From Streptomyces liliiviolaceus (lineage in GTDB: Bacteria; Actinomycetota; Actinomycetes; Streptomycetales; Streptomycetaceae), in assembly GCF_018070025.1 (NCBI RefSeq), contig NZ_JAGPYQ010000001.1:2976001-3040000 (forward strand): a stretch of DNA of 64,000 nt, in the 5' to 3' direction. The notes under the pieces are model-generated. The model made no database searches, had not been told where the DNA came from, and saw only the letters and a program-made list of their open reading frames with translations. The first letter of the stretch is position 1. Each line of letters opens with the position of its first letter. Positions 1-64,000 of this stretch are shown here, one piece after another. The position numbers and the translations under genes were made by a program.

Positions 1-1
1 G

Positions 2-922
<921 letters not shown>

Positions 923-934
923 ACCAGCGCGACC

Positions 935-1432
935 ATGTCGATCGACGTCAACAACGAGTCCGGGACCGAGGTCGACGAGCAGGCGATCCTCGACATCGCC
1001 CGTTACGCCCTCGCGCGGATGCGCATCCACCCGCTCTCCGAGCTCTCGGTGATCGTCGTGGACACCGACGCGATGGAGCAGCTGCACATCCAGTGGATGG
1101 ACCTGCCGGGCCCCACGGATGTCATGTCGTTCCCGATGGACGAGCTGCGGCCGCCCGCGAAGGACGACGAGGAGCCGCCGCAGGGGCTGCTCGGTGACAT
1201 CGTGCTGTGCCCGGAGGTCGCCGAGCAGCAGGGCAAGGACGCCGAGACGCAGCACTCCATGGACGAGGAGCTCCAGCTCCTCACCGTCCACGGAGTGCTG
1301 CACCTGCTCGGGTACGACCACGAGGAGCCCGACGAGAAGGCCGAGATGTTCGGTCTGCAGGCCGCCATCGTGGACGGCTGGCGTGCGGAGAAGGGCCTCG
1401 AAGGTCCCTCCCCGGCCCCGACCGTCTCATGA
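935..1432 (+). CDS. ybeY: Endoribonuclease YbeY (rRNA maturation factor)
   Basis: Single-strand-specific zinc endoribonuclease needed for 16S rRNA 3'-end maturation and ribosome quality control in the cytoplasm. The diagnostic zinc motif H-x3-H-x5-H is intact, with H119, H123 and H129 in [11 protein letters not shown]. The length of 165 aa is normal for the family. The ATG follows phoH by 12 nt. Its TGA overlaps the next ATG (ATGA), so the downstream membrane protein is probably translationally coupled. Confidence 0.96.
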
Positions 1433-2742
1433 GCCCGCAACTGGTCCTGGGCGCCATCGCCCTGGTCGTGGTCGCCTGGCTCGCCGCCTGCGCGGAGGCC
1501 GGCCTCGCACGCGTCTCCAGCTTCCGCGCCGAGGAGGCGGTACGGTCGGGCCGCCGAGGCAGCGCCAAGCTCGCCCAGGTCGCCGCCGACCCGACCCGCT
1601 ATCTGAACGTGGCCCTGCTGGTGCGCGTCGCCTGCGAGATGGCGTCCGCCGCCCTCGTCACGTACGCCTGCCTGAAGGAGTTCGCCGAGACCTGGCAGGC
1701 GCTGGCCGTCGCCATCGGCGTGATGGTCCTCGTCTCGTACGTCGCCGTCGGGGTCTCGCCGCGCACCATCGGCCGCCAGCACCCGCTGAACACGGCCACG
1801 GCGGCGGCGTACGTGCTGCTGCCGCTGGCCCGGATCATGGGACCGGTCCCGCCGCTGCTCATCCTCATCGGCAACGCGCTCACGCCCGGCAAGGGCTTCC
1901 GGCGCGGGCCCTTCGCCTCCGAGGCCGAGCTGCGCGCGATGGTCGACCTGGCGGAGAAGGAGTCGCTCATCGAGGACGAGGAGCGCCGCATGGTGCACTC
2001 CGTCTTCGAGCTGGGCGACACGCTGGTCCGGGAGGTCATGGTCCCGCGCACCGACCTGGTGGTCATCGAGCGGTACAAGACCATCCGGCAGGCGCTGACC
2101 CTCGCCCTGCGCTCCGGTTTCTCGCGCGTGCCCGTCACCGGGGAGAGCGAGGACGACATCGTCGGGATCGTGTACTTGAAGGACCTGGCCCGCAAGACGC
2201 ACATCAGCCGGGACGCGGAGAGCGAGCTGGTGTCCACGGCGATGCGGCCCGCCGCGTTCGTCCCGGACACGAAGAACGCCGGTGACCTGCTGCGCGAGAT
2301 GCAGCAGGACCGCAACCACGTCGCCGTCGTCATCGACGAGTACGGCGGCACGGCCGGCATCGTCACCATCGAGGACATCCTTGAGGAGATCGTCGGCGAG
2401 ATCACCGACGAGTACGACCGTGAGCTGCCGCCCGTGCAGGACCTCGGCGACGACCGCTACCGGGTGACCGCCCGGCTCGACATCGGCGACCTCGGCGAGC
2501 TGTACGGCTTCGAGGCGTACGACGACGAGGACGTGGAGACGGTCGGCGGGCTCCTCGCGAAGGCGCTCGGCCGCGTGCCCATCGCCGGGGCGTCCTCGGT
2601 CGTCGAACTGCCCGACGGCCGCGAGCTGCTGCTGACCGCCGAGGCCTCGGCGGGGCGCCGGAACAAGATCGTCACGGTGCTGGTCGAACCGGTCGTGCCG
2701 GCCGGCGCCGATGCCGACGACCCCGAGGAGAAGCCGGAGTGA
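1429..2742 (+). CDS. CNNM/CorC (hemolysin C-like) membrane protein with CBS pair
   Basis: Integral membrane protein of the CNNM (DUF21)-CBS-CorC_HlyC type, a family associated with Mg/Co ion transport or sensing. In order it has hydrophobic segments in the first ~150 residues, a linker containing MVPRTDLV, two CBS repeats, and a C-terminal CorC_HlyC domain that begins after the [18 protein letters not shown] segment typical of the second CBS. A longer frame is open upstream, but the ATG at 1429 forms an ATGA overlap with ybeY and starts directly on a hydrophobic segment, so it is preferred. The 437-aa length is typical. Transport activity is inferred from the family only. Confidence 0.92.
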
Positions 2743-2746
2743 CGCG

Positions 2747-3106
2747 ATGACCCCGCAGGAGCTGCGCGCGCTCTGTCTCTCCTTCAACGCGGCCGTGGAG
2801 GAGTTTCCCTTCAATCCGGAGACCTCGGTCTTCAAGGTGCTGGGGAAGATGTTCGCGCTCAGCTCTCTGGAGGGCAGTCCGCTCACCGTCAACCTGAAGT
2901 GCGACCCCGAGGACGCGGTGCGGCTGCGCGGCGAGCACGAGGGGCTGATCATTCCGGGCTGGCACATGAACAAGCGCCACTGGAACACGGTGACCGTGGA
3001 CGGCTCGCTGCCCGAGCGGCTGGTCCGGGAGCTGGTCGAGGACTCGTACGACCTGGTGGTGGCGGGGTTGCCGCGGGCGGAGCGGTTGCGCCTCGACCGG
3101 CCCTGA
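2747..3106 (+). CDS. MmcQ/YjbR family protein
   Basis: Small (119 aa) cytoplasmic MmcQ/YjbR-fold protein. The family is described as DNA-binding-like, but its biochemical role is unknown. Characteristic features are the N-terminal TPQELRALCLSF helix, the FPFNPETSVFKVLGKMFAL strand region and the C-terminal HWNTVTVDG segment. The ATG at 2747 lies 4 nt after the preceding stop; the frame is open further upstream but overlaps that gene. It is probably the fourth gene of the phoH operon. Confidence 0.85.
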   Translation: MTPQELRALCLSFNAAVEEFPFNPETSVFKVLGKMFALSSLEGSPLTVNLKCDPEDAVRLRGEHEGLIIPGWHMNKRHWNTVTVDGSLPERLVRELVEDSYDLVVAGLPRAERLRLDRP

Positions 3107-3151
3107 GCTGCCGCGCGACGCGCCGTGCGACGTCGTACGTATGCTCTGGGC

Positions 3152-3514
3152 ATGACCGACAGCACCGCGCTCGAACCCGAGGACCGCAAGATCGTCACCC
3201 TGGCCCGTGCGGCCCGGGCCCGCAACGGGGTGCCCGAGGGTGCGGCCGTGCGGGACGACAACGGCCGTACGTACGTGGCGGGCACCGTCGCACTGCCCTC
3301 GCTGCGGCTGAGCGCGCTGCGGACGGCGGTGGCGATGGCTGTCGCCTCCGGGGCGACGTCCCTGGAAGCGGCGGCGGTTGTGGTGGGCGAGGGGGAGTCC
3401 GCGTCCCTGACGGACGACGACCTCGCCGCGGTGCGGGATCTCGGCGGTGCGGCTACGCCGGTGTTCGTCGCGGGGGCGGACGGGGTGGTGCGGGCGGTGC
3501 TGACCGCGGGGTGA
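3152..3514 (+). CDS. Cytidine-deaminase-like protein lacking the zinc site
   Basis: A 120-aa protein in the place where a cytidine deaminase gene sits in the phoH-ybeY-cdd-era arrangement of other Gram-positives. Its general pattern (N-terminal helix, NGRTYVAGTVALPSLRL strand, then SALRTAVAMAVASGA helix) fits the deaminase fold. However, the HAE/CAE and PCxxC zinc motifs are absent, and the protein contains no cysteine or histidine, so zinc-dependent deamination is not possible. The ATG at 3152 has no Shine-Dalgarno sequence. A TATGCT element ends 6 nt upstream (3140-3145), which suggests a leaderless transcript. The function is unknown; a structural or regulatory role is a guess. Confidence 0.75.
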   Translation: MTDSTALEPEDRKIVTLARAARARNGVPEGAAVRDDNGRTYVAGTVALPSLRLSALRTAVAMAVASGATSLEAAAVVVGEGESASLTDDDLAAVRDLGGAATPVFVAGADGVVRAVLTAG

Positions 3515-3548
3515 GGGTTTTCGCCTGCGGGCCCGGTGGGGGCTGGTC

Positions 3549-3604
3549 GCGCAGTTCCCCGCGCCCCTGGGTATCTGGGGGCGCGGGGAACTGCGCAATC
3601 TTTT
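3549..3604 (+). terminator. Bidirectional hairpin made of family A repeat arms
   Basis: Arms 3549-3567 (GCGCAGTTCCCCGCGCCCC) and 3578-3596 are perfect inverted copies around a 10-nt loop, followed by AATCTTTT. The hairpin lies between the convergent deaminase-like and SnoaL-like genes, so termination in both directions is likely. It belongs to the dispersed family described in the findings. Confidence 0.65.
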
Positions 3605-3616
3605 GCGGTGGTGGGG

Positions 3617-4027
3617 TCAGGGGGTCAGTTGTTGTCGGACCGCCTGGGCGTCCATCAGGTAGTTCATCTCGTAGAACTTGCCGTCACGCACCTTGTGGAA
3701 GGCGAACTCCGCGTACTCGACCGTGGCGCCGGTGGGGTGCACGCCGAACCATTCCTTCGCGGGCGTGCCCCGATTGAACAGACGCGCCGCCACCTGGTCC
3801 CCGTCGATGGCGAGATCCTCGACCCGCCAGGTGAAGTCCGGTACCGCGTCGGTGTGTTCCGTCTGGGCCGCGATGACATCGTCCCGCGTGACCGGCCGGC
3901 CGTTCATGAGGACGTCGTCATGGACGAACTCGGTCATGCGGTGGAACTCGTGAGCGTTGAGTGCGTCGATGTAGCGCTGGAAGAAGGCGCGCAGTTCGGT
4001 GTCGGACATGGCTGGCACAGCTGACAT
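3617..4027 (-). CDS. SnoaL-like / NTF2-fold protein
   Basis: A 136-aa protein of the SnoaL-like polyketide-cyclase / ester-cyclase branch of the NTF2 superfamily. Typical features are an N-terminal helix (FFQRYIDALNAHEFHRMTEF), the HDDVLMNGRPVTRDD segment, and a C-terminal strand with FHKVRDGKFYEMNYLMD. Members bind or cyclise small hydrophobic molecules, and many act on unknown substrates. The start at 4027 has an AGAGG-type ribosome site; an in-frame ATG at 4009 is the alternative. It lies 37 nt behind the SDR gene on the same strand, so the pair is probably one operon. Confidence 0.8.
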   Translation of the reverse strand: MSAVPAMSDTELRAFFQRYIDALNAHEFHRMTEFVHDDVLMNGRPVTRDDVIAAQTEHTDAVPDFTWRVEDLAIDGDQVAARLFNRGTPAKEWFGVHPTGATVEYAEFAFHKVRDGKFYEMNYLMDAQAVRQQLTP

Positions 4028-4064
4028 GGCTGCCTCTCGGTAATCCGGGTCGGGGAGTGCTCGG

Positions 4065-4805
4065 TCAGATCTGGTTCATGCCGCCGTCCACGTAGAGATT
4101 CGCGCCGTAGACGAAGCTGCTGTCCGACGAGGCGAGGAAGGTCACCGCGGCGGCGATCTCGTCCGGGTCCGCGAACCGCTTCGGGGGCAGTCCGGCCGCG
4201 ACGGTCTCCAGCATCTCCTTGGCGCGGTCGCCGAAAGCCGCGTCCCACATCGCGGTGTCGACCGGGCCCGGCGAGATCGCGTTGACCCGGACACCCCGGC
4301 TGCCGAGCTCGTCGGCCCAGGCGCGGGCGTACGCCCGCACGGCCGCCTTCGACGCGCCGTAGGCGCTCATGCCCGCGCCGCCTCCTTCGGCGGCGGTGGA
4401 GGAGGTGAGGATCACCGAGGCGCCGTCGTTGAGCAGCGGCAGGGCCTTCTGCACCGTGAGGAAGGTGCCCTTGACGTTGATGTCGAAGACCGCGTCATGG
4501 CTGGCCTCGGTGAGTTCGTCCAGGGGTGCGATGTGGTTGATGCCGGCGTTGGCGAACAGCACGTCCAGGCCCTGTCCGTGCTCCCGTACACGCTCGTACA
4601 GGCGGTCCACGTCGGCCGCGACGCTGACGTCACCGGGGACCGCGGTGGCGTTGCCGATGGTGGCGACGGCCTTCTCCAGCTCGGGTTCGCGGCGGCCGGT
4701 GATGAATACGTGCGCGCCTTCCGTGGCGAGCCTTCTCGCCGTTGCCAGGCCGATTCCGGTGCTGCCGCCGGTGACGACTGCGGTCTTGCCTTCGAGCTTT
4801 CCCAT
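4065..4805 (-). CDS. SDR family NAD(P)-dependent oxidoreductase
   Basis: Classical short-chain dehydrogenase/reductase of 246 aa in the cytoplasm. The Rossmann motif TGGSTGIG is near residue 12. The structural NAG motif follows, then a catalytic Ser with SAYGASK (Y-x3-K), and a C-terminal YVDGGMNQI of the fabG-like type. The GRR after the second strand suggests NADP(H) preference. The substrate cannot be read from the sequence. It is the first gene of a two-gene operon with the SnoaL-like protein, downstream of an inverted-repeat region at 4822-4881. Confidence 0.9.
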   Translation of the reverse strand: MGKLEGKTAVVTGGSTGIGLATARRLATEGAHVFITGRREPELEKAVATIGNATAVPGDVSVAADVDRLYERVREHGQGLDVLFANAGINHIAPLDELTEASHDAVFDINVKGTFLTVQKALPLLNDGASVILTSSTAAEGGGAGMSAYGASKAAVRAYARAWADELGSRGVRVNAISPGPVDTAMWDAAFGDRAKEMLETVAAGLPPKRFADPDEIAAAVTFLASSDSSFVYGANLYVDGGMNQI

Positions 4806-4821
4806 GGCTTTGACCTAACCA

Positions 4822-4881
4822 AAGTTCGGTACCGATCGATACTTAATGGACTGTAACATCTTCTGCACCGAGCGGTACTGA
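4822..4881 (-). promoter_or_regulatory. Probable TetR-type operator region upstream of the SDR
   Basis: AAGTTCGGTACCGATCGATACTT (given here as positions 4822-4844) is an imperfect dyad whose ends AAGT/ACTT and TCG/CGA pair. The half ACCGATCGATACTTA (4831-4845) recurs as ACCGAGCGGTACTGA (4867-4881) in the same direction. The site is AT-rich for this genome and lies 20-75 nt upstream of the SDR ATG. No TetR gene is adjacent, so the regulator is unknown. Confidence 0.5.
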
Positions 4882-4935
4882 AAGGTGTCGGGCGGCCGTC
4901 GGGGGTTCCGTCCGCGGGCCCGGTGGGGGCTGATC

Positions 4936-5041
4936 GCGCAGTTCCCCGCGCCCCTCGGAGCGGGGCTGCGCCCCAGCTCTCGGGGATGGGGGGCTGCGCG
5001 GTCTTTTGGCTTTTAGGGGCGCGGGGAACTGCGCAATCTTT
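4936..5041. repeat. Family A repeat pair in the 4806-5281 gap
   Basis: Arms 4936-4954 and 5016-5034 are inverted copies of the dispersed GCGCAGTTCCCCGCGCCCC element; the right arm is followed by AATCTTT. They lie in a 476-nt gap between divergent genes, so they do not simply end a gene. The rest of the gap holds the SDR regulatory region and a GC-rich stretch with no coding signal. Confidence 0.8.
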
Positions 5042-5281
5042 GAGGCGCGCCTGCGGCGGCGGGTGGGGGGCGTCTCGGGGGTGTGGGGGCGGAGCCCCCA
5101 GGGGGAAGCCCGTTGGGGCGGAAGAATCACCACCGTTTCTCTTGCAATCGTGAGGCACTCGCGCCTCAATAGACGCCAGCTCTTCCGACGGGTCGTCAGA
5201 TTCGGGTCGTCAGCCAGTCGTCAGCGAAGCGCCCGTCGGCCGTCCCCACACGGCAATTCCCGCACTAGGGAAGGGAATCCA

Positions 5282-5755
5282 ATGATCTGTAAGCGACTCG
5301 GAATCGGCGCGGCGTTAGCCGCCGGCACCCTCGCCACCAGCCTCGCGCTCGCCCCGGGCGCCGCGGCCGTGGTCCCCCAGACCGCCACGATCGTCGCGGA
5401 CTGCGGTATCTACGGTGGCGGTGAGGCCACCCTCACGGCCACCCAGAGCGGTACCGCCGCCACCCTCACCGTCAGCTCCTCCGAGATCACCACCCCGCTC
5501 GCGCTCACCGAGGACTCGGTCGCCGCCACTCTCGCCCTGGTGAAGGCGGGCGGCGGAACGACCGTCTTCTCCGGCACCGAGAACCCCGCGATCCCCGCCG
5601 GCGGCGGCGTCACGGTCGGCCCGCTGCCCGGTACCGTCGCGGCCGGCGACAGCCTGGAAGCCTTCGGTGGCTCCCTGAAGATGACGGTCTTCGGGATCAC
5701 CATCACCTGCACGGCGGACGGGCCGCAGTCGCCCGGCCCGTTCGTGTTCGAGTGA
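5282..5755 (+). CDS. Small secreted protein (first gene of WxL-like surface locus)
   Basis: A 157-aa exported protein with no clear family match. An N-terminal signal peptide (MICKRLGIGAALAAGTLATS, then ALAPGAAAV) precedes a Thr/Ser/Gly/Val-rich beta-type mature region. The mature part has two cysteines (VADCGIYGG and ITCTADG) that could form a disulfide. The frame is open far upstream, but the ATG at 5282 has an AGGGAA ribosome site and starts the signal peptide. It precedes a WxL-like protein and a DUF916 protein on the same strand and may be a partner of both, which is inferred from context only. Confidence 0.75.
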   Translation: MICKRLGIGAALAAGTLATSLALAPGAAAVVPQTATIVADCGIYGGGEATLTATQSGTAATLTVSSSEITTPLALTEDSVAATLALVKAGGGTTVFSGTENPAIPAGGGVTVGPLPGTVAAGDSLEAFGGSLKMTVFGITITCTADGPQSPGPFVFE

Positions 5756-5816
5756 TCTCCGCAGCGTAGGCGCGTCCGGCGCGCAGTCCCCCCACGGGCC
5801 GTGGCCCGGTACGGAT

Positions 5817-5858
5817 CGGTGCCGCCCTGCGCGCGGCGGCACCGGTCCGTCCGCTTTT
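5817..5858 (+). terminator. Hairpin terminator after the small secreted protein
   Basis: A perfect 10-bp stem, CGGTGCCGCC (5817-5826) with GGCGGCACCG (5835-5844), has an 8-nt loop and a weak downstream TTTT (5855-5858). It would separate this gene from the next. Confidence 0.55.
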
Positions 5859-5889
5859 CCGCTCCCAACTCGCCTCTATGCACGGCAAG

Positions 5890-5914
5890 TTGACAGAAGC
5901 TGATGGCCCATCAG
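5890..5914 (+). promoter_or_regulatory. Candidate promoter/operator before the WxL-like gene
   Basis: A consensus-like TTGACA (5890-5895) is followed at once by the perfect 15-bp palindrome CTGATGGCCCATCAG (5900-5914). No convincing -10 hexamer is visible at the expected spacing. The next gene starts at 6009. Confidence 0.35.
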
Positions 5915-6008
5915 TCAATGCTTCAGGGTTCCATTGACTTCTCACACAACCCGCACATCAATGACCTCCTGTCGGCGCACAGCGCCCACATCCACAGGAG
6001 GGGCACCC

Positions 6009-7334
6009 ATGGGTTCAGGAACCCGAAGACGCCGCCGCTGGGCGGCATTTCTCGGAACGGCCGCACTCGCGGTCACCGCGGGAGGCGCGTTCGCCTGTCC
6101 CGCGAACGCGGATCCGCAGCAGGTCGACTTCGCCACGCACTGCGTGCCACCGCCCATCGCGGGCATCCCCCCGATCGACGGCACCACCACCGCCAAGATC
6201 ACCGTCGACAATGCGGCGCCCAAGGTGGGCGACACGGTCACCGTCACGTACACGGTGGTCAAGCCCGCCGCGAGCAACCCCGTCGACATCGCCCTGCCCG
6301 CCGACATCATGACGCCCACCGGCAAGGTGGCCCTGGGTGGCGCGCAGAGCGGTGACCTCACGGTCGCGGGCCCCAAGAAGAACGACCCCGTCCCGGGCAA
6401 GGGCGCCTTCCCGTCCTTCTCGATGACCGGCACCTTCACGGTCACCGCCACCGGGTCGATCACCCTGTCGCCCGGCGACTACAACATCCACACCAGCTAC
6501 CTCCTGGAGCTGGACACCCCGTGCACGGTCATCACCCCGCCCGCCCCCGTCTCCGAGACGATCACCGCGACCGGCGGCGGCCAGACCAACAACCGTGCCA
6601 TCAGCCTCGGTACGGCCTCCGGGAAGCCCGGTGACAGCGTGACCGTCACGGGGTCGAACTTCGCGCCCGGCGCGGCGGTCACCCTCGCCGGACGGGCCGG
6701 CGCCGCCGAGACGGCCGACAAGGCGACCGTCACCGCGAACGCGCAGGGCTCCTTCAGCGGCAGCCTGGCCGTCAGCGACAAGGCGACCACCGGAGTGGTG
6801 GCGTACGAGGGAAGTGCCTGGAGCGACGACAAGGGCGCGGGTCCCGCCGCCTACGTCGTCATCGACGACACGCCCCTGCCCGCCAACAGCCAGAAGGTCA
6901 ACTCCTCGGTCAAGGCGGGGACGTTGTCCATGACCCAGGCCGGGGACACCGTCGAACTCGCGGCCGTCGACTACGGCAAGGGCGGCTTCTCCCGCGGCTC
7001 CCTGCAGACGGTGACCGTCAAGGACTTCCGCGGCGGACCCGCGGGCTGGTCCCTGACCGGCAAGGTCACCGACTTCACCGGCCCCGGCGGGGCGAAGATC
7101 GACGCGGCCAAGCTGGGCTGGACCCCGGTCTGCCTCACCAAGACCGGCAGCCCGAGCACCTGCCAGGCCGGTTCGCCCGGCGCGGTCGGCAGTGCCGGAG
7201 CGACCCTCGCGTCCGCCCCCGACGGCACGCTCACCGGCGGCGAGTTCACCGTCGACGCCCGGCTCTCGCTGAACGTCCCGGCGTTCACCCCGCCCGGCGC
7301 GTACTCCGGAGTGCTGACGCTCACGCTCACCTGA
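6009..7334 (+). CDS. Secreted WxL-like surface protein
   Basis: A 441-aa exported protein. The start at 6009 is set by AGGAGG upstream and by a signal peptide beginning MGSGTRRRRRWAAF. The mature part begins with a Cys-containing region, then an Ig-like/IPT-type module (GKPGDSVTVTGSNFAPGAAV). The C-terminal ~150 residues resemble a WxL domain, with TVKDFRGGPAGWSLTGK (W-S-L) followed by a long segment and a terminal YSGVLTLTLT. WxL domains bind peptidoglycan non-covalently in low-GC Gram-positives. The assignment here rests on motif resemblance and on the DUF916 gene next door, so it is moderate. Confidence 0.65.
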   Translation: MGSGTRRRRRWAAFLGTAALAVTAGGAFACPANADPQQVDFATHCVPPPIAGIPPIDGTTTAKITVDNAAPKVGDTVTVTYTVVKPAASNPVDIALPADIMTPTGKVALGGAQSGDLTVAGPKKNDPVPGKGAFPSFSMTGTFTVTATGSITLSPGDYNIHTSYLLELDTPCTVITPPAPVSETITATGGGQTNNRAISLGTASGKPGDSVTVTGSNFAPGAAVTLAGRAGAAETADKATVTANAQGSFSGSLAVSDKATTGVVAYEGSAWSDDKGAGPAAYVVIDDTPLPANSQKVNSSVKAGTLSMTQAGDTVELAAVDYGKGGFSRGSLQTVTVKDFRGGPAGWSLTGKVTDFTGPGGAKIDAAKLGWTPVCLTKTGSPSTCQAGSPGAVGSAGATLASAPDGTLTGGEFTVDARLSLNVPAFTPPGAYSGVLTLTLT

Positions 7335-7450
7335 ACCCGAGCCTGAGCCCGAGTCCGCACAGGGGCTGGGCGCGCACCCGCCCGGCCTCCTCCGTCCCAC
7401 CCGCCCGGCCTCTTCCTCCGTCCCACCCGCGCCCCCGGGGGTCCGCACCC

Positions 7451-10081
<2,631 letters not shown>

Positions 10082-10149
10082 GGGGTCTCCAACAGGTGGG
10101 GGCTGGTGGGGCTGGCTGGTGGGGGCTCGTCAGAGCGTCATGGTTCCGC

Positions 10150-10187
10150 GTTTCCGGTCGCGTACAGGTGTGTTTCCGTCACGTTTC
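10150..10187 (-). promoter_or_regulatory. GlnR-type operator upstream of amtB
   Basis: On the amtB strand, GAAAC pentamers occur at 10187-10183, 10176-10172 and 10154-10150. Their spacings are 11 and 22 bp, and a degenerate GTACG fills the missing 11-bp step (10165-10161). GlnR boxes of Streptomyces consist of 5-mers ending in AC separated by 6 nt, i.e. an 11-bp period. The array lies 69-106 nt upstream of the amtB start. Confidence 0.7.
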
Positions 10188-10287
10188 GTGTTGCGCGGGG
10201 GTTTCCGGAAGCTCACGGTGAGCCCGGTCGGTCGTCGATCGGCGGCGGGGGCCGGAATCCTGGTACGGCGGGGCCCCGACGATCAGG

Positions 10288-10300
10288 GACAATGGGCGCC
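10288..10300 (+). promoter_or_regulatory. -10 element for leaderless era
   Basis: GACAAT (10288-10293) ends 7 nt before the ATG at 10301, which fits transcription starting at or next to the start codon. An in-frame ATG at 10292 overlaps this element and is less likely to be the start. Confidence 0.45.
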
Positions 10301-11263
10301 ATGAGCGTTCGTACCCAGTCACCCGAGCCGCCGGAATCCGCGGGGGCAGCACCCCACCGCGCCGGCTTCGCCTGCTTCGTGGGCCGCCCCAACGCGGGCA
10401 AGTCCACCCTCACGAATGCTCTGGTCGGCCAGAAGGTGGCGATCACCGCGAACCAGCCGCAGACCACGCGGCACACGGTACGCGGGATCGTGCACCGGGC
10501 CGACGCCCAGTTGATCCTGGTGGACACCCCCGGGCTGCACAAACCGCGCACGCTCCTCGGCGAGCGGCTCAACGACGTCGTCCGTACGACGTGGGCCGAG
10601 GTCGATGTGATCGGGTTCTGCCTCCCCGCGAACGAGAAGCTCGGTCCCGGTGACCGCTTCATCGCGAAGGAACTGGCGTCCATCAAGAAGACGCCGAAGA
10701 TCGCGATCGTCACGAAGACCGACCTCGTCGACAGCAAGACGCTCGCCGAGCAGCTCATCGCCATCGACCAGCTCGGCAAGGAGCTGGGCTTCGAGTGGGC
10801 CGAGATCGTGCCCGTGTCGGCGGTCGCCGACCAGCAGGTGAGCCTGCTCGCCGACCTCCTCGTGCCGCTGCTCCCCGAGGGTCCCGCCCTCTACCCCGAG
10901 GGCGACCTCACCGACGAGCCCGAGCAGGTCATGGTGGCCGAGCTGATCCGCGAGGCCGCGCTGGAGGGCGTGCGGGACGAGCTGCCGCACTCCATCGCCG
11001 TCGTCGTCGAGGAGATGCTGCCGCGCGAGGACCGGCCGGCCGACAAGCCGCTGCTCGACATCCACGCGTTCGTCTACATCGAGCGGCCCAGCCAGAAGGG
11101 GATCATCATCGGGCCCAAGGGGAAGCGGCTGAAGGAAGTGGGGATCAAGTCGCGCAAGCAGATCGAGGCGTTGTTGGGTACGCCCGTCTTCCTCGACCTG
11201 CATGTGAAGGTCGCGAAGGACTGGCAGCGGGATCCTCGCCAGCTCCGCAAGCTCGGTTTCTGA
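10301..11263 (+). CDS. era: GTPase Era
   Basis: Ras-like GTPase required for 16S rRNA processing and 30S assembly, 320 aa. The G1 motif GRPNAGKS is at 28-35, G3 DTPG at 75-78, and G4 TKTD at 138-141 (TKTD instead of NKxD, a common Era variant). The C-terminal KH domain contains GPKGKRLKEVGIKSRKQIE. The open frame extends about 500 codons upstream, but this is antisense to amtB and not coding. In many Gram-positives era sits between cdd and recO; here recO is about 24.7 kb downstream. Confidence 0.97.
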   Translation: MSVRTQSPEPPESAGAAPHRAGFACFVGRPNAGKSTLTNALVGQKVAITANQPQTTRHTVRGIVHRADAQLILVDTPGLHKPRTLLGERLNDVVRTTWAEVDVIGFCLPANEKLGPGDRFIAKELASIKKTPKIAIVTKTDLVDSKTLAEQLIAIDQLGKELGFEWAEIVPVSAVADQQVSLLADLLVPLLPEGPALYPEGDLTDEPEQVMVAELIREAALEGVRDELPHSIAVVVEEMLPREDRPADKPLLDIHAFVYIERPSQKGIIIGPKGKRLKEVGIKSRKQIEALLGTPVFLDLHVKVAKDWQRDPRQLRKLGF

Positions 11264-11302
11264 CGGGGGTTTCTTTTTCCCCAGCCCCGCCCCTTCCCGA
11301 AA

Positions 11303-11443
11303 CTGGGGGCTGCGCCCCCAGGCCCCCCTTTCGCGCTGCGCGCTCGTCCTCAAACGCCGGACGGGCTGAAAGAGTCGCGGACGGTCCGCGAATCTTTCAG
11401 CCGTCCGGCGTTTGAGGACCGGGGGTTCGGGGGCAGCGCCCCC
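11303..11443. repeat. Family B palindromic repeat (copy 1), between convergent genes
   Basis: Left arm 11347-11372 (TCCTCAAACGCCGGACGGGC, then TGAAAG) pairs with right arm 11394-11418, which lacks one base. The 21-nt spacer itself contains the perfect dyad CGCGGACGGTCCGCG (11376-11390). Outer GC hairpins flank both sides (CTGGGGGC/GCCCCCAG near 11303, GGGGGC/GCCCCC near 11429). It lies between era (+) and the MFS gene (-) and probably ends both transcripts. Confidence 0.75.
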
Positions 11444-11489
11444 GAGGCAGGTACGGGACGGGTAGGGGCGGCGGGGGCGAGAAACCCCG

Positions 11490-12758
11490 TCAGTCCACCC
11501 CTCTGACCCGGTTCACCAGGACCGCCCCCGCCAGGCCGATCACCGCCGCCACCGCGTACAACACCCGGTATCCCCCCAGATACGTCACGATCGGCGCGGC
11601 CAGCACAGGCGCAGCCACCTGCGGAACAGCGTTCGCCGCGTTCACCACGCCGAGATCCTTCCCCCGGTCCCGCGCCTTCGGCAGCACGTCCGTCATCAGC
11701 GCGAAGTCCACCGACGCGAAGACGCCGAAGCCGAGGCCGAGGAGGACCGAGGCGACCACCGTGCCGGTCCACGTCGGCCAGGCCGCGATCACTCCGGCCG
11801 CGATCGCCATGACGACGCCCGAGCAGGTCACGAACGGTTTGCGGCGGCCCACGCGGTCCGACCACATGCCCGCGACGACGACCGTGGCGAGCAGCATCGT
11901 CGCGTTCAGCGAGGTCAGGATCAGGACGCCCTGCTCGGGATCGGAATGGTGCAGGCGGTCCCGCAGGAAGTACAGGAGATACATGACGCCGAGGCTGTTG
12001 CTCAGGTTGACCAGGAACCGTGTCAGCCAGGCCCAGCCGAAGTCCGGGTAGCGGCGCGGGCTCAGCCAGAAGGAGCCCAGGAAGGCGCGCCAGGACCAGG
12101 GCGGCCGGGCCGCGCGGGGCAGCCGGATGTCCCGGTGGCGCAGCACGTACGGCAGGACGCCCAGCAGGGTGAAGGCCGCACAGGCCGCGTAGCCCGCCGT
12201 GACGCCCCCGGCGAGCGTCGCCAGGCCCGTCCCGCCGACCACGCCGAGGATCTGCGCCGCGCCCAGCCAGCCGCCCACCGAGCCCCGCTGCCGCCGCGGC
12301 ACCCGGTCCGGCACGGCGGCCGTCACGGCGGCCCAGGCCGCGTTGAGGGTCAGCTGCGCCAGGCACCAGCCGAGCGCCATGGTCCAGGGCCCGCCCGCCG
12401 CCCCGAGGAGCAGCAGCGACAGCGCGCCGCCCGCCGTGCCCGCCACGATCCACGGGGTGCGGCGGCCCCAGCGGGACGTCGTACGGTCGGACAGCGCGCC
12501 GAACACCGGGTTCGCGAGCAGTGAGACGAACGCGCCCGCGCCCGTCACCCACGCCAGTACCGCCTCCTTCGACAGGCCCGTGCCGGGTGCGAAGTCCTCC
12601 GCCTGGGAGGCGAGAAGGATCTGCAGCGGCCCGAACCAGCCCACCCAGATCGCCCCGTTGGCGAGCGAGAGGGTCGCCGTCCAGCCGCGGCCCACCCGCT
12701 CGACGGGCTCGGTGAGCGCCGTGCCGCCGGGTAAGGGCCCGTGCGCAGACGCCGTCAC
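11490..12758 (-). CDS. MFS transporter, SLC45/GPH-like sugar permease
   Basis: A 422-aa major facilitator with 12 predicted hydrophobic segments. Its MFS loop motif is GALSDRTTSRWGRRTPWI (residues ~75-95), which resembles sucrose/SLC45-type and glycoside-pentoside-hexuronide symporters. The GTG at 12758 overlaps the stop of the beta-glucosidase gene (GTGA), so the two are coupled. Uptake of a beta-linked disaccharide for intracellular cleavage is inferred from this pairing; the exact sugar is unknown. Confidence 0.82.
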   Translation of the reverse strand: MTASAHGPLPGGTALTEPVERVGRGWTATLSLANGAIWVGWFGPLQILLASQAEDFAPGTGLSKEAVLAWVTGAGAFVSLLANPVFGALSDRTTSRWGRRTPWIVAGTAGGALSLLLLGAAGGPWTMALGWCLAQLTLNAAWAAVTAAVPDRVPRRQRGSVGGWLGAAQILGVVGGTGLATLAGGVTAGYAACAAFTLLGVLPYVLRHRDIRLPRAARPPWSWRAFLGSFWLSPRRYPDFGWAWLTRFLVNLSNSLGVMYLLYFLRDRLHHSDPEQGVLILTSLNATMLLATVVVAGMWSDRVGRRKPFVTCSGVVMAIAAGVIAAWPTWTGTVVASVLLGLGFGVFASVDFALMTDVLPKARDRGKDLGVVNAANAVPQVAAPVLAAPIVTYLGGYRVLYAVAAVIGLAGAVLVNRVRGVD

Positions 12759-14110
12759 GGCTGTCCCACGTGTCCCGGCCGCTGGGCCCGCAGTACGTCC
12801 CGCAGCCACTGGTACGACGCCTTCGGGGTCCGTTCCAGCGTCTCGAAGTCGACGTGCACCAGGCCGAAGCGGCGCGCGTACCCCTCGGCCCACTCGAAGT
12901 TGTCGAGGAGCGACCACACGAAGTACCCGCGGACGTCCACGCCCTGCTCGTACGCCCGGTGCAGGGCCCGCAGATGACCGTCCAGGTAGCTGATCCGCTC
13001 CTGGTCGTCGAGGCCCTCGTACGAGCAGCCGTTCTCCGTGATGACGACGGGCGGGAGCCGGTCGCCGTACCGCTCGCGGAAGCCCACCAGCAGTTCGGTG
13101 AGCGCCTCCGGCACCACCGGCCAGCCGAAGTCCGTGACCGGGTAGCCCTCGATCTCCCTTACGGAGAAGGGGAGTTCGGCGGGCATGGTCAGTCCGCCGA
13201 ACTCGATCTCCGCGCCCTGCGGCGCGCCCACCCTGGTCGGCGCGTAGAAGTTGATCCCGTACCAGTCGACCGGCTGTCCGATGGTCTTCAGGTCCGCCGC
13301 GAGGTCCTCGGCGCCGCCGGGCATCAGCTCGCCGATGCCGTCCGGGTACTGACCCAGCAGCACCGGGTCGGCGAACAGCCGGTTGAGGAGCAGGTCGTAG
13401 AAGCCGGCCGCCTCCAGGTCGGCGGGCTCCTGCGAGGCGGGCCAGGTCGGGCCGTGCGAGTTGGCGATCCCGATGTCGGTCGCCCCGGCCGCCCGCAGGG
13501 CCTGTACGGCGAGGCCGTGCGCCAGCAACTGGTGGTGGGCGGCGGGCAGCGCGTCGAAGAGGAGCCGCTCGCCGGGCGCGTGCGCACCCAGGGCGTGGCC
13601 CAGCAGGGTGTGTTCGGCGGGCTCGTTGAGGGTGATCCACTTGCCGACCCGGTCGCCGAGGCGGGCGGCGACCAGCGCGGCGTACTCGGCGAACCGTCCG
13701 GCGGTGTCCCGCTCCAGCCAGCCGCCCGCCTCCGCCTCCGACAGCGGCAGATCCCAGTGGAAGAGGGTCGGGACGGGGCGTACGCCCGCCGCGCACAGCT
13801 CGTCGACCAGCCGGTCGTAGAAGTCCAGGCCGCCGGGGGAGTTCACCCGCGGCCAGGAGACGGAGAAGCGGTACGCGTCCACGCCGAGGCCGCGCAGGAG
13901 CGCCACGTCCTCGGGGTAGCGGTGGTAGTGGTCGCAGGCCACCGCGGCCGTCGAACCGTCCTTCACATGGCCCGGTCCGGCCGTGAAGGCGTCCCACACG
14001 GAAGGGGCGCGCAGATCCGCCGCGCCCTCGATCTGATGGGCCGAGGTGGAGACCCCCCACAGGAAGCCGGCCGGGAACGGGGGTATCGGGTTCGTCGCCG
14101 CGTCAGTCAT
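12755..14110 (-). CDS. GH1 family beta-glucosidase
   Basis: Retaining beta-glycosidase of glycoside hydrolase family 1, 451 aa, cytoplasmic (no signal peptide). The acid/base is E163 in TLNEP and the nucleophile is E359 in ITENG. The N-terminal FPAGFLWGVSTSAHQIEG signature and C-terminal DNFEWAEGYARRFGLVHVD are complete. The ATG at 14110 is preferred over 14122 because a -35/-10 pair (14147-14118) places the transcript start at about 14110. No CebR-like operator was seen, so cellobiose is only one candidate substrate. Confidence 0.93.
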   Translation of the reverse strand: MTDAATNPIPPFPAGFLWGVSTSAHQIEGAADLRAPSVWDAFTAGPGHVKDGSTAAVACDHYHRYPEDVALLRGLGVDAYRFSVSWPRVNSPGGLDFYDRLVDELCAAGVRPVPTLFHWDLPLSEAEAGGWLERDTAGRFAEYAALVAARLGDRVGKWITLNEPAEHTLLGHALGAHAPGERLLFDALPAAHHQLLAHGLAVQALRAAGATDIGIANSHGPTWPASQEPADLEAAGFYDLLLNRLFADPVLLGQYPDGIGELMPGGAEDLAADLKTIGQPVDWYGINFYAPTRVGAPQGAEIEFGGLTMPAELPFSVREIEGYPVTDFGWPVVPEALTELLVGFRERYGDRLPPVVITENGCSYEGLDDQERISYLDGHLRALHRAYEQGVDVRGYFVWSLLDNFEWAEGYARRFGLVHVDFETLERTPKASYQWLRDVLRAQRPGHVGQP

Positions 14111-14117
14111 GCGCGCG

Positions 14118-14147
14118 ATCATCGGTACCGGCGGTGAGCGAAGTCAA
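14118..14147 (-). promoter_or_regulatory. Promoter of beta-glucosidase-MFS operon
   Basis: On the minus strand TTGACT (14147-14142) is separated by 18 nt from GATGAT (14123-14118). The -10 ends 7 nt before the ATG at 14110, which suggests a leaderless mRNA. Confidence 0.45.
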
Positions 14148-14221
14148 CGGCGTTGCGTGAACTGGCCGTTACTGGTCCCGAACCGGCCTCGTGCCGACTC
14201 CGTCATGGTCCCGCCCGGGGC

Positions 14222-14488
14222 CTACGCGCCCTCCTTGAGGACCCTTGAGATCAGTTTCCGCTGCTCGTCCGTCAGCCGCGGATCCGCGCAGTAGACCGTC
14301 TTGCCGTCCACCGTGATCTGGTAGCTGAAGCCGTCCGGAACGCCTATGGGGGGCGTGCCCCGGCCGGCGGCGACCGCCTGCTCGGCCAGGGCGTGCCAGT
14401 CCTGGGCGTCGGCGCGGTCCGAGGTGTCCACCTCGGCGTGCCGCTCGATGCCCGCGAATCCGCCTGTGCGTCGTACCTGAATACGCAT
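14222..14488 (-). CDS. Emfourin-type protease inhibitor
   Basis: An 88-aa protein beginning MRIQVRRTGGFAGIERHAEV and ending with a DPRLTDEQRKLISRVLKEG helix. This matches emfourin, the proteinaceous inhibitor encoded beside protealysin-like M4 proteases. The ATG at 14488 is preceded by AGGAA at good spacing; an overlapping longer frame is antisense/out-of-frame to the protease and is not used. It lies 44 nt downstream of the M4 gene on the same strand. The expected role is to block the M4 enzyme inside the cell. Confidence 0.82.
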   Translation of the reverse strand: MRIQVRRTGGFAGIERHAEVDTSDRADAQDWHALAEQAVAAGRGTPPIGVPDGFSYQITVDGKTVYCADPRLTDEQRKLISRVLKEGA

Positions 14489-14532
14489 GGGTTCCTGTCT
14501 AGTACGAATCGCGGGCCCGAGCCACGGTCCGT

Positions 14533-15603
14533 TCAGTCGGTCGGTACCCCGACCTGTTCCCAGGCCTTGGTGACGGCCTGGAGTTCCTCGCCCTCGCCGA
14601 ACAGGGTGCGTGCCTGGGTCAGGGTCAGTTTCGCGAAGTCCGAGAAGCTCGCCTGCGAGTCCAGCTCGCCGCCGGTCAGCACGCCGTACCAGACCTTGCC
14701 GGCCTTCTCCCAGGCGTTGCCGCCGAGCGCGGTCGCGGCCAGGTAGAAGGCGTGGTTGGGGATGCCGGAGTTGATGTGCACCCCGCCGTTGTCGCGGCCG
14801 GTGCGGACGTAGTCGTCCATCGTGGCGGGCTGCGGGTCCTTGCCGAGCACGTCGTCGTCGTACGCCGTGCCCGGGGCCTTCATCGACCGCAGGGCCGTGC
14901 CCGTGACCCGCGGGGCGAGTAGGCCCGCGCCGATCAGCCAGTCGGCCTCGGCGGCGCTCTGGCCGAGCGTGTACTGCTTGATGAGCGAGCCGAAGACGTC
15001 GGACATCGACTCGTTGAGCGCGCCCGGCTGGCCGAAGTACGTGAGGTTCGCGGTGTACTGCGTGACGCCGTGCGTGAGTTCGTGGCCGATGACGTCGACG
15101 GGGATGGTGAAGTCGAGGAAGATCTCGCCGTCGCCGTCGCCGAACACCATCTGCTCGCCGTTCCAGAAGGCGTTGTTGTACTCCTCGTCGAAGTGCACGG
15201 TCGCGTTCAGCGGCAGGCCCTCGCCGTTGATCGAGTTGCGCTCGTACGCCTTCAGGAACAGCTCGAAGGTCGCGCCGAGGCCGGCGTGGGCGCGGTTGAC
15301 CGTGGCGTCCTTGCCGGGCTTGTCGCCCTCGCCGCGGACCTTCTTGCCGGGCAGGTCCTGCTTGTGCTTCGCGTCGTAGATCGTGCGGTTCGGCTTGTCC
15401 GCGGCGGCGCCGCTCGGCGGGGCGAGGGCGGGTGCGCCGAGGACTGTCGTCAGCCGGCGGTGGGTGCGCTCGAAGGCGTCCCGCTCCAGGGTGCGGCGGG
15501 CCTTGCCGGCGAGCGCCTGGTCCTCTGCCTTTGCCAGGGTGTCGAGGACGTGGGGCGGAATGATGGTGCAGAAGACGGGCTCGAAGCCCCCGTATGTCGT
15601 CAT
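14533..15603 (-). CDS. Protealysin-like M4 metallopeptidase
   Basis: Zinc endopeptidase of the thermolysin (M4) family, 356 aa from the ATG at 15603. There is no signal peptide and only a short propeptide. The propeptide begins with FCTIIPPHVLD, which contains the PPH/PPL-type motif of protealysin precursors. The zinc site is HELTH at H174-H178 with E198 in NESMSD, the exact 24-residue spacing of thermolysin. A downstream DNGGVHINSG supplies the catalytic His region. Two in-frame ATGs further upstream (15615, 15648) are weaker because they lie in a palindromic promoter region. It probably forms an operon with the emfourin-type gene. Confidence 0.92.
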   Translation of the reverse strand: MTTYGGFEPVFCTIIPPHVLDTLAKAEDQALAGKARRTLERDAFERTHRRLTTVLGAPALAPPSGAAADKPNRTIYDAKHKQDLPGKKVRGEGDKPGKDATVNRAHAGLGATFELFLKAYERNSINGEGLPLNATVHFDEEYNNAFWNGEQMVFGDGDGEIFLDFTIPVDVIGHELTHGVTQYTANLTYFGQPGALNESMSDVFGSLIKQYTLGQSAAEADWLIGAGLLAPRVTGTALRSMKAPGTAYDDDVLGKDPQPATMDDYVRTGRDNGGVHINSGIPNHAFYLAATALGGNAWEKAGKVWYGVLTGGELDSQASFSDFAKLTLTQARTLFGEGEELQAVTKAWEQVGVPTD

Positions 15604-15623
15604 GACCGGCACCATTGCACTGT

Positions 15624-15639
15624 GTGACGTGACTGTCAC
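15624..15639 (-). promoter_or_regulatory. Operator-like dyad upstream of the M4 protease
   Basis: The perfect 11-bp palindrome GTGACTGTCAC (15629-15639) is preceded by another GTGAC (15624-15628), 21-36 nt upstream of the protease ATG. No linked regulator gene is visible. Confidence 0.4.
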
Positions 15640-15759
15640 TAGGGGCAACCATGATTGGTGAAATGGGGGGATAAGGGGGGTGTGGGGCTCCGCTTTCGTG
15701 TACGGGTCCCTGGGCGGGGGCGGGTCCCTGGGCGGGTGCGGGTCCGGTGGGGGCTGGCC

Positions 15760-17871
<2,112 letters not shown>

Positions 17872-18044
17872 GGCCGTTCACCTGCGTTTCTGTGGTCCCG
17901 TCCGCCTCACAGGCGGGCGGGGCCGCTGCGTTTATTGAGCCATGTCGACAGGTGGCCTCTCCCGGGGTACTGACTCCGCATCGACAATGTGGCTAACATC
18001 ACGCCAACGCGGCGATGTTGCCGTGGGGTTACGGAGGTGCGAAC

Positions 18045-18755
18045 GTGCTGCCAGGATGGGGACGAAACGGCCGGTTTGTCCGCGCCGGCACCATGGGCGT
18101 TTCGCGCATCCTCGGAACCAGGACCGCGTGGACCACCGTCGGCGACGGTGAGTTCTTCTGCCCGGGCTGCGGAGGCGACCGCAACTACCAGCGGCTCACC
18201 GGGCGGCGCCGCTTCACCTGCCTCGGTGTGCCGGTCATGCCGCGCGGGGAGACCGGGCCCGTCGTCGAGTGCGCGGCCTGCGGCCACCACTACAGCGCGG
18301 ACGTCCTCGACCATCCGACGACGACGCGCTTCTCCGCGATGCTGCGGGACGCCGTGCACACGGTGGCTCTCGCCGTGCTCGCGGCGGGGGGTACGTGCGC
18401 GCGTACAGCGCTGGAGACGGCCGCGGGTGCGGTTCGCTCCGCGGGGTTCGACGACTGTACGGAGGAACAGCTCGCGGCGCTCGTGGAGGCGCTGGCGGCC
18501 GACACCGGGCGGATCTTCGGGGAGCCGTGCGGGCCGGGGCTGTCCATAGAGCTGCACGAGGCGCTGGATCCACTGGCGCCGCACCTCGCCCCTGCCGGGC
18601 GGGAGGCGATCCTGCTCCAGGGGGCGCGGATCGCTCTCGCGGACGGGCCGTACACGCCGGCTGAGCGGGAGGCTCTGACGACGGTGGGGGCGGCGCTCAC
18701 GATCTGCACGGACGACGTGACCCGCCTCCTCACGGCGGCCCGCACCCCGTCCTGA
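18045..18755 (+). CDS. TerB-like protein with zinc ribbon
   Basis: A 236-aa cytoplasmic protein. An N-terminal zinc-ribbon-like region carries two CxxC-type knuckles (CPGCGGDRNYQ and CAACGHHY). Helices of the TerB/tellurite-resistance fold follow, with ALADGPYTPAEREALTTVGA near the C-terminus as the usual D-G...E signature. The GTG at 18045 has GGAGG 7 nt upstream and is preferred to the ATG at 18015. The TerB family is implicated in stress response and metal-linked membrane complexes, but this protein stands alone without terC/terD neighbours. Its role is unknown. Confidence 0.8.
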   Translation: MLPGWGRNGRFVRAGTMGVSRILGTRTAWTTVGDGEFFCPGCGGDRNYQRLTGRRRFTCLGVPVMPRGETGPVVECAACGHHYSADVLDHPTTTRFSAMLRDAVHTVALAVLAAGGTCARTALETAAGAVRSAGFDDCTEEQLAALVEALAADTGRIFGEPCGPGLSIELHEALDPLAPHLAPAGREAILLQGARIALADGPYTPAEREALTTVGAALTICTDDVTRLLTAARTPS

Positions 18756-18779
18756 CCCCGCACCCCCGACGAACCGACC

Positions 18780-18934
18780 GCGCAGTTCCCCGCGCCCCTG
18801 ACAGTCAGGGCTGCGCCCTGGCCTGACCCACCTCGACTGCGGGCCCGGTGGGGGCTGGCCGCGCAGTTCCCCGCGCCCCTAAAGGACAAAAGCCGGGGCG
18901 CAGCCCCGCTTTTGAGGGGCGCGGGGAACTGCGC
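18780..18934. repeat. Family A repeat cluster after the TerB gene
   Basis: Arms 18780-18798 and 18861-18879 (same orientation) face arm 18916-18934 (inverted). The block occupies the first half of the 18756-19113 gap and could end the TerB transcript. The second half of the gap holds the palindrome at 18977-18992 and the MmpL leader. Confidence 0.75.
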
Positions 18935-18976
18935 GACAAGCCCCCACCGGGCCCGCAGTCGGAGGCGTGTTCCTAG

Positions 18977-18992
18977 TACTCCCGCGGGAGTA
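18977..18992 (+). promoter_or_regulatory. Perfect 16-bp palindrome upstream of MmpL operon
   Basis: TACTCCCGCGGGAGTA is a perfect dyad 122-137 nt upstream of the MmpL ATG. The operon also encodes a histidine kinase and a NarL-type regulator, so autoregulation by that response regulator through this site is a reasonable inference. Confidence 0.55.
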
Positions 18993-19113
18993 ATCCCGGC
19001 CCCCCGTCACCCCCGGCAGTAGCCGCACACTCAGACCCCCGTCCGACGCAACCGGCTCTCCGCAGCGGAACGCTGAGAGGCGAAGCAGGAGTCGTCGAGA
19101 GGGAGATCGTCCG

Positions 19114-21237
19114 ATGGGGGCAGGGAAAACACGCACGACAAGCAAGCGGCGCAGGCGAGCCGTCCCCTGGGCGGTGCTGGGGCTGTGGATCGCCCTGCTC
19201 GCCCTGGCCGGCCCGTTCGCCATGAAGCTCGCCGACGTGCAGCACGACCGCGTCACCGACTACCTTCCGGCGAGCGCCGACTCGACCCAGGTGGCGAAGG
19301 TCCAGGAACGGCTCCCCGGCGGCGAGAGCACCGAGCTGGTGATCGTGTACCACCGGGAGGGCGGCCTGAGCGCCGCCGACCGGGAGACCGCGGCCCGGCA
19401 GGTCGAGGAGGTCGCCGGGAAGCACGAGCTGGTCGGCCGGACCGATGTACCCGAGGGGGTTCCGTCCGACGACGGGACGACCCTGATGTATCCGCTCGTC
19501 AGCAACGAACCCGGCACCGACGAGGAACTGCGCGACGCATTCGTCGAGGACGTCCGGAGCATCGCCCACGGCCAGGACGGCCTCAGCGTCGAGGTCGGTG
19601 GCACCGGGGCACTGGCCACGGACGCCGGCAAGGTCTACGACTCGCTCGGTGGGCCCCTGCTCTACACCACCGTCGCCGTCGTCGCCCTGCTGCTCGTCCT
19701 CATCTACCGCAGCCCGGTGCTGTGGCTCGTCCCGCTCGCCGTCGCCGGGATCGCCGACTATCTGTCGATGGGCGTCGCGTACGGGCTGAACCAGGCGTTC
19801 GGGACCACCGTCTCGGGTCAGAGCTCGGGCGTCATGACGATCCTCGTGTTCGGCGCGGGCACGGACTACGCCCTGCTGCTCGTCTCCCGGTACCGCGAGG
19901 AACTGCGGCGCATCGAGCGCCCGTACGACGCCATGGTCGCCGCCCTGCGCGGCTGCGGGCCCGCCGTGCTCGCCTCCTCCGGCACCGTCGCCGTCGGCCT
20001 GCTGTGCCTGCTCGCCGCCGACCTCAACAGCAGCCGGGGCATGGGCCCCCTCGGCACGGTCGGGGTCCTCTGCGCGCTCATCGCGATGCTGACCCTGCTC
20101 CCGGCGATCCTCGTCCTGCTGGGCCGGCGCGTGTTCTGGCCGCTCGTACCGGCCTTCGGCAGCGAGCCCAAGCAGCGCCGCCGCAGCCTGTTCGCCGCGA
20201 TGGGCAGCTCCGCGGGACGCAGGCCGCTGACCGTGCTCGCCACCGGGGCCGTCCTGCTCGGCGCGCTCGCCCTCGGCACGCTCAACCTCCCCGGGCCGGT
20301 CAAGCAGGAGGACTCCTTCGTCGACAGGCCGGAGGCCGTCACGGCCATGGAGACCCTCGCGAAGGCCTACCCGCAGCACGGCACCCAGCCCATCGACGTG
20401 ATCGCCCCGGCGGGCAGCGCGGACCGGGCACTCACGGCGATCCGGGACACCCGGGGCGTCGAGAGCGCCGAGAAGGGCCGTACGGGAGACGGCTGGACGG
20501 AGATCTCCGTCATCGCCCGGGACGCGCCGCAGTCGGCGGGGGAGACCGCCACCATCAAGGCCCTGCGCGAGGGGCTGGAGGGGGCGTACGTCGGCGGGGC
20601 CAGCGCTCAGCAGATCGATCTGGAGGACACCAACAGCCGGGACACGAAGATCGTCGTACCGCTCGTCCTCGTCTCCGTGCTGCTCATCCTGATCGGACTG
20701 CTGCGCAGCCTCGTCGCGCCGCTCCTCCTGGTGGCCGCCGTGGTCGCCGTCTGGGGCGCGGCCCTCGGCATCGGCGGCCTGGTCTTCGGGCCGGTCCTCG
20801 GCTTCGAGGGGACGGACCCGGGGCTCGGGCTGCTGTCGTTCGTGTTCCTCGTCGCCCTCGGCGTCGACTACGGCATCTTCCTCATGCACCGGATGCGGGA
20901 GGAGTCCCTCGCCGGAGCCGAACCGGCCGCCGCCGCGCTCACCGCCCTGCGCACCACCGGCGGGGTCATCGCCTCGGCGGGCCTGGTCCTCGCGGCGACC
21001 TTCGCCGTGCTGACGAACATGGGGCTCGTGCAACTCGTCGAACTCGGCTTCGTGATCGCCGTCGGCGTGCTCCTCGACACCTTCCTCGTACGGACGTATC
21101 TGGTGACCAGTGCCAGCGTCGCCCTGCGCCGGAAGGTGTGGTGGCCGGGCGCGCTCTCCCGTGAACCCGGAGAGGGAGGCGGGCCCGGGGAACCGACCGA
21201 GCCGCCCCGGCAGCCGGAACGGGTCGGCGCGTCCTGA
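19114..21237 (+). CDS. MmpL family (RND superfamily) exporter
   Basis: A 707-aa polytopic membrane protein of the MmpL branch of RND transporters, which export lipids or hydrophobic compounds using proton motive force. It has the duplicated RND plan: one transmembrane segment, a large extracytoplasmic domain, five or six segments, then a repeat of the same. The proton-relay G-x3-D-Y motifs are intact in both halves (GAGTDY at 247-252, and GVDYG with D585/Y586). The N-terminus is very basic (KTRTTSKRRRRA). The ATG at 19114 follows a purine-rich GAGAGGGAGA. HK and RR genes follow on the same strand, so this is probably a drug- or envelope-stress-responsive exporter. Confidence 0.93.
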   Translation: MGAGKTRTTSKRRRRAVPWAVLGLWIALLALAGPFAMKLADVQHDRVTDYLPASADSTQVAKVQERLPGGESTELVIVYHREGGLSAADRETAARQVEEVAGKHELVGRTDVPEGVPSDDGTTLMYPLVSNEPGTDEELRDAFVEDVRSIAHGQDGLSVEVGGTGALATDAGKVYDSLGGPLLYTTVAVVALLLVLIYRSPVLWLVPLAVAGIADYLSMGVAYGLNQAFGTTVSGQSSGVMTILVFGAGTDYALLLVSRYREELRRIERPYDAMVAALRGCGPAVLASSGTVAVGLLCLLAADLNSSRGMGPLGTVGVLCALIAMLTLLPAILVLLGRRVFWPLVPAFGSEPKQRRRSLFAAMGSSAGRRPLTVLATGAVLLGALALGTLNLPGPVKQEDSFVDRPEAVTAMETLAKAYPQHGTQPIDVIAPAGSADRALTAIRDTRGVESAEKGRTGDGWTEISVIARDAPQSAGETATIKALREGLEGAYVGGASAQQIDLEDTNSRDTKIVVPLVLVSVLLILIGLLRSLVAPLLLVAAVVAVWGAALGIGGLVFGPVLGFEGTDPGLGLLSFVFLVALGVDYGIFLMHRMREESLAGAEPAAAALTALRTTGGVIASAGLVLAATFAVLTNMGLVQLVELGFVIAVGVLLDTFLVRTYLVTSASVALRRKVWWPGALSREPGEGGGPGEPTEPPRQPERVGAS

Positions 21238-21311
21238 CCGCACGTACCGTCCGACCGGGCGCCTCTCCCGCTTCCCGCCGGAGGGGCGCCCCCGTACCGG
21301 AAGATGGAGCC

Positions 21312-22658
21312 GTGCAGGAACGGGGAACGACCACAGCCGTACCGGGAGAACCGGTACACGGTGGACCCGTACACGGTGGACCCGTACGGGGTGAACCCGC
21401 ACGCGGTGACGCCGTGCGCGGTGACGTGCGGCCCCGCCGTGTCGAGCGGGTCATGGCGGTCGTCAACCGTGACCCGCTCACCGCGCCCCACCGCACCCGC
21501 AACGACGCGTTCCTCGCCGTCGGCGTCGCCGCGGTCGCCGTCGTCCTCTCGCTGTTCGTCGTCGACGGACGCCCGCTCGACCCGCTCGGCTGGGCCCTGC
21601 TGGCCGGCGCCCACGTGCCGCTCGTGTGGCGGCGCGGCCGTCCGCTGCTCGTGCTGCTCGCGGTGGCGGCCTGCGCGAGCCCGTACCACGCCCTCGACTA
21701 CAACCACGCCGTGCCGATCCCCGCGACCCTCCTGGCGCTCTACACGGTCGCGGCGACCGGCACGGTACGCCGCACGCTGCTCACCGCCGTCGCCGTCCTC
21801 GGCCCGACGCTGGTCATCAACGGCCTCATCAACCCGGACGGGGCCCTGGAGTTCCTGCGGATCTCCGGCTGGATCATCGCCGTCCTGTTCTTCGGCGTCG
21901 ACGCCCGTTTCTACCGCCAGTACGTCGCCTCCATCGTCGAGCGGGCCGAACGCGCCGAACGCACCCGCGAGGAGGAGGCCCGGCGCCGCGTCGCCGAGGA
22001 ACGGCTGCGGATCGCCCGTGACCTGCACGACCTGCTCGCGCACAGCATCACCCTGATCGGCGTGCAGACGTCGGTGGCGGCCCACGTCCTCACCGTCGAC
22101 CCCGAGCGGCTCGACCGCAGGGCCGTCGCCCAGGCCCTCGACGGCATCGCGGAGACCTGCCGGACCGCCAGGGGAGAGCTGCGTACGACGCTGGAGGTGC
22201 TGCGGGCCAACGAGATCGGGCTGAACGGTTCCCCGGACGGGCGGGGTCCGCTGCCCGGGCTCGACGGGCTGGCCGCGCTCGTGGAGGCGGCCAGGACGGC
22301 CGGGGCCGAGGTCGAACTGGACGTCCACGCGGACGGCGTACCGCCCTCCGTGGGCGCCGCCGCCTACCGGATCGTGCAGGAGGCGCTCACCAACGCCGTG
22401 CGCCACGGCGGCCGGGACGACCTCACCGTCCGGGTGGGGCTGCGGATCGCGGAGGGCGCCCTGCGGGTGCGGGTCACGGACGACGGGACGGGCCGCGGCG
22501 GACCGGGGGCGGCCGGCGGCACGCCGGGGTTCGGACTCGTGGGGATGCGCGAGCGAGCCCGTAGCGTGGGCGGCACGCTGGACGCCGGACCGGGCCCCGG
22601 GACGGGCTTCGAGGTGACCGCCGCACTGCCGCTGCCCAGGGAGGACGAGGCCCGATGA
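21312..22658 (+). CDS. NarL-type sensor histidine kinase
   Basis: Membrane sensor kinase of the HisKA_3/NarL type, 448 aa from the GTG at 21312. About four to five hydrophobic segments (residues ~65-190) precede the H-box RIARDLHDLLAHSITLIG. The ATPase N-box is VQEALTNAVRHGGRDD and the G-box GFGLVGMRERARSVGG. Residues ~12-40 are encoded by a degenerate 15-bp tandem repeat (PVHGG-like units), which may be a non-essential expansion. An ATG at 21453, just before the first membrane segment, is the alternative start. The stop overlaps the response-regulator ATG (ATGA). Confidence 0.9.
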   Translation: MQERGTTTAVPGEPVHGGPVHGGPVRGEPARGDAVRGDVRPRRVERVMAVVNRDPLTAPHRTRNDAFLAVGVAAVAVVLSLFVVDGRPLDPLGWALLAGAHVPLVWRRGRPLLVLLAVAACASPYHALDYNHAVPIPATLLALYTVAATGTVRRTLLTAVAVLGPTLVINGLINPDGALEFLRISGWIIAVLFFGVDARFYRQYVASIVERAERAERTREEEARRRVAEERLRIARDLHDLLAHSITLIGVQTSVAAHVLTVDPERLDRRAVAQALDGIAETCRTARGELRTTLEVLRANEIGLNGSPDGRGPLPGLDGLAALVEAARTAGAEVELDVHADGVPPSVGAAAYRIVQEALTNAVRHGGRDDLTVRVGLRIAEGALRVRVTDDGTGRGGPGAAGGTPGFGLVGMRERARSVGGTLDAGPGPGTGFEVTAALPLPREDEAR

Positions 22659-23323
22659 CGATCCGCGTACTGCTCGCCGACGACCAGAGGCTCGTACGGG
22701 CCTCGTTCGCGATGCTCGTCGCGTCGGCCGGGGACATGGAGGTCGTCGCCGAGGCGGGCACCGGGCGCGAGGCGGTGGAGCTGGCCCGTTCCGCGCGGGC
22801 CGATCTCGTCGTGATGGATCTGCGCATGCCCGACCTGGACGGGATCGAGGCGACCCGGCTCATCGCCGCCGACGAGGATCTGGCGGGCGTGAAGGTGCTG
22901 GTCCTGACGACGTACGACACCGACGAGCACATCGTCGACGCGCTGCGGGCCGGGGCGTCCGGCTTCCTCGTGAAGGACATCCGGCCGGCCGAACTCCTCG
23001 ACGCCATCCGGACCGTGGCCGCGGGGGAGTCCCTGCTCTCGCCGGGCCCCACCGCACGGCTCATCGCCCGTTTCCTGCGCGCGCCCGACACGCTGACGTC
23101 CGCGTTGGGCGGCCCCGACGGGCTGTCCGAACGGGAGCGGCAGGTGCTCGCCCTGGTCGCGCGCGGCCTCAACAACACCGAGATCGCCGAGGCGCTGGGG
23201 CTCAGCCCGCTGACCGCGAAGACCCATGTCAGCCGGATCATGGGCAAGTTGGGAGCGCGCGACCGTGCGCAGCTGGTGATCGTGGCGTACGAGTCGGGGC
23301 TCGTGATACCCGGGGCGGCCTGA
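22655..23323 (+). CDS. NarL/FixJ family response regulator
   Basis: A 222-aa two-domain transcription regulator. The receiver domain has an acidic pair near residues 9-10, the phospho-acceptor D55 in VVMDLRMPD and a conserved Lys in GFLVKDIRP. The C-terminal LuxR-type helix-turn-helix is LSERERQVLALVARGLNNTE followed by LSPLTAKTHVSRIMGKL. It is coupled by an ATGA overlap to the kinase. The perfect palindrome at 18977-18992 is the likeliest target. Confidence 0.95.
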   Translation: MTIRVLLADDQRLVRASFAMLVASAGDMEVVAEAGTGREAVELARSARADLVVMDLRMPDLDGIEATRLIAADEDLAGVKVLVLTTYDTDEHIVDALRAGASGFLVKDIRPAELLDAIRTVAAGESLLSPGPTARLIARFLRAPDTLTSALGGPDGLSERERQVLALVARGLNNTEIAEALGLSPLTAKTHVSRIMGKLGARDRAQLVIVAYESGLVIPGAA

Positions 23324-23417
23324 GCGGCCTGAGCAATCTGAGAGGCCTGAGCAATCCGAGCGATACGGGGGTGCGGGGGCATTGCCCTGCCCCTCGGGCC
23401 GCACTAGTTTCACCGCC

Positions 23418-23437
23418 GACATCCCACGTCCTATGTC
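23418..23437 (+). promoter_or_regulatory. Predicted GntR (FadR-type) operator at the sialidase gene
   Basis: Two overlapping 13-bp dyads occur: GACATCCCACGTC (23418-23430) and CACGTCCTATGTC (23425-23437). The first is the exact reverse complement of the site in front of the gntR gene (31812-31824), and the second matches the site before the binding-protein gene (31644-31656) at 11 of 13 positions. The distance to the GTG start is 16 nt. Confidence 0.65.
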
Positions 23438-23453
23438 TTGGTAAGGGTGAGCC

Positions 23454-24680
23454 GTGTCCCTGAAGAGCTCTCTTCGTCCCCCTGCCCTCGCCGTCGTCGT
23501 CGCCGGGCTCGCCGCCGCGCTCGCGTCCCCCGGGACCGCGCACGCGGCGAGCGCCGCCGAACGGCCCGTCCGGGGCTGTGTCTCCTCCGTCCCCTTCACG
23601 GCCGGGGAGAACGGCTACGACACGTACCGCATCCCCGCCACCGTCACGACCAGGGCCGGCACCGTGCTCGCCTTCGCCGAGGGCAGACACAACGGCGCCG
23701 GGGACACCGGCAACATCGACGTCGTCCTCAGACGGTCCGGCGACGGCGGCTGTACGTGGGGACCGCTGAGCGTCGTCGCCGCCGGTGAGGGCGACACCCG
23801 CGGCAACCCCGCGCCCGTCGTCGATCCCCGTACCGGCAAGGTCGTCCTCCTCACGTCCTACAACAGCGGTGCTGTGACGGAGGCGCAGATAATGCGCGGC
23901 GAGGTCACGGCCGAGCAGAGCCGACGGGTCTTCGTGCAGACCAGCCGGGACGGCGGACGCCGGTTCAGCGAGCCACGGGAGATCACCGCCGCCGTGAAGC
24001 TGCCGGGCTGGCGGTGGTACGCCACCGGGCCCGGGCACGCGGTGGCGCTGACCCGGGGGCCGTACGCCGGGCGGCTCGTCGTGCCCGCCAACCACTCGGC
24101 CGCGCCGCCGGACGGCTCCGCCGACACCGGGCAGGAGGCCAAGTACTACGGGGCGCACGCCCTGTACAGCGACGACGGCGGGCAGTCGTGGCGGGTCGGG
24201 TTCGTCGACGACTCGTACGACGGGGTCGACAACGCGAACGAGAGCGCTGTCGCTCAACTGCCCGACGGGCGGCTGTACGTCAGCTCTCGTGACCAGAACG
24301 GGAGCAGTGCGGGGAATCGGCTCGACAGTTACTCCAGTGACGGGGGTGTCACGCTCGACCGGCCGTTCCGGGTGCAGCCGACGCTGTCCGATGTGCCTGT
24401 CGTGCAGGGGAGTGTGTTGCAGGTGGCCGGTCCTGCGGGGGCTCCGCTGCTGTTCTCGGGGCCGTCCGTGCCGACTGCTCGTTCGGCGATGGCCGTGTGG
24501 AGGAGTGGGGACGGTGGGGGGACCTTCACGAAGGCGCTGACGCTGTCTGAGCGGCGGGCTGCGTATTCGGACCTTGTCCAGGTGGGTGGGGGGAGGGTGG
24601 GGGTGCTGTACGAGACGGGTACGACGGGCCCGTACGAGGGGATCGCGTTCCGGCGGGTGAGCTTGGGTGAACTTGGGTGA
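23454..24680 (+). CDS. Secreted exo-alpha-sialidase (GH33-type)
   Basis: A 408-aa exported neuraminidase that removes terminal sialic acids from glycans. The signal peptide (PALAVVVAGLAAALASPGTA, then HAAS) is followed by the six-bladed beta-propeller. TYRIPATV supplies the substrate-binding Arg of the RIP motif. At least four Asp-box-like repeats (SGDGGCTWG, SRDGGRRFS, SDDGGQSWR, SGDGGGTFT) are seen. A nucleophile Tyr region (VLYETG) and catalytic EGR/D residues (FAEGRHNGAGDTGNID) are also visible. The GTG at 23454 has AAGGGTGA upstream. It is convergent to a lyase-transporter operon likely to take up the product. Confidence 0.9.
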   Translation: MSLKSSLRPPALAVVVAGLAAALASPGTAHAASAAERPVRGCVSSVPFTAGENGYDTYRIPATVTTRAGTVLAFAEGRHNGAGDTGNIDVVLRRSGDGGCTWGPLSVVAAGEGDTRGNPAPVVDPRTGKVVLLTSYNSGAVTEAQIMRGEVTAEQSRRVFVQTSRDGGRRFSEPREITAAVKLPGWRWYATGPGHAVALTRGPYAGRLVVPANHSAAPPDGSADTGQEAKYYGAHALYSDDGGQSWRVGFVDDSYDGVDNANESAVAQLPDGRLYVSSRDQNGSSAGNRLDSYSSDGGVTLDRPFRVQPTLSDVPVVQGSVLQVAGPAGAPLLFSGPSVPTARSAMAVWRSGDGGGTFTKALTLSERRAAYSDLVQVGGGRVGVLYETGTTGPYEGIAFRRVSLGELG

Positions 24681-24735
24681 GCTGTAGGGCTTTTCCTCGC
24701 CCCCGCCGCCCCTACCCGTTCCCGTCCACGCATGG

Positions 24736-24860
24736 GGGCTGCGCCCCCTCGCCCCCCGTATCGCGCTGCGCGCTCGTCCTCAAACGCCGGACGGGCTGAA
24801 AGTCTTTCAGCCCGTCCGGCGTTTGAGGACCGGGGGTTCGGGGGCAGCGCCCCCGAGACA
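24736..24860. repeat. Family B palindromic repeat (copy 2), between convergent genes
   Basis: The 26-nt arms 24777-24802 and 24804-24829 are perfect inverted copies around a single T, a 53-bp palindrome. GC hairpins flank it (GGGGGCTGCGCCCCC near 24734 and GGGGGCAGCGCCCCC near 24840). It lies between the sialidase (+) and the lyase (-) and probably terminates both. Copy 1 is at 11303-11443. Confidence 0.78.
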
Positions 24861-24901
24861 GGGACGGGAACGGGTAGGGGCGGCGGGGGCGAGGAAAAGC
24901 C

Positions 24902-25837
24902 CTACAGCAAGCCCGCCCCCGCCAAGAACTTCCCCACCCCTTCGATCTCCTCCGCGGACAGCGGGACCTGCGGCTCCGCCATCGCCGCGCACGCGATGAC
25001 CCCCCTCAACTGCAGCGCCGCCTTGAACGCCCCGAGCGCAGCCGAAGAACCCCCCATCCGCCCCCCGTCCCCCACCCGCACCATCCCGAACAACCCGCAC
25101 AACCGCTCCTGCTCGGCCCGGGCGAGCGCCCATTCGCCCGCCCGGCAGAGCCGGTACAGCCGCACGTACCCCGCGGGGTCGACGTTCGCGAGCCCCGGCA
25201 CGGCCCCGTCCGCCCCCATCGCCAGCGCGGAGTCGACGACCAGCTCCGACCCGGTCAGCACGCTGAAGCCGGTGATCGCGGAGTCCGCCCGGGCCCCCGT
25301 CACGACCGCCCGGAACCCGCCCTCGTCCCCGCTGGAGTCCTTGAGCCCGGCCAGCGTCCCCTCGGCGGCCAGCTCAAGGACGAGTTCGGCGCCGAGCTTG
25401 GAGTGGACGGCGACCGGCAGGTCGTACGCGACGACCGGCACCGGCGAGCGCGCGGCGACGAGACGGTAGTGGCGGGCGATCTCCGCCGGATGGGTGCGCG
25501 TGTAGAAGGGCGCTGTCACGACCACGGCGTCGGCGCCCGCGTCCGTGACGTACCGGACGTGGTCGAGGACGCGCGGGGTCGTCATGTCGATGGCGCCGGC
25601 GAGGACGGGCACCCCGCCCGCCACATGGCCGACCACGGTCTCGACGACCAGCCGGCGCTGCCGGTCCGTCAGGTACGCCGCCTCGGAGGACGTTCCCAGG
25701 ACGAACAGGCCCTCCACCCCGCCCTCCAGCAGATGGTCGACCAGTCTGGTGAGTGAGGGGACGTCCACCTCGCGGTCCGGTGTCAGGGGCGTGCAGACGG
25801 GCGGTACGACACCGGTCAGCGGGGCGGGAAGGGTCAT
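24902..25837 (-). CDS. DapA/NanA family aldolase (probable N-acetylneuraminate lyase)
   Basis: A 311-aa class I aldolase of the dihydrodipicolinate synthase / N-acetylneuraminate lyase family. The substrate-carboxylate loop is GTSSEAA, the catalytic Tyr lies in PVVAYDLPV, and the Schiff-base Lys in LAGLKDSSGD. The sequence alone does not separate NanA from other family activities. Its position, last in a transporter operon facing a sialidase and under the same predicted operator family, favours cleavage of sialic acid. The ATG overlaps the stop of the upstream ATPase gene (ATGA). Downstream nanE/nanK/nagAB genes are not in this window. Confidence 0.8.
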   Translation of the reverse strand: MTLPAPLTGVVPPVCTPLTPDREVDVPSLTRLVDHLLEGGVEGLFVLGTSSEAAYLTDRQRRLVVETVVGHVAGGVPVLAGAIDMTTPRVLDHVRYVTDAGADAVVVTAPFYTRTHPAEIARHYRLVAARSPVPVVAYDLPVAVHSKLGAELVLELAAEGTLAGLKDSSGDEGGFRAVVTGARADSAITGFSVLTGSELVVDSALAMGADGAVPGLANVDPAGYVRLYRLCRAGEWALARAEQERLCGLFGMVRVGDGGRMGGSSAALGAFKAALQLRGVIACAAMAEPQVPLSAEEIEGVGKFLAGAGLL

Positions 25838-26892
25838 CGAGGCTCCTTCGGGAGATCGGCCGATGTGACCGCCTGCGCGACCAGCTCACGGGTCGACAGG
25901 CCGTCCTCCACAGGATGGTGGCAGCGGAAGCGGTGCCCCGGCGTCGACGCGGCCGAGAAGTCCGGCATGGACTCGGCGCACACCGCGTCCGCCTTCCAGC
26001 AGCGCGTACGGAAGGGGCAGCCGCTCGGCGGGCGGGTGGCCGACGGGACCGGGCCGACGAGCGGGATCGGGTCGATGGGGTCCAGCAGACCGGGTGTCGC
26101 CGAGAAGAGGGCACGGGTGTAGGGGTGCCGGGACCGGTCGGTCACCTCGTCGGCCGGGGACTCCTCGACGATCCGGCCGAGGTACATCGTGATGACGCGG
26201 TCGCTCATCCTGCGTACGGTCTGGATGTCGTGCGAGACGAAGACCAGGGCCAGGCCGAGCCGTTCCTTCAGGTCGAGGAGGAGGTTGAGGATCTGGGCGC
26301 GGACCGAGACGTCCAGCGCGCTCGTCGGCTCGTCGGCGACGACCAGGTCCGGGTCGAGGGCCAGTGCCCGTGCGATGGCGACGCGTTGGCGCTGGCCGCC
26401 GGAGAGCTGGCCGGGGAGGCCGTCCGCCAGCGCTCCGGGGAGCCCGACCAGGGACATCAACTCGCGTACGCGGTCGTCGCGTTGCGCGGCCGTGCCGCGC
26501 TTGTGGACGTCCAGCGGGTCGCGCAGGATCTGCCGTACCGTCAGCCGGCGGTTCAGGGCCGTCGACGGGTCCTGGAAGATCATGCCGGTGCCTGCGCCCA
26601 CGGTCGTCCGGCGCAGCGCCGGGGCCATCGTCCACAGGTCGCCGCCCCGCAGGGACACCGTCCCGGAGGTCGGCCTCTGCACGCCCACCAGGACCTTGGC
26701 GAGCGTCGACTTGCCGCAGCCGGACTCGCCGACGACGCCCACCGTCTCGCCGGGCGCGATGGTGAGGTCGGCGCCGGTGAGGGCGTACACCCGGTCGCGG
26801 GAGAACAGGCCGCCGGTGCGCGCCTTGTGGACGACGTGCACGTCGTCCAGCTCCACGAGGGGGCCCGTTGCAGGGTTTGCCGGTCCGCTCAT
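25834..26892 (-). CDS. Peptide-type ABC transporter ATP-binding protein (DppF-like)
   Basis: A 352-aa ATPase subunit of the dipeptide/oligopeptide/nickel ABC class. Walker A is GESGCGKS at 55-62, the signature [15 protein letters not shown], and Walker B LVVADEPTSALD followed by the H-loop SHD. The C-terminal oligopeptide extension has a Cys-rich segment (CPFRTRCWKADAVC) typical of DppD/DppF proteins. It starts 1 nt after the stop of the fused permease-ATPase gene and overlaps the aldolase start. It supplies the second ATPase of the transporter. Confidence 0.93.
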   Translation of the reverse strand: MSGPANPATGPLVELDDVHVVHKARTGGLFSRDRVYALTGADLTIAPGETVGVVGESGCGKSTLAKVLVGVQRPTSGTVSLRGGDLWTMAPALRRTTVGAGTGMIFQDPSTALNRRLTVRQILRDPLDVHKRGTAAQRDDRVRELMSLVGLPGALADGLPGQLSGGQRQRVAIARALALDPDLVVADEPTSALDVSVRAQILNLLLDLKERLGLALVFVSHDIQTVRRMSDRVITMYLGRIVEESPADEVTDRSRHPYTRALFSATPGLLDPIDPIPLVGPVPSATRPPSGCPFRTRCWKADAVCAESMPDFSAASTPGHRFRCHHPVEDGLSTRELVAQAVTSADLPKEPR

Positions 26893-26893
26893 G

Positions 26894-28903
26894 TCACGGC
26901 CTCGCTTCCGTCGGCCCGGTCGGTGCCGGAGTGCTCGTCAGGGCGATCGCCGGGTGGTGGCAGGCGACCTCGTGCCGGCCCGGCGGACCCGCCAGACGCG
27001 GGGCCGTCGTGCGGCACACCTCGGTCGCCAGCGGGCAGCGGTCGGCGAACCGGCAGCCCGCCGGGAAGTCCGCCGGGGACGGCACGACCCCCTTGATCTG
27101 CGTCATCCGTTCGGCCGCCGACTCCAGCGACAGGACGCTGCCGAGGAGGCCGCGCGTGTAGTGGTGGGACGGCGACTCCACGAGGTCCGCCGTCACACCC
27201 GACTCGACGATCTGGCCGCCGTACATCACGACCACCCGGTCGGTGACGTCCGCGACGAGCGCCAGGTCGTGCGAGACGAGGACGAGCGCGAAGTCCAGTT
27301 CGGTCCGCAGGCGCAGCAGCAGCTCTATGATCTGCGCCTGCACGGTGACGTCGAGGGCGGTCGTAGGTTCGTCGGCGACGATCAGTTTGGGGTCGCGGGA
27401 GAGGGCCATCGCGATGAGTACGCGCTGGCGCTGGCCGCCGGACAGTTCGTGCGGGTAGCTGCGCAGGGTGCGGTCCGGGTCGAGGCCGACCAGTTCGAGG
27501 AGTTCGGTGCCCGTGCGGGTGCCGCCCCTTCTGGTGACCTGTTTGAGCTGGGCGCGGACCGTCATCGCCGGGTTCAGCGACGACAGGGCGTCCTGGTAGA
27601 TCATCGCCATCTCGTGGCCGAGGAGCTTGCGCCGCACGCTCATCGGCTCGCCCACCAACTGCCGCTGGTTGAAGCGCACGTGGCCGCGGACCCGGGCGCC
27701 CTTCGGCTCCAGGCCCATCACGGTGAGCGCGGTCAGCGACTTGCCGCAGCCGGACTCGCCGACCAGCCCCAGGACTTCACCGGGCTGTACGTCGAAACTG
27801 ATGCCGTCGACGATGTCCACACCGCCGTGGCGGGCGTCGAAACCGATGGCCAGGTTCTCGACGCTCAGCACCGGCTGCTGTCCCTGGGGCAGGGGGCGGG
27901 CCCGGCCGCGCAGCCGCCGGGCCGCCTCGGTCAGACCGGGCAGTTCCAGGACCTTCCCGCTGCCGGGTTCGGGTGCCTCAAGACGGTCCTCCGCCTCACG
28001 GGTGGGCACGTCGCGTGCCGCGGGCGCCGCCCACGCGTCCGAGACGCCCTCGGAGAGGATGTTCAGGGAGAGCACGGTGACCAGCATCAGCAGGCCGGGG
28101 AACACGGTCGCCCACCAGCCGCCGGTCAGCACCATGTTCTTGCCGTCCGCGATGACACTGCCCCAGGACGGGTCCGGGGGCCGCACGCCCGCGCCGATGA
28201 AGGACAGCGACGCCTCGAAGACGATCGCCTCGGCGACCTGCACGGTGCAGAAGACCAGCACCGGGGCGGCGCAGTTGACGGCCACGTGCCGCCACACGAT
28301 GTGCGGGGTACGCGCCCCGATGACCCGCTCGGCGGTCACGTAGTCCTCGCCGTACTGGGCCATCACGTTGGCCCGGACGACCCGGGCCATCGGGGGCATG
28401 TACAGGAACGCGATCGCGCCGATGAGGATCGGGATGCCGCCGCCGAACACCGCGACGAAGACGGCCGCGAGCGCGATGCCGGGGAACGCCATGACGATGT
28501 CCAGGCCACGCATCAGCGTCTCGTCGAGGGCCTTGCGGGAGGTCGCCGCGACCGCCCCGATGACCGCGCCCACCACCAGCGCGAGCGCGGTCGCGCCGAG
28601 GCCGATGGCGAGGGACCAGCGGGCCCCGTACATGAGCCGGCTGAGGATGTCCCGGCCCAGGCTGTCCTGCCCCATCCAGTGCTCGCCCGAGGGGGCGCCC
28701 TCACCGTGGCCGTCGTCGACGAGCGGGAACTGTTCGAGCGGGTCGTGCGGGGCGATGAGCGGGGCCAGCAGGGCGGTGAGGACGACGATCCCGATGACGA
28801 CGACGGCGATCCGGGAGATCAGGGGCAGCCGGGTGAACCCCTTGAGGCGGACACCGGGCAGGGACAGCGCGTCGGTGAGCCGCTTCCGGTACATCAGCAT
28901 CAT
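26894..28903 (-). CDS. Fused ABC permease-ATPase (DppC-DppD fusion)
   Basis: A 669-aa fusion. Residues ~1-300 are a DppC-type permease: first membrane helix near residue 30, [18 protein letters not shown], and the EAA-loop region [20 protein letters not shown]. After a linker, residues ~345-669 form a DppD-type ATPase with Walker A GESGCGKS at 382-389, signature [15 protein letters not shown], Walker [13 protein letters not shown], and a Cys-rich C-terminal segment ([14 protein letters not shown]). Separate genes are the rule in peptide ABC systems. The ATG overlaps the upstream permease stop (ATGA); a second ATG follows one codon later. Confidence 0.94.
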
Positions 28904-29862
28904 GCCTCGGCACTCCTCAGACGCGGGTTGACCAGCAGATAGAGGATGTCGATGACGAGGTTCACGACGACGAAGCCGAAGGCGATCGTCAGGACGCCGC
29001 CCTGCACGACGGCCGGATCACCGTTCTTCACGGCGTCGATCATGAGCTTTCCCATCCCCGGCAGGTTGAAGATCGTCTCGATGACGACCGCGCCGCCGAG
29101 CAGATAGCCGACGCGCAGACCGAGCACGGTCAGCGGGTTCATCAGGGCGTTGCGCAGGACGTTCCGCCCGACCACGACCACCGGCGGCAGCCCGCTGCCG
29201 ATCGCGGTCCGTACGTAGTCCCGGTCCAGCTCCTCCACGACGGCCGTGCGGACGATCCGGGTGAGCTGGGCGGCGACCGGCAGGGACAGGGCGAGCGCGG
29301 GCAGTGTCATGGTCTTCAGCCAGCCGGTGAACGAGTCGGCCGGATTGACGTAGCCGCTGGTCGGGAACCAGCCCGCGTCCACGGCGAGGTACTGGATCAT
29401 CAGCAGCGCCAGCCAGAAGCCGGGCGCCGCGACCCCGGTGAGCGAGACGACCCGGATCAGCTGGTCGGGGAAGCGGTCCCGGTAGATCGCGGCGGTGACC
29501 CCGCCGAGCAGCGCCAGCACCACCGCGATGCCCAGGCCCAGGAAGGTCAGCTGCATGGTGAGGGGCAGCGCGGTGGTGACCTGGTCGACGACCGGCGCCC
29601 GCGTCAGGGCGCTGACCCCCATGTCGCCCCGGAGCAGATCCCCGACGAAGTCGACGTACCGCACGAGGAACGGGTCCAGCAGTCCGTTGCGCTCCCTGAA
29701 GTCGTGCAGCTGCTGCTCGGTCGGGTTCGCGCCCTGGAAGTACGCGGACGCCGGATCACTGTCCGAGAACCGCATCACGATGAACACGAACATGACGATC
29801 CCGAGCATCAACGGAACAAGCAGAATGATCCGCCGGATCAAGATTCTGACGACCGCGACCAC
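28900..29862 (-). CDS. Peptide-type ABC transporter permease (DppB-like)
   Basis: A 320-aa inner-membrane permease with six hydrophobic segments of the DppB type. The N-terminal helix is LIRRIILLVPLMLGIVMFVF, and the binding-protein-dependent transport motif includes DYVRTAIGSGLPP. The GTG at 29862 has a GGAGA...AGG ribosome site. It lies 124 nt downstream of the substrate-binding gene. It forms the heterodimer partner of the permease half of the fusion protein. Confidence 0.93.
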   Translation of the reverse strand: MVAVVRILIRRIILLVPLMLGIVMFVFIVMRFSDSDPASAYFQGANPTEQQLHDFRERNGLLDPFLVRYVDFVGDLLRGDMGVSALTRAPVVDQVTTALPLTMQLTFLGLGIAVVLALLGGVTAAIYRDRFPDQLIRVVSLTGVAAPGFWLALLMIQYLAVDAGWFPTSGYVNPADSFTGWLKTMTLPALALSLPVAAQLTRIVRTAVVEELDRDYVRTAIGSGLPPVVVVGRNVLRNALMNPLTVLGLRVGYLLGGAVVIETIFNLPGMGKLMIDAVKNGDPAVVQGGVLTIAFGFVVVNLVIDILYLLVNPRLRSAEA

Positions 29863-29929
29863 GGTTACCTGTGTCTCCTCGCTGATACTGGCGATACCGA
29901 CTCAACTAGCCGAGCTGCATTTGCTTTTA

Positions 29930-29948
29930 GGGGCGCGGGGAACTGCGC
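29930..29948. repeat. Single family A arm inside the transporter operon
   Basis: One unpaired copy of the repeat arm lies in the 124-nt gap between the binding-protein gene and the permease gene. This differs from the paired copies seen elsewhere. It could influence the relative expression of the binding protein and permease. Confidence 0.7.
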
Positions 29949-29986
29949 GACCAGCCACAGCGGACCCGCACCCCCCCCCACAACCG

Positions 29987-31615
29987 TCAGACCCACTTCG
30001 CCTGGAGCACGTTTATCCCCGGGTACGGCTGAGGCCGAATTCCTGAAAGGTCCTTCGCATCCCACGCGGTCATCAACTCGTTGTGCACCACGGGATAGAT
30101 GACCACATTCTCGGCAACGACATCGATGTAGTCCTGAGTCATCGCCTTCTTCTTCGCCGCGTCCGGCTCCCGGGTCGCCGCATCCATCTTCTTGAAGAGA
30201 TCCTTCGCGACGGAACTCCCCTCCCACCGCGCATACCGCATCCACGTGTTCCCGGGCCCGTAGTTGTAATGCATGATCAGATCCGCGTCGAGCCCGAACT
30301 GATTCGGATTGGACGCGGCGGCGACGACCTGGAAGTCCTTCTTCTGGTCGAGCTTCGTGAAGAGCGCGGCCGTCTCCTGGGGTTCGAGCGTCGTCTCGAC
30401 GCCGACGGCGTCCCAGGACGCCTTGATCGTCGGCAGGCAGTCCACGATCCAGCTGACGTTGACCGCCATCAGCGTGACCTTCAGCCCGCTGACCCCGGCG
30501 GCCTTCAGGAGAGCCTTCGCCTTGTCCGGGTCGTAGTCGTAGACGGGCTTCGCCCTGCGGTACGTCGGATTGCCCTCGTTGAGGAACGACGAGGCCGCTT
30601 TTCCGTGCCCGCGCAGCGCGGCCTGGATCATCTTCTCCTTGTCGATCGCGTAATGCAGGGCCTGCCGCACCCGTACGTCGTCGAACGGTTTGTGGGCGGT
30701 GTTGAAGAGGAGGAACAGATGGTTCATTCCCGCCCCGCCCTCGACCTTCAGGCCGCCCTTCTCCAGCTGGGAGATATTGGCGTACGGGATGTTGTCCGAG
30801 ATCTGCGCTCCCGCGCTCGAACCGGAGATCTTCGCCACCCGTGGCGCGGCGTCCACTATCGTCAGCCAGTTCATCTTCTTGAACGCGGCCTTTCGCGGCC
30901 CGTTGTAGTCGGCGAACGCGGCGAAGGTGGTGTTGGACTTCGGGTGATGGGCGGTCTGCCGGTACGGGCCGGAACCGACCGCCTTTCCGGTCGTCGCCTC
31001 GTCCAGGGCGCCGGCTTTTCCGAACACGTGCTTCGGCATGATCTTCGCGAGCGTGAGCCGCTGGGCGCCGTCCGGGAACGGGAATTTGAGAATCAGCTCC
31101 ACCGAGGTGTCGTCGACCTTCTTCACCTCCTTCAGCCAGGACGCGAAGAAGTTCTTGGCGAGGGTCGTCGTCTTCGGGTCCAGTACACGGTCGTAGGTGA
31201 AGATCACGTCGTCGGCGGTGACGGGCTGCCCGTCGTGCCACTTCGCGCCCTGGCGCAGCGTGAATTTCCAGGTGGTCGCCTGGAGGTCCGCCGGAACGGC
31301 GGTCGCCAGCGCCGCGTACGGCTCACGGCTGATCGGGTCGGTGTCGAGCAGCCCCTCGTAGATGTGGTGGTTGCCGGCCATCGCGAAGGCCGAGGCCGTC
31401 ATCAGCGGGTCCCAGCTCTGGTCGTTGCCGTAGCCGATCACCGCGGTGAGCGTGCGGTCGGCGCCCTCGCCCTCGCCGCCCGTCTCGTTGGTGGACTCCG
31501 GGCCCGAGGAGCAGGCGGAGAGCGTAGAGGTGATCGTGGCGGCGGCGCCGAGCGCGCCGGTGTACTTCAGGAACGACCGGCGGTGCAGCGCCGGTGCGGG
31601 GGTCGCGTCGCGCAC
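29987..31615 (-). CDS. ABC substrate-binding lipoprotein (SBP_bac_5 family), Tat-type signal
   Basis: A 542-aa extracytoplasmic solute-binding protein of the peptide/opine/nickel class. The N-terminus has a twin-arginine RRSFLKY followed by a hydrophobic stretch and a lipobox LSAC, so it is probably a Tat-exported lipoprotein. The conserved WKFTLRQGAKWHDGQPVTADD segment is present. The GTG at 31615 is preceded by GGAGG. It is first in the operon SBP-permease-fusion-ATPase-aldolase, downstream of a predicted FadR-type operator. Peptide-class transporters are known to carry sialic acid in some bacteria; the true ligand here is unproven. Confidence 0.92.
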   Translation of the reverse strand: MRDATPAPALHRRSFLKYTGALGAAATITSTLSACSSGPESTNETGGEGEGADRTLTAVIGYGNDQSWDPLMTASAFAMAGNHHIYEGLLDTDPISREPYAALATAVPADLQATTWKFTLRQGAKWHDGQPVTADDVIFTYDRVLDPKTTTLAKNFFASWLKEVKKVDDTSVELILKFPFPDGAQRLTLAKIMPKHVFGKAGALDEATTGKAVGSGPYRQTAHHPKSNTTFAAFADYNGPRKAAFKKMNWLTIVDAAPRVAKISGSSAGAQISDNIPYANISQLEKGGLKVEGGAGMNHLFLLFNTAHKPFDDVRVRQALHYAIDKEKMIQAALRGHGKAASSFLNEGNPTYRRAKPVYDYDPDKAKALLKAAGVSGLKVTLMAVNVSWIVDCLPTIKASWDAVGVETTLEPQETAALFTKLDQKKDFQVVAAASNPNQFGLDADLIMHYNYGPGNTWMRYARWEGSSVAKDLFKKMDAATREPDAAKKKAMTQDYIDVVAENVVIYPVVHNELMTAWDAKDLSGIRPQPYPGINVLQAKWV

Positions 31616-31643
31616 GGTTCCTCCAGCAAGGAGTGGGAGATAC

Positions 31644-31656
31644 GACGTCCTACGTC
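31644..31656 (-). promoter_or_regulatory. Predicted GntR operator at the binding-protein gene
   Basis: GACGTCCTACGTC is a perfect inverted repeat (GACGT-CCT-ACGTC), 29-41 nt upstream of the binding-protein start. It matches the sites before the sialidase and the gntR gene. Confidence 0.65.
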
Positions 31657-31762
31657 ATAGGTGCAGCGTGACGATAAGAGGGGGCGTGGGGGCGGTCAAG
31701 GGAACGCGCACGAATGCCGTCTCTGCCAGAGGTGCGACCAATGTCGGCCTGGCGCAAGCAGA

Positions 31763-31779
31763 GTTGACGGACGGTCAAC
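31763..31779. promoter_or_regulatory. Second dyad in the divergent SBP/gntR intergenic region
   Basis: GTTGACGGACGGTCAAC has perfect 6-bp arms around 5 nt. It differs from the GACRT-N3-AYGTC motif and may be a separate operator or part of a promoter (it contains TTGACG). Its regulator is unknown. Confidence 0.4.
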
Positions 31780-31811
31780 CCTGGATTGACGTGGATCCTG
31801 TCCGGAGGTGG

Positions 31812-31838
31812 GACGTGGGATGTCCCTGCCGCGTACGA
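31812..31838 (+). promoter_or_regulatory. gntR promoter with overlapping operator
   Basis: GACGTGGGATGTC (31812-31824) is the third member of the motif set. TACGAT (31833-31838) is a good -10 element ending 8 nt before the ATG at 31847. The operator sits where the -35/-10 spacer would be, so autorepression is likely. Confidence 0.6.
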
Positions 31839-31846
31839 TGCGGCGC

Positions 31847-32617
31847 ATGTCCGAGCGGCGCGCATCCGACGACTCCAGGAACACCCTCCCCGCGGCGCGC
31901 TCCCCCCGCGAGCGGCGCGTGAGCAGCCAGATCCAGCGAGAGGTCACCCAGCTGATCCTCGACCGCAGACTCCGGGCCGGTGCGCCCCTGCCCACCGAGG
32001 CCGAGCTGATGGAGTCCCTCGGCGTCAGCCGCAACTCCGTGCGCGAGGCGCTGAAGGCGCTCCAGGCCCTCGACATCGTCGAGATCAGACACGGTTACGG
32101 CACCTATGTCGGCCAGGCCTCGCTGACCCCGTTCGTCGACGGCCTCACCTTCCGCACCCTGGCCCGGCAGGCCGACGACACCGACGACACGGGCGCGTTG
32201 GCCGAGATACTCCAGGTCAGGGAGGTCCTGGAGGAGGGGCTGATGCGACGGGTCGCGGGGGAGCTGTCGGACGGCGAGCTGGCACGCCTCGAAGCGGTGG
32301 TGGACCGGATGGAGGAGGCGGGCCTCGCGGGACGCCCGTTCCCCGAACTCGACCGCGAGTTCCACGAGTTGCTGTACGCACCCCTCGGAAACGCCCTGGT
32401 GCCGCAGCTGTTGGGCGCCTTCTGGACCGTCTTCCGGCGGGTCTCCGGCGTCCGGGGGTGGACCGACGACCCGGCGCCCGCGGTCACGGTCCGCCGCCAC
32501 CGTGACATAGTCGTCGCCCTGCGGGCGCACGACGTGGAGGGGGCGCAGCAAGCGATGGCGGACCATTTCCGGGGGATCGAGGCGCGAGCCGCCCAGGAGT
32601 CACGGGGCGTCGGATGA
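31847..32617 (+). CDS. FadR-subfamily GntR transcriptional regulator
   Basis: A 256-aa regulator. The N-terminal winged helix contains VTQLILDRRLRAGAPLPTEA and SLGVSRNSVREALKALQAL. The C-terminal all-helical FCD domain contains the metal-ligand pattern D...H with DREFHELLYAP and a late HRDIVVAL. The ligand is probably a sugar acid or amino sugar acid, as for many FadR-type regulators. ATG 31847 is preferred because no Shine-Dalgarno sequence is present and a -10 lies just upstream; in-frame alternatives are 31838 and 31808. It is divergent from the binding-protein operon and overlaps the next gene (ATGA). Confidence 0.92.
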   Translation: MSERRASDDSRNTLPAARSPRERRVSSQIQREVTQLILDRRLRAGAPLPTEAELMESLGVSRNSVREALKALQALDIVEIRHGYGTYVGQASLTPFVDGLTFRTLARQADDTDDTGALAEILQVREVLEEGLMRRVAGELSDGELARLEAVVDRMEEAGLAGRPFPELDREFHELLYAPLGNALVPQLLGAFWTVFRRVSGVRGWTDDPAPAVTVRRHRDIVVALRAHDVEGAQQAMADHFRGIEARAAQESRGVG

Positions 32618-33060
32618 CGGCGAGTTGGGGCGAGGGAACGCCCGGAGTGCTCCGGCTGCCGTCCGGGCGGCCGGTACGGGGACGGGGGCTGCGCAACGCA
32701 CTCGACCCGGCGGTCGTCCACCCGACGTACGGCGTCTACCTGCTCGGCAGGGAACCGTCCACGCTAGCCGAACTCCCGTGGGAGACACGGTGGTTGCGGT
32801 GGCCCGACTTCCGGCTGCCGACGGACCGGACCCAGGCGCGCACAGTGCTGACGGACCTCTGGGAGCGGGCGGCCGACCCTGCCCAGCGCGTCGAGGTCGC
32901 CTGCGGGGGCGGCCGTGGCCGGACCGGCACGGCCCTGGCCTGTCTCGCGATCCTCGACGGCGTGCCGCCCGAGGAGGCCGTGCAGTTCGTACGACGGAAC
33001 TACGACCGCCACGCCGTGGAAACCCCGTGGCAGCGAAGGTACGTACGCACGTTCGGGTGA
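32614..33060 (+). CDS. Protein-tyrosine-phosphatase-like protein
   Basis: A 148-aa cytoplasmic protein with a C-x5-R phosphatase loop in VACGGGRGRTGTA (C97, R103). The His that normally precedes the catalytic Cys (HCxxGxxRT) is Ala here. A helix after the loop and the NYDRHAVETPWQRRYVR tail match a small actinobacterial PTP-like family. Translation is coupled to the gntR gene through an ATGA overlap, so a link to the regulator or transporter is possible. The substrate is unknown; the loop suggests phosphate monoester hydrolysis. Confidence 0.75.
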   Translation: MTASWGEGTPGVLRLPSGRPVRGRGLRNALDPAVVHPTYGVYLLGREPSTLAELPWETRWLRWPDFRLPTDRTQARTVLTDLWERAADPAQRVEVACGGGRGRTGTALACLAILDGVPPEEAVQFVRRNYDRHAVETPWQRRYVRTFG

Positions 33061-33149
33061 GTGTCGCCCGACCGGTCTCATCCCTTGGTCGGGGAGCCGT
33101 AGACCATCGGCCGACAGCGGGGGAGGCCTCCGCCCGGCAGGCTGACGGC

Positions 33150-34307
33150 ATGGCTGAGAACACAGGGATGAGCAGGGCACGGTTCATGGCCGCGGCGGCA
33201 GCGGTGGGGGTGGGTGCGGCAGCGGGCCTTCCGTTGGCCTCCGCGGCGGAGGCTGCGGCGGAGGACGACACCCGCCGTGGACGCGCGGGCCGCGGGCTCA
33301 CGCACCGCGGGGTCGTCTACACGGTCGGGGCCGGGGAGACCCCGGGGACGGCGTGGAGCGAGCGCCGGATGCGCGGTGACATCCGGGCCATCGCGCACGA
33401 CCTGCACGCCGACACCGTCGAGGTCACCGGGGACGGCGTCGAGCGGCTCACCGCCACGGCGGACGAGGTCGCGGAGCGGGGCCTGCACGTCTGGCTCCAG
33501 CCGACGCTGGGCGACGTGCCGGAGAAGCAGATCCTCGACCACCTCGCGGAGGCGGGCCGGCACGGGGAGCGGCTGCGGCGGCAGGGGGCGCGGGTCACGC
33601 TCGCCGTGGGGTGCGAGTTCTGGCTGTTCGTACCGGGGATCGTGCCGGGGGCGGACGTCTTCGAGCGCATCGAGAACCTGCGGAAGGAGGACTTCGACCT
33701 GGCGGGGATGCAGCGGCGGCTGGCCGCGTTCACCGCGAAGGCGGCGGGGGTGGGGCGGTCGGTGTTCCACGGGAAGCTCAGTTACGCCGCCGCGCAGGAC
33801 GCGTCGTTCGAGAACGTCGACTGGAACCTCTTCGACATCGTGGGCATCGACTACTACTCGTACTTTCCGCAACGGGAACGGTACGTGGCCGAATTGCGGA
33901 AGTTCCGGCGGTGGGGAAAACCGGTCGCCATCACCGAATTCGGCACCTGTACGTTCGTCGGCGCGCCGGAACAGGGCGGGATGGGCTGGGACGCCGTCGA
34001 TTACGGCAAGGAACCTCCGGAGATCAAGGGCGACCTGGTGCGCAGTGAGCGTGTACAGGCCGCTTATCTGACCGATCTGCTCGACGTCTTCGAGTCGATG
34101 GGCCTGTACGCGGCGATGGCGTTCGAGTTCGTCACCGCGGACGCCCCGCATCGCCCGGACAATCCGCGTTACGACCTCGACATGGCGTCCTACGCCGTCG
34201 TCAAGCCTCTGAAGAACCGGCCCGACGACCCGGATTCCCCCTGGCACTGGGAACCGAAACAGGCGTTCCACGCGCTGGCACGGCAGTACGGGCGAAAGTC
34301 CGCCTGA
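33150..34307 (+). CDS. Secreted TIM-barrel (glycoside-hydrolase-like) protein
   Basis: A 385-aa exported protein. The N-terminal signal (MSRARFMAAAAAVGVGAAAG, then LPLASAAEAAA) starts at an internal Met, and the chosen ATG at 33150 is six codons earlier. The rest looks like a (beta/alpha)8 barrel: GVVYTVGAG, LHVWLQPTLGD, VTLAVGCEFWLFVPG, NLFDIVGIDYYSYFP, and a strand-end Glu in PVAITEFGTCTF like the nucleophile strand of many clan A glycosidases. I do not recognise a specific family, and the substrate is unknown. The signal lacks a clear twin-Arg. It may serve the glycan-scavenging locus upstream, but this is only proximity. Confidence 0.7.
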   Translation: MAENTGMSRARFMAAAAAVGVGAAAGLPLASAAEAAAEDDTRRGRAGRGLTHRGVVYTVGAGETPGTAWSERRMRGDIRAIAHDLHADTVEVTGDGVERLTATADEVAERGLHVWLQPTLGDVPEKQILDHLAEAGRHGERLRRQGARVTLAVGCEFWLFVPGIVPGADVFERIENLRKEDFDLAGMQRRLAAFTAKAAGVGRSVFHGKLSYAAAQDASFENVDWNLFDIVGIDYYSYFPQRERYVAELRKFRRWGKPVAITEFGTCTFVGAPEQGGMGWDAVDYGKEPPEIKGDLVRSERVQAAYLTDLLDVFESMGLYAAMAFEFVTADAPHRPDNPRYDLDMASYAVVKPLKNRPDDPDSPWHWEPKQAFHALARQYGRKSA

Positions 34308-34394
34308 CGAATTCCGCGGCAATGATTTTGACGGCTTTATGGTCATCCCATTGCGGCGCACGCACCCGAATAGTCCGAAGCGCTTCGGTGAGCG

Positions 34395-34592
34395 TCACGC
34401 CGCCACGGCGTCGACGAACGCCGTCCAGGCGCGGGTCCCGACGAGCAGGACGGGCCCCGCGCCGATTTTGCTGTCCCGCACGGGGACGATGCCGGGGACT
34501 CCGTCGGCTACCTCGACGCAGTCTTCGCCGCCGCTGCCTCCGCTGTGGCTGCTCTTGCGCCAACGGGCAGCGCTCAGGTCGTACTCCCGCAT
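34395..34592 (-). CDS. DUF397 domain protein
   Basis: A 65-aa protein fully covered by DUF397, with the signature WRKSSHSGGSGGEDCVEVAD and a C-terminal RAWTAFVDAV. In Streptomyces such proteins are encoded beside XRE regulators with a DUF5753 domain. Some pairs act in development and antibiotic control, probably as antagonist or partner of the regulator. It overlaps the XRE gene by 19 nt. Confidence 0.9.
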   Translation of the reverse strand: MREYDLSAARWRKSSHSGGSGGEDCVEVADGVPGIVPVRDSKIGAGPVLLVGTRAWTAFVDAVAA

Positions 34593-35407
34593 TGCTTATG
34601 GTCCTCTGCCGCCGACTGGATCAAGGTCAGGGACGCCTCCGGTGACAGCGCGGCGGCCCTGATGAGATCGTAGGACGATTGGGTCCGCTTCACCACTGCC
34701 GGTTCGTCCAGCAGATTTCCTGAAAGAACCGCCTCTGTGTAGACAGTTGGCGGAGCATCCTCGAACTCCATGAGCTTCATCATCTTGCCCATCTCTCGGT
34801 GTGCTCCAGCCGAGAACGGCAGCACCTGCAGCAGTACCTTGCGTTCCTGCGTCAGCGTCACGATGTGGTCCAGCTGGTGGGCCATGACCTTCGGGCCGCC
34901 TACGGCGACGCGCAGGACCGTCTCGTGGAGGACCGCCCAATACACGGGCCTAGTAGCGTCCTTGAGGAGTCGCGTCCGGTCCATGCGCCCCTTGAGCAGT
35001 TCCTCGATGTAGCTGTCCGGGGCCAGCGGGTTGCCTGCCAGGAAGACCGCCTGTGCGTACTCCCGCGTCTGTAGGAGCCCGGGGACCACGGTGGGGGCGT
35101 ACTCGCTGATCGCAGTCGCCAGCCGTTCCAGCTCCACCACGTGTGCGAAGTACTCGGTATAGGGCTGGTCCTTGATCAGTTTTTGCCACAGGCGCTCGAA
35201 AAAGCCGGCGGTTTGTAGGACCTCGTCGATACGCGCCGCCACATCCAACTGCGGCTTACGAATTGCCTGTTCGAATTGCCCGATGTAGCCGCCCGACACA
35301 AAAACGCGATAACCCAACTCCGCCTGTGTCAGGCCCGCCTCCTCCCGGTGTCTCTTCAGCTCTGTTCCGAAGAACTCCCAAGCCGCCTGCCGTGAACCAT
35401 TGGCCAT
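34574..35407 (-). CDS. XRE family regulator with DUF5753-type C-terminal domain
   Basis: A 277-aa DNA-binding protein. The N-terminal helix-turn-helix is ELKRHREEAGLTQAELGYRV followed by GGYIGQFEQAIRKP. The rest is the DUF5753-type domain, with VPGLLQTREYAQAV as its hallmark. The start at 35407 is chosen for an AGGGGG ribosome site at 7 nt; ATG 35428 is an alternative. It pairs with the downstream DUF397 gene and is divergent from two small ORFs (35524-35963), a recurrent Streptomyces cassette. Confidence 0.92.
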   Translation of the reverse strand: MANGSRQAAWEFFGTELKRHREEAGLTQAELGYRVFVSGGYIGQFEQAIRKPQLDVAARIDEVLQTAGFFERLWQKLIKDQPYTEYFAHVVELERLATAISEYAPTVVPGLLQTREYAQAVFLAGNPLAPDSYIEELLKGRMDRTRLLKDATRPVYWAVLHETVLRVAVGGPKVMAHQLDHIVTLTQERKVLLQVLPFSAGAHREMGKMMKLMEFEDAPPTVYTEAVLSGNLLDEPAVVKRTQSSYDLIRAAALSPEASLTLIQSAAEDHKQCGSTT

Positions 35408-35523
35408 GGAAAACCCCCTGTACTGCATCGGCGTTGCTGAGAGTAGAGGTCTTCCAAAGAGTAAGTGGTGGGCGCCATCGTGGAGAGGGAAAGAGTAGAA
35501 CCCGAAAGGGAAGGGGAACACCC

Positions 35524-35751
35524 GTGAGGTCTGCCCGCCAGGCAACCGACGCACAGCACGCGACGGCCTGCGTCGAACAAGCGGAGGAAACGGTGAAGGA
35601 ATTGCGCGAAGCACTCGCAACCGCAGGAATTAAGCTGCCGACACTCCGGATCGACCCGGTGACTTTGGCGCGGGAGGCGCCATGCCCCCTCGTGGAACTC
35701 GGCCGGTGTTCCGTCGAGACGGCGGCCCGGCTCGCGGCGGTGCTCCGGTGA
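35524..35751 (+). CDS. Small hypothetical protein of the XRE/DUF397 cassette
   Basis: A 75-aa hypothetical protein starting with GTG behind AGGGGAA. It is predicted mostly helical with a heptad-like stretch (CVEQAEETVKELREALATAG) followed by LPTLRIDPVTL. It is divergent to the XRE gene and coupled by GTGA to the next ORF. I do not recognise a family with known function. Confidence 0.65.
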   Translation: MRSARQATDAQHATACVEQAEETVKELREALATAGIKLPTLRIDPVTLAREAPCPLVELGRCSVETAARLAAVLR

Positions 35752-35963
35752 AGCCGATCGTGGGGATGTACGTCGTCGACACCAGCAGCGGCCGGGTGGG
35801 CAGGGTGATGGGCCACGAGGGCCCGTACCTGCAACTGCGGCCCTACGGTGGCGGCCGGGAGTGGGACTGCGCACCGGACACCGTCCGGGGAGCCACCGTG
35901 GCGGAACGGCTCAGCGCCGCCACCGCGTACGCCAACGCACGCAGCCGGGGCGAGGTCCCTTGA
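35748..35963 (+). CDS. Small hypothetical protein, coupled to 35524-35751
   Basis: A 71-aa protein with a short beta-rich start (VGMYVVDTSSGRVGRVMGHE) like a small SH3-type barrel, an aromatic/Trp-bearing strand (GGREWDCAPDT) and a C-terminal Ala-rich helix. The GTG start overlaps the previous stop (GTGA). The function is unknown; similar small proteins accompany XRE/DUF397 pairs in Streptomyces. Confidence 0.65.
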   Translation: MKPIVGMYVVDTSSGRVGRVMGHEGPYLQLRPYGGGREWDCAPDTVRGATVAERLSAATAYANARSRGEVP

Positions 35964-36009
35964 AAGGACCCCGGCCGCACCCGCCGCCCGCGTACGGGAG
36001 AATGGGGCC

Positions 36010-36762
36010 ATGAGCCTGTTCCGCGACGACGGCATCGTGCTGCGCACCCAGAAGCTGGGTGAGGCGGACCGGATCATCACCTTGCTCACGCGCGGTCACG
36101 GACGCGTACGGGCCGTGGCCCGCGGGGTGCGCCGGACGAAGTCGAAGTTCGGGGCCCGGCTCGAACCCTTCTCCCACGTCGACGTGCAGTTCTTCGCGCG
36201 CGGGAGCGAGCTGATCGGCCGCGGGCTGCCGCTGTGCACGCAGAGCGAGACGATCGCTCCGTACGGCGGCGGGATCGTCACCGACTACGCCCGGTACACC
36301 GCCGGGACGGCCATGCTGGAGACGGCCGAGCGGTTCACGGACCACGAGGGCGAGCCCGCCGTCCAGCAGTACCTGCTGCTCGTCGGCGGGCTGCGCACCC
36401 TCGCGCAGGGCGAGCACGAGCCGCACCTCATCCTCGACGCCTTCTTGCTGCGGTCCCTCGCCGTGAACGGGTACGCGCCCAGCTTCAGCGACTGCGCCAA
36501 ATGCGGCATGCCCGGACCGAATCGCTTCTTCTCGGTCGCCGCGGGAGGTTCCGTCTGCGTCGACTGCCGGGTGCCCGGCAGCGTCGTACCCTCGGCGGGG
36601 GCCCTCGAACTGCTCGGCGCGCTGCTGACCGGTGACTGGGCACACGCCGACGCGTGCGAACCGCGGTACGTGAAGGAAGGCAGCGGCCTCGTGTCGGCCT
36701 ACCTGCACTGGCACCTGGAGCGCGGCCTGCGCTCCCTGCGGTACGTCGAGAAGAGCACCTGA
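36010..36762 (+). CDS. recO: DNA repair protein RecO
   Basis: Recombination mediator of the RecFOR pathway that loads RecA on SSB-coated DNA, 250 aa. It has an N-terminal OB fold (DDGIVLRTQKLGEADRIITL), a helical middle and a C-terminal zinc finger with CAKCGMPG and CVDC. ATG 36010 follows GAGAAT by 6 nt (possible leaderless start), with a GGGAG also nearby. uppS follows at 55 nt. In many Gram-positives recO is next to era; here 24.7 kb of accessory genes lie between. Confidence 0.95.
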   Translation: MSLFRDDGIVLRTQKLGEADRIITLLTRGHGRVRAVARGVRRTKSKFGARLEPFSHVDVQFFARGSELIGRGLPLCTQSETIAPYGGGIVTDYARYTAGTAMLETAERFTDHEGEPAVQQYLLLVGGLRTLAQGEHEPHLILDAFLLRSLAVNGYAPSFSDCAKCGMPGPNRFFSVAAGGSVCVDCRVPGSVVPSAGALELLGALLTGDWAHADACEPRYVKEGSGLVSAYLHWHLERGLRSLRYVEKST

Positions 36763-36816
36763 GCGGCACACGACCGGCTGTACTTGCTGTACGAGATCTG
36801 AGGAGACGAGAAGCAG

Positions 36817-37668
36817 ATGGTGGTACGCGGGATCCTGGGGCGCCAGCGCCGCGAGTACAAGACGCCGGAGCCGCACCCGTCCGGTGCCCGCGCGCCCAAG
36901 CTCCCCGGCGAGCTGATCCCGAACCACGTGGCGTGCGTGATGGACGGGAACGGGCGCTGGGCCAAGGAGCGCGGGCTGCCGCGTACCGAGGGGCACCGGG
37001 TGGGGGAGGGCGTCGTCATGGACGTCCTCAAGGGATGCCTTGAGCTGGGCGTCAAGAACCTGTCCCTGTACGCCTTCTCCACGGAGAACTGGAAGCGGTC
37101 GCCCGAGGAGGTCCGCTTCCTGATGAACTTCAACAAGGACGTCATCCGGCGCCGGCGCGACGAGATGAACGACCTCGGCATCCGGATCCGGTGGGTCGGG
37201 CGGATGCCGAAGCTGTGGAAGTCCGTCGTGCAGGAGCTGCAGGTCGCGCAGGAGCAAACGCAGGGTAACGACGCGATGACCTTGTATTTCTGCGTGAATT
37301 ACGGGGGGCGGGCGGAGCTGGCCGACGCGGCGAAGGCGATGGCGTTGGATGTCGCCGCGGGGAAGCTCGACCCGGAGAAGGTCAGCGAGAAGACGATCCA
37401 GAAGTATCTGTACTACCCGGACATGCCGGATGTGGACCTGTTCCTTCGCCCCAGTGGGGAGCAGCGGACGTCCAACTACCTGATCTGGCAGTCCAGTTAC
37501 GCGGAGATGGTCTTCCAGGACGTGCTGTGGCCGGACTTCGATCGGCGGGATCTGTGGCGGGCGTGCGTGGAGTACGCGTCGCGGGACCGGCGGTTCGGCG
37601 GGGCGGTCCCGAACGAGGACCTGCTCACCATGGAAGCGGACATGAGGGGCCGCCCGGACCCCAACTGA
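36817..37668 (+). CDS. uppS: Isoprenyl transferase (undecaprenyl/polyprenyl diphosphate synthase)
   Basis: Z-type cis-prenyltransferase that makes the long-chain polyprenyl diphosphate carrier for peptidoglycan synthesis, 283 aa. Family landmarks are [20 protein letters not shown] (catalytic Asp in MDGNGRW), [13 protein letters not shown] and the C-terminal [18 protein letters not shown] with WPDF. The ATG at 36817 is preceded by GAGGAGACGAGAAG. It is probably cotranscribed with recO. Confidence 0.96.
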
Positions 37669-37714
37669 CGCCCCCTGAGGAAGAGCTTCGGCTGCGGGCC
37701 GGTGGGGGTCACCC

Positions 37715-37769
37715 GCGCAGTTCCCCGCGCCCCTAGGTACCTAGGGGCGCGGGGAACTGCGCAATCTTT
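37715..37769. terminator. 48-bp perfect palindrome between uppS and zur
   Basis: Family A arms 37715-37733 and 37744-37762 are joined by TAGGTACCTA, so the whole 48 bp is a perfect palindrome with no loop, followed by AATCTTT. It lies between convergent genes. It is the most perfect copy of the repeat in this window. Confidence 0.75.
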
Positions 37770-37795
37770 GGCGTCGACCCCCACCGGGCCGAGGT

Positions 37796-38218
37796 TCATA
37801 CTCCCTGGCCGCGCGCAGCGCAGTCCGCGCAGGTGCCGAAGATTTCCACCGTGTGGGCGACGTTCACGTAGCCGTGTTCCGAGGCGATCGCCTCCGCCCA
37901 CTTCTCCACAGCCGGCCCCTCCACCTCCACCGCCTTGCCGCACACCCGGCACACCAGATGATGGTGATGGTCCCCGCTCGCACAGCGGCGGTACACCGAC
38001 TCCCCGTCGGACGTACGCAGCACGTCGACCTCACCCGCGTCCGCGAGCGACTGAAGCGTGCGGTACACCGTGGTCAGCCCGACGGAGTCGCCCTTGTGCT
38101 TGAGCATGTCGTGCAGATCCTGCGCACTACGGAACTCGTCCACCTCGTCGAGCGCCGCCGCCACGGCGGCACGCTGCCGGGTGGAACGGCCCCGTACGGG
38201 CGGTCCAGCGGTCGTCAC
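37796..38218 (-). CDS. zur: Zinc uptake regulator Zur (Fur family)
   Basis: A 140-aa Fur-family repressor that uses zinc as corepressor. The winged helix contains GLTTVYRTLQSLADAGEVDV. The metal-binding region has SGDHHHHLVCRVCGKAVEV, and the structural Cys pair ends in CADC. Linkage to znuABC and a Zur-like box (41060-41074) supports Zur rather than Fur. The GTG at 38218 has GGAGG upstream. It is last in znuA-znuC-znuB-zur. Confidence 0.93.
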   Translation of the reverse strand: MTTAGPPVRGRSTRQRAAVAAALDEVDEFRSAQDLHDMLKHKGDSVGLTTVYRTLQSLADAGEVDVLRTSDGESVYRRCASGDHHHHLVCRVCGKAVEVEGPAVEKWAEAIASEHGYVNVAHTVEIFGTCADCAARGQGV

Positions 38219-38277
38219 CGTTGCCTCCAAACGTCTGCGGCTTGCCGGGCCATTGTGCCAGCCCGAGCTGGGCGCGG

Positions 38278-39192
38278 TCAGACGCCGACCTTGCCGGTCG
38301 GTGTGCGGGAGCCGGGAATGGCACACTCCGCCGGGTCCCCGCCCTCGCGTGCCGCGGCCTGCGCGGCGGCCCGCGCCCGCCGCCTGGCCAGCGGCGTCGC
38401 CGCCACCGTGAGCAGCATGAACGCCCCGATGGTCAGCAGCACGATCGTCGCGCCGGGCGGCACGTCCTGGTAGTACGACGTCACCGTGCCGCCGATCGTC
38501 ACGCTGACGCCGATCGCCACCGAGATCGCGAAGGTGGCGGCGAAACTCCGGCTCAGCTGCTGCGCGGCGGCCACCGGGACCACCATCAGCGCGGAGACCA
38601 GGAGCAGGCCGACGACCCGCATGGCGACCGTGACGGTGACGGCGGCCGTGATCGCCGTGAGGAGGTTCAGGGCGCGGACGGGCAGCCCCGTCACCCGCGC
38701 GAACTCCTCGTCCTGGCTCACCGCGAACAGCTGCCGGCGCAGACCGATCGTGACGAGGACGACGAAGGCGGCCAGCAGGCAGATCGCCGTCACGTCCGAC
38801 TCCGACACCGTGGAGAGCGAGCCGAAGAGGTACGAGGTCAGGTTGGCGTTGGAGCCGCCGGGAGCGAGGTTGATGAACATCACGCCGCCCGCCATGCCCC
38901 CGTAGAAGAGCATCGCCAGCGCGATGTCGCCGCGCGTCTTGCCGTACCAGCGGATCAGTTCCATCAGGACCGCGCCGACCACGGAGACGGCCGTCGCCAT
39001 CCATACCGGGGACCAGGAGAGCAGGAAGCCGAGGCCGACGCCGGTCATCGCGACATGGCCGATGCCGTCGCCCAGCAGGGCCTGGCGGCGCTGGACGAGG
39101 TAGATGCCGACCGCGGGCGCGGTGATGCCGACGAGGACGGCCGCGAGCAGGGCCCGCTGCATGAAGGCGTAATCGAGGATTTCGAGGTTCAT
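38278..39192 (-). CDS. znuB: Zinc ABC transporter permease
   Basis: A 304-aa ABC-3 family permease with about eight hydrophobic segments. It begins MNLEILDYAFMQRALLAAVL and contains VGIYLVQRRQALLGDGIGHV, the typical ABC-3 N-terminal region. The C-terminal tail carries a basic stretch. It is 5 nt downstream of znuC. It forms the membrane channel of the ZnuABC importer. Confidence 0.94.
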   Translation of the reverse strand: MNLEILDYAFMQRALLAAVLVGITAPAVGIYLVQRRQALLGDGIGHVAMTGVGLGFLLSWSPVWMATAVSVVGAVLMELIRWYGKTRGDIALAMLFYGGMAGGVMFINLAPGGSNANLTSYLFGSLSTVSESDVTAICLLAAFVVLVTIGLRRQLFAVSQDEEFARVTGLPVRALNLLTAITAAVTVTVAMRVVGLLLVSALMVVPVAAAQQLSRSFAATFAISVAIGVSVTIGGTVTSYYQDVPPGATIVLLTIGAFMLLTVAATPLARRRARAAAQAAAREGGDPAECAIPGSRTPTGKVGV

Positions 39193-39197
39193 GGCGG

Positions 39198-40010
39198 TCA
39201 GCTCAGCAGTCCTGTGCGGAGGGGTTCGGCGTCGTGGGCCGCGTGGGGGTGGACGTGGTCGTGGCCGGGCAGCGCGTGCTGGCCGAGCGCCCGCGGGGGC
39301 GGGCCGTCGTGCAGCACGCAGCCGTCGCGCAGCACGACCGCGCGGTCGATCAGCGGCTCCAGCGGGCCCAGCTCGTGCAGCACGAGGAGGACGGACGTGC
39401 CCGCCGCGACCTGCTCCCGCAGGGTCGCCGCGAGGACCTCCTGGCTCGCCAGGTCCACGCCCGCCATCGGCTCGTCCATGATCAGCAGTTCCGGTACGGA
39501 GGCCAGCGCGCGGGCGATCAGGACGCGCTGGTGCTGGCCGCCGGAGAGGGCGTCCACGGAGTCCTTGGCGCGGTCGGCGAGGCCCACCAGCTCCAGGGCG
39601 TGCCGGACGGCCTCGCGGTCCGCCTTGCGCAGCACGCCGAAGCGGGCGCGGGACAGCCGCCCGGAGGACACCACCTCGGTCACCGTGGCGGGCACGCCGC
39701 CGGCGGCCGTCGTGCGCTGCGGTACGTATCCCACGCGCGCCCAGTCGCGGAAGCGGCGCCGGGGCGTGCCGAACAGCTCGATCTCGCCGCCCGTGACCGG
39801 GACCTGCCCGATGATCGTGCGGATGGCGGTCGACTTGCCGGAGCCGTTGGCGCCGAGCAGCGCGACGACCTCACCGCGGTTCACGGTGAGGTCGATGCCG
39901 CGCAGGACGGGGCGTGAGCCGAGTTCGGCCGTCACACCGCGCAGGGAGATCACAGGCGGGTGCGGTGTGCCGGTCGAGGTGTCGGTCGGTGTGTCGGACC
40001 CGTTCGTCAT
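39198..40010 (-). CDS. znuC: Zinc ABC transporter ATP-binding protein
   Basis: A 270-aa ATPase subunit. Walker A is GANGSGKST, the signature is LSGGQHQRVLIARAL, and Walker B is LLIMDEPMAGVD. The C-terminal tail is His-rich (HALPGHDHVHPHAAHDAEP), which is unusual for the ATPase and fits a metal-sensing or buffering role. The ATG at 40010 has GGAGG. It is the second gene of the znu operon. Confidence 0.94.
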   Translation of the reverse strand: MTNGSDTPTDTSTGTPHPPVISLRGVTAELGSRPVLRGIDLTVNRGEVVALLGANGSGKSTAIRTIIGQVPVTGGEIELFGTPRRRFRDWARVGYVPQRTTAAGGVPATVTEVVSSGRLSRARFGVLRKADREAVRHALELVGLADRAKDSVDALSGGQHQRVLIARALASVPELLIMDEPMAGVDLASQEVLAATLREQVAAGTSVLLVLHELGPLEPLIDRAVVLRDGCVLHDGPPPRALGQHALPGHDHVHPHAAHDAEPLRTGLLS

Positions 40011-40063
40011 GCCGACGTCCTCCGGAGGCTGCTCGTGCTGCTCATGTCGCTGTCATTTCACGG

Positions 40064-41047
40064 TCACTTCGCTCCCAGGGCCGTCTGCAGCGCCTTGAGG
40101 TTGGCGTCCATGACCTGGATGTAGTCGTCGCCCCTGGACTTCTCGGTGATGCCCTCGATCGGGTCGAGCACATCCGTCCTGAGGTCCGCGTCCGCGGCGA
40201 TGGTCTTGGCGGTCTTGTCGCTGACGAGCGTCTCGTAGAAGACGGTGGAGACGCCGTCGGCCTTGGCCATCTTCTCAAGGTCCTTGACGCGGTTGGCGCT
40301 GGGCTCGCTCTCCGGGTCCAGGCCGTTGATGGCCTCCTCGGTGAGGCCGTAGCGCTCGGCGAGATAGCCGAAGGCCGCGTGGGTGGTGATGAAGACCTTG
40401 GTCTCCGTGTTCTTGAGGCCGTCCTCGAAGCGGGTGTCGAGCCCGTCCAGCTTCTTCACCAGGGCCGCGGTGTTCTTCTTGTACGTGGCCGCGTTGTCCG
40501 GGTCGGCCTTCTCGAAGGCCTTGCCCACACCCTCGGCGACCTCGGCGTACTTCACGGGGTCGAGCCAGATGTGCGGGTCGAGGCCGGAGCCTTCCTCGTG
40601 GCCGTGCTCGTCCTCGTCCTCGTCGTGCTCGGCCGCGTGGCCGCCGACCTCGTTGCCGTGCTTCTCCAGGCTGGTGAGGGTGGCCGCGTCGACCTTCGCC
40701 TTCACCTCGGACTGGCCTATCGCCTCGTCGACGGAGGGCTGGAGGCCCTTCAGGTAGAGAGCCACGTCGGACTCCTGGAGCTGCGCGGTCTGCTTGGCGC
40801 TGATCTCCAGGTCGTGCGGTTCCTGACCGGGCTCGGTCAGGGTGTTCACGCTGACGTGGCTCCCGCCTATCTCCTCGGCGAGGAACTGCAGCGGGTAGAA
40901 CGACGCCACGACGTCGAGCTTGCCGCCCCCGCCGTCCGCCGCGCTGGAGTCGGACGAGCAGGCGGAGAGGGAGCCGAGGGCGAGGGCGGTGGCCGTCGCG
41001 ATCACACCGGCGGATATGTGGCGTCGTCGTACGTTCATGACAGTCAT
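40064..41047 (-). CDS. znuA: Zinc-binding lipoprotein ZnuA
   Basis: A 327-aa cluster-9 metal-binding protein anchored by a lipobox (LGSLSACSS). The charged His/Asp/Glu-rich loop (HAAEHDEDEDEHGHEEGSG) precedes DPHIWLDP, as in zinc-specific ZnuA proteins. Metal-ligand His residues occur at QEPHDLE, DPHIW and THAAFGY. ATG 41047 and ATG 41038 are both possible; the second gives a more typical signal peptide. It is first in the operon, 13 nt from the Zur-like box. Confidence 0.93.
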   Translation of the reverse strand: MTVMNVRRRHISAGVIATATALALGSLSACSSDSSAADGGGGKLDVVASFYPLQFLAEEIGGSHVSVNTLTEPGQEPHDLEISAKQTAQLQESDVALYLKGLQPSVDEAIGQSEVKAKVDAATLTSLEKHGNEVGGHAAEHDEDEDEHGHEEGSGLDPHIWLDPVKYAEVAEGVGKAFEKADPDNAATYKKNTAALVKKLDGLDTRFEDGLKNTETKVFITTHAAFGYLAERYGLTEEAINGLDPESEPSANRVKDLEKMAKADGVSTVFYETLVSDKTAKTIAADADLRTDVLDPIEGITEKSRGDDYIQVMDANLKALQTALGAK

Positions 41048-41059
41048 TTTCAGCTGGTG

Positions 41060-41074
41060 TGGAAACGATTGTCA
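41060..41074 (-). promoter_or_regulatory. Zur box upstream of znuA
   Basis: TGGAAACGATTGTCA is a near-palindrome that differs from the canonical TGAAAACGATTTTCA at two positions. It lies 13-27 nt upstream of znuA and would give zinc-dependent repression of znuACB-zur. Confidence 0.72.
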
Positions 41075-41206
41075 ATAAGCGGCCCTGTGATCTGGACTTC
41101 ATCCCGGTATGCGAGGGGTGTGCCGGTGGGCGGAGGGCCGGTGTCCGGCCCGTACCCCAACCGATTTGATCCGAGGGGCGGGGCCGCCGGTAATCTGAGG
41201 CATTCG

Positions 41207-41262
41207 CTCTGAAGCAATAGCTCTGTAGCAGTAGCCGTGAAGCAATAGCTGTGAAGCAACCC
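41207..41262 (+). repeat. Four 14-bp tandem repeats in the glyS leader
   Basis: Units are CTCTGAAGCAATAG (41207-41220), CTCTGTAGCAGTAG (41221-41234), CCGTGAAGCAATAG (41235-41248) and CTGTGAAGCAACCC (41249-41262). They lie 36 nt before the glyS GTG and are AT-richer than the surroundings. I see no tRNA-like (T-box) structure. Confidence 0.85.
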
Positions 41263-41297
41263 GCTTCAACGCCCGTCGTCGTAATGAAGAGAGCACC

Positions 41298-42680
<1,383 letters not shown>

Positions 42681-42742
42681 TCGCTCCGCGGGGGGTGGGC
42701 CGTTTCGGCCCGTTGTCGGCTGACGGTTCGTCGTGGCTGGTC

Positions 42743-42795
42743 GCGCAGTTCCCCGCGCCCCTAAAAGCGAAAGACTGCGCCGTTCCCCGCGCCCC
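42743..42795. repeat. Family A arms after glyS
   Basis: Two direct (not inverted) arms lie at 42743-42761 and 42777-42795, the latter with GCGCCG instead of GCGCAG. They precede the intrinsic terminator of glyS. Confidence 0.75.
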
Positions 42796-42809
42796 TAGGC
42801 AGTAGGTCT

Positions 42810-42849
42810 CGGCCCCCTCTTGTGTGTGAGAGGGGGCCGAGGCTTTTTT
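42810..42849 (+). terminator. Intrinsic terminator of glyS
   Basis: An 11-bp perfect stem, CGGCCCCCTCT (42810-42820) with AGAGGGGGCCG (42829-42839), has an 8-nt TGTGTGTG loop and a downstream TTTTTT (42844-42849). It is the strongest Rho-independent terminator in the window. Confidence 0.9.
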
Positions 42850-42866
42850 GTGTGCTCTCCCTGTGG

Positions 42867-42896
42867 CAGCTGACAGATATTGAAATCTGTCAGCTG
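42867..42896 (+). promoter_or_regulatory. 30-bp palindromic operator before the aldo/keto reductase
   Basis: Perfect 12-bp arms CAGCTGACAGAT (42867-42878) and ATCTGTCAGCTG (42885-42896) surround a 6-nt spacer. The site is 52 nt upstream of the start. A TetR gene follows the reductase and is the obvious candidate to bind here. No T-run follows, so it is not a terminator. Confidence 0.7.
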
Positions 42897-42947
42897 TCAT
42901 GTCAAGGTTGAGGGGTTGCTTCGTCGTCGATGTGTCGGGAGATTCTG

Positions 42948-43952
42948 ATGCTCAGTCGCACCCTTGGAACCGCCGGTCCGCAGGTCTCCGCTCTCGGGCT
43001 CGGGTGCATGGGGATGTCCGCGCTGTACGGGGACGCCGACCGGGGAGAGGCCGTCGCCACCATCCATGCCGCGCTCGAAGCGGGGGTCACCCTGCTCGAC
43101 ACCGGTGACTTCTACGGCATGGGCCACAACGAGATGCTGATCGGCGAGGCGCTGCGCAGCGCCCCCGCCGCGCGGCGCGAACAGGCCCTCGTCAGCGTGA
43201 AGTTCGGCGCCCTGCGCGACCCGGAGGGCCGCTGGTCCGGCTACGACGGGAGGCCCGAAGCGGTCCACAACTTCGTGGCGTACTCGCTGCAGCGGCTCGG
43301 CGTCGACCACATCGACGTCTACCGCATCGCGCGCGTCGACCCGGAGGTCCCCATCGAGGAGACCGTCGGCGCGATCGCCGAACTCGTCGAGAAGGGGTAC
43401 GTACGGCACATCGGCCTGAGCGAGGCCGGGGCCGACACCGTGCGCCGGGCCGCCGCCACCGCCCCGATCTCCGACCTGCAGATCGAGTACTCGCTCCTCT
43501 CCCGCGGCATCGAGGCCGAGATCCTGCCGACCACCCGTGAACTGGGCATCGGCATCACCGCGTACGGCGTGCTGTCCCGCGGTCTGATCTCCGGGCACTT
43601 CACCCCCGACCGGCAGCTCGCGGCCAACGACTTCCGCGCCCACAGCCCCCGCTTCCAGGGCGACAACCTCCGCCACAACCTGGACCTCGTCGAGGCGCTG
43701 CGGAAGATCGCCGAGCAGAAGGGCGCGTCCGTCGCGCAGATCGCCATCGCCTGGGCGCTGTCGCGCGGCGAGGACATCGTGCCGCTGGTGGGCGCCCGGA
43801 CCCGCGAGCGGCTGACGGAGGCGCTCGGCGCGCTCGACGTCACCCTCGACGCCGCCGACCTCACCGCGATCGAGGAGGCCGTCCCGGCCGGCTCGGCGGC
43901 GGGCGAGCGCTACCCGGCCGCGCAGATGGCACACCTCGACAGCGAGCGCTGA
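42948..43952 (+). CDS. Aldo/keto reductase
   Basis: A 334-aa (beta/alpha)8 NADPH-dependent oxidoreductase of the AKR superfamily. Catalytic residues visible are Asp and Tyr in LLDTGDFYGMGHNE and Lys in VSVKFG. The usual His of the tetrad (YYQHRVDP in related reductases) appears as Ala in VYRIARVDP. The cofactor-binding C-terminal part is IVPLVGARTRERLTEAL. The start at 42948 has GGGAG at 6 nt and is preferred to 42930. It is likely controlled by the TetR gene 25 nt downstream through the 30-bp palindrome. Confidence 0.9.
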   Translation: MLSRTLGTAGPQVSALGLGCMGMSALYGDADRGEAVATIHAALEAGVTLLDTGDFYGMGHNEMLIGEALRSAPAARREQALVSVKFGALRDPEGRWSGYDGRPEAVHNFVAYSLQRLGVDHIDVYRIARVDPEVPIEETVGAIAELVEKGYVRHIGLSEAGADTVRRAAATAPISDLQIEYSLLSRGIEAEILPTTRELGIGITAYGVLSRGLISGHFTPDRQLAANDFRAHSPRFQGDNLRHNLDLVEALRKIAEQKGASVAQIAIAWALSRGEDIVPLVGARTRERLTEALGALDVTLDAADLTAIEEAVPAGSAAGERYPAAQMAHLDSER

Positions 43953-43977
43953 CGACGCCGCCGGTACGGTCATCACC

Positions 43978-44562
43978 ATGGCGACCACCGAGATCCTGAC
44001 CGCCGAGCGCATCCTTGAGGTGACCGAGGAGGTGCTGCGCCGCCACGGCCCCGCGAAGGCCACCGTGGTGGACGTGGCCCGCGCGCTCGGCGTCAGCCAC
44101 GGCAGCGTCTACCGGCACTTCCGTACGAAGGCGGCGCTGCGGGAGGCGGTCACGAAGCGCTGGCTGGACCGTACGTCGGCCGTCCTCGAAGGGATCGTGG
44201 CGCAGGACCGCGACCCGGAGGCCCGGCTGCGCGACTGGCTCGCGGCCCTGTTCACCGCCAAACGCCGCAAGGCGGGCGACGACCCCGAGCTGTTCGCCAC
44301 CTACATGGTGCTGACCGGGGAGAGCGGCGAGGCGGTCGGTGAGCACATCGACGCTCTCACCGGCCAGCTCACGACGATCGTCCGGTCAGGCGTCGACGCC
44401 GGCACCTTCGCCGCCGCCGACCCCGCCGTCACCGCCCGCGCCCTCTTCCAGGCCACGGACCGCTACCACGACCCGTGCCACGCCCGCGAGTGGGAACAGC
44501 CCGGGATCGAGGGCGAGTTCGCGGCCGTCGTGGACCTGGTGGTGCGGGGTCTGAGGGCCTGA
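43978..44562 (+). CDS. TetR family transcriptional regulator
   Basis: A 194-aa repressor. The N-terminal HTH (VVDVARALGVSHGSVYRHFR) is followed by KAALREAV, and the helical ligand-binding domain follows. No Shine-Dalgarno sequence is present; TACGGT (43965-43970) lies 7 nt upstream of the ATG, which fits a leaderless mRNA from its own promoter. It probably controls itself and the upstream reductase via 42867-42896. Confidence 0.93.
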   Translation: MATTEILTAERILEVTEEVLRRHGPAKATVVDVARALGVSHGSVYRHFRTKAALREAVTKRWLDRTSAVLEGIVAQDRDPEARLRDWLAALFTAKRRKAGDDPELFATYMVLTGESGEAVGEHIDALTGQLTTIVRSGVDAGTFAAADPAVTARALFQATDRYHDPCHAREWEQPGIEGEFAAVVDLVVRGLRA

Positions 44563-44599
44563 GGGTCTGAGAGCCGGGGGGGCTGAGGGGCTGACCGGC

Positions 44600-44806
44600 T
44601 CAGGCTCCGGCCGGGTCCACCGTCGCCTGGTGCGCCTCCGCGAGATGCTCCTCGGCCTTCAGCCAGGGCAGGAACTGGGCGGGCTTGCGCCAGCCGCAGG
44701 TGTCGCATCTGATCGTCCGCTGCACGCCCGTGCGCCGCACCCGTACGACGTGCTCGCGGCCGTGTTGGTCCCAGCGGCTCACCTTGCTGGTGTTGATCTG
44801 CAGCAT
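44600..44806 (-). CDS. Small CxxC protein
   Basis: A 68-aa basic protein with one zinc-finger-like half (RCDTCGWRKPAQF) followed by HLAEAH, i.e. a C-x2-C...H-x4-H pattern that could bind zinc. The N-terminus is MLQINTSKVSRWDQHG. The ATG at 44806 has AGGAGG at good distance, which makes translation likely. The function is unknown; small zinc-ribbon proteins of this kind are common in Streptomyces. Confidence 0.72.
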   Translation of the reverse strand: MLQINTSKVSRWDQHGREHVVRVRRTGVQRTIRCDTCGWRKPAQFLPWLKAEEHLAEAHQATVDPAGA

Positions 44807-44948
44807 GACGCCTCCTGGTGGTCGCGCTCGGCTTGCACGACAAGCCCTAGGAGTCTGCAACAAGAACAACATCAACGGGGGTGCGTGCGCGGTGAGTTCT
44901 GTGCGCATTCTGCGCATTGTGGGTCTCCGCGGCGGTTAGCGTGTGGGC

Positions 44949-46289
44949 GTGGCCGGGAAGTGTCGGATCTGTGGGCTGTCCATCGAGGACGGCAAAGGGC
45001 CCGGACGGGCCGCCTCCTACTGCTCGCAGGCGTGCCGCCAGCGCGCCTACCGGGAGCGGAAGCGGCCGGCCGACGAACCCGCGGCGGATCTCGTCTCCGA
45101 CCTGGGCGACCGGCTGCGACGGCTGCGGCTGGAACCCGCCCGCGCCTTCCACGCCGATGTCGAGGCCCTGGCCCCCCGCTTCGGCCGACTGCGCCGCCTG
45201 GCCCGGGAGGCCCGCGGAACCGAGGAGGCCCGCGAGGCCCCCGAGGAGCGGGCGGAGGCCGTCGGTGGCGAGGGTGCGGAATTCGTCACGCCCGCCGGTG
45301 TGACGAAACCCCGTGACGGCGGTTTCGACGCGCTCGTCGAGGCACATCGGCGGGAGCTGCGGGCCCACTGCTACCGGCTTCTCGGTTCGTACGACGAGGC
45401 CGAGGACCTCACTCAGGAGACGTTCCTGCGCGCCTGGCGGGCCCGGGACACCCTGGAGGACGTCGGCAACCCGCGGGCCTGGCTCTACAAGATCGCCACC
45501 CGGGTGTGCCTCGACTTCCTGCGCAGACACGACCGGCGGCCCGCTCCCTACGCGCCGGTGCCGGGCATGGACTCCGGCGACGGGCCACCGCCGCCGAGCC
45601 TGCCGTGGCTCCAGCCCTTCCCGGACGACCAGCTGCCCGAGACGCCCGTGCGCCGGCACGAACCGGACGAGGAGGCGGTGGCGGGCGAGACCCTCGAACT
45701 CGTCTTCCTCACCGCGATCCAGCGACTGCCGCCACGCCAGCGGGCCGCGGTGGTCCTGCGCGATGTCGCCGGCTGGTCGGCCAAGGAGACCGCCGAGCTG
45801 CTGGGTACGGGCCCGGCCGCCGCCAACAGCGCGGTCCAGCGCGGCAGAGCGGCCCTGCGGGAGGCGCTGCCCGGCCCGCGCGAGGACTGGTCCGCCCGGC
45901 CGCCCAGCGCCGACGACCTGGCGCTGCTCCAGCGCTACATGGAGGTCGTCGCCCGGGCCGACATCGACGCCATGGTCGAGCTGGTACGGGAGGACGCGGT
46001 GCTCATCATGCCGCCGAACCCGTTCTGGTTCACCTCGCGCGACGCGCTCTTCGCCTTCGTCCGGCCGAACCTCGATCCGGCCTCGCCGATGTTCGTCGGA
46101 CACTGGCGGCATCTGCCGGTGCGGGCCAACGGCCAGCCGGCGGTCGCCGGGTATCTGCAACGGCCCGGGACCAGCGTCTTCCGGGCCCAGCTCATCGACG
46201 TACTGCGGGTCGAGGAGGGGCGGATCGCGCAGATCACCACCTTCGAGCCCCATCTGTTCGAGGCGTTCGGGCTGCCGATGACCCTGTGA
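44949..46289 (+). CDS. ECF sigma factor with N-terminal Cys cluster and SnoaL-like C-terminus
   Basis: A 446-aa sigma-70 family protein of unusual layout. Residues ~1-40 have a Cys-rich zinc-binding-like region (KCRICGLS, then SYCSQACRQRAYRERKR). A charged linker follows, then sigma-2 (LRAHCYRLLGSYDEAEDLTQ) and sigma-4 (RLPPRQRAAVVLRDVAGWSA). The C-terminal ~115-residue SnoaL-like domain begins ALLQRYMEVVARADIDAMVE. C-terminal SnoaL extensions are known to tune activity in some ECF groups instead of an anti-sigma factor. GTG 44949 is preferred because TAGCGT (44937-44942) ends 6 nt upstream and no ribosome site exists; GTG 44943 is the alternative. Confidence 0.88.
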   Translation: MAGKCRICGLSIEDGKGPGRAASYCSQACRQRAYRERKRPADEPAADLVSDLGDRLRRLRLEPARAFHADVEALAPRFGRLRRLAREARGTEEAREAPEERAEAVGGEGAEFVTPAGVTKPRDGGFDALVEAHRRELRAHCYRLLGSYDEAEDLTQETFLRAWRARDTLEDVGNPRAWLYKIATRVCLDFLRRHDRRPAPYAPVPGMDSGDGPPPPSLPWLQPFPDDQLPETPVRRHEPDEEAVAGETLELVFLTAIQRLPPRQRAAVVLRDVAGWSAKETAELLGTGPAAANSAVQRGRAALREALPGPREDWSARPPSADDLALLQRYMEVVARADIDAMVELVREDAVLIMPPNPFWFTSRDALFAFVRPNLDPASPMFVGHWRHLPVRANGQPAVAGYLQRPGTSVFRAQLIDVLRVEEGRIAQITTFEPHLFEAFGLPMTL

Positions 46290-46393
46290 GGGCCGCACGG
46301 GCGGTCGTGGGAGCGATGAGTTCTCCCGGCGGGCACGTCTCATGGGGTGACGGGCGCACCTCGCGCCCCCATCACACAGAGGAGTCACCGGTC

Positions 46394-47164
46394 ATGCTGC
46401 TGAAGAACAAGGTCGCGGTCGTCTACGGCGGAGCAGGTTCCCTCGGCGCGGGCGTCGCGAAGGCGTACACGGAGGCCGGGGCGAGGGTCTTCCTCGTCGG
46501 CCGGACGGAGAAGACGCTGCGTGAGGTCGCCGACGCGACCGGGGCCGCGTACGACGTGCTCGACGCCGGTGACGAGGACGCCGTCGAGGCGCACGCCGAC
46601 TCGGTGGTCGAGCGGGCCGGCCGGTTCGACGTCTCGTTCAACCTGGTGCCGCGCGGCGACTTCCAGGGCCTACCCCTGACCGAGATGTCGGTGGCCGACT
46701 ACACCCGGCCGGTCGTGCGGGGCATCACCTGCCAGTTCATCACCGCCCGGGCCGCCGCCCGCCGGATGGCCGCCCAGGGGTCCGGTGTGATCCTCGGCCT
46801 CAACAGCGGCTCCCACAACGGCAGTCCGATGCTCGGCGGTACGGGGGCCGCCGACGGCGCGCTCGACGCGCTGATCCGCCAGCTCGCCCAGGAGGCCGGT
46901 CCGGCCGGGGTACGGGCCCTCGGGATCTGGACCGCGGGCGTGGTCGACACCCTCACCCCCGAGAAGCTCAGCGCGGCCGGTGCGCCCGCGCCCGACGAGG
47001 CCGCCGTGGCGGGCATCCGCGCGCATCTCGACAGCCTGCGGATGACGAAGCGCTCGCCCAAGATCGCGGACATCGCGGCCCTGGCGGCCTTCCTCGCCTC
47101 CGACGCGGCGGCCGGGCTCACCGGCACGTGGGTCAACGCGACCGCCGGGATGTTCCCCAGCTGA
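46394..47164 (+). CDS. SDR-fold protein lacking the catalytic Tyr-Lys
   Basis: A 256-aa Rossmann protein with a usable cofactor loop (VYGGAGSLGAGVAKAY) but a degenerate active site. The NAG motif is replaced (FNLVPRGD). The region that should carry Y-x3-K (GSHNGSPMLGGTGAADGALD) has neither Tyr nor Lys. It may be a non-catalytic or altered member. The ATG at 46394 has AGAGGAG upstream. It lies 104 nt behind the ECF sigma gene, the usual position for an ECF target such as an oxidoreductase. Confidence 0.85.
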   Translation: MLLKNKVAVVYGGAGSLGAGVAKAYTEAGARVFLVGRTEKTLREVADATGAAYDVLDAGDEDAVEAHADSVVERAGRFDVSFNLVPRGDFQGLPLTEMSVADYTRPVVRGITCQFITARAAARRMAAQGSGVILGLNSGSHNGSPMLGGTGAADGALDALIRQLAQEAGPAGVRALGIWTAGVVDTLTPEKLSAAGAPAPDEAAVAGIRAHLDSLRMTKRSPKIADIAALAAFLASDAAAGLTGTWVNATAGMFPS

Positions 47165-47193
47165 CCGGCCGGCGCTCCGGCGGTCGTGGCGGT

Positions 47194-48624
47194 TCAGGCG
47201 ATCTCGCGCGGCAGGCGCAGGCTCAGGGCCGTCGTCAGGACGACGGCGGCCAGCTGGACCAGCAGGGTCGTGGCCAGGGCGTCGCCCATGCCCCGGCCCG
47301 GGATCAGGGTGAGGAACAGGGTGCCGAGGGTGGCCACGCCGAGCGCGAGCGCCGACTGCTGGGCGGTGATCATCACTCCGCTGCCCACCCCGGCGCGGGC
47401 CGCGGGGACCTCGGAGAGGATGACGCGGAAGAGGACGGGCAGCTGGAGGGCCTGTCCCGCGCCCGCGATGATCAGGCCCGGCCAGAGCTGCGGGCCGCCG
47501 AGGTCGGGCCAGGAGCCCCACACCGTGAGGGCGAGGACGCCCACGCCGACCGCCTGGACCAGACCGCCCGCGGTCACCACGCGCGTACCCCACCGGGCCA
47601 CCAGCCGGGGGCCGAGCAGCGAGGCCACGAAGAAGGACAGCGCCATCGGTACGAGTGCCAGGCCCGCGCGGACCGGGCTCAGGTCCACGCCCTCCTGGAG
47701 TGCGACCGCGATGACGAACATGAAGCCGCTGAAGCCGATGGAGAAGGGGACGATCATGATCAGGCCGCGGCGCAGGGAGACGGTGGCGAAGAGGCTCGGC
47801 GGGACCAGCGGGGTGCGGCCCCGGCGTTCCGACCGGCGTTCGACCAGGTAGAAGGCGGTCGCGGTGACGGGGAACAGGGCCAGGGACAGCCAGGTCCACA
47901 GCGGCCAGCCCGCCGCCCGGCCCTCGGTCAGCGGGGCCAGCAGGGACACCAGCGCCACGCCCAGCAGGACCGTGCCGGGGACGTCCACCGGCTGCGGGTG
48001 CTGCGAGCGGGTCTCCGGGACGGCCCTGGCGGCCAGGAACAGGCCCACCAGCACGACCGGTACGTTCACCAGGAAGACCGCGCGCCAGCCCGTGCCCGCG
48101 ACGTCCGCCGCGACGAGGACGCCGCCGAGTATCTGCCCGGCCACCATGGAGAGTCCGGCCGTGGCCCCGTACAGGCTCATCGCCTTGGCGCGGCGCGGGC
48201 CCTGCGTCGCCGACTGGATGGTGGCGAGGACCTGCGGGAGCATCGCCGCGGACGCCGCGCCCTGGGCGACGCGCGCCGCGACGAGCGTCCACGCCGTCGG
48301 CGCGAGGCCGCACGCCAGCGAGGTCAGCCCGAAGGCCGCCATCCCGCCGAGGAAGAGCCGGCGCCGGCCGAACGTGTCGCCGAGCCGTCCGCCGAGGACG
48401 AGGAGCACGGCGTACGCGACCCCGTAACCGGCGACGACGAGTTCCAGGACGGCGTCGCTCGCGGCCAGGTCGTGGCCGATCGTGGGCAGGGCGACGTTCA
48501 CGATGAAGAAGTCGATGAGGGGCAGGGCCGCGCCGAGCAGCACGGTGAACAGTCCGAGCGTGCCGAGCACGGGTGGGCCGGCCGTCACGGAACGGGCTGT
48601 GCGGGGAGCGAGGATTTCGGTCAC
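47194..48624 (-). CDS. DHA2 family MFS drug exporter (first)
   Basis: A 476-aa drug:proton antiporter with about 14 hydrophobic segments. It starts with a short cytoplasmic tail, then LPLIDFFIVNVALPTIGHDL and the motif LGGRLGDTFGRRRLFLGG. Motif C-like GWRAVFLVNVPVVLVG is present. The open frame extends upstream into the regulator promoter, so the GTG at 48624 is chosen. It is divergent from an XRE regulator at 48737. Function as multidrug or secondary-metabolite export is inferred. Confidence 0.9.
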   Translation of the reverse strand: MTEILAPRTARSVTAGPPVLGTLGLFTVLLGAALPLIDFFIVNVALPTIGHDLAASDAVLELVVAGYGVAYAVLLVLGGRLGDTFGRRRLFLGGMAAFGLTSLACGLAPTAWTLVAARVAQGAASAAMLPQVLATIQSATQGPRRAKAMSLYGATAGLSMVAGQILGGVLVAADVAGTGWRAVFLVNVPVVLVGLFLAARAVPETRSQHPQPVDVPGTVLLGVALVSLLAPLTEGRAAGWPLWTWLSLALFPVTATAFYLVERRSERRGRTPLVPPSLFATVSLRRGLIMIVPFSIGFSGFMFVIAVALQEGVDLSPVRAGLALVPMALSFFVASLLGPRLVARWGTRVVTAGGLVQAVGVGVLALTVWGSWPDLGGPQLWPGLIIAGAGQALQLPVLFRVILSEVPAARAGVGSGVMITAQQSALALGVATLGTLFLTLIPGRGMGDALATTLLVQLAAVVLTTALSLRLPREIA

Positions 48625-48650
48625 GGATCGATCGTGCGCCTGCTCGCAGG

Positions 48651-48678
48651 CTGGTACCAGAGTCTTCTTATCCTGGTA
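48651..48678. promoter_or_regulatory. Operator candidate between DHA2 exporter and XRE regulator
   Basis: The palindrome CTGGTACCAG (48651-48660) and a second CTGGTA 22 nt further on (48673-48678) lie in the 112-nt divergent gap. The flanks are also repeated in part (CAGAGTCTTC versus AGAAGGAGTACC). The adjacent regulator is the probable binder. Confidence 0.5.
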
Positions 48679-48736
48679 GAAGGAGTACCCGGCAACAGGG
48701 TCCGCGACAGGGGCCGCGGGGCGGCAGGCTGGAGAC

Positions 48737-49651
48737 ATGACGACCATGGCCGAGAAGACGATGGCGGGTGCGGGCCCGGTCACCGGGGGAGCAGGAGGGA
48801 TCACCGGGGCGGGGGAGCCGGAGATCCGGCGGCACGAGCTCGCCGCCTTTCTCCGTCATCGGCGTGAGCACATCACGCCCGAGCAGGTGGGGCTGCCCCG
48901 GGGCAGCCGTCGGCGCACCCCCGGCCTGCGCCGGGAGGAGATCGCGCAGCTCTCCGCGGTCGGCGTCACCTGGTACACCTGGCTCGAACAGGCCCGGGAC
49001 ATCCAGGTCTCCGTACAGGTCCTCGACGCGCTCGCCCGCACGCTGATGCTCGACTCGAACGAGCGCGCCCACCTCTTCCAGCTGGCCGGGGCCGTCGATC
49101 CCACGCCGGCCTCGCGCTGCACGACGATCACTCCGGCGCTGCTGCAGACGCTGGAGCAGCTGGCGCCGTTGCCCGCCTGCATCCAGAACAGCCGGTACGA
49201 CGTCCTCGCGTACAACCGCACGTACGGGCTGCTGCTGTGCGACCTCGACGAGGTGCCGCCGGAGGACCGCAACTGCATGATCCTCGTCACCACGAACGAG
49301 CAGTGGCGCTCCTCGATCGTGCTGCTCGACGAGACGATGCGGTTGATGGCGGCGAAGTTCCGGGGGGCCATGGCCGGGCATCTCGCCGATCCCGCGTGGA
49401 AGATGCTGCTCAAGCGGCTGTGCGCGGAGTCGGAGGAGTTCCGGGAGGTGTGGGAGCGGCATGAGGTGGTCGGTTCGCGCAGCAAGACGAAGTTGTTCGA
49501 CAACCGGTACGTGGGGCGGTTGACGCTCGTCCATACGGATCTTTGGCTGGGGCCGGGGGAGGGGGCTCGGATGGTTACGTACGCGCCGGCGGACGGGGTG
49601 TCGCGTGCGCGGCTTGAACGGTTGCAGGAACTGGCTGTTCAGCGGGGCTGA
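48737..49651 (+). CDS. XRE family regulator with MmyB-like ligand domain
   Basis: A 304-aa regulator. A low-complexity N-terminal stretch of ~28 residues precedes the HTH (ELAAFLRHRREHITPEQVGL then RRTPGLRREEIAQLSAVGVT). The C-terminal MmyB-like PAS-type domain contains IQNSRYDVLAYNRTYGLLL and RLTLVHTDLWLGPGEGARMV. In Streptomyces such proteins often sit divergent to an oxidoreductase or exporter they repress, here the DHA2 gene. The ATG at 48737 is close to GGAG; ATG 48746 is also possible. Confidence 0.9.
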   Translation: MTTMAEKTMAGAGPVTGGAGGITGAGEPEIRRHELAAFLRHRREHITPEQVGLPRGSRRRTPGLRREEIAQLSAVGVTWYTWLEQARDIQVSVQVLDALARTLMLDSNERAHLFQLAGAVDPTPASRCTTITPALLQTLEQLAPLPACIQNSRYDVLAYNRTYGLLLCDLDEVPPEDRNCMILVTTNEQWRSSIVLLDETMRLMAAKFRGAMAGHLADPAWKMLLKRLCAESEEFREVWERHEVVGSRSKTKLFDNRYVGRLTLVHTDLWLGPGEGARMVTYAPADGVSRARLERLQELAVQRG

Positions 49652-49677
49652 GGGGTGGGGCCCGGTGGGGGTTGCTT

Positions 49678-50064
49678 GCGCCGTTCCCCGCGCCCCTGAA
49701 AGCCAAAAGATTGCGCCGTTCCCCGCGCCCCTGGGGGTGGGGTGGTTGGGGTTGGGTTTCGGGTGCGGGGCGGTGGGGGCTTGTCGCGCAGTTCCTCGCG
49801 CCCCTGGGGGGTGGGGGCTGGCGTGTGGGGGACGGGTGGCGGTTGTCTGTGGCTGGCCGCGCCGTTCCTCGCGCCCCTGAGGGCAAAAGCTGGGGCGCAG
49901 CCCCGTTTTTGAGGGGCGCGGGGAACTGCGCGCTCAGCCACGACGTGCCCGCACCCGGCGACGGCCCCGCGCCCCCCCAGGGGCGCGGGGAACTGCGCGA
50001 TCGGCCACGATGTGCCCGCACCCGGCGACGGGCCTCCGCCCCCCAGGGGCGCGGGGAACTGCGC
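49678..50064. repeat. Family A repeat array between XRE gene and second DHA2 gene
   Basis: Seven arms occur: 49678, 49713, 49786 and 49859 in one orientation, and 49913, 49980 and 50046 in the other (each 19 nt). The array fills the 438-nt gap between convergent genes. The segment ~49801-49963 is nearly the same as ~52867-53030 on the other side of the DHA2-dusB pair. No coding signal was seen. Confidence 0.85.
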
Positions 50065-50089
50065 GGCCAGCCCCCGCCGGGCCGCAGGT

Positions 50090-51532
50090 TCATGCGATGC
50101 CCGCGGACTCCTTTACCTCTGGTGAGGACAGGCGGGACGCCGTGCGCACGGCCGTTCCGCGCGCCCAGCGTCCGCTGGACACCGCACCCACGACCAGCAC
50201 TGAAAGCCCGCACGCCGTGATGATCCACCACGCGGGCCGGGCCGCCGAGACGAACGCGGCGCGGTAGGACGACTCGCCGACGCCCGACGCGAGGACCGCC
50301 CCGATCACCGCGACCCCCAGCGTCTGCCCGATCTGCCGGCTCGTGGACGCGACGGCCGCCGCCACCCCGGCCTGGGCACGGGGCATGCCCGACACCGCCG
50401 TGTTCGTGATGGGCGCGTTCACGAAACCGAAGCCCAGCCCGAACAGCACGTACCCGATGACCAGCGTCACGTCCGCCGTCTCGGCCTCGAACGCGGCGAA
50501 CAGCACCCCGCTCACCGTCATCGCCGTACCGGCGATCAGGAGGGAGAGGCGGGGCCCCCGGTTGCCGACCAGCCGTCCGGACAGCGGCGCGCAGACGAAC
50601 GTCATCGCCGCCATGGGCAGCATCCACAGGCCCGCGTCGAGCGCGCTCAGCCCCCGGACGTTCTGGAGGTAGAGGGTGGACAGGAAGAGGAAACCGCCCA
50701 GCGCCGCGAACGCGCTGACCGCCACCACCGTGGCCCCGCTGAACGGCGCCGACCGGAAGAAGCGCAGGTCGATGAGGGGTTCGTCGCGCCGCGGCTCGTA
50801 CCAGAGGAGGGTGACGAGCGCGGCGAGCGCGATCCCGCCGAAGACGAGGATCTTGCCGGCGCCCGAGCTGGGCGCCTCGATGATCGCGTAGGTGAGGGAG
50901 CCGAGCAGCGCGATCACCAGGAGCTGGCCCACCGGGTCGGGGCGCCGCGCCTTGGGCGCGCGGGACTCGGGCACGTACCGCAGGGTGAGCAGGAGCGCGG
51001 CCAGGCCCACCGGCAGGTTGACCCAGAAGATCGAGCGCCAGCCGACCGAGTCCACGAGGAGGCCGCCGACCAGCGGGCCCGCGGCCATGGATATGCCGAC
51101 CACCGCGCCCCAGACCCCGATCGCGCGGGCGCGTTCGCGCGGGTCCGTGAAGGTGTTGGTGATGATCGACATGGCGACCGGGTTGAGCATCGAGCCGCCG
51201 ACCGCCTGGATCATGCGGAAGGCCACGAGCGATTCGAGGTTGGGTGCGAGCGAGCACAGGACCGAGCCGACGGTGAAGACGACCAGGCCCGCCATGAAGA
51301 CCTTGCGGCGGCCGATGCGGTCGGCGGTCGAGCCCGCGAGCATCAGCAGCGAGGCGAGCACCAGCGTGTACGCGTCGATCGTCCACTGCATGCCCGCCAG
51401 GCTCGCGTGCAGATCCTTCTGCATGGAGGGGAGGGCGACGTTGAGGACGGTGTTGTCGAGGCTCACGATCAGCAGACTCATACAGCAGATCGCGAGCACC
51501 AGCTGGCGCCGGCGGGGGCTGAGCTCAGGCAT
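50090..51532 (-). CDS. DHA2 family MFS drug exporter (second)
   Basis: A 480-aa EmrB/QacA-type antiporter with 14 hydrophobic segments. It begins with LVLAICCMSLLIVSLDNTVL and has VLNVALPSMQKDL, SLLMLAGSTADRIGRRKVFM and GWRSIFWVNLPVGLAALLLT, typical DHA2 motifs. It is distinct in sequence from the exporter at 47.2 kb, so this is not a recent duplication. It is divergent from dusB across an inverted repeat (51556-51581). The substrate is unknown. Confidence 0.92.
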   Translation of the reverse strand: MPELSPRRRQLVLAICCMSLLIVSLDNTVLNVALPSMQKDLHASLAGMQWTIDAYTLVLASLLMLAGSTADRIGRRKVFMAGLVVFTVGSVLCSLAPNLESLVAFRMIQAVGGSMLNPVAMSIITNTFTDPRERARAIGVWGAVVGISMAAGPLVGGLLVDSVGWRSIFWVNLPVGLAALLLTLRYVPESRAPKARRPDPVGQLLVIALLGSLTYAIIEAPSSGAGKILVFGGIALAALVTLLWYEPRRDEPLIDLRFFRSAPFSGATVVAVSAFAALGGFLFLSTLYLQNVRGLSALDAGLWMLPMAAMTFVCAPLSGRLVGNRGPRLSLLIAGTAMTVSGVLFAAFEAETADVTLVIGYVLFGLGFGFVNAPITNTAVSGMPRAQAGVAAAVASTSRQIGQTLGVAVIGAVLASGVGESSYRAAFVSAARPAWWIITACGLSVLVVGAVSSGRWARGTAVRTASRLSSPEVKESAGIA

Positions 51533-51555
51533 GGGTACCAGGTTACGCCCACTTC

Positions 51556-51581
51556 GGTAGTGTGCCTAACTAACGACTACC
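51556..51581. promoter_or_regulatory. Dyad between DHA2 exporter and dusB
   Basis: GGTAGT (51556-51561) and ACTACC (51576-51581) are perfect arms around 14 nt. The spacer includes TAACTAAC. The site is 24 nt from the exporter start and resembles MarR/TetR-type operators. No adjacent regulator gene is present. Confidence 0.45.
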
Positions 51582-51612
51582 TTCATGGGTCGGCGTACGT
51601 GACAATGGAGGA

Positions 51613-52779
51613 ATGTCCACGTCCACGGTCACTCCTGAGTCCGCGGTGAACACCGCTCTGCGGATCGGTCCGCACACCGTCCTGCCGCCCGTCGTGCTCG
51701 CCCCCATGGCGGGCATCACGAACGCGCCGTTCCGCACGCTGTGCAGGGAGTTCAGCGGCGGCAAGGGGCTGTTCGTCAGCGAGATGATCACCACGCGGGC
51801 GCTGGTCGAACGCAACGAGAAGACCATGCAGCTGATCCGCTTCGACGCGTCGGAGACCCCGCGTTCGATCCAGCTGTACGGCGTCGACCCCGCGACCGTC
51901 GGCAAGGCCGTCCGCATGATCGCGGACGAGGGCCTCGCCGACCACATCGACCTGAACTTCGGCTGCCCCGTGCCCAAGGTGACGCGCAAGGGCGGTGGCT
52001 CGGCCCTGCCGTACAAGCGGCCGCTGCTGCGGGCGATCCTGCGCGAGGCGGTGGCCGGGGCGGGGGACCTGCCGGTCACCATGAAGATGCGCAAGGGCAT
52101 CGACGACGACCACATCACGTTCCTCGACGCCGGGCGTATCGCGGTCGAGGAGGGCGTGACCGCGATCGCGCTGCACGGGCGTACCGCGGCGCAGCACTAC
52201 GGCGGGACGGCCGACTGGGACGCCATCGCGCGGCTCAAGGAGCATGTGCCGGAGATTCCCGTCCTCGGGAACGGGGACATCTGGTCCGCGGACGACGCGC
52301 TGCGGATGGTGCGCGAGACCGGGTGCGACGGGGTCGTGGTCGGGCGGGGGTGCCTCGGGCGGCCCTGGCTGTTCGCCGACCTGGTCGCGGCGTTCGAGGG
52401 GCGGAGCGGTCAGTACGCGCAGCCGTCCCTCCGGGAGGTCGCGGCGGTCATGGTGCGGCACGCGACGCTGCTCGGGGAGTGGATCGGGGACGAGGCGCGC
52501 GGGGTCGTCGACTTCCGTAAGCACGTGGCCTGGTATCTGAAGGGGTTCGCCGTCGGCTCCGAGATGCGGCGGCGGCTCGCCGTCACTTCGTCGTTGAGCG
52601 AACTGGCGGAGGGGCTGGAGGAGTTGGAGCTCGATCAGCCGTGGCCGGTGGGGGCGGACGGGCCGCGGGGGCGTACGTCCGGGAACGGGCGGGTTGTCCT
52701 GCCGGACGGGTGGTTGAAGGATCCGTACGACTGTGCGGGCGTGAGCGAGGACGCGGAGCTGGACACGTCCGGGGGGTGA
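51613..52779 (+). CDS. dusB: tRNA-dihydrouridine synthase
   Basis: FMN- and NADPH-dependent enzyme that reduces uridine to dihydrouridine in tRNA, 388 aa. Landmarks are LAPMAGITNAPFR (FMN binding), catalytic Cys118 in DLNFGCPVPKVTRKGGG, the RNA-binding KMRKG segment, LHGRTAAQHYGG, and GRGCLGRPWLF. The ATG at 51613 is preceded by GACAAT with GGAGGA directly adjacent to the ATG, so it may be leaderless. The C-terminal tail after ~residue 350 is variable. Confidence 0.94.
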   Translation: MSTSTVTPESAVNTALRIGPHTVLPPVVLAPMAGITNAPFRTLCREFSGGKGLFVSEMITTRALVERNEKTMQLIRFDASETPRSIQLYGVDPATVGKAVRMIADEGLADHIDLNFGCPVPKVTRKGGGSALPYKRPLLRAILREAVAGAGDLPVTMKMRKGIDDDHITFLDAGRIAVEEGVTAIALHGRTAAQHYGGTADWDAIARLKEHVPEIPVLGNGDIWSADDALRMVRETGCDGVVVGRGCLGRPWLFADLVAAFEGRSGQYAQPSLREVAAVMVRHATLLGEWIGDEARGVVDFRKHVAWYLKGFAVGSEMRRRLAVTSSLSELAEGLEELELDQPWPVGADGPRGRTSGNGRVVLPDGWLKDPYDCAGVSEDAELDTSGG

Positions 52780-52815
52780 GCGGCCCTTTCGGCTGCGGCC
52801 TGGTGGGGGCCGTTC

Positions 52816-53138
52816 GCGCAGTTCCCCGCGCCCCTGAAAGACAAAAGACTGCGCCGTTCCCCGCGCCCCTGGGGGGGTGGGGGCTGGCGTGTGGGGGGCG
52901 GGTGACGGTTGTCTGTGGCTGGCCGCGCAGTTCCCCGCGCCCCTAAGGGCAAAAGCTGGGGCGCAGCCCCGTTTTTGAGGGGCGCGGGGAACTGCGCGCT
53001 CAGCCACGACGTGCCCGCACCCGGCGACGGGCCTCCGCCCCCCCCAGGGGCGCGGGGAACGGCGCGCTCAGCCACAGGCAACCGTCAGTTGTCCCACGCA
53101 CCCCAGCCCCCACCCCCTAGGGGCGCGGGGAACTGCGC
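52816..53138. repeat. Family A repeat array after dusB
   Basis: Six arms occur: 52816, 52851 and 52925 in one orientation, and 52979, 53047 and 53120 in the other. The array covers most of the 551-nt gap between dusB and the ferredoxin gene. Part of it (~52867-53030) duplicates the array before the DHA2 gene. No coding signal was seen. Confidence 0.85.
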
Positions 53139-53176
53139 GAACCGGCCCCCACCGACCCGCACCCGCCCCCACCCCC

Positions 53177-53217
53177 TTGACCCCACCCCCATTGCTTCCT
53201 ACCTTGTTTGGGGTCAA
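53177..53217 (+). promoter_or_regulatory. Promoter with dyad for the catabolic operon
   Basis: TTGACC (53177-53182) and TACCTT (53200-53205) are spaced 17 nt apart, a good sigma-70-type promoter. TTGACCCC (53177-53184) also pairs perfectly with GGGGTCAA (53210-53217), so the core promoter lies inside a dyad. A MarR gene at 61.4 kb is a possible regulator. The ferredoxin ATG is at 53331. Confidence 0.6.
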
Positions 53218-53330
53218 ATGAAATGGGGGGAGGGGGCGGTCCCGAGCCGCTCCACCGGCCGGGCCCGCCCTCAGGGTCCGAGTCCCCGTCCGTTCCCCTC
53301 CGACGTGACACGTCATCTGGAGGACCGGCC

Positions 53331-53519
53331 ATGAAGGTCGTCGTCGACATGAACAAATGCCAGGACCACGGCCAATGCGTGTTCGCCGCTCCCGACGTCT
53401 TCCGCTTCGACGACGACGGACATCTGGTCCACCTCCCGGACGCCGACGACACCCGCCGCGAGGAGGTCGAGGAGGCCGCCGACGTCTGCCCGCTGCAGGC
53501 CATCCGGATCGGGGACTGA
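53331..53519 (+). CDS. [3Fe-4S] ferredoxin
   Basis: A 62-aa electron carrier of the P450-associated Streptomyces type. Three cysteines are placed for a 3Fe-4S cluster: C10 and C16 in KCQDHGQC (with His13 at the position of the missing fourth Cys) and C53 in VCPLQAI. The ATG has GGAGG upstream. It is first in the operon, followed after 3 nt by a ferredoxin reductase. The P450 at 62-63 kb is the likely partner. Confidence 0.95.
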   Translation: MKVVVDMNKCQDHGQCVFAAPDVFRFDDDGHLVHLPDADDTRREEVEEAADVCPLQAIRIGD

Positions 53520-53522
53520 CGC

Positions 53523-54785
53523 GTGAACGCAGCCGCAGCCGTAGCCGCAACCGCAGCCCAACCCCCCGTCGTCGTCGCCGGCGCCTCCATGGCCGGGCTG
53601 CGCACCGCCGAGCAACTCCGCGCCGCGGGCTGGCGCGGACCGGTCGTCCTCGTCGGGGACGAACCCCACATGCCCTACAACCGGCCCCCGCTGTCCAAGG
53701 AGGCCCTGGCGGGCGACGCCTCCTTCGGCTCGCTCACCTTCCTGCCGCGGGCCAGCGTCGCGGACGTACGGTGGCGCCTGGGCACCCGGGTCGTCGCGGC
53801 CGACCTCGACCGGCGGACCGTCACGCTCGACGACGGCGGGACGTTGACGTACGCGGGACTGGTGGCGGCCACCGGGATGCGTCCCCGGCGGCTGCCCTGC
53901 CCCGGCCCCCGCCGCGGACGGCACACCGTGCGCACCGTGGCCGACGCCCGCGGGCTGCGCGCGGCGCTGGCCCGGCCGGGCGGCCGCGTGGTCGTCATCG
54001 GCGCCGGATTCATCGGCTGCGAGGTCGCCGCGACCGCCCTGGCCCTCGGCGCCGCCGAGGTCACGGCCGTCGACCCGCTGCCGCTGCCCATGGTCGGGCC
54101 GCTCGGCGAACTGCTCGCGAAGGCGCTGCTCGACCGGCACGAGCGGCGGGGCGTCCGGTTCGCCCTCGGCGCCCAGGTGACCGGGTTCGAGGGCGACGAC
54201 CGGGTCACCGGGGTGGTCCTCGCCGACGGCACCGTCCTCGCCGCCGACGTCGTGGTGGAGTCGGTGGGCTCCGTCGCCAACACCGAATGGCTCGACGGCA
54301 ACGGCCTCGACCTCACCGACGGCGTCCTGACGGACGAGCATCTGCGGGTCGGCGGACGCCCGGACGTGGTCGCCGTCGGTGACATCGCGCGCTTCCCCAA
54401 CGCCCGTTACGACGAGGTCGCGCGCCGCGTCGAGCACTGGTCCATCCCCACGGACACCGCCAAGCACGCCGCCAGGGTGCTCACCGCCCATCTCACCGGC
54501 ACCGGCATCACGGTCGAACCCTTCGCGCCCCTGCCGACCTTCTGGAGCGACCAGCACGACTTCCGGCTGCAGTCCTTCGGCGCCCCCGCCCTGGGCCAGG
54601 ACGACGTGCGCGTGCTGGACGGCGACCCCGGCGGCGACTTCCTGGCCGGGTTCCACCGGGGCGGCCGGCTCGTCGGTGTCGTCTCCCTCGGCGGCCGGTC
54701 CACCTCGGCCGCCGCCGCCCGCCACCGCGCCGAACTCCTCGCCCAGCCCGCCCTCGGGGCCGGATCGTCCGGGGGGCCCAAGTGA
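53523..54785 (+). CDS. NAD(P)H-dependent ferredoxin reductase (FAD)
   Basis: A 420-aa flavoprotein of the rubredoxin/putidaredoxin-reductase type. The FAD motif is GASMAGLRTAEQLR near residue 20, and the NAD(P) motif GAGFIGCEVAATALALG is near residue 160. The FAD-ribityl motif is VVAVGDIARFP. The C-terminal reductase domain contains PTFWSDQHDFRLQSFG. The first 13 residues come from a GCAGCC-rich simple sequence. The GTG start follows the ferredoxin stop by 3 nt. It probably passes electrons from NAD(P)H to the ferredoxin and then to the P450. Confidence 0.93.
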   Translation: MNAAAAVAATAAQPPVVVAGASMAGLRTAEQLRAAGWRGPVVLVGDEPHMPYNRPPLSKEALAGDASFGSLTFLPRASVADVRWRLGTRVVAADLDRRTVTLDDGGTLTYAGLVAATGMRPRRLPCPGPRRGRHTVRTVADARGLRAALARPGGRVVVIGAGFIGCEVAATALALGAAEVTAVDPLPLPMVGPLGELLAKALLDRHERRGVRFALGAQVTGFEGDDRVTGVVLADGTVLAADVVVESVGSVANTEWLDGNGLDLTDGVLTDEHLRVGGRPDVVAVGDIARFPNARYDEVARRVEHWSIPTDTAKHAARVLTAHLTGTGITVEPFAPLPTFWSDQHDFRLQSFGAPALGQDDVRVLDGDPGGDFLAGFHRGGRLVGVVSLGGRSTSAAAARHRAELLAQPALGAGSSGGPK

Positions 54786-55588
54786 CCGGTCTGCGCGGCT
54801 ACTTCCACCCCAAGACGGCGACGGGCGCAGCCTCGCTCATCCCCGCGCCGCCGTGGCGCTACTCCGGTGATCTGCTCACCGTCGAATACCGCACCGACCC
54901 CGACCGCGTACGGGAGCTGCTGCCCGAGCCGCTGGAACCCGCCGCCGAGGACCCCGGCGCCGTCGCGCTCATCTGGGCCGACTGGCAGTCCTGCGCCGAC
55001 TCCGGGCGGGAACTGCTCGACCCGGTGCGGGCCCAGTACAAGGAGGCGTTCGCCGTCGTGCGGTGCGCGTACCGGGGGCGGACGTACACGCGCTGTGTGT
55101 TCATCTGGGTCGACAAGGACTTCGCCCTCGCCCGCGGACTGCACCAGGGGTATCCGAAGAAGCTCGGTTCCATCCACCAGACCCGCCCGCACCCCTACGG
55201 GCCCGCCCCGCGCATCGAGGCCGGGGCCAGGTTCGGGGCCACCCTCGCCGCCGCCGACCGGCGCCTGGCCCAGGCCGTCGTCACCCTGCGCGAGCCCTGC
55301 GACTCCAACGGGTTCGTCAACGCCCACCCGATGGTCCACCACCGCTGGCTGCCCTCCGTCGAGAAGGGCAAGGGGCTGGCGCTCGACGAACTGATCGAGT
55401 CCGGGGCCGCGTCCTTCGAGGGCGGTCGACCCTGGACGGGGGAGGCCGAGTTGGAGCTGTTCGAGGCGCCCACCGAGGAGCTGGCCCGGCTGGAGATCCG
55501 GGAGCCGATCGCCGCGTACTACCGGCAGGTCGGCGTGGTCTGGGACGGGGGCCGGCTCCTGGAGTCGGGCACCTCCGGCGCCGAATGA
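54782..55588 (+). CDS. Acetoacetate decarboxylase family protein
   Basis: A 268-aa ADC-family protein. The catalytic Lys pair is conserved as K126/K127 in QGYPKKLGSI, the Schiff-base lysine region of acetoacetate decarboxylase. The N-terminal ASLIPAPPWRYSGDLLTVEY and the HHRWLPSVE segment fit the family. Members include true beta-keto decarboxylases and Schiff-base aldolases/dehydratases, so the reaction is open. A role in decarboxylating or hydrating a ring-cleavage product is possible from context. The GTG overlaps the reductase stop (GTGA). Confidence 0.85.
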   Translation: MTGLRGYFHPKTATGAASLIPAPPWRYSGDLLTVEYRTDPDRVRELLPEPLEPAAEDPGAVALIWADWQSCADSGRELLDPVRAQYKEAFAVVRCAYRGRTYTRCVFIWVDKDFALARGLHQGYPKKLGSIHQTRPHPYGPAPRIEAGARFGATLAAADRRLAQAVVTLREPCDSNGFVNAHPMVHHRWLPSVEKGKGLALDELIESGAASFEGGRPWTGEAELELFEAPTEELARLEIREPIAAYYRQVGVVWDGGRLLESGTSGAE

Positions 55589-55662
55589 ACCCCGCCGCGG
55601 CCCCGCACTGACGCGCGGCGCCCCGACAACCGGAGCCCCACGACACGAGGGAGCCCCACGAC

Positions 55663-57210
55663 ATGAGCGAACACCTCACCACCGTCGCCGGAGTCGCCGT
55701 CGACACCCGGCACTTCATCGGCGGCGAGCGGATCGCCGCCACCGAGACCTTCACCGACGTCTCACCCATCGACGGCACCCCCCTCGGCGAGATCGCCCGG
55801 GGCACGGGGACGGACGCCGCCGCGGCCGTCGCCGCCGCCAAGGCCGCCTTCCCGGGCTGGGCCGCCACCCCGCGCGCCGAACGCGCCCGCCTCCTCGAAG
55901 CCGTCGCCGACGGGGTGGAGAAACGACTCGAAGAACTCGCCGTCGTCGAGACCCACGACAACGGCGCCCTCCTGCGCTCCCACCGCCGAGGTGTGATGCC
56001 GCGCGTGGCGCACAACTTCCGCTTCTTCGCCGACCGGCTGCGGACACTGGGGCACGAGGACTTCGAGACCTGCGGCCACACCCAGCACGTCAGCTGGGAC
56101 CCCGCGGGCCCGTGCGTACTGATCACCCCGTGGAACGCCCCGCTGCTGCTCGCCACCTGGAAGGCCGCCCCGGCCCTCGCCGCCGGCGGCACGGTGATCC
56201 TGAAACCCTCCGAATGGTCCCCGCTCACCGCCTCGCTGCTCGCCGACATCGCCACCGCGGCCGGCCTGCCACCCGGGGTCCTGAACGTCGTACAGGGGTA
56301 CGGTCCCGAGGTCGGCGCCCCCCTCGTGGCGCACCCGGAGGTGCGCCGCGTCAGCTTCACCGGGTCCGTGCCGACGGGCCGGCGCATCGCCGCGTCGGCC
56401 GCCGCGCACCTCACCCCGCTCAGCCTCGAACTCGGCGGCAAATCACCGCTGTTGGTCTTCGCCGACGCGGACCTGGAGCTGGCCGTGGACCTCGCGGTGG
56501 AGCAGTACGACAACGCCGGACAGGTCTGTCTCGCGGCCACCCGCATCCTGGTCGAGGAGCCGGTGGCCGCGGAGTTCGGCCGCCGCCTCGCCGAACGGGC
56601 GGCCCGGCTGCGCCAGGGCGATCCGAGGGACGCGGCCACCGACCTCGGTCCCCTCGTCCATCCCCGCCAGCTGGAGAAGGTCGACGGGTTCGTGCGGCGG
56701 GCGCTGGCGGCGGGGGCCCGCGCGGTCGTCGGCGGTCACGCGGCAGGCGGTCAGCCAGCAGGCGGTCACCCGGCAGGCGGTCGCGCGGACGGCCGTGACC
56801 CCGGCGACGGTCGCGGCGCCGCGCGAGAAGGCGGCCTGTACTACCCGCCCACCCTCCTCACCGACGTCGCCCAGGACTCCGAGATCGTCCAGGAGGAGGT
56901 CTTCGGGCCCGTCCTGACCCTCCAGACCTTCACCACCGAGGACGAGGCCGTACACCTCGCCAACGACACCCGCTTCGGTCTCGCCGCCACCCTCGCCACC
57001 GGCGACCACGAACGGGCCCGGCGCGTCACCGCACAGCTCGTGGCGGGCACGGTCTGGGTCAACTGCTTCTACGTCCGGGACCTCCGGGCGCCCTTCGGCG
57101 GCTCCCGCCACTCGGGCGTCGGCCGCGAGGGCGGCGACTGGAGCTTCGACTTCTACTGCGACCTGAAGACCACCGTCACCGCACCGAACGGATGGACCGA
57201 CCATGGATGA
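55663..57210 (+). CDS. Aldehyde dehydrogenase, HpaE-like
   Basis: A 515-aa NAD(P)-dependent aldehyde dehydrogenase. Catalytic residues are C289 (NAGQVCLAA) and E256 (LELGGK). The C-terminal signature FYVRDLRAPFGGSRHSGVGR is characteristic of 5-carboxymethyl-2-hydroxymuconate-semialdehyde dehydrogenase (HpaE). That enzyme acts right after homoprotocatechuate ring cleavage, which the next gene could supply. Residues ~360-390 hold an extra Gly/Ala/His-rich insertion encoded by a 15-bp tandem repeat (56738-56795). The stop lies within a 25-bp triplication. Confidence 0.9.
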   Translation: MSEHLTTVAGVAVDTRHFIGGERIAATETFTDVSPIDGTPLGEIARGTGTDAAAAVAAAKAAFPGWAATPRAERARLLEAVADGVEKRLEELAVVETHDNGALLRSHRRGVMPRVAHNFRFFADRLRTLGHEDFETCGHTQHVSWDPAGPCVLITPWNAPLLLATWKAAPALAAGGTVILKPSEWSPLTASLLADIATAAGLPPGVLNVVQGYGPEVGAPLVAHPEVRRVSFTGSVPTGRRIAASAAAHLTPLSLELGGKSPLLVFADADLELAVDLAVEQYDNAGQVCLAATRILVEEPVAAEFGRRLAERAARLRQGDPRDAATDLGPLVHPRQLEKVDGFVRRALAAGARAVVGGHAAGGQPAGGHPAGGRADGRDPGDGRGAAREGGLYYPPTLLTDVAQDSEIVQEEVFGPVLTLQTFTTEDEAVHLANDTRFGLAATLATGDHERARRVTAQLVAGTVWVNCFYVRDLRAPFGGSRHSGVGREGGDWSFDFYCDLKTTVTAPNGWTDHG

Positions 57211-57262
57211 GAACGGACGGCTGGACCATGGATGAGAGCGGACGGCAGGACCATGGGTGAGA
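57198..57262 (+). repeat. 25-bp tandem triplication at the ALDH/dioxygenase junction
   Basis: ATG codons at 57203, 57228 and 57253 lie exactly 25 bp apart inside near-identical units (GGACCATGGATGAGA... forms). The first two open 10-codon ORFs ending in TGA at 57235 and 57260. The third is the dioxygenase start. Confidence 0.85.
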
Positions 57263-58215
57263 TCGTCGGGGCGGGTCTGCTCTCCCACGTCCCCACCATC
57301 GTGCTGCCCGAGGCCGACCGGCTGGAGCTCAACGAGGGCAAGGAGAGCACCCTCGTCACCGGACTGCGGCAGCTCCGCGACGACGTCTTCGCGTCCGACA
57401 GTTACGACACCGTCGTCGTCCTCGACTCCCACTGGGCGACCACCGTCGAGTTCGTCGTCACCGCCCAGCCCCGGCGCTCGGGCCTGTACACCTCCGAGGA
57501 ACTGCCGCGCGGGATGTGCCGGATGCCGTACGACTTCCCCGGCGACCCCGAACTCGCCCACCACGTAGCCTCGTTCGCCGACCGGCACGGCACCTGGATC
57601 ACCCCGATCGACGACCCCTACCTGCCCGTCTACTACGCCACGACCAACCTGTGGAAGTACCTCGGCGAGGGGCTGCCCGACAAACGGTGGGTCACCGTCG
57701 GCGTCTGCCAGACCGGGGACATGGACGACCATCTGCGTCTCGGCCGCGCACTGGCCGACGGCATCGCCGCCACGCCCGGCCGACGGGTCCTGCTGATCGC
57801 CTCCGGCGCCCTGTCGCACACCTTCTGGCCACTGCGGCAACTGCGCGACCACGAGGCGGGCGACCCGGAGCACATCTTCACCCCCGGGGCGCGGGCGGCC
57901 GACCAGGAGCGCATCGCCTGGTTCAAGGAGGGCCGCCACGACCAGGTCCTCGACCGCATGGACGACTTCTGGCCCCACAAGCCCGAAGCGAGGTTCTTCC
58001 ACTACCTGATGATGGCCGGGGCCCTCGGCGAGCGGGCCTGCACGGCGAAGGCCCGGCAGTACGGCGCGTACGAGAACGCCATCGGCACCGGACAGGTGCA
58101 TCTCTGGTTCGACCGCCCCGCGGACGGCTGGACGGGCACCGGCCCGCCGCCTCCGCCGGCCGCCGCCCGCACACCCCACAGCCGCGTCCAGCCGTCCGGC
58201 CGGTTGCCCGACTGA
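57253..58215 (+). CDS. Class III (LigB-type) extradiol ring-cleavage dioxygenase
   Basis: A 320-aa non-heme iron(II) dioxygenase of the LigB / HpcB superfamily that opens catechols next to the hydroxyls. The metal-site His residues are at GLLSHVPTI near the N-terminus and in DSHWATT. A later SGALSHTFWP carries the catalytic His, as in 3,4-dihydroxyphenylacetate 2,3-dioxygenases. Neighbours (HpaE-like, HpaG-like) support a homoprotocatechuate-like substrate. The C-terminal ~25 residues are Pro/Arg-rich. ATG 57253 is chosen over 57232 because it starts the conserved region. Confidence 0.88.
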   Translation: MGEIVGAGLLSHVPTIVLPEADRLELNEGKESTLVTGLRQLRDDVFASDSYDTVVVLDSHWATTVEFVVTAQPRRSGLYTSEELPRGMCRMPYDFPGDPELAHHVASFADRHGTWITPIDDPYLPVYYATTNLWKYLGEGLPDKRWVTVGVCQTGDMDDHLRLGRALADGIAATPGRRVLLIASGALSHTFWPLRQLRDHEAGDPEHIFTPGARAADQERIAWFKEGRHDQVLDRMDDFWPHKPEARFFHYLMMAGALGERACTAKARQYGAYENAIGTGQVHLWFDRPADGWTGTGPPPPPAAARTPHSRVQPSGRLPD

Positions 58216-58234
58216 CCCCAGGGAGGCTCCCGTC

Positions 58235-59110
58235 ATGCCCGAGTACCGCCGTGTCCTCCTCGACGGCTCCGTCGTGGAGACCGTCCGCGACGGCGACGAA
58301 CTGGTCGCCGGGGACGGGCGCCGCGTCAAGGCCGGGGAGGCGAACCATCTGCCGCCGGTCGTCCCGTCCAAGGTGATCGCGGTCCACCTCAACCACCGCA
58401 GCCGGGTCGAGGAGTTCGGGGCCGCGCTGCCCGCCGCCCCCACGTACTTCCACAAGCCGACCTCGGCGCTCAACTCCCACCGGGGCGCGGTCGTCCGGCC
58501 CGAGGGCTGCAAGTGGCTCAACTACGAGGGCGAGGTCGCCGTCGTCATCGGCAGGACCGCCCGCAACATCTCCCGCGCCGAGGCGGGGCGTTACATCGCC
58601 GGATACACCGTCGCCAACGACTACGGCCTGCACGACTTCCGCGACACCGACGCGGGCTCCATGCTCCGCGTCAAGGGCTCCGACACCCTCTGCCCGCTCG
58701 GCCCCGGCCTCGTCACCGACTGGGACTTCCACGGCAAACGGCTGCGGACCCACGTCAACGGGGCGGTCGTGCAGGACGGTTCCACCGACGAGATGACGTG
58801 GGACATGCACTATCTCGTCGCCGACATCGCCCGCACCATCACCCTGTACCCCGGTGACGTCCTGCTGTCCGGCACCCCGGCCAACTCCCGGCCCGTCCGG
58901 CCCGGTGATGTCGTCGAGGTCGAGGTGGAGGGCCTCGGCCGGCTCAGCAACCACATCGTCTCCGGTCCCACCGCCGTCCGCACGGACCTCGGCGCGCAGC
59001 CGAGCGAGTCCGAGGAAGTGCTGTCCACCGCGCTCGGCGGCGACTGGGAGTTCCGCGGCATCAGGCCACCCGAACGCAGGTCACCCGAACGCAGGCCACC
59101 CACACGCTGA
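58235..59110 (+). CDS. Fumarylacetoacetate hydrolase family (HpaG-like) isomerase/decarboxylase
   Basis: A 291-aa FAH-family enzyme. The divalent-metal site is seen as YEGEVAVVIG (two Glu) and the Asp in ANDYGLHDF; the KGSDTLCPLGP and LLSGTPANSRPVRPGD segments are typical. In the homoprotocatechuate path this family performs the OPET decarboxylation and HHDD isomerisation. The start at 58235 follows GGGAGG. The C-terminal RPPERRSPERRPP tail comes from a short repeat. It is 19 nt after the dioxygenase gene. Confidence 0.9.
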   Translation: MPEYRRVLLDGSVVETVRDGDELVAGDGRRVKAGEANHLPPVVPSKVIAVHLNHRSRVEEFGAALPAAPTYFHKPTSALNSHRGAVVRPEGCKWLNYEGEVAVVIGRTARNISRAEAGRYIAGYTVANDYGLHDFRDTDAGSMLRVKGSDTLCPLGPGLVTDWDFHGKRLRTHVNGAVVQDGSTDEMTWDMHYLVADIARTITLYPGDVLLSGTPANSRPVRPGDVVEVEVEGLGRLSNHIVSGPTAVRTDLGAQPSESEEVLSTALGGDWEFRGIRPPERRSPERRPPTR

Positions 59111-59119
59111 GAGGGCCGT

Positions 59120-60664
59120 ATGACCGCCGTCAGCCCCGCCGCCAAGCAGGTCACGCAGGTCACGTACGAGGAATGGCTCCGCCGCGCCAAAGCGCTCGAA
59201 CCGGTCGGTACGCATCTCATCGACGGTGCCGACGAACCCGGCGGCGGCAGTACCTTCGCGGTGGTCTCACCCCGCGACGGCCAGGTGCTGGCCGAGGTCG
59301 CCGACGGGGGCGAGGCCGAGATCGACGCGGCCGTCGCCGCCGCGCGCCGCGCTTTCGACCAAGGCCCCTGGCCCCGGCTCGCCCCCGCCGACCGCGGCCG
59401 CGTCCTGATCCGGCTGGCCGACCTGCTGGAGGAGCACCGGGCGGAGCTGGCGCTCACCGTCAGCCTGGAGATGGGCAAGCCCGTCACCGAGGCCCACGAC
59501 ATCGAACTCCGGGCCGTCGTCGGCACGTTCCGCTGGTACGGCCAGCTCGCGGGCAAACTCACCGACGAGATCCCGCACACCGCCCCGGACACCCTCGCGC
59601 TCGTCACCCGGGAGCCCGCCGGTGTCGTCGGCGCGGTCGTCCCGTGGAACTTCCCGCTGACCCTGGCCGGCTGGAAGATCGCCCCGGCGCTGGCCGCCGG
59701 GTGCACGGTCGTCCTCAAGCCCTCCGAGCACGCGCCGCTGTCGGCCGCGCTGCTGGGACGCGTCGCGCTGCGCGCGGGACTGCCGCCGGGCGTCCTCAAC
59801 GTCGTCAACGGCGAAGGGCCGGTGGCCGGGCGGGCCCTCGGTCTGCACCCCGAGGTCGACGTCCTGGCCTTCACCGGGTCCACCGCCGTCGGCCGCCACT
59901 TCCTGCACCACGCGGCCGACTCCAACCTCAAGCGCGTCTGGCTCGAACTGGGCGGCAAGTCGCCCAACATCGTCCTGCCCGACGCCCCCGACCTGGCGAA
60001 AGCCGCGGCCACGGCCGCCTGGGGCATCTTCTTCAACCAGGGCGAGATGTGCACCGCCCCCTCCCGGCTGCTGGTCCACGCCTCCGTCGCCGAACAGGTC
60101 ACCGACGCCGTCGTGGCGCACGCCCGCGCGCTGCGGGTGGGTGACCCGCTCGACCCGGCCACCGAGATGGGGGCGCTGGCCGGTGAGGGCCATCTCGACC
60201 GCGTACTCGGTCATGTCCGCGCGGCGGTCGACAGCGGGGCGCGGCTGCGGACCGGCGGCGCACGCGCCCTGATCGGGACCGGGGGCGGCTCCGGGTGCGG
60301 TTCCGGTGGCAGCTATCTGGAACCGACCGTCCTCGACCGCGTCGCACCGGACAGTCCGCCCGCGCGCGAGGAGATCTTCGGACCCGTCCTGTCCGTTCTC
60401 GCCTTCGAGGACCTCGACGAGGCGGTCGCCCTCGCCAACGCCACCGACTACGGGCTCGCGGCCGGGCTGTGGACCTCCGACCTGTCCACCGCCCACCGGG
60501 TCGCCCGCGCCCTCAAGGCCGGCACGGTGTGGGTCAACTGCTACGAGGAGGGCGACCTGACCGTGCCCTTCGGCGGGGTGAAGCGGTCCGGCAACGGGCG
60601 CGACAAGTCCGTACACGCCCTGGAGAAGTACACCGAACTGAAGACCACCTGGATCCAGTTGTGA
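59120..60664 (+). CDS. Aldehyde dehydrogenase, PuuC-like
   Basis: A 514-aa aldehyde dehydrogenase with C311 (GEMCTAP) and E276 (LELGGK). Its C-terminus GDLTVPFGGVKRSGNGRDKS followed by HALEKYTELKTTWI is close to E. coli PuuC (gamma-glutamyl-gamma-aminobutyraldehyde dehydrogenase) as I recall it. The N-terminal YEEWLRRAKALEP also fits that group. This differs clearly from the HpaE-like enzyme upstream. It is coupled by a GTGA overlap to a PuuD-like hydrolase, which supports action on a gamma-glutamylated aldehyde. A Gly/Ser-rich insert (GGGSGCGSGG) lies near residue 395. Confidence 0.9.
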   Translation: MTAVSPAAKQVTQVTYEEWLRRAKALEPVGTHLIDGADEPGGGSTFAVVSPRDGQVLAEVADGGEAEIDAAVAAARRAFDQGPWPRLAPADRGRVLIRLADLLEEHRAELALTVSLEMGKPVTEAHDIELRAVVGTFRWYGQLAGKLTDEIPHTAPDTLALVTREPAGVVGAVVPWNFPLTLAGWKIAPALAAGCTVVLKPSEHAPLSAALLGRVALRAGLPPGVLNVVNGEGPVAGRALGLHPEVDVLAFTGSTAVGRHFLHHAADSNLKRVWLELGGKSPNIVLPDAPDLAKAAATAAWGIFFNQGEMCTAPSRLLVHASVAEQVTDAVVAHARALRVGDPLDPATEMGALAGEGHLDRVLGHVRAAVDSGARLRTGGARALIGTGGGSGCGSGGSYLEPTVLDRVAPDSPPAREEIFGPVLSVLAFEDLDEAVALANATDYGLAAGLWTSDLSTAHRVARALKAGTVWVNCYEEGDLTVPFGGVKRSGNGRDKSVHALEKYTELKTTWIQL

Positions 60665-61416
60665 GCGCCCGCCCGCTGATAGCGGTCCCCGCCCGCTTCT
60701 CGGCGACCTCCTCGGCCCTGGACCGGCCGGCGGAGGCCAACGCCCGCGCGCTGATCGAGGCGGTCTGGCGGGCCGGCGGCGAACCGGGCGGCATCCATCC
60801 GCACGCGCCCGGCGGCACGGCCGACCCCGGCGAGGTGCGAGGCCGGCTCGCCCGCTTCGACGGCCTGCTGCTGCCGGGCGGCGGCGACCTGGCCCCGTAC
60901 CGCTACGGGGCCGGGCGGACGCACCGGGCCGTGTACGACGTGGACGACGAGCAGGACGGCTTCGACCTGGAACTCGCCCGGCAGGCCCTCGCGTGCCGCC
61001 TGCCGCTGCTGGCGGTCTGCCGCGGGCTGCAGGTCGTCAACACGGCCCTCGGCGGCACACTGCACCAGGACAACCAGGGGGGCGGTCAGGACACCGGCGG
61101 TCCCGGGCACGGGCACCGTCATGTGCGGCACCCCGTCTTCCTCGCGCCCTGGTCCGTCGTGGCCCGTGTCACCGGGACCGACAAGACCGAGGCGTCCTGC
61201 TACCACCATCAGCACGTGGACCGGCTGGGGGAGGGGCTCAAGGCCACCGCCCGCGCCGTCGACGGAACCGTGGAGGCCGTCGAACTCGCCGACGGCGACG
61301 ACCGGTTCATGGCCGTGCAGTGGCATCCGGAGGACACCGCGCGCACGGACCCGGCCCAGCAGCGGCTCTTCGACGCGCTGGTGCGGGCGGCACGGCGGAG
61401 GGCCGAGCGCGAATAA
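60661..61416 (+). CDS. Gamma-glutamyl hydrolase, PuuD-like (peptidase C26)
   Basis: A 251-aa class I glutamine-amidotransferase-like hydrolase. The catalytic triad is C120 in LLAVCRGLQVVN with H222 and E224 in VQWHPED. PuuD-type enzymes release glutamate from gamma-glutamyl-GABA. The GGGDLAPYRYG and YHHQHVDRLG segments fit this group. The GTG start overlaps the PuuC-like stop. It is the last gene of the + strand operon, facing the MarR gene 12 nt away. Confidence 0.9.
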   Translation: MSARPLIAVPARFSATSSALDRPAEANARALIEAVWRAGGEPGGIHPHAPGGTADPGEVRGRLARFDGLLLPGGGDLAPYRYGAGRTHRAVYDVDDEQDGFDLELARQALACRLPLLAVCRGLQVVNTALGGTLHQDNQGGGQDTGGPGHGHRHVRHPVFLAPWSVVARVTGTDKTEASCYHHQHVDRLGEGLKATARAVDGTVEAVELADGDDRFMAVQWHPEDTARTDPAQQRLFDALVRAARRRAERE

Positions 61417-61428
61417 GGGGGGCGGGTT

Positions 61429-62001
61429 TCAGTTACGGGCGCGGCGGCCGCTGCGACGGGGGGTGGCCGCCGCGCCGTTCAGCAGTTCCCGGCGCCGGTC
61501 CTCGCCGTGCTCCTCGACCTGGAGCACCACGCTCCGCAGCCCGTCGGCGAGCGTGCGGCACTCGGCGTCGCTCAGCCGCGAGGTGACGAAGGCCTCCTCC
61601 TCGTTGAACGCCGGGAACACCTCCCGCATGAAGTTCTCGCCCTCCTCGGTGAGGCCGAGCAGGACGAGCCGCCCGTCGGTGGGATGGTCGGCGCGGCGCA
61701 GCAGACCGCGGGACTCCAGGGTGCGGGCCACGCCGGTCAGGGTGCCCTTCGAGATCCCGGCCTCCTCGGCGACGCGCCGGGTCTCGGACTCGCCCCACAC
61801 CCACACCACCCAGAGCACGACGAAGCCGGTCCAGGTCAGGTCCGAGCGCCGCAGTACGGAGTTCTCCAGGTGCTGGCGCACGGCGGACGCGGCCCGGTAG
61901 ATGTTGGCGACCGCCGCCATCTGGTCGCGCCGGACGGGGATGCCGCCGAGTTTCTCCGCCGCGAGTCTCTCCGCCGCGCTGATGGACCGCTGGCTGGGCA
62001 C
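61429..62001 (-). CDS. MarR family transcriptional regulator
   Basis: A 190-aa winged-helix regulator. The DNA-binding region contains RRVAEEAGISKGTLTGVART and the wing DHPTDGRLVLLGLTEEGE (D-x-R of the MarR wing). The N-terminal SISAAERLAAEKLGGIPVRRDQM extension is longer than usual. The GTG at 62001 has AGGGAG. A dyad at 62052-62072 lies 51 nt upstream and is a likely autoregulatory site. MarR proteins in such loci commonly sense an aromatic or CoA/glutamyl intermediate. Confidence 0.93.
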   Translation of the reverse strand: MPSQRSISAAERLAAEKLGGIPVRRDQMAAVANIYRAASAVRQHLENSVLRRSDLTWTGFVVLWVVWVWGESETRRVAEEAGISKGTLTGVARTLESRGLLRRADHPTDGRLVLLGLTEEGENFMREVFPAFNEEEAFVTSRLSDAECRTLADGLRSVVLQVEEHGEDRRRELLNGAAATPRRSGRRARN

Positions 62002-62051
62002 GGGCGCTCCCTCGCATCGTCACCGGACCGCCGTCACTGCCGACGCACGGC

Positions 62052-62072
62052 CGTAGGGCATCGAATCCTACG
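62052..62072 (-). promoter_or_regulatory. MarR operator candidate
   Basis: CGTAGG (62052-62057) and CCTACG (62067-62072) are perfect arms around 9 nt, in the gap between the P450 stop and the MarR start. A related TCCTACC occurs in the operon promoter (53198-53204). Confidence 0.5.
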
Positions 62073-62117
62073 TGGCCGGTACAAGGCGGTCGCCGAAGCC
62101 GGTCGCCCTGCCGCGCC

Positions 62118-63392
62118 TCACTTGAGCGTGACCGTCACGGGCAGTTCCTTGATGCCGTGGACGAAGTTGGAGCGGACCCGGCGGACCGGACCGCCGAGCC
62201 GGATGTCCGCGAGCCGCGGGATCAGTTCCTCGAACATGACGCGGATCTCGGTCCGGGCGAGCAGGTTGCCCAGACACAGATGCGGGCTCGTCTTCCCGAA
62301 GGTGACATGGTCGTTGGGGGTGCGGGTCACGTCGAAGGCGTAGGGGTCGGGGAAGACGGCCTCGTCGCGGTTGCCCGAGGCGTACCACATGACCACCTTG
62401 TCGCCCCGCCTGATGCGGGTGCCGCTCAGCTCGGTGTCACGGGTCGCCGTACGCCGGAAGTGGTAGACGGGGGAGGCCCAGCGCAGGAACTCCTCGACGG
62501 CCACGGGGATCAGGGCCGGGTCGCGGCGCAGCAGGTCCAGCTGGTCGGGGTGGCGGGTCAGCGCCAGCATGGTGTGGCTGATGGCGTGGCGGGTCGTCTC
62601 GTTGCCCGCGACGACCAGGAGCAGGAAGTAGTTGTCGAAGTCCTGTTCCGTCAGCGGCACACCGTCGCGCGGGGTCCCGTTCACGAGCCGCGAGACCAGG
62701 TCGTCGCCGGTGCCGCCCCGCCGCTGCCGGGCCAGTTCGCGTCCGTACGCGAAGACCTCGGTGGCGGCGGGGGAGCGGAAGGGCAGATCGCGGTAGCGCT
62801 CGCTCTCCGGGCTGCCGAGCAGGACGTCCGCGTAGTCCGGGTCGGTGTTGCCGATGATGCGGTTGCCCCAGTCGATGAGCCGCCGGTTGTCCTCGGGCGG
62901 CACGTCCAGGAGACGGGCCAGGACGTTGATCGGGAAGTCGGCCGCGACATGGGTGACGAAGTCGAACGTGCCCAGCGGCAGCGCCGCGTCCAGCGTGCGG
63001 GCGGTCAGACCGCGCAGGAAGTCGGTGTACCGGCTGATGACGGTGTGCCCGAACTGCCGTTGCAGCAGCCCGCGCAGCGCGCGGTGCCGGACCCCGTCGA
63101 GTTCCAGGATCGAGGCGCGCTTGGCGATCTGGTCGTCGTCGACCTCTTCGAGGTTGACGAACTTCGTCGAGGTGAAGGTGTCCGGGTCCCGGTCGACGGC
63201 GACGATGTCCCGGTGCCGGGTGAGCGCCCAGAAGCCCGCGTTGGGCGCGGCCTCGGGCTGCCAGTGGACCGGGTCCCGGTGCCGCAGCGTGTGGAACATG
63301 CGCCAGGGCCGCAGTTCGTCGGTGAAGCTGTCGAGGTCGGTGAGGTCGACGTCGTCGAGGGGCAGGGGTTCGACCGGGACGGGTGCGGCCAT
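62118..63392 (-). CDS. Cytochrome P450
   Basis: A 424-aa soluble bacterial P450. The I-helix oxygen motif is VVAGNETTRH, the E-x-x-R is in VEEFLRW, and the heme-binding loop is FGKTSPHLCLGNLLAR with Cys373. The C-terminus (VRSNFVHGIKELPVTV) and VYHFRRTATRDTELSG resemble the CYP125/CYP142-like group. The ATG at 63392 is followed by a PVPVEPLPLDDVDLTDL start; a longer frame upstream overlaps the GS gene and is not used. Electron supply likely comes from the ferredoxin/reductase pair at 53.3-54.8 kb. Confidence 0.95.
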   Translation of the reverse strand: MAAPVPVEPLPLDDVDLTDLDSFTDELRPWRMFHTLRHRDPVHWQPEAAPNAGFWALTRHRDIVAVDRDPDTFTSTKFVNLEEVDDDQIAKRASILELDGVRHRALRGLLQRQFGHTVISRYTDFLRGLTARTLDAALPLGTFDFVTHVAADFPINVLARLLDVPPEDNRRLIDWGNRIIGNTDPDYADVLLGSPESERYRDLPFRSPAATEVFAYGRELARQRRGGTGDDLVSRLVNGTPRDGVPLTEQDFDNYFLLLVVAGNETTRHAISHTMLALTRHPDQLDLLRRDPALIPVAVEEFLRWASPVYHFRRTATRDTELSGTRIRRGDKVVMWYASGNRDEAVFPDPYAFDVTRTPNDHVTFGKTSPHLCLGNLLARTEIRVMFEELIPRLADIRLGGPVRRVRSNFVHGIKELPVTVTLK

Positions 63393-63442
63393 CGAGGTCT
63401 CCTTGGGGTCGGGCTCTCGGCTTGCGTGCATCGGGGGGCGGC

Positions 63443-64000
63443 TCACAGATGGTCGGCGTACTCGGCCAGTTCCCAGTCGGTGACGTGCTGATGGAAGCGG
63501 CTGACCTCGTCGCGCTTGTAGGTGACGTACGCGGAGACGAACTCCTTGCCGAGGAGCCGGGTGAGGTCGGTGTCCGCCTCCAGGGCGTCGAGCGCGGCGG
63601 GCAGACTCGCGGGCAGCAGCGGCGCCGACGCGGTGTCGTAGCCGTACCCCTTGAGCGGCGCGGGCGGCTCCACCGCGTCCCTGACACCGAGCAGGACGGC
63701 CGCGCTCGTGGCGGCGACCAGCAGATACGGGTTGGCGGCGGCGTCCCCCAGCCGCAGTTCGAGCCGCGCTCCCGCCCCGCGCTCGGGCGGTACGCGGACC
63801 ATGGCACTGCGGTTGTCCAGGCCCCAGTCGATCAGCCACGGGGCGAGCGTGTCGGGGCCGAAGCGCTTGTACGAGTTGACCGTGGGGTTCAGCAGCGCGG
63901 CGAGCGCCGGGGCGTGCGCGAGGAGACCGGCCACGGCGTGCAGGGCGGTGGCCGACAGACCGTACGGGCCCGCCGGGTCGTCGAAGGTGTTGCCGCCCTC
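63443..64000 (-). CDS. Glutamine-synthetase-like enzyme (C-terminal part)
   Basis: C-terminal ~185 residues of a glutamine-synthetase-fold ligase; the frame runs off the right edge. Recognisable GS landmarks are LNPTVNSYKRF and a catalytic-Arg region LDNRSAMVRVP, then ELRLGDAAANPYLLVAA. The ADALEADTDLTRLLGKEFV segment is typical of the tail. With PuuC- and PuuD-like genes nearby it is more likely a gamma-glutamylamine (PuuA/GlnA3/GlnA4-type) synthetase than a classical GlnA; no adenylylation motif can be judged from this part. It is upstream of and cotranscribed with the P450 (50-nt gap). Confidence 0.9.
   Translation of the reverse strand, partial: EGGNTFDDPAGPYGLSATALHAVAGLLAHAPALAALLNPTVNSYKRFGPDTLAPWLIDWGLDNRSAMVRVPPERGAGARLELRLGDAAANPYLLVAATSAAVLLGVRDAVEPPAPLKGYGYDTASAPLLPASLPAALDALEADTDLTRLLGKEFVSAYVTYKRDEVSRFHQHVTDWELAEYADHL

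Follow-up and report, generated by a model that had tools for sequence, protein, structure and literature searches.

Analysis of a 64,000-nucleotide stretch of the Streptomyces liliiviolaceus genome (the window; coordinates follow its numbering, which ends at 64,000) revealed a gene cluster that is likely to direct the catabolism of arylethylamines, most probably tyramine and/or dopamine, with a gamma-glutamyl cap kept on the amine through ring opening until the end of the pathway. It is also plausible, on balance, that the cluster represents a widespread actinobacterial route from tyrosine/DOPA, via tyramine/dopamine, to pyruvate and GABA, in which the cap is carried through hydroxylation and meta-cleavage, an acetoacetate-decarboxylase-like (ADC) protein acts as hydratase-aldolase, and the route joins that of putrescine at gamma-glutamyl-gamma-aminobutyraldehyde. 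Gene content, protein families, conserved linkage and catalytic residues were observed directly, and from them we infer every substrate and reaction proposed below. The genes form two divergent blocks, with eight genes on the + strand (53,331-61,416) and the MarR, P450 and GS-like genes on the - strand. Each gene listed in a preliminary description of this DNA proved to have an open frame of the expected family, and the two C-terminal motifs quoted there, HpaE-like and PuuC-like, were both found in the translations.

53331..53519, + strand: ferredoxin (single Fe-S cluster type) that would serve the P450 as redox partner (PF13459/PF13370)
53523..54785, + strand: FAD ferredoxin reductase (PF07992, PF14759)
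54782..55588, + strand: ADC-like protein, proposed pyruvate hydratase/aldolase (PF06314)
55663..57210, + strand: HpaE-like aldehyde dehydrogenase (ALDH), proposed ring-cleavage semialdehyde dehydrogenase (Aldedh PF00171)
57253..58215, + strand: LigB-type extradiol dioxygenase, proposed to cleave a glutamyl-capped catechol (PF02900)
58235..59110, + strand: single-domain FAH protein, proposed to decarboxylate in the manner of the C-terminal domain of HpaG (FAA_hydrolase PF01557)
59120..60664, + strand: PuuC-like ALDH, proposed gamma-glutamyl-gamma-aminobutyraldehyde dehydrogenase (Aldedh PF00171)
60661..61416, + strand: PuuD-like C26 hydrolase, proposed to act on gamma-glutamyl-GABA, start codon inferred (Peptidase_C26 PF07722, 156 bits)
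61429..62001, - strand: MarR-family regulator, start codon inferred (PF01047)
62118..63392, - strand: cytochrome P450, proposed hydroxylase of gamma-glutamyl phenylethylamine (PF00067)
63443..64000, - strand: GS-like ligase, 3' part in the window (PF00120, 321 bits), the gene being cut by the window end and spanning 63,443-64,798 as a whole
65,200-66,738, beyond the window end, past the GS-like gene: APC permease
66,778-67,521, beyond the window end: second C26 hydrolase
67,658-68,287, beyond the window end: isochorismatase-type hydrolase

The joining of a glutamylation arm to a ring-cleavage arm, central to the preliminary description, was borne out by conserved synteny among relatives. The 80 Streptomyces/Kitasatospora loci compared were the best 80 of 330 confirmed matches, so the linkage count describes close relatives; 65 of them had full 10-kb flanks. 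Using thresholds of 50% identity and 60% coverage, all seven core genes (GS, ADC, HpaE-like ALDH, LigB, FAH, PuuC-like ALDH and C26) were present in 59 of the 65 fully flanked loci (60 without the coverage threshold), in more than one order, and the permease position in S. liliiviolaceus was unlike that of most other loci. The cluster is no chance neighbourhood, and the two arms belong together.

Comparisons with models, solved structures and the E. coli Hpa proteins support the earlier view that the dioxygenase, together with its partners, resembles a homoprotocatechuate-type ring-cleavage set. LigB scored best with TIGR02298 (112 bits, cut-off 316), with the 3,4-DHPA 2,3-dioxygenase 8iq8 as its nearest solved enzyme and a weaker match to 2-aminophenol 1,6-dioxygenase; it shares only 27% identity with E. 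coli HpaD, and its residues His12, His60, His189 and Glu245 were invariant in 113 of 113 loci. The HpaE-like ALDH is 41% identical to E. coli HpaE and 39% to PuuC, its best NCBIfam model being TIGR02299 (516 bits, below the cut-off of 638), while the FAH protein (TIGR02303, 209 bits, cut-off 276) had 1gtt as its best solved match and 41% identity to HpaG over 204 residues. The MarR regulator scored 44.5 bits with the HpaR model, below its cut-off of 121. No curated NCBIfam cut-off was reached by any cluster protein scanned, so the correspondence to HpaD/E/G and PuuA/C/D is putative. The window holds a single FAH protein, whereas in A. baumannii TH two FAH partners are needed for efficient decarboxylation according to PMC12718150, a point against the capped pathway.

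Family and NCBIfam profile scans found no HpaF, HpaH or HpaI among the cluster proteins; HpaI had no match anywhere in the genome, and CHMI isomerase was absent from the cluster, with only one 0.47 Mb away, which likewise counts against the capped pathway. Hydratase/aldolase activity occurs in the ADC family. With HpaI unmatched in the genome, the ADC-like protein is the natural candidate for a substitute, and we propose that it would replace both HpaH and HpaI. Its nearest solved relative is MppR (4jm3), and it carries the Schiff-base lysine characteristic of the acetoacetate decarboxylase superfamily: Lys126, in a PKK motif aligned with MppR, was conserved in all 80 close matches and in all 17 distant ones scored.

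In the glutamylation arm, the GS-like ligase (31% identical to E. coli PuuA) is predicted to ligate an amine. The catalytic flap Glu of glutamine synthetase is lost in glutamyl organic amide synthetases (GoaS; PMC11335346), and this residue was Leu in 72 of 75 cluster GS-like enzymes and Thr or Ile in the other three. Among same-genome GS paralogues, in a comparison that took in five of the nine PF00120 matches in the genome, it was Glu in the two top-scoring (L001 and L002) and Phe in L003 and L005. The PuuC-like ALDH is 48% identical to E. coli PuuC and is PuuC's best match among 38 in the genome (461 bits versus 383 for the next). Its best solved match was gamma-glutamyl-gamma-aminobutyraldehyde dehydrogenase (4lih, 560 bits), followed by KauB (531 bits), and it scored 535 bits with the NCBIfam PuuC model (cut-off 850) versus 440 with the aminobutyraldehyde dehydrogenase model. 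The adjoining C26 hydrolase exceeded the PF07722 cut-off, scored 67 bits with the NCBIfam PuuD model (cut-off 266) and had five solved matches, of which 3fij was the best and PuuD (6vtv) was another; its Cys-His-Glu triad was intact in every match scored, 72 of 72 close and 5 of 5 distant. The two PuuD-like hydrolases share 28% and 31% identity with E. coli PuuD, and the permease shares 23% with PuuP over 226 residues.

We propose that the APC permease would take up the amine, which in relatives a linked decarboxylase may make from Tyr/DOPA, and that the GS-like ligase would convert amine, Glu and ATP to the gamma-glutamyl amide. The P450, with ferredoxin and reductase, would then form the 3,4-diol (gamma-glutamyl-tyramine to gamma-glutamyl-dopamine), a step skipped for catechol substrates. 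LigB would open the ring with the cap still on, the HpaE-like ALDH would oxidise the semialdehyde, FAH would decarboxylate the product, and the ADC-like enzyme would hydrate and split the chain into pyruvate and gamma-glutamyl-gamma-aminobutyraldehyde. From the latter, the PuuC-like ALDH would make gamma-glutamyl-GABA and the PuuD-like C26 hydrolase would release GABA and Glu, with GABA transaminase and SSADH finishing the route. In betalain formation the amine of DOPA cyclises on to the ring-opening aldehyde, an event that the cap would prevent here. The homoprotocatechuate route, as given in PMC12718150, converts aryl-CH2-COOH to pyruvate and succinic semialdehyde; by our own carbon counting, the same chemistry on aryl-CH2-CH2-NH-Glu would yield pyruvate and gamma-glutamyl-gamma-aminobutyraldehyde, the substrate of PuuC. 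The PuuC-like ALDH and C26 hydrolase make better sense as late steps of the pathway than as early ones, and a capped route, on our reading, needs no PuuB oxidase.

The P450 appears to be a peripheral step. Ferredoxin and reductase were present in all 57 fully flanked loci with a P450, and seven of the eight fully flanked loci without one also lacked both, while retaining the PuuC-like ALDH and C26 hydrolase. The GS-like gene was full in six of the P450-less loci and a fragment in L029. The heme-binding Cys373 is conserved. The nearest solved relatives are CYP125 (MRCA, 408 bits) and then CYP124 (279 bits), which oxidise alkyl and steroid side chains and are not known to act on phenol rings, and this kinship counts against phenol-ring hydroxylation.

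An aromatic amino acid decarboxylase-like gene was found in three of the eight P450-less close loci, and among 33 distant Actinomycetota genomes, 18 had such a gene (Pyridoxal_deC) no more than 12.2 kb from LigB, against an expectation of 1.07. This linkage favours the tyramine- or dopamine-like substrate of the preliminary description. On the opposing side, the decarboxylases scored low, with an L-2,4-diaminobutyrate decarboxylase model best in three of four cases; for L050 the best NCBIfam model was tyrosine decarboxylase, far below cut-off. GS, P450 and LigB occurred together in 13 distant loci, where LigB was 47-59% identical, and one 19-kb locus (L127) carried decarboxylase, GS, P450, LigB, HpaE-like ALDH, FAH, ADC, PuuC-like ALDH, GATase, aminotransferase and a further ALDH. 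In 10 of the 33 distant loci, every one from the Egicoccus family, a GABA-transaminase-like gene occurred together with LigB; the best model for this aminotransferase is a broad class and not GABA transaminase. Five genomes of family f15 had ADC and FAH on LigB's contig, with ADC 10-19 kb away. Against the capped pathway, the PuuC-like ALDH was present in only 4 of the 33 distant loci and C26 or GATase in 8; none of the three occurred in the 15 distant loci of families f15 and f50, and the extended f15 stretches held GATase in two of five and PuuC-like ALDH in none of five.

The preliminary description had instead placed the Puu-type steps first, with glutamylation and oxidation of the amine, release of an arylacetate and then meta-cleavage. 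Spelled out, this order would have an amine oxidase encoded elsewhere, or the P450 as N-dealkylase, produce the aldehyde and the PuuC-like ALDH make the arylacetate, whose meta-cleavage as homoprotocatechuate would give pyruvate and succinic semialdehyde. This order of steps is probably wrong, and we regard it as an improbable account of the cluster, despite the presence of HpaE/HpaD/HpaG-type enzymes. As an arylacetate route would have it, in one relative (L131) HpaB and a flavin-reductase-like gene accompany the ring-cleavage genes and a PuuC-like ALDH, with no GS in the 49 kb covered and no C26 or GATase, indicating that neither the ring-cleavage genes nor the PuuC-like ALDH are bound to capped substrates. 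The region beyond 64 kb, where an oxidase or permease had been anticipated, supplied the APC-type permease but no PuuB-like oxidase nearby. PF01593 amine oxidases were absent within 0.49 Mb of the cluster, the DAO family (PF01266, that of PuuB) had no match scoring over 40 bits closer than 0.58 Mb (a single 36-bit match lies 25 kb past the window end), and copper amine oxidases were absent within 2.2 Mb; all three are encoded elsewhere in the genome, the nearest copper enzyme 2.28 Mb away. Moreover, a glutamyl group on a monoamine blocks oxidation at nitrogen, P450-less clusters with PuuC-like ALDH and C26 would have no linked oxidant, the genome has no HpaI match, and the GABA-transaminase-like neighbour would be left unexplained.

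Early removal of the cap, with free dopamine cleaved to 4-aminobutyraldehyde and then GABA and capping serving only the P450 step or detoxification, seems unlikely as well. In aniline systems the GAT-like enzyme does regenerate the amine by hydrolysing its gamma-glutamyl amide (PMC11335346), but full GS and C26 genes are kept in six of the eight P450-less clusters, and the PuuC-like ALDH scores higher with the PuuC model than with that of aminobutyraldehyde dehydrogenase and has the gamma-glutamyl form as its best solved match. A free amine would also be expected to cyclise on to the semialdehyde.

Still less probable is an aniline-type pathway, in which the GS-like enzyme would glutamylate a ring-nitrogen amine, the P450 would replace the Rieske dioxygenase in supplying LigB with a catechol or aminophenol, and C26 would control the level of gamma-glutamyl anilide. 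The layout, with a GS-like ligase, a GAT-like hydrolase and an oxygenase, does match that of the aniline and 1-naphthylamine systems (TdnQ/AtdA1/NpaA1), which glutamylate before oxygenation and then cleave the ring (PMC11335346); the preliminary claim that such a combination has no precedent was therefore too strong. LigB's weaker aminophenol dioxygenase match would also suit such a substrate, but a PuuC-like ALDH beside C26 and the linked amino acid decarboxylases would go unexplained. Those systems use a Rieske dioxygenase, and no Rieske domain was found among ten cluster proteins scanned; the present cluster has a P450, a cap predicted to survive ring cleavage and Puu-type end reactions. 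Finally, that two unrelated modules are neighbours by chance in this genome is hardly credible, since the divergent transcription and unusual permease position are outweighed by the already contradictory synteny counts, by core genes conserved in more than one order and by the recurrence of GS, P450 and LigB in distant loci.

The proposed capped-amine pathway shares with the E. coli Puu pathway (PuuA, PuuB, PuuC, PuuD, PuuP) a GS-like ligase, PuuC-like ALDH, PuuD-like C26 hydrolases and APC permease, but it lacks PuuB, and its gamma-glutamyl aldehyde would come from ring cleavage rather than putrescine. With the hpaBC-hpaGEDFHI pathway of homoprotocatechuate (4-hydroxyphenylacetate) it shares an HpaD/LigB family dioxygenase, HpaE-like ALDH and HpaG-like decarboxylase; HpaBC, HpaF, HpaH and HpaI are absent, an ADC-like protein and P450 are present instead, and the predicted substrate has a capped amine in place of a carboxymethyl group. 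Streptomyces coelicolor GlnA2, GlnA3 and GlnA4, which gamma-glutamylate polyamines and ethanolamine (GlnA4 accepting only monoamines), are likewise GS-like enzymes without glutamine synthesis, the activity of the cluster enzyme being predicted; the passages of PMC8998196 consulted link no GS-like gene to ring cleavage.

If correct, this proposal would add a hitherto undescribed route from aromatic compounds to GABA, joining two textbook pathways at one predictable metabolite, with an N-acyl cap as a natural protecting group during ring opening and a catabolic role for the ADC-like superfamily, and each proposed step gives a sharp prediction. Soil actinomycetes would then own a dedicated tyramine/catecholamine-like route feeding pyruvate and GABA. 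A LigB of the same type (at least 75% identity) was found in 65 of 295 sampled Streptomyces genomes, and the database names displayed for it, mostly 3,4-dihydroxyphenylacetate or catechol dioxygenase, would point at the wrong substrate.

All of the genes named in the preliminary description of this region were found, confirming its gene list; the window is positions 2,976,001-3,040,000 of C1 in the 11.1-Mb genome of S. liliiviolaceus (G000). The cluster is arranged as follows:

53,331-61,416, + strand: eight genes, in the order ferredoxin, ferredoxin reductase, acetoacetate-decarboxylase-like protein (ADC), HpaE-like aldehyde dehydrogenase (ALDHe), extradiol dioxygenase (LigB), single-domain HpaG-like decarboxylase candidate (FAH), PuuC-like aldehyde dehydrogenase (ALDHp), PuuD-like hydrolase (C26)
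next genes, - strand: MarR regulator, P450, GS-like ligase gene (GS)
end at 64,798, past the window limit, - strand: the GS-like gene
past the GS-like gene: APC permease, second C26 hydrolase, isochorismatase-type hydrolase

Comparison with close relatives revealed that the linkage of these genes is real. Public genome contigs were scanned with a LigB alignment, and 14 cluster proteins were compared by tblastn with the best 80 of the 330 confirmed matches, counting hits of at least 50% identity. Within these best 80 of 330 loci, ADC, ALDHe and LigB were each found in all 80, FAH in 79, GS in 75, the ferredoxin, the reductase and ALDHp in 72 each, C26 in 71, the P450 and the permease in 67 each, and MarR in 45. 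The seven core genes (GS, ADC, ALDHe, LigB, FAH, ALDHp and C26) were complete in 59 of 65 fully flanked loci at a coverage of at least 60%, the exceptions being L017, L029, L034, L038, L061 and L089; the count is 60 of 65 if coverage is ignored, the difference being L029, whose GS is present only as a 45% fragment. On the strength of core-gene linkage in 59 of 65 fully flanked loci, a chance neighbourhood was rejected. The commonest order, P450- GS- Fd+ FdR+ ADC+ ALDHe+ LigB+ FAH+ APC+ ALDHp+ C26+, with MarR- present or absent, was seen in 41 of the 65, and the window has a rearranged order common to one other locus (L010). Across the genus, 72 of 295 genomes had a LigB match at E <= 1e-60; seven of these belong to a distinct LigB clade, so that close-type LigB occurs in 65 of the 295.

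The gene neighbourhood varied in several respects. LigB of the distinct clade (58-61% identity in the genus-wide search, 54-60% at the loci inspected), examined in four of its seven genomes (G412, G451, G604 and G643; loci L153, L154, L157 and L158), lies in a different gene context, with the rest of the cluster, including GS and the P450, absent from these four loci. An asparagine-synthase-like gene, judged by eye, adjoins LigB in L153 and L157, and an HpaB-like gene is present in L154, L157 and L158; this clade possibly serves biosynthetic catechol cleavage. Six of seven relatives inspected (L013, L018, L021, L034, L082 and L083) carry what by eye is a TetR-type regulator between FAH and the permease or ALDHp, a gene missing from the window. 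Eight loci (L021, L033, L035, L040, L049, L070, L084 and L087) have an insertion between FAH and the permease that encodes a second, distant P450 (23-26% identical) together with a ferredoxin of its own, which perhaps widens the substrate range.

The order of reactions was considered by carbon counting. The homoprotocatechuate route, as outlined in an excerpt of PMC12718150, proceeds through ring opening, oxidation, decarboxylation, hydration and retro-aldol cleavage to pyruvate and succinic semialdehyde. In our own atom mapping, the ring is opened adjacent to the side-chain carbon, and the distal carbons of succinic semialdehyde are the CH2-COOH side chain. Were CH2-COOH replaced by CH2-CH2-NH-gamma-Glu, the same steps would yield pyruvate and OHC-CH2-CH2-CH2-NH-gamma-Glu, that is, gamma-glutamyl-gamma-aminobutyraldehyde, the PuuC substrate, for ALDHp. 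This carbon counting, together with the ALDHp-C26 pair, would place the Puu enzymes at the end of the pathway and not at its start, so that the missing PuuB would leave no gap. The next two steps, expected to be those of GABA transaminase and succinate semialdehyde dehydrogenase, would match the aminotransferase and further aldehyde dehydrogenase encoded beside LigB in the Egicoccus family, both of which score below the cut-offs of the specific models. Extradiol cleavage yields an aldehyde on to which free amines of the DOPA type cyclise (betalamic acid). The gamma-glutamyl cap would block that cyclisation and would leave the final fragment as a Puu intermediate. Our best reading of the cluster, which we hold to be fairly probable, is a predicted glutamyl-capped catecholamine meta-cleavage pathway ending at GABA. 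The preliminary description had the amine glutamylated, oxidised, released as an arylacetate and then meta-cleaved; its two gene arms and its substrate class stand, but its order of steps is probably wrong. Among the open-access titles and abstract openings listed, there was no description of a gamma-glutamyl tyramine or dopamine ring-cleavage route, which is not proof of absence. Dopamine and catechol act as elicitors in Streptomyces according to an excerpt of PMC9814775, in which glutamine synthetase is not mentioned.

Features of the individual enzymes were compared with this pathway. At the flap position of GS, 72 of the 75 enzymes from the clusters have Leu; among the five of the genome's nine PF00120 matches that were compared, the top-scoring paralogues L001 and L002 have Glu, and L003 and L005 have Phe. 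According to PMC11335346 (excerpt), glutamyl organic amide synthetases have typically lost the flap Glu and Asp50'. ALDHp is the genome's top PuuC match (461 bits; next, 383), shares 48% identity with E. coli PuuC and 40% with HpaE, and has as its best solved match 4lih, named gamma-glutamyl-gamma-aminobutyraldehyde dehydrogenase (560 bits), with KauB second (531). C26, encoded directly after ALDHp, contains a Cys-His-Glu triad. In LigB, three His and one Glu that align with 8iq8, which we take to be the active-site set, are invariant in the 80 close and 33 distant loci. Among solved proteins, ADC is closest to MppR and to chains that bear the name acetoacetate decarboxylase, and its Schiff-base Lys is invariant; proteins of this group catalyse pyruvate aldol and dehydration chemistry, the reverse of the direction needed here. 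HpaI, the one pyruvate aldolase searched for, had no match in the genome. No CHMI was found near the cluster, and CHM can isomerise spontaneously (PMC12718150, excerpt).

The P450 is the weakest link of the proposed route, because its closest relatives are CYP125/124, which oxidise alkyl chains. Fully flanked loci that have the P450 number 57, and every one of them also encodes the ferredoxin and reductase, whereas seven of the eight P450-less fully flanked loci lack both; this pair is thus most likely the redox partner of the P450. These seven loci retain ALDHp and C26, with GS full-length in six and the 45% fragment in L029. Retention of the PuuC- and PuuD-like genes without the P450 argues against the P450 as the aldehyde-making step; the reaction looks peripheral and not a general source of the aldehyde used by ALDHp. 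O-demethylation (of 3-methoxytyramine) or another hydroxylation is possible. Four P450-less loci (L018, L032, L069 and L083) have in common an extra aldehyde dehydrogenase upstream of GS, 44-45% identical to ALDHp. For the copy in L018, the nearest models are those of phenylacetaldehyde dehydrogenase, whose cut-offs it does not reach. Next to the extra gene, both L018 and L083 encode a SnoaL-sized small protein as well as, by eye, a dipeptide-type ABC transporter. These four clusters may use another substrate.

Decarboxylase genes are linked to the cluster in some relatives. Three P450-less loci (L029, L050 and L078) have a PLP decarboxylase gene between FAH and ADC; with decarboxylated DOPA as the substrate, ring hydroxylation would not be needed. 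The L050 enzyme is closest among solved structures to 6ebn, an aromatic amino acid decarboxylase of non-canonical type, and to 5hsi, whose annotation goes no further than putative decarboxylase; of the NCBIfam models, tyrosine decarboxylase ranks first but at a score far short of its cut-off. When the 33 distant genomes were searched whole, 18 had a PF00282 gene no more than 12.2 kb from LigB, compared with 1.07 expected if positions were random. The corresponding probability of 3e-19 assumes independent genomes and is inflated because the linked genomes share descent, falling into four families with 11 of the 18 in family f15. We rely more on the separate decarboxylase subgroups, which are 28-43% identical to one another apart from one pair at 67%. 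Decarboxylases of L121, L122, L127 and L129 were confirmed as PF00282, and the top solved match of the L127 enzyme with a named substrate, after 4obu, is tyrosine decarboxylase 1 (6eei). A decarboxylase gene 12 kb from LigB in G000 itself (L007:4551-6290) was rejected as a cluster member, since it adjoins an adenylating-enzyme-like gene (by eye) and its product shares no more than 24-34% identity with the decarboxylases of the clusters; it is not among the 18 of 33.

Sampling of 396 genomes of the phylum gave 61 with a LigB match at E <= 0.001. Up to 20 kb per locus was fetched from 33 genomes outside the genus with LigB 44-59% identical, leaving out three of the same genus (G000, G182 and G023) and 25 distant genomes whose LigB matched at E 1.9e-30 or weaker. 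By tblastn on these 33 loci, which include short contigs (22 reach 15 kb), LigB was found in 33, ALDHe in 25, ADC in 18, P450 in 18 (three only 28-29% identical), GS in 17, FAH in 16, decarboxylase and permease-like genes in 15 each, MarR in 13, class III aminotransferase in 10, further aldehyde dehydrogenase in nine, class I GATase in seven, C26 in five (C26 or GATase, eight), ALDHp in four and HpaB in one. Locus L127 (G326), of family f16, which contains Egicoccus halophilus (class Nitriliruptoria), encodes within 19 kb a decarboxylase, GS, P450, LigB, ALDHe, FAH, ADC, a PuuC-like aldehyde dehydrogenase, GATase, an aminotransferase confirmed as PF00202 and a further aldehyde dehydrogenase, and so, judged by homology, carries almost the whole proposed route. 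The aminotransferase was present in 10 of 12 f16 loci and none of the 21 other distant loci; in the remaining two f16 loci a further aldehyde dehydrogenase follows LigB.

Families f15 and f50 showed a different distribution. ADC and FAH were found in only one (L151) of their 15 first 20-kb stretches, and PuuC-like aldehyde dehydrogenase, C26 and GATase in none. ADC was present in 12 of the 15 genomes, in five of them on the contig of LigB, 10-19 kb away. Each of five extended f15 stretches contained ADC and a second, more distant FAH; four had a close FAH (that of the fifth, G022, being in L151), two a GATase and none a PuuC-like aldehyde dehydrogenase. The presence of ADC and FAH indicates that the ring-cleavage half is linked in f15 too; no linked gene for the PuuC step was found in the stretches examined. 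The second FAH (36-46%), which adjoins ADC in L164-L168 (G106, G160, G117, G037 and G022), is perhaps the isomerase partner missing from the Streptomyces cluster.

Two observations pull the other way. This genome encodes copper amine oxidases, of which the nearest is 2.28 Mb away; under the order of steps in the preliminary description, they could act in trans. In addition, L131 (G057) combines ALDHe, ADC, FAH, LigB and a PuuC-like aldehyde dehydrogenase with HpaB, with no C26 or GATase at the locus and no GS in 49 kb; the ring-cleavage set is thus not restricted to GS-bearing clusters and, even with the PuuC-like enzyme, may accompany an apparent 4-hydroxyphenylacetate-type route. With both weighed against it, and the ADC linkage in f15 in its favour, our confidence in the capped meta-cleavage pathway was kept unchanged. 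A flavin-reductase-like gene is also present beside the HpaB set of G057 (L131, L159 and L160).

The cluster resembles three known systems joined together; membership is proven for none of them. It has predicted glutamylation followed by oxygenation in common with aniline and 1-naphthylamine degradation (PMC11335346, excerpt), but its oxygenase sets it apart from the aniline systems, as does the prediction that the cap stays on while the ring is opened. It resembles hpa in its predicted ring-cleavage chemistry but lacks HpaBC, F, H and I, and puu in its predicted end reactions but lacks PuuB. For S. coelicolor, glutamylation of polyamines and ethanolamine by GlnA2, GlnA3 and GlnA4 has been described (PMC8998196, excerpt). 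Other GS-like genes of G000 lie beside aldehyde dehydrogenase genes at C1:5,323,788-5,331,830, where a DAO-family oxidase and a copper amine oxidase are also nearby, and at C2:1,104,866-1,107,261; these two loci are more typical gamma-glutamylation clusters.

Within the window, ALDHe contains a Gly/Ala/Arg-rich low-complexity insertion at 56,700-56,830 (GGHAAGGQPAGGHPAGG...) that splits its Pfam match in two. The two stretches of intergenic DNA that precede the cluster, at 49,672-50,220 and 52,909-53,334, contain ORFs that encode near-identical GC-rich peptide segments, which points to an intergenic DNA element repeated around the MFS and dus genes.
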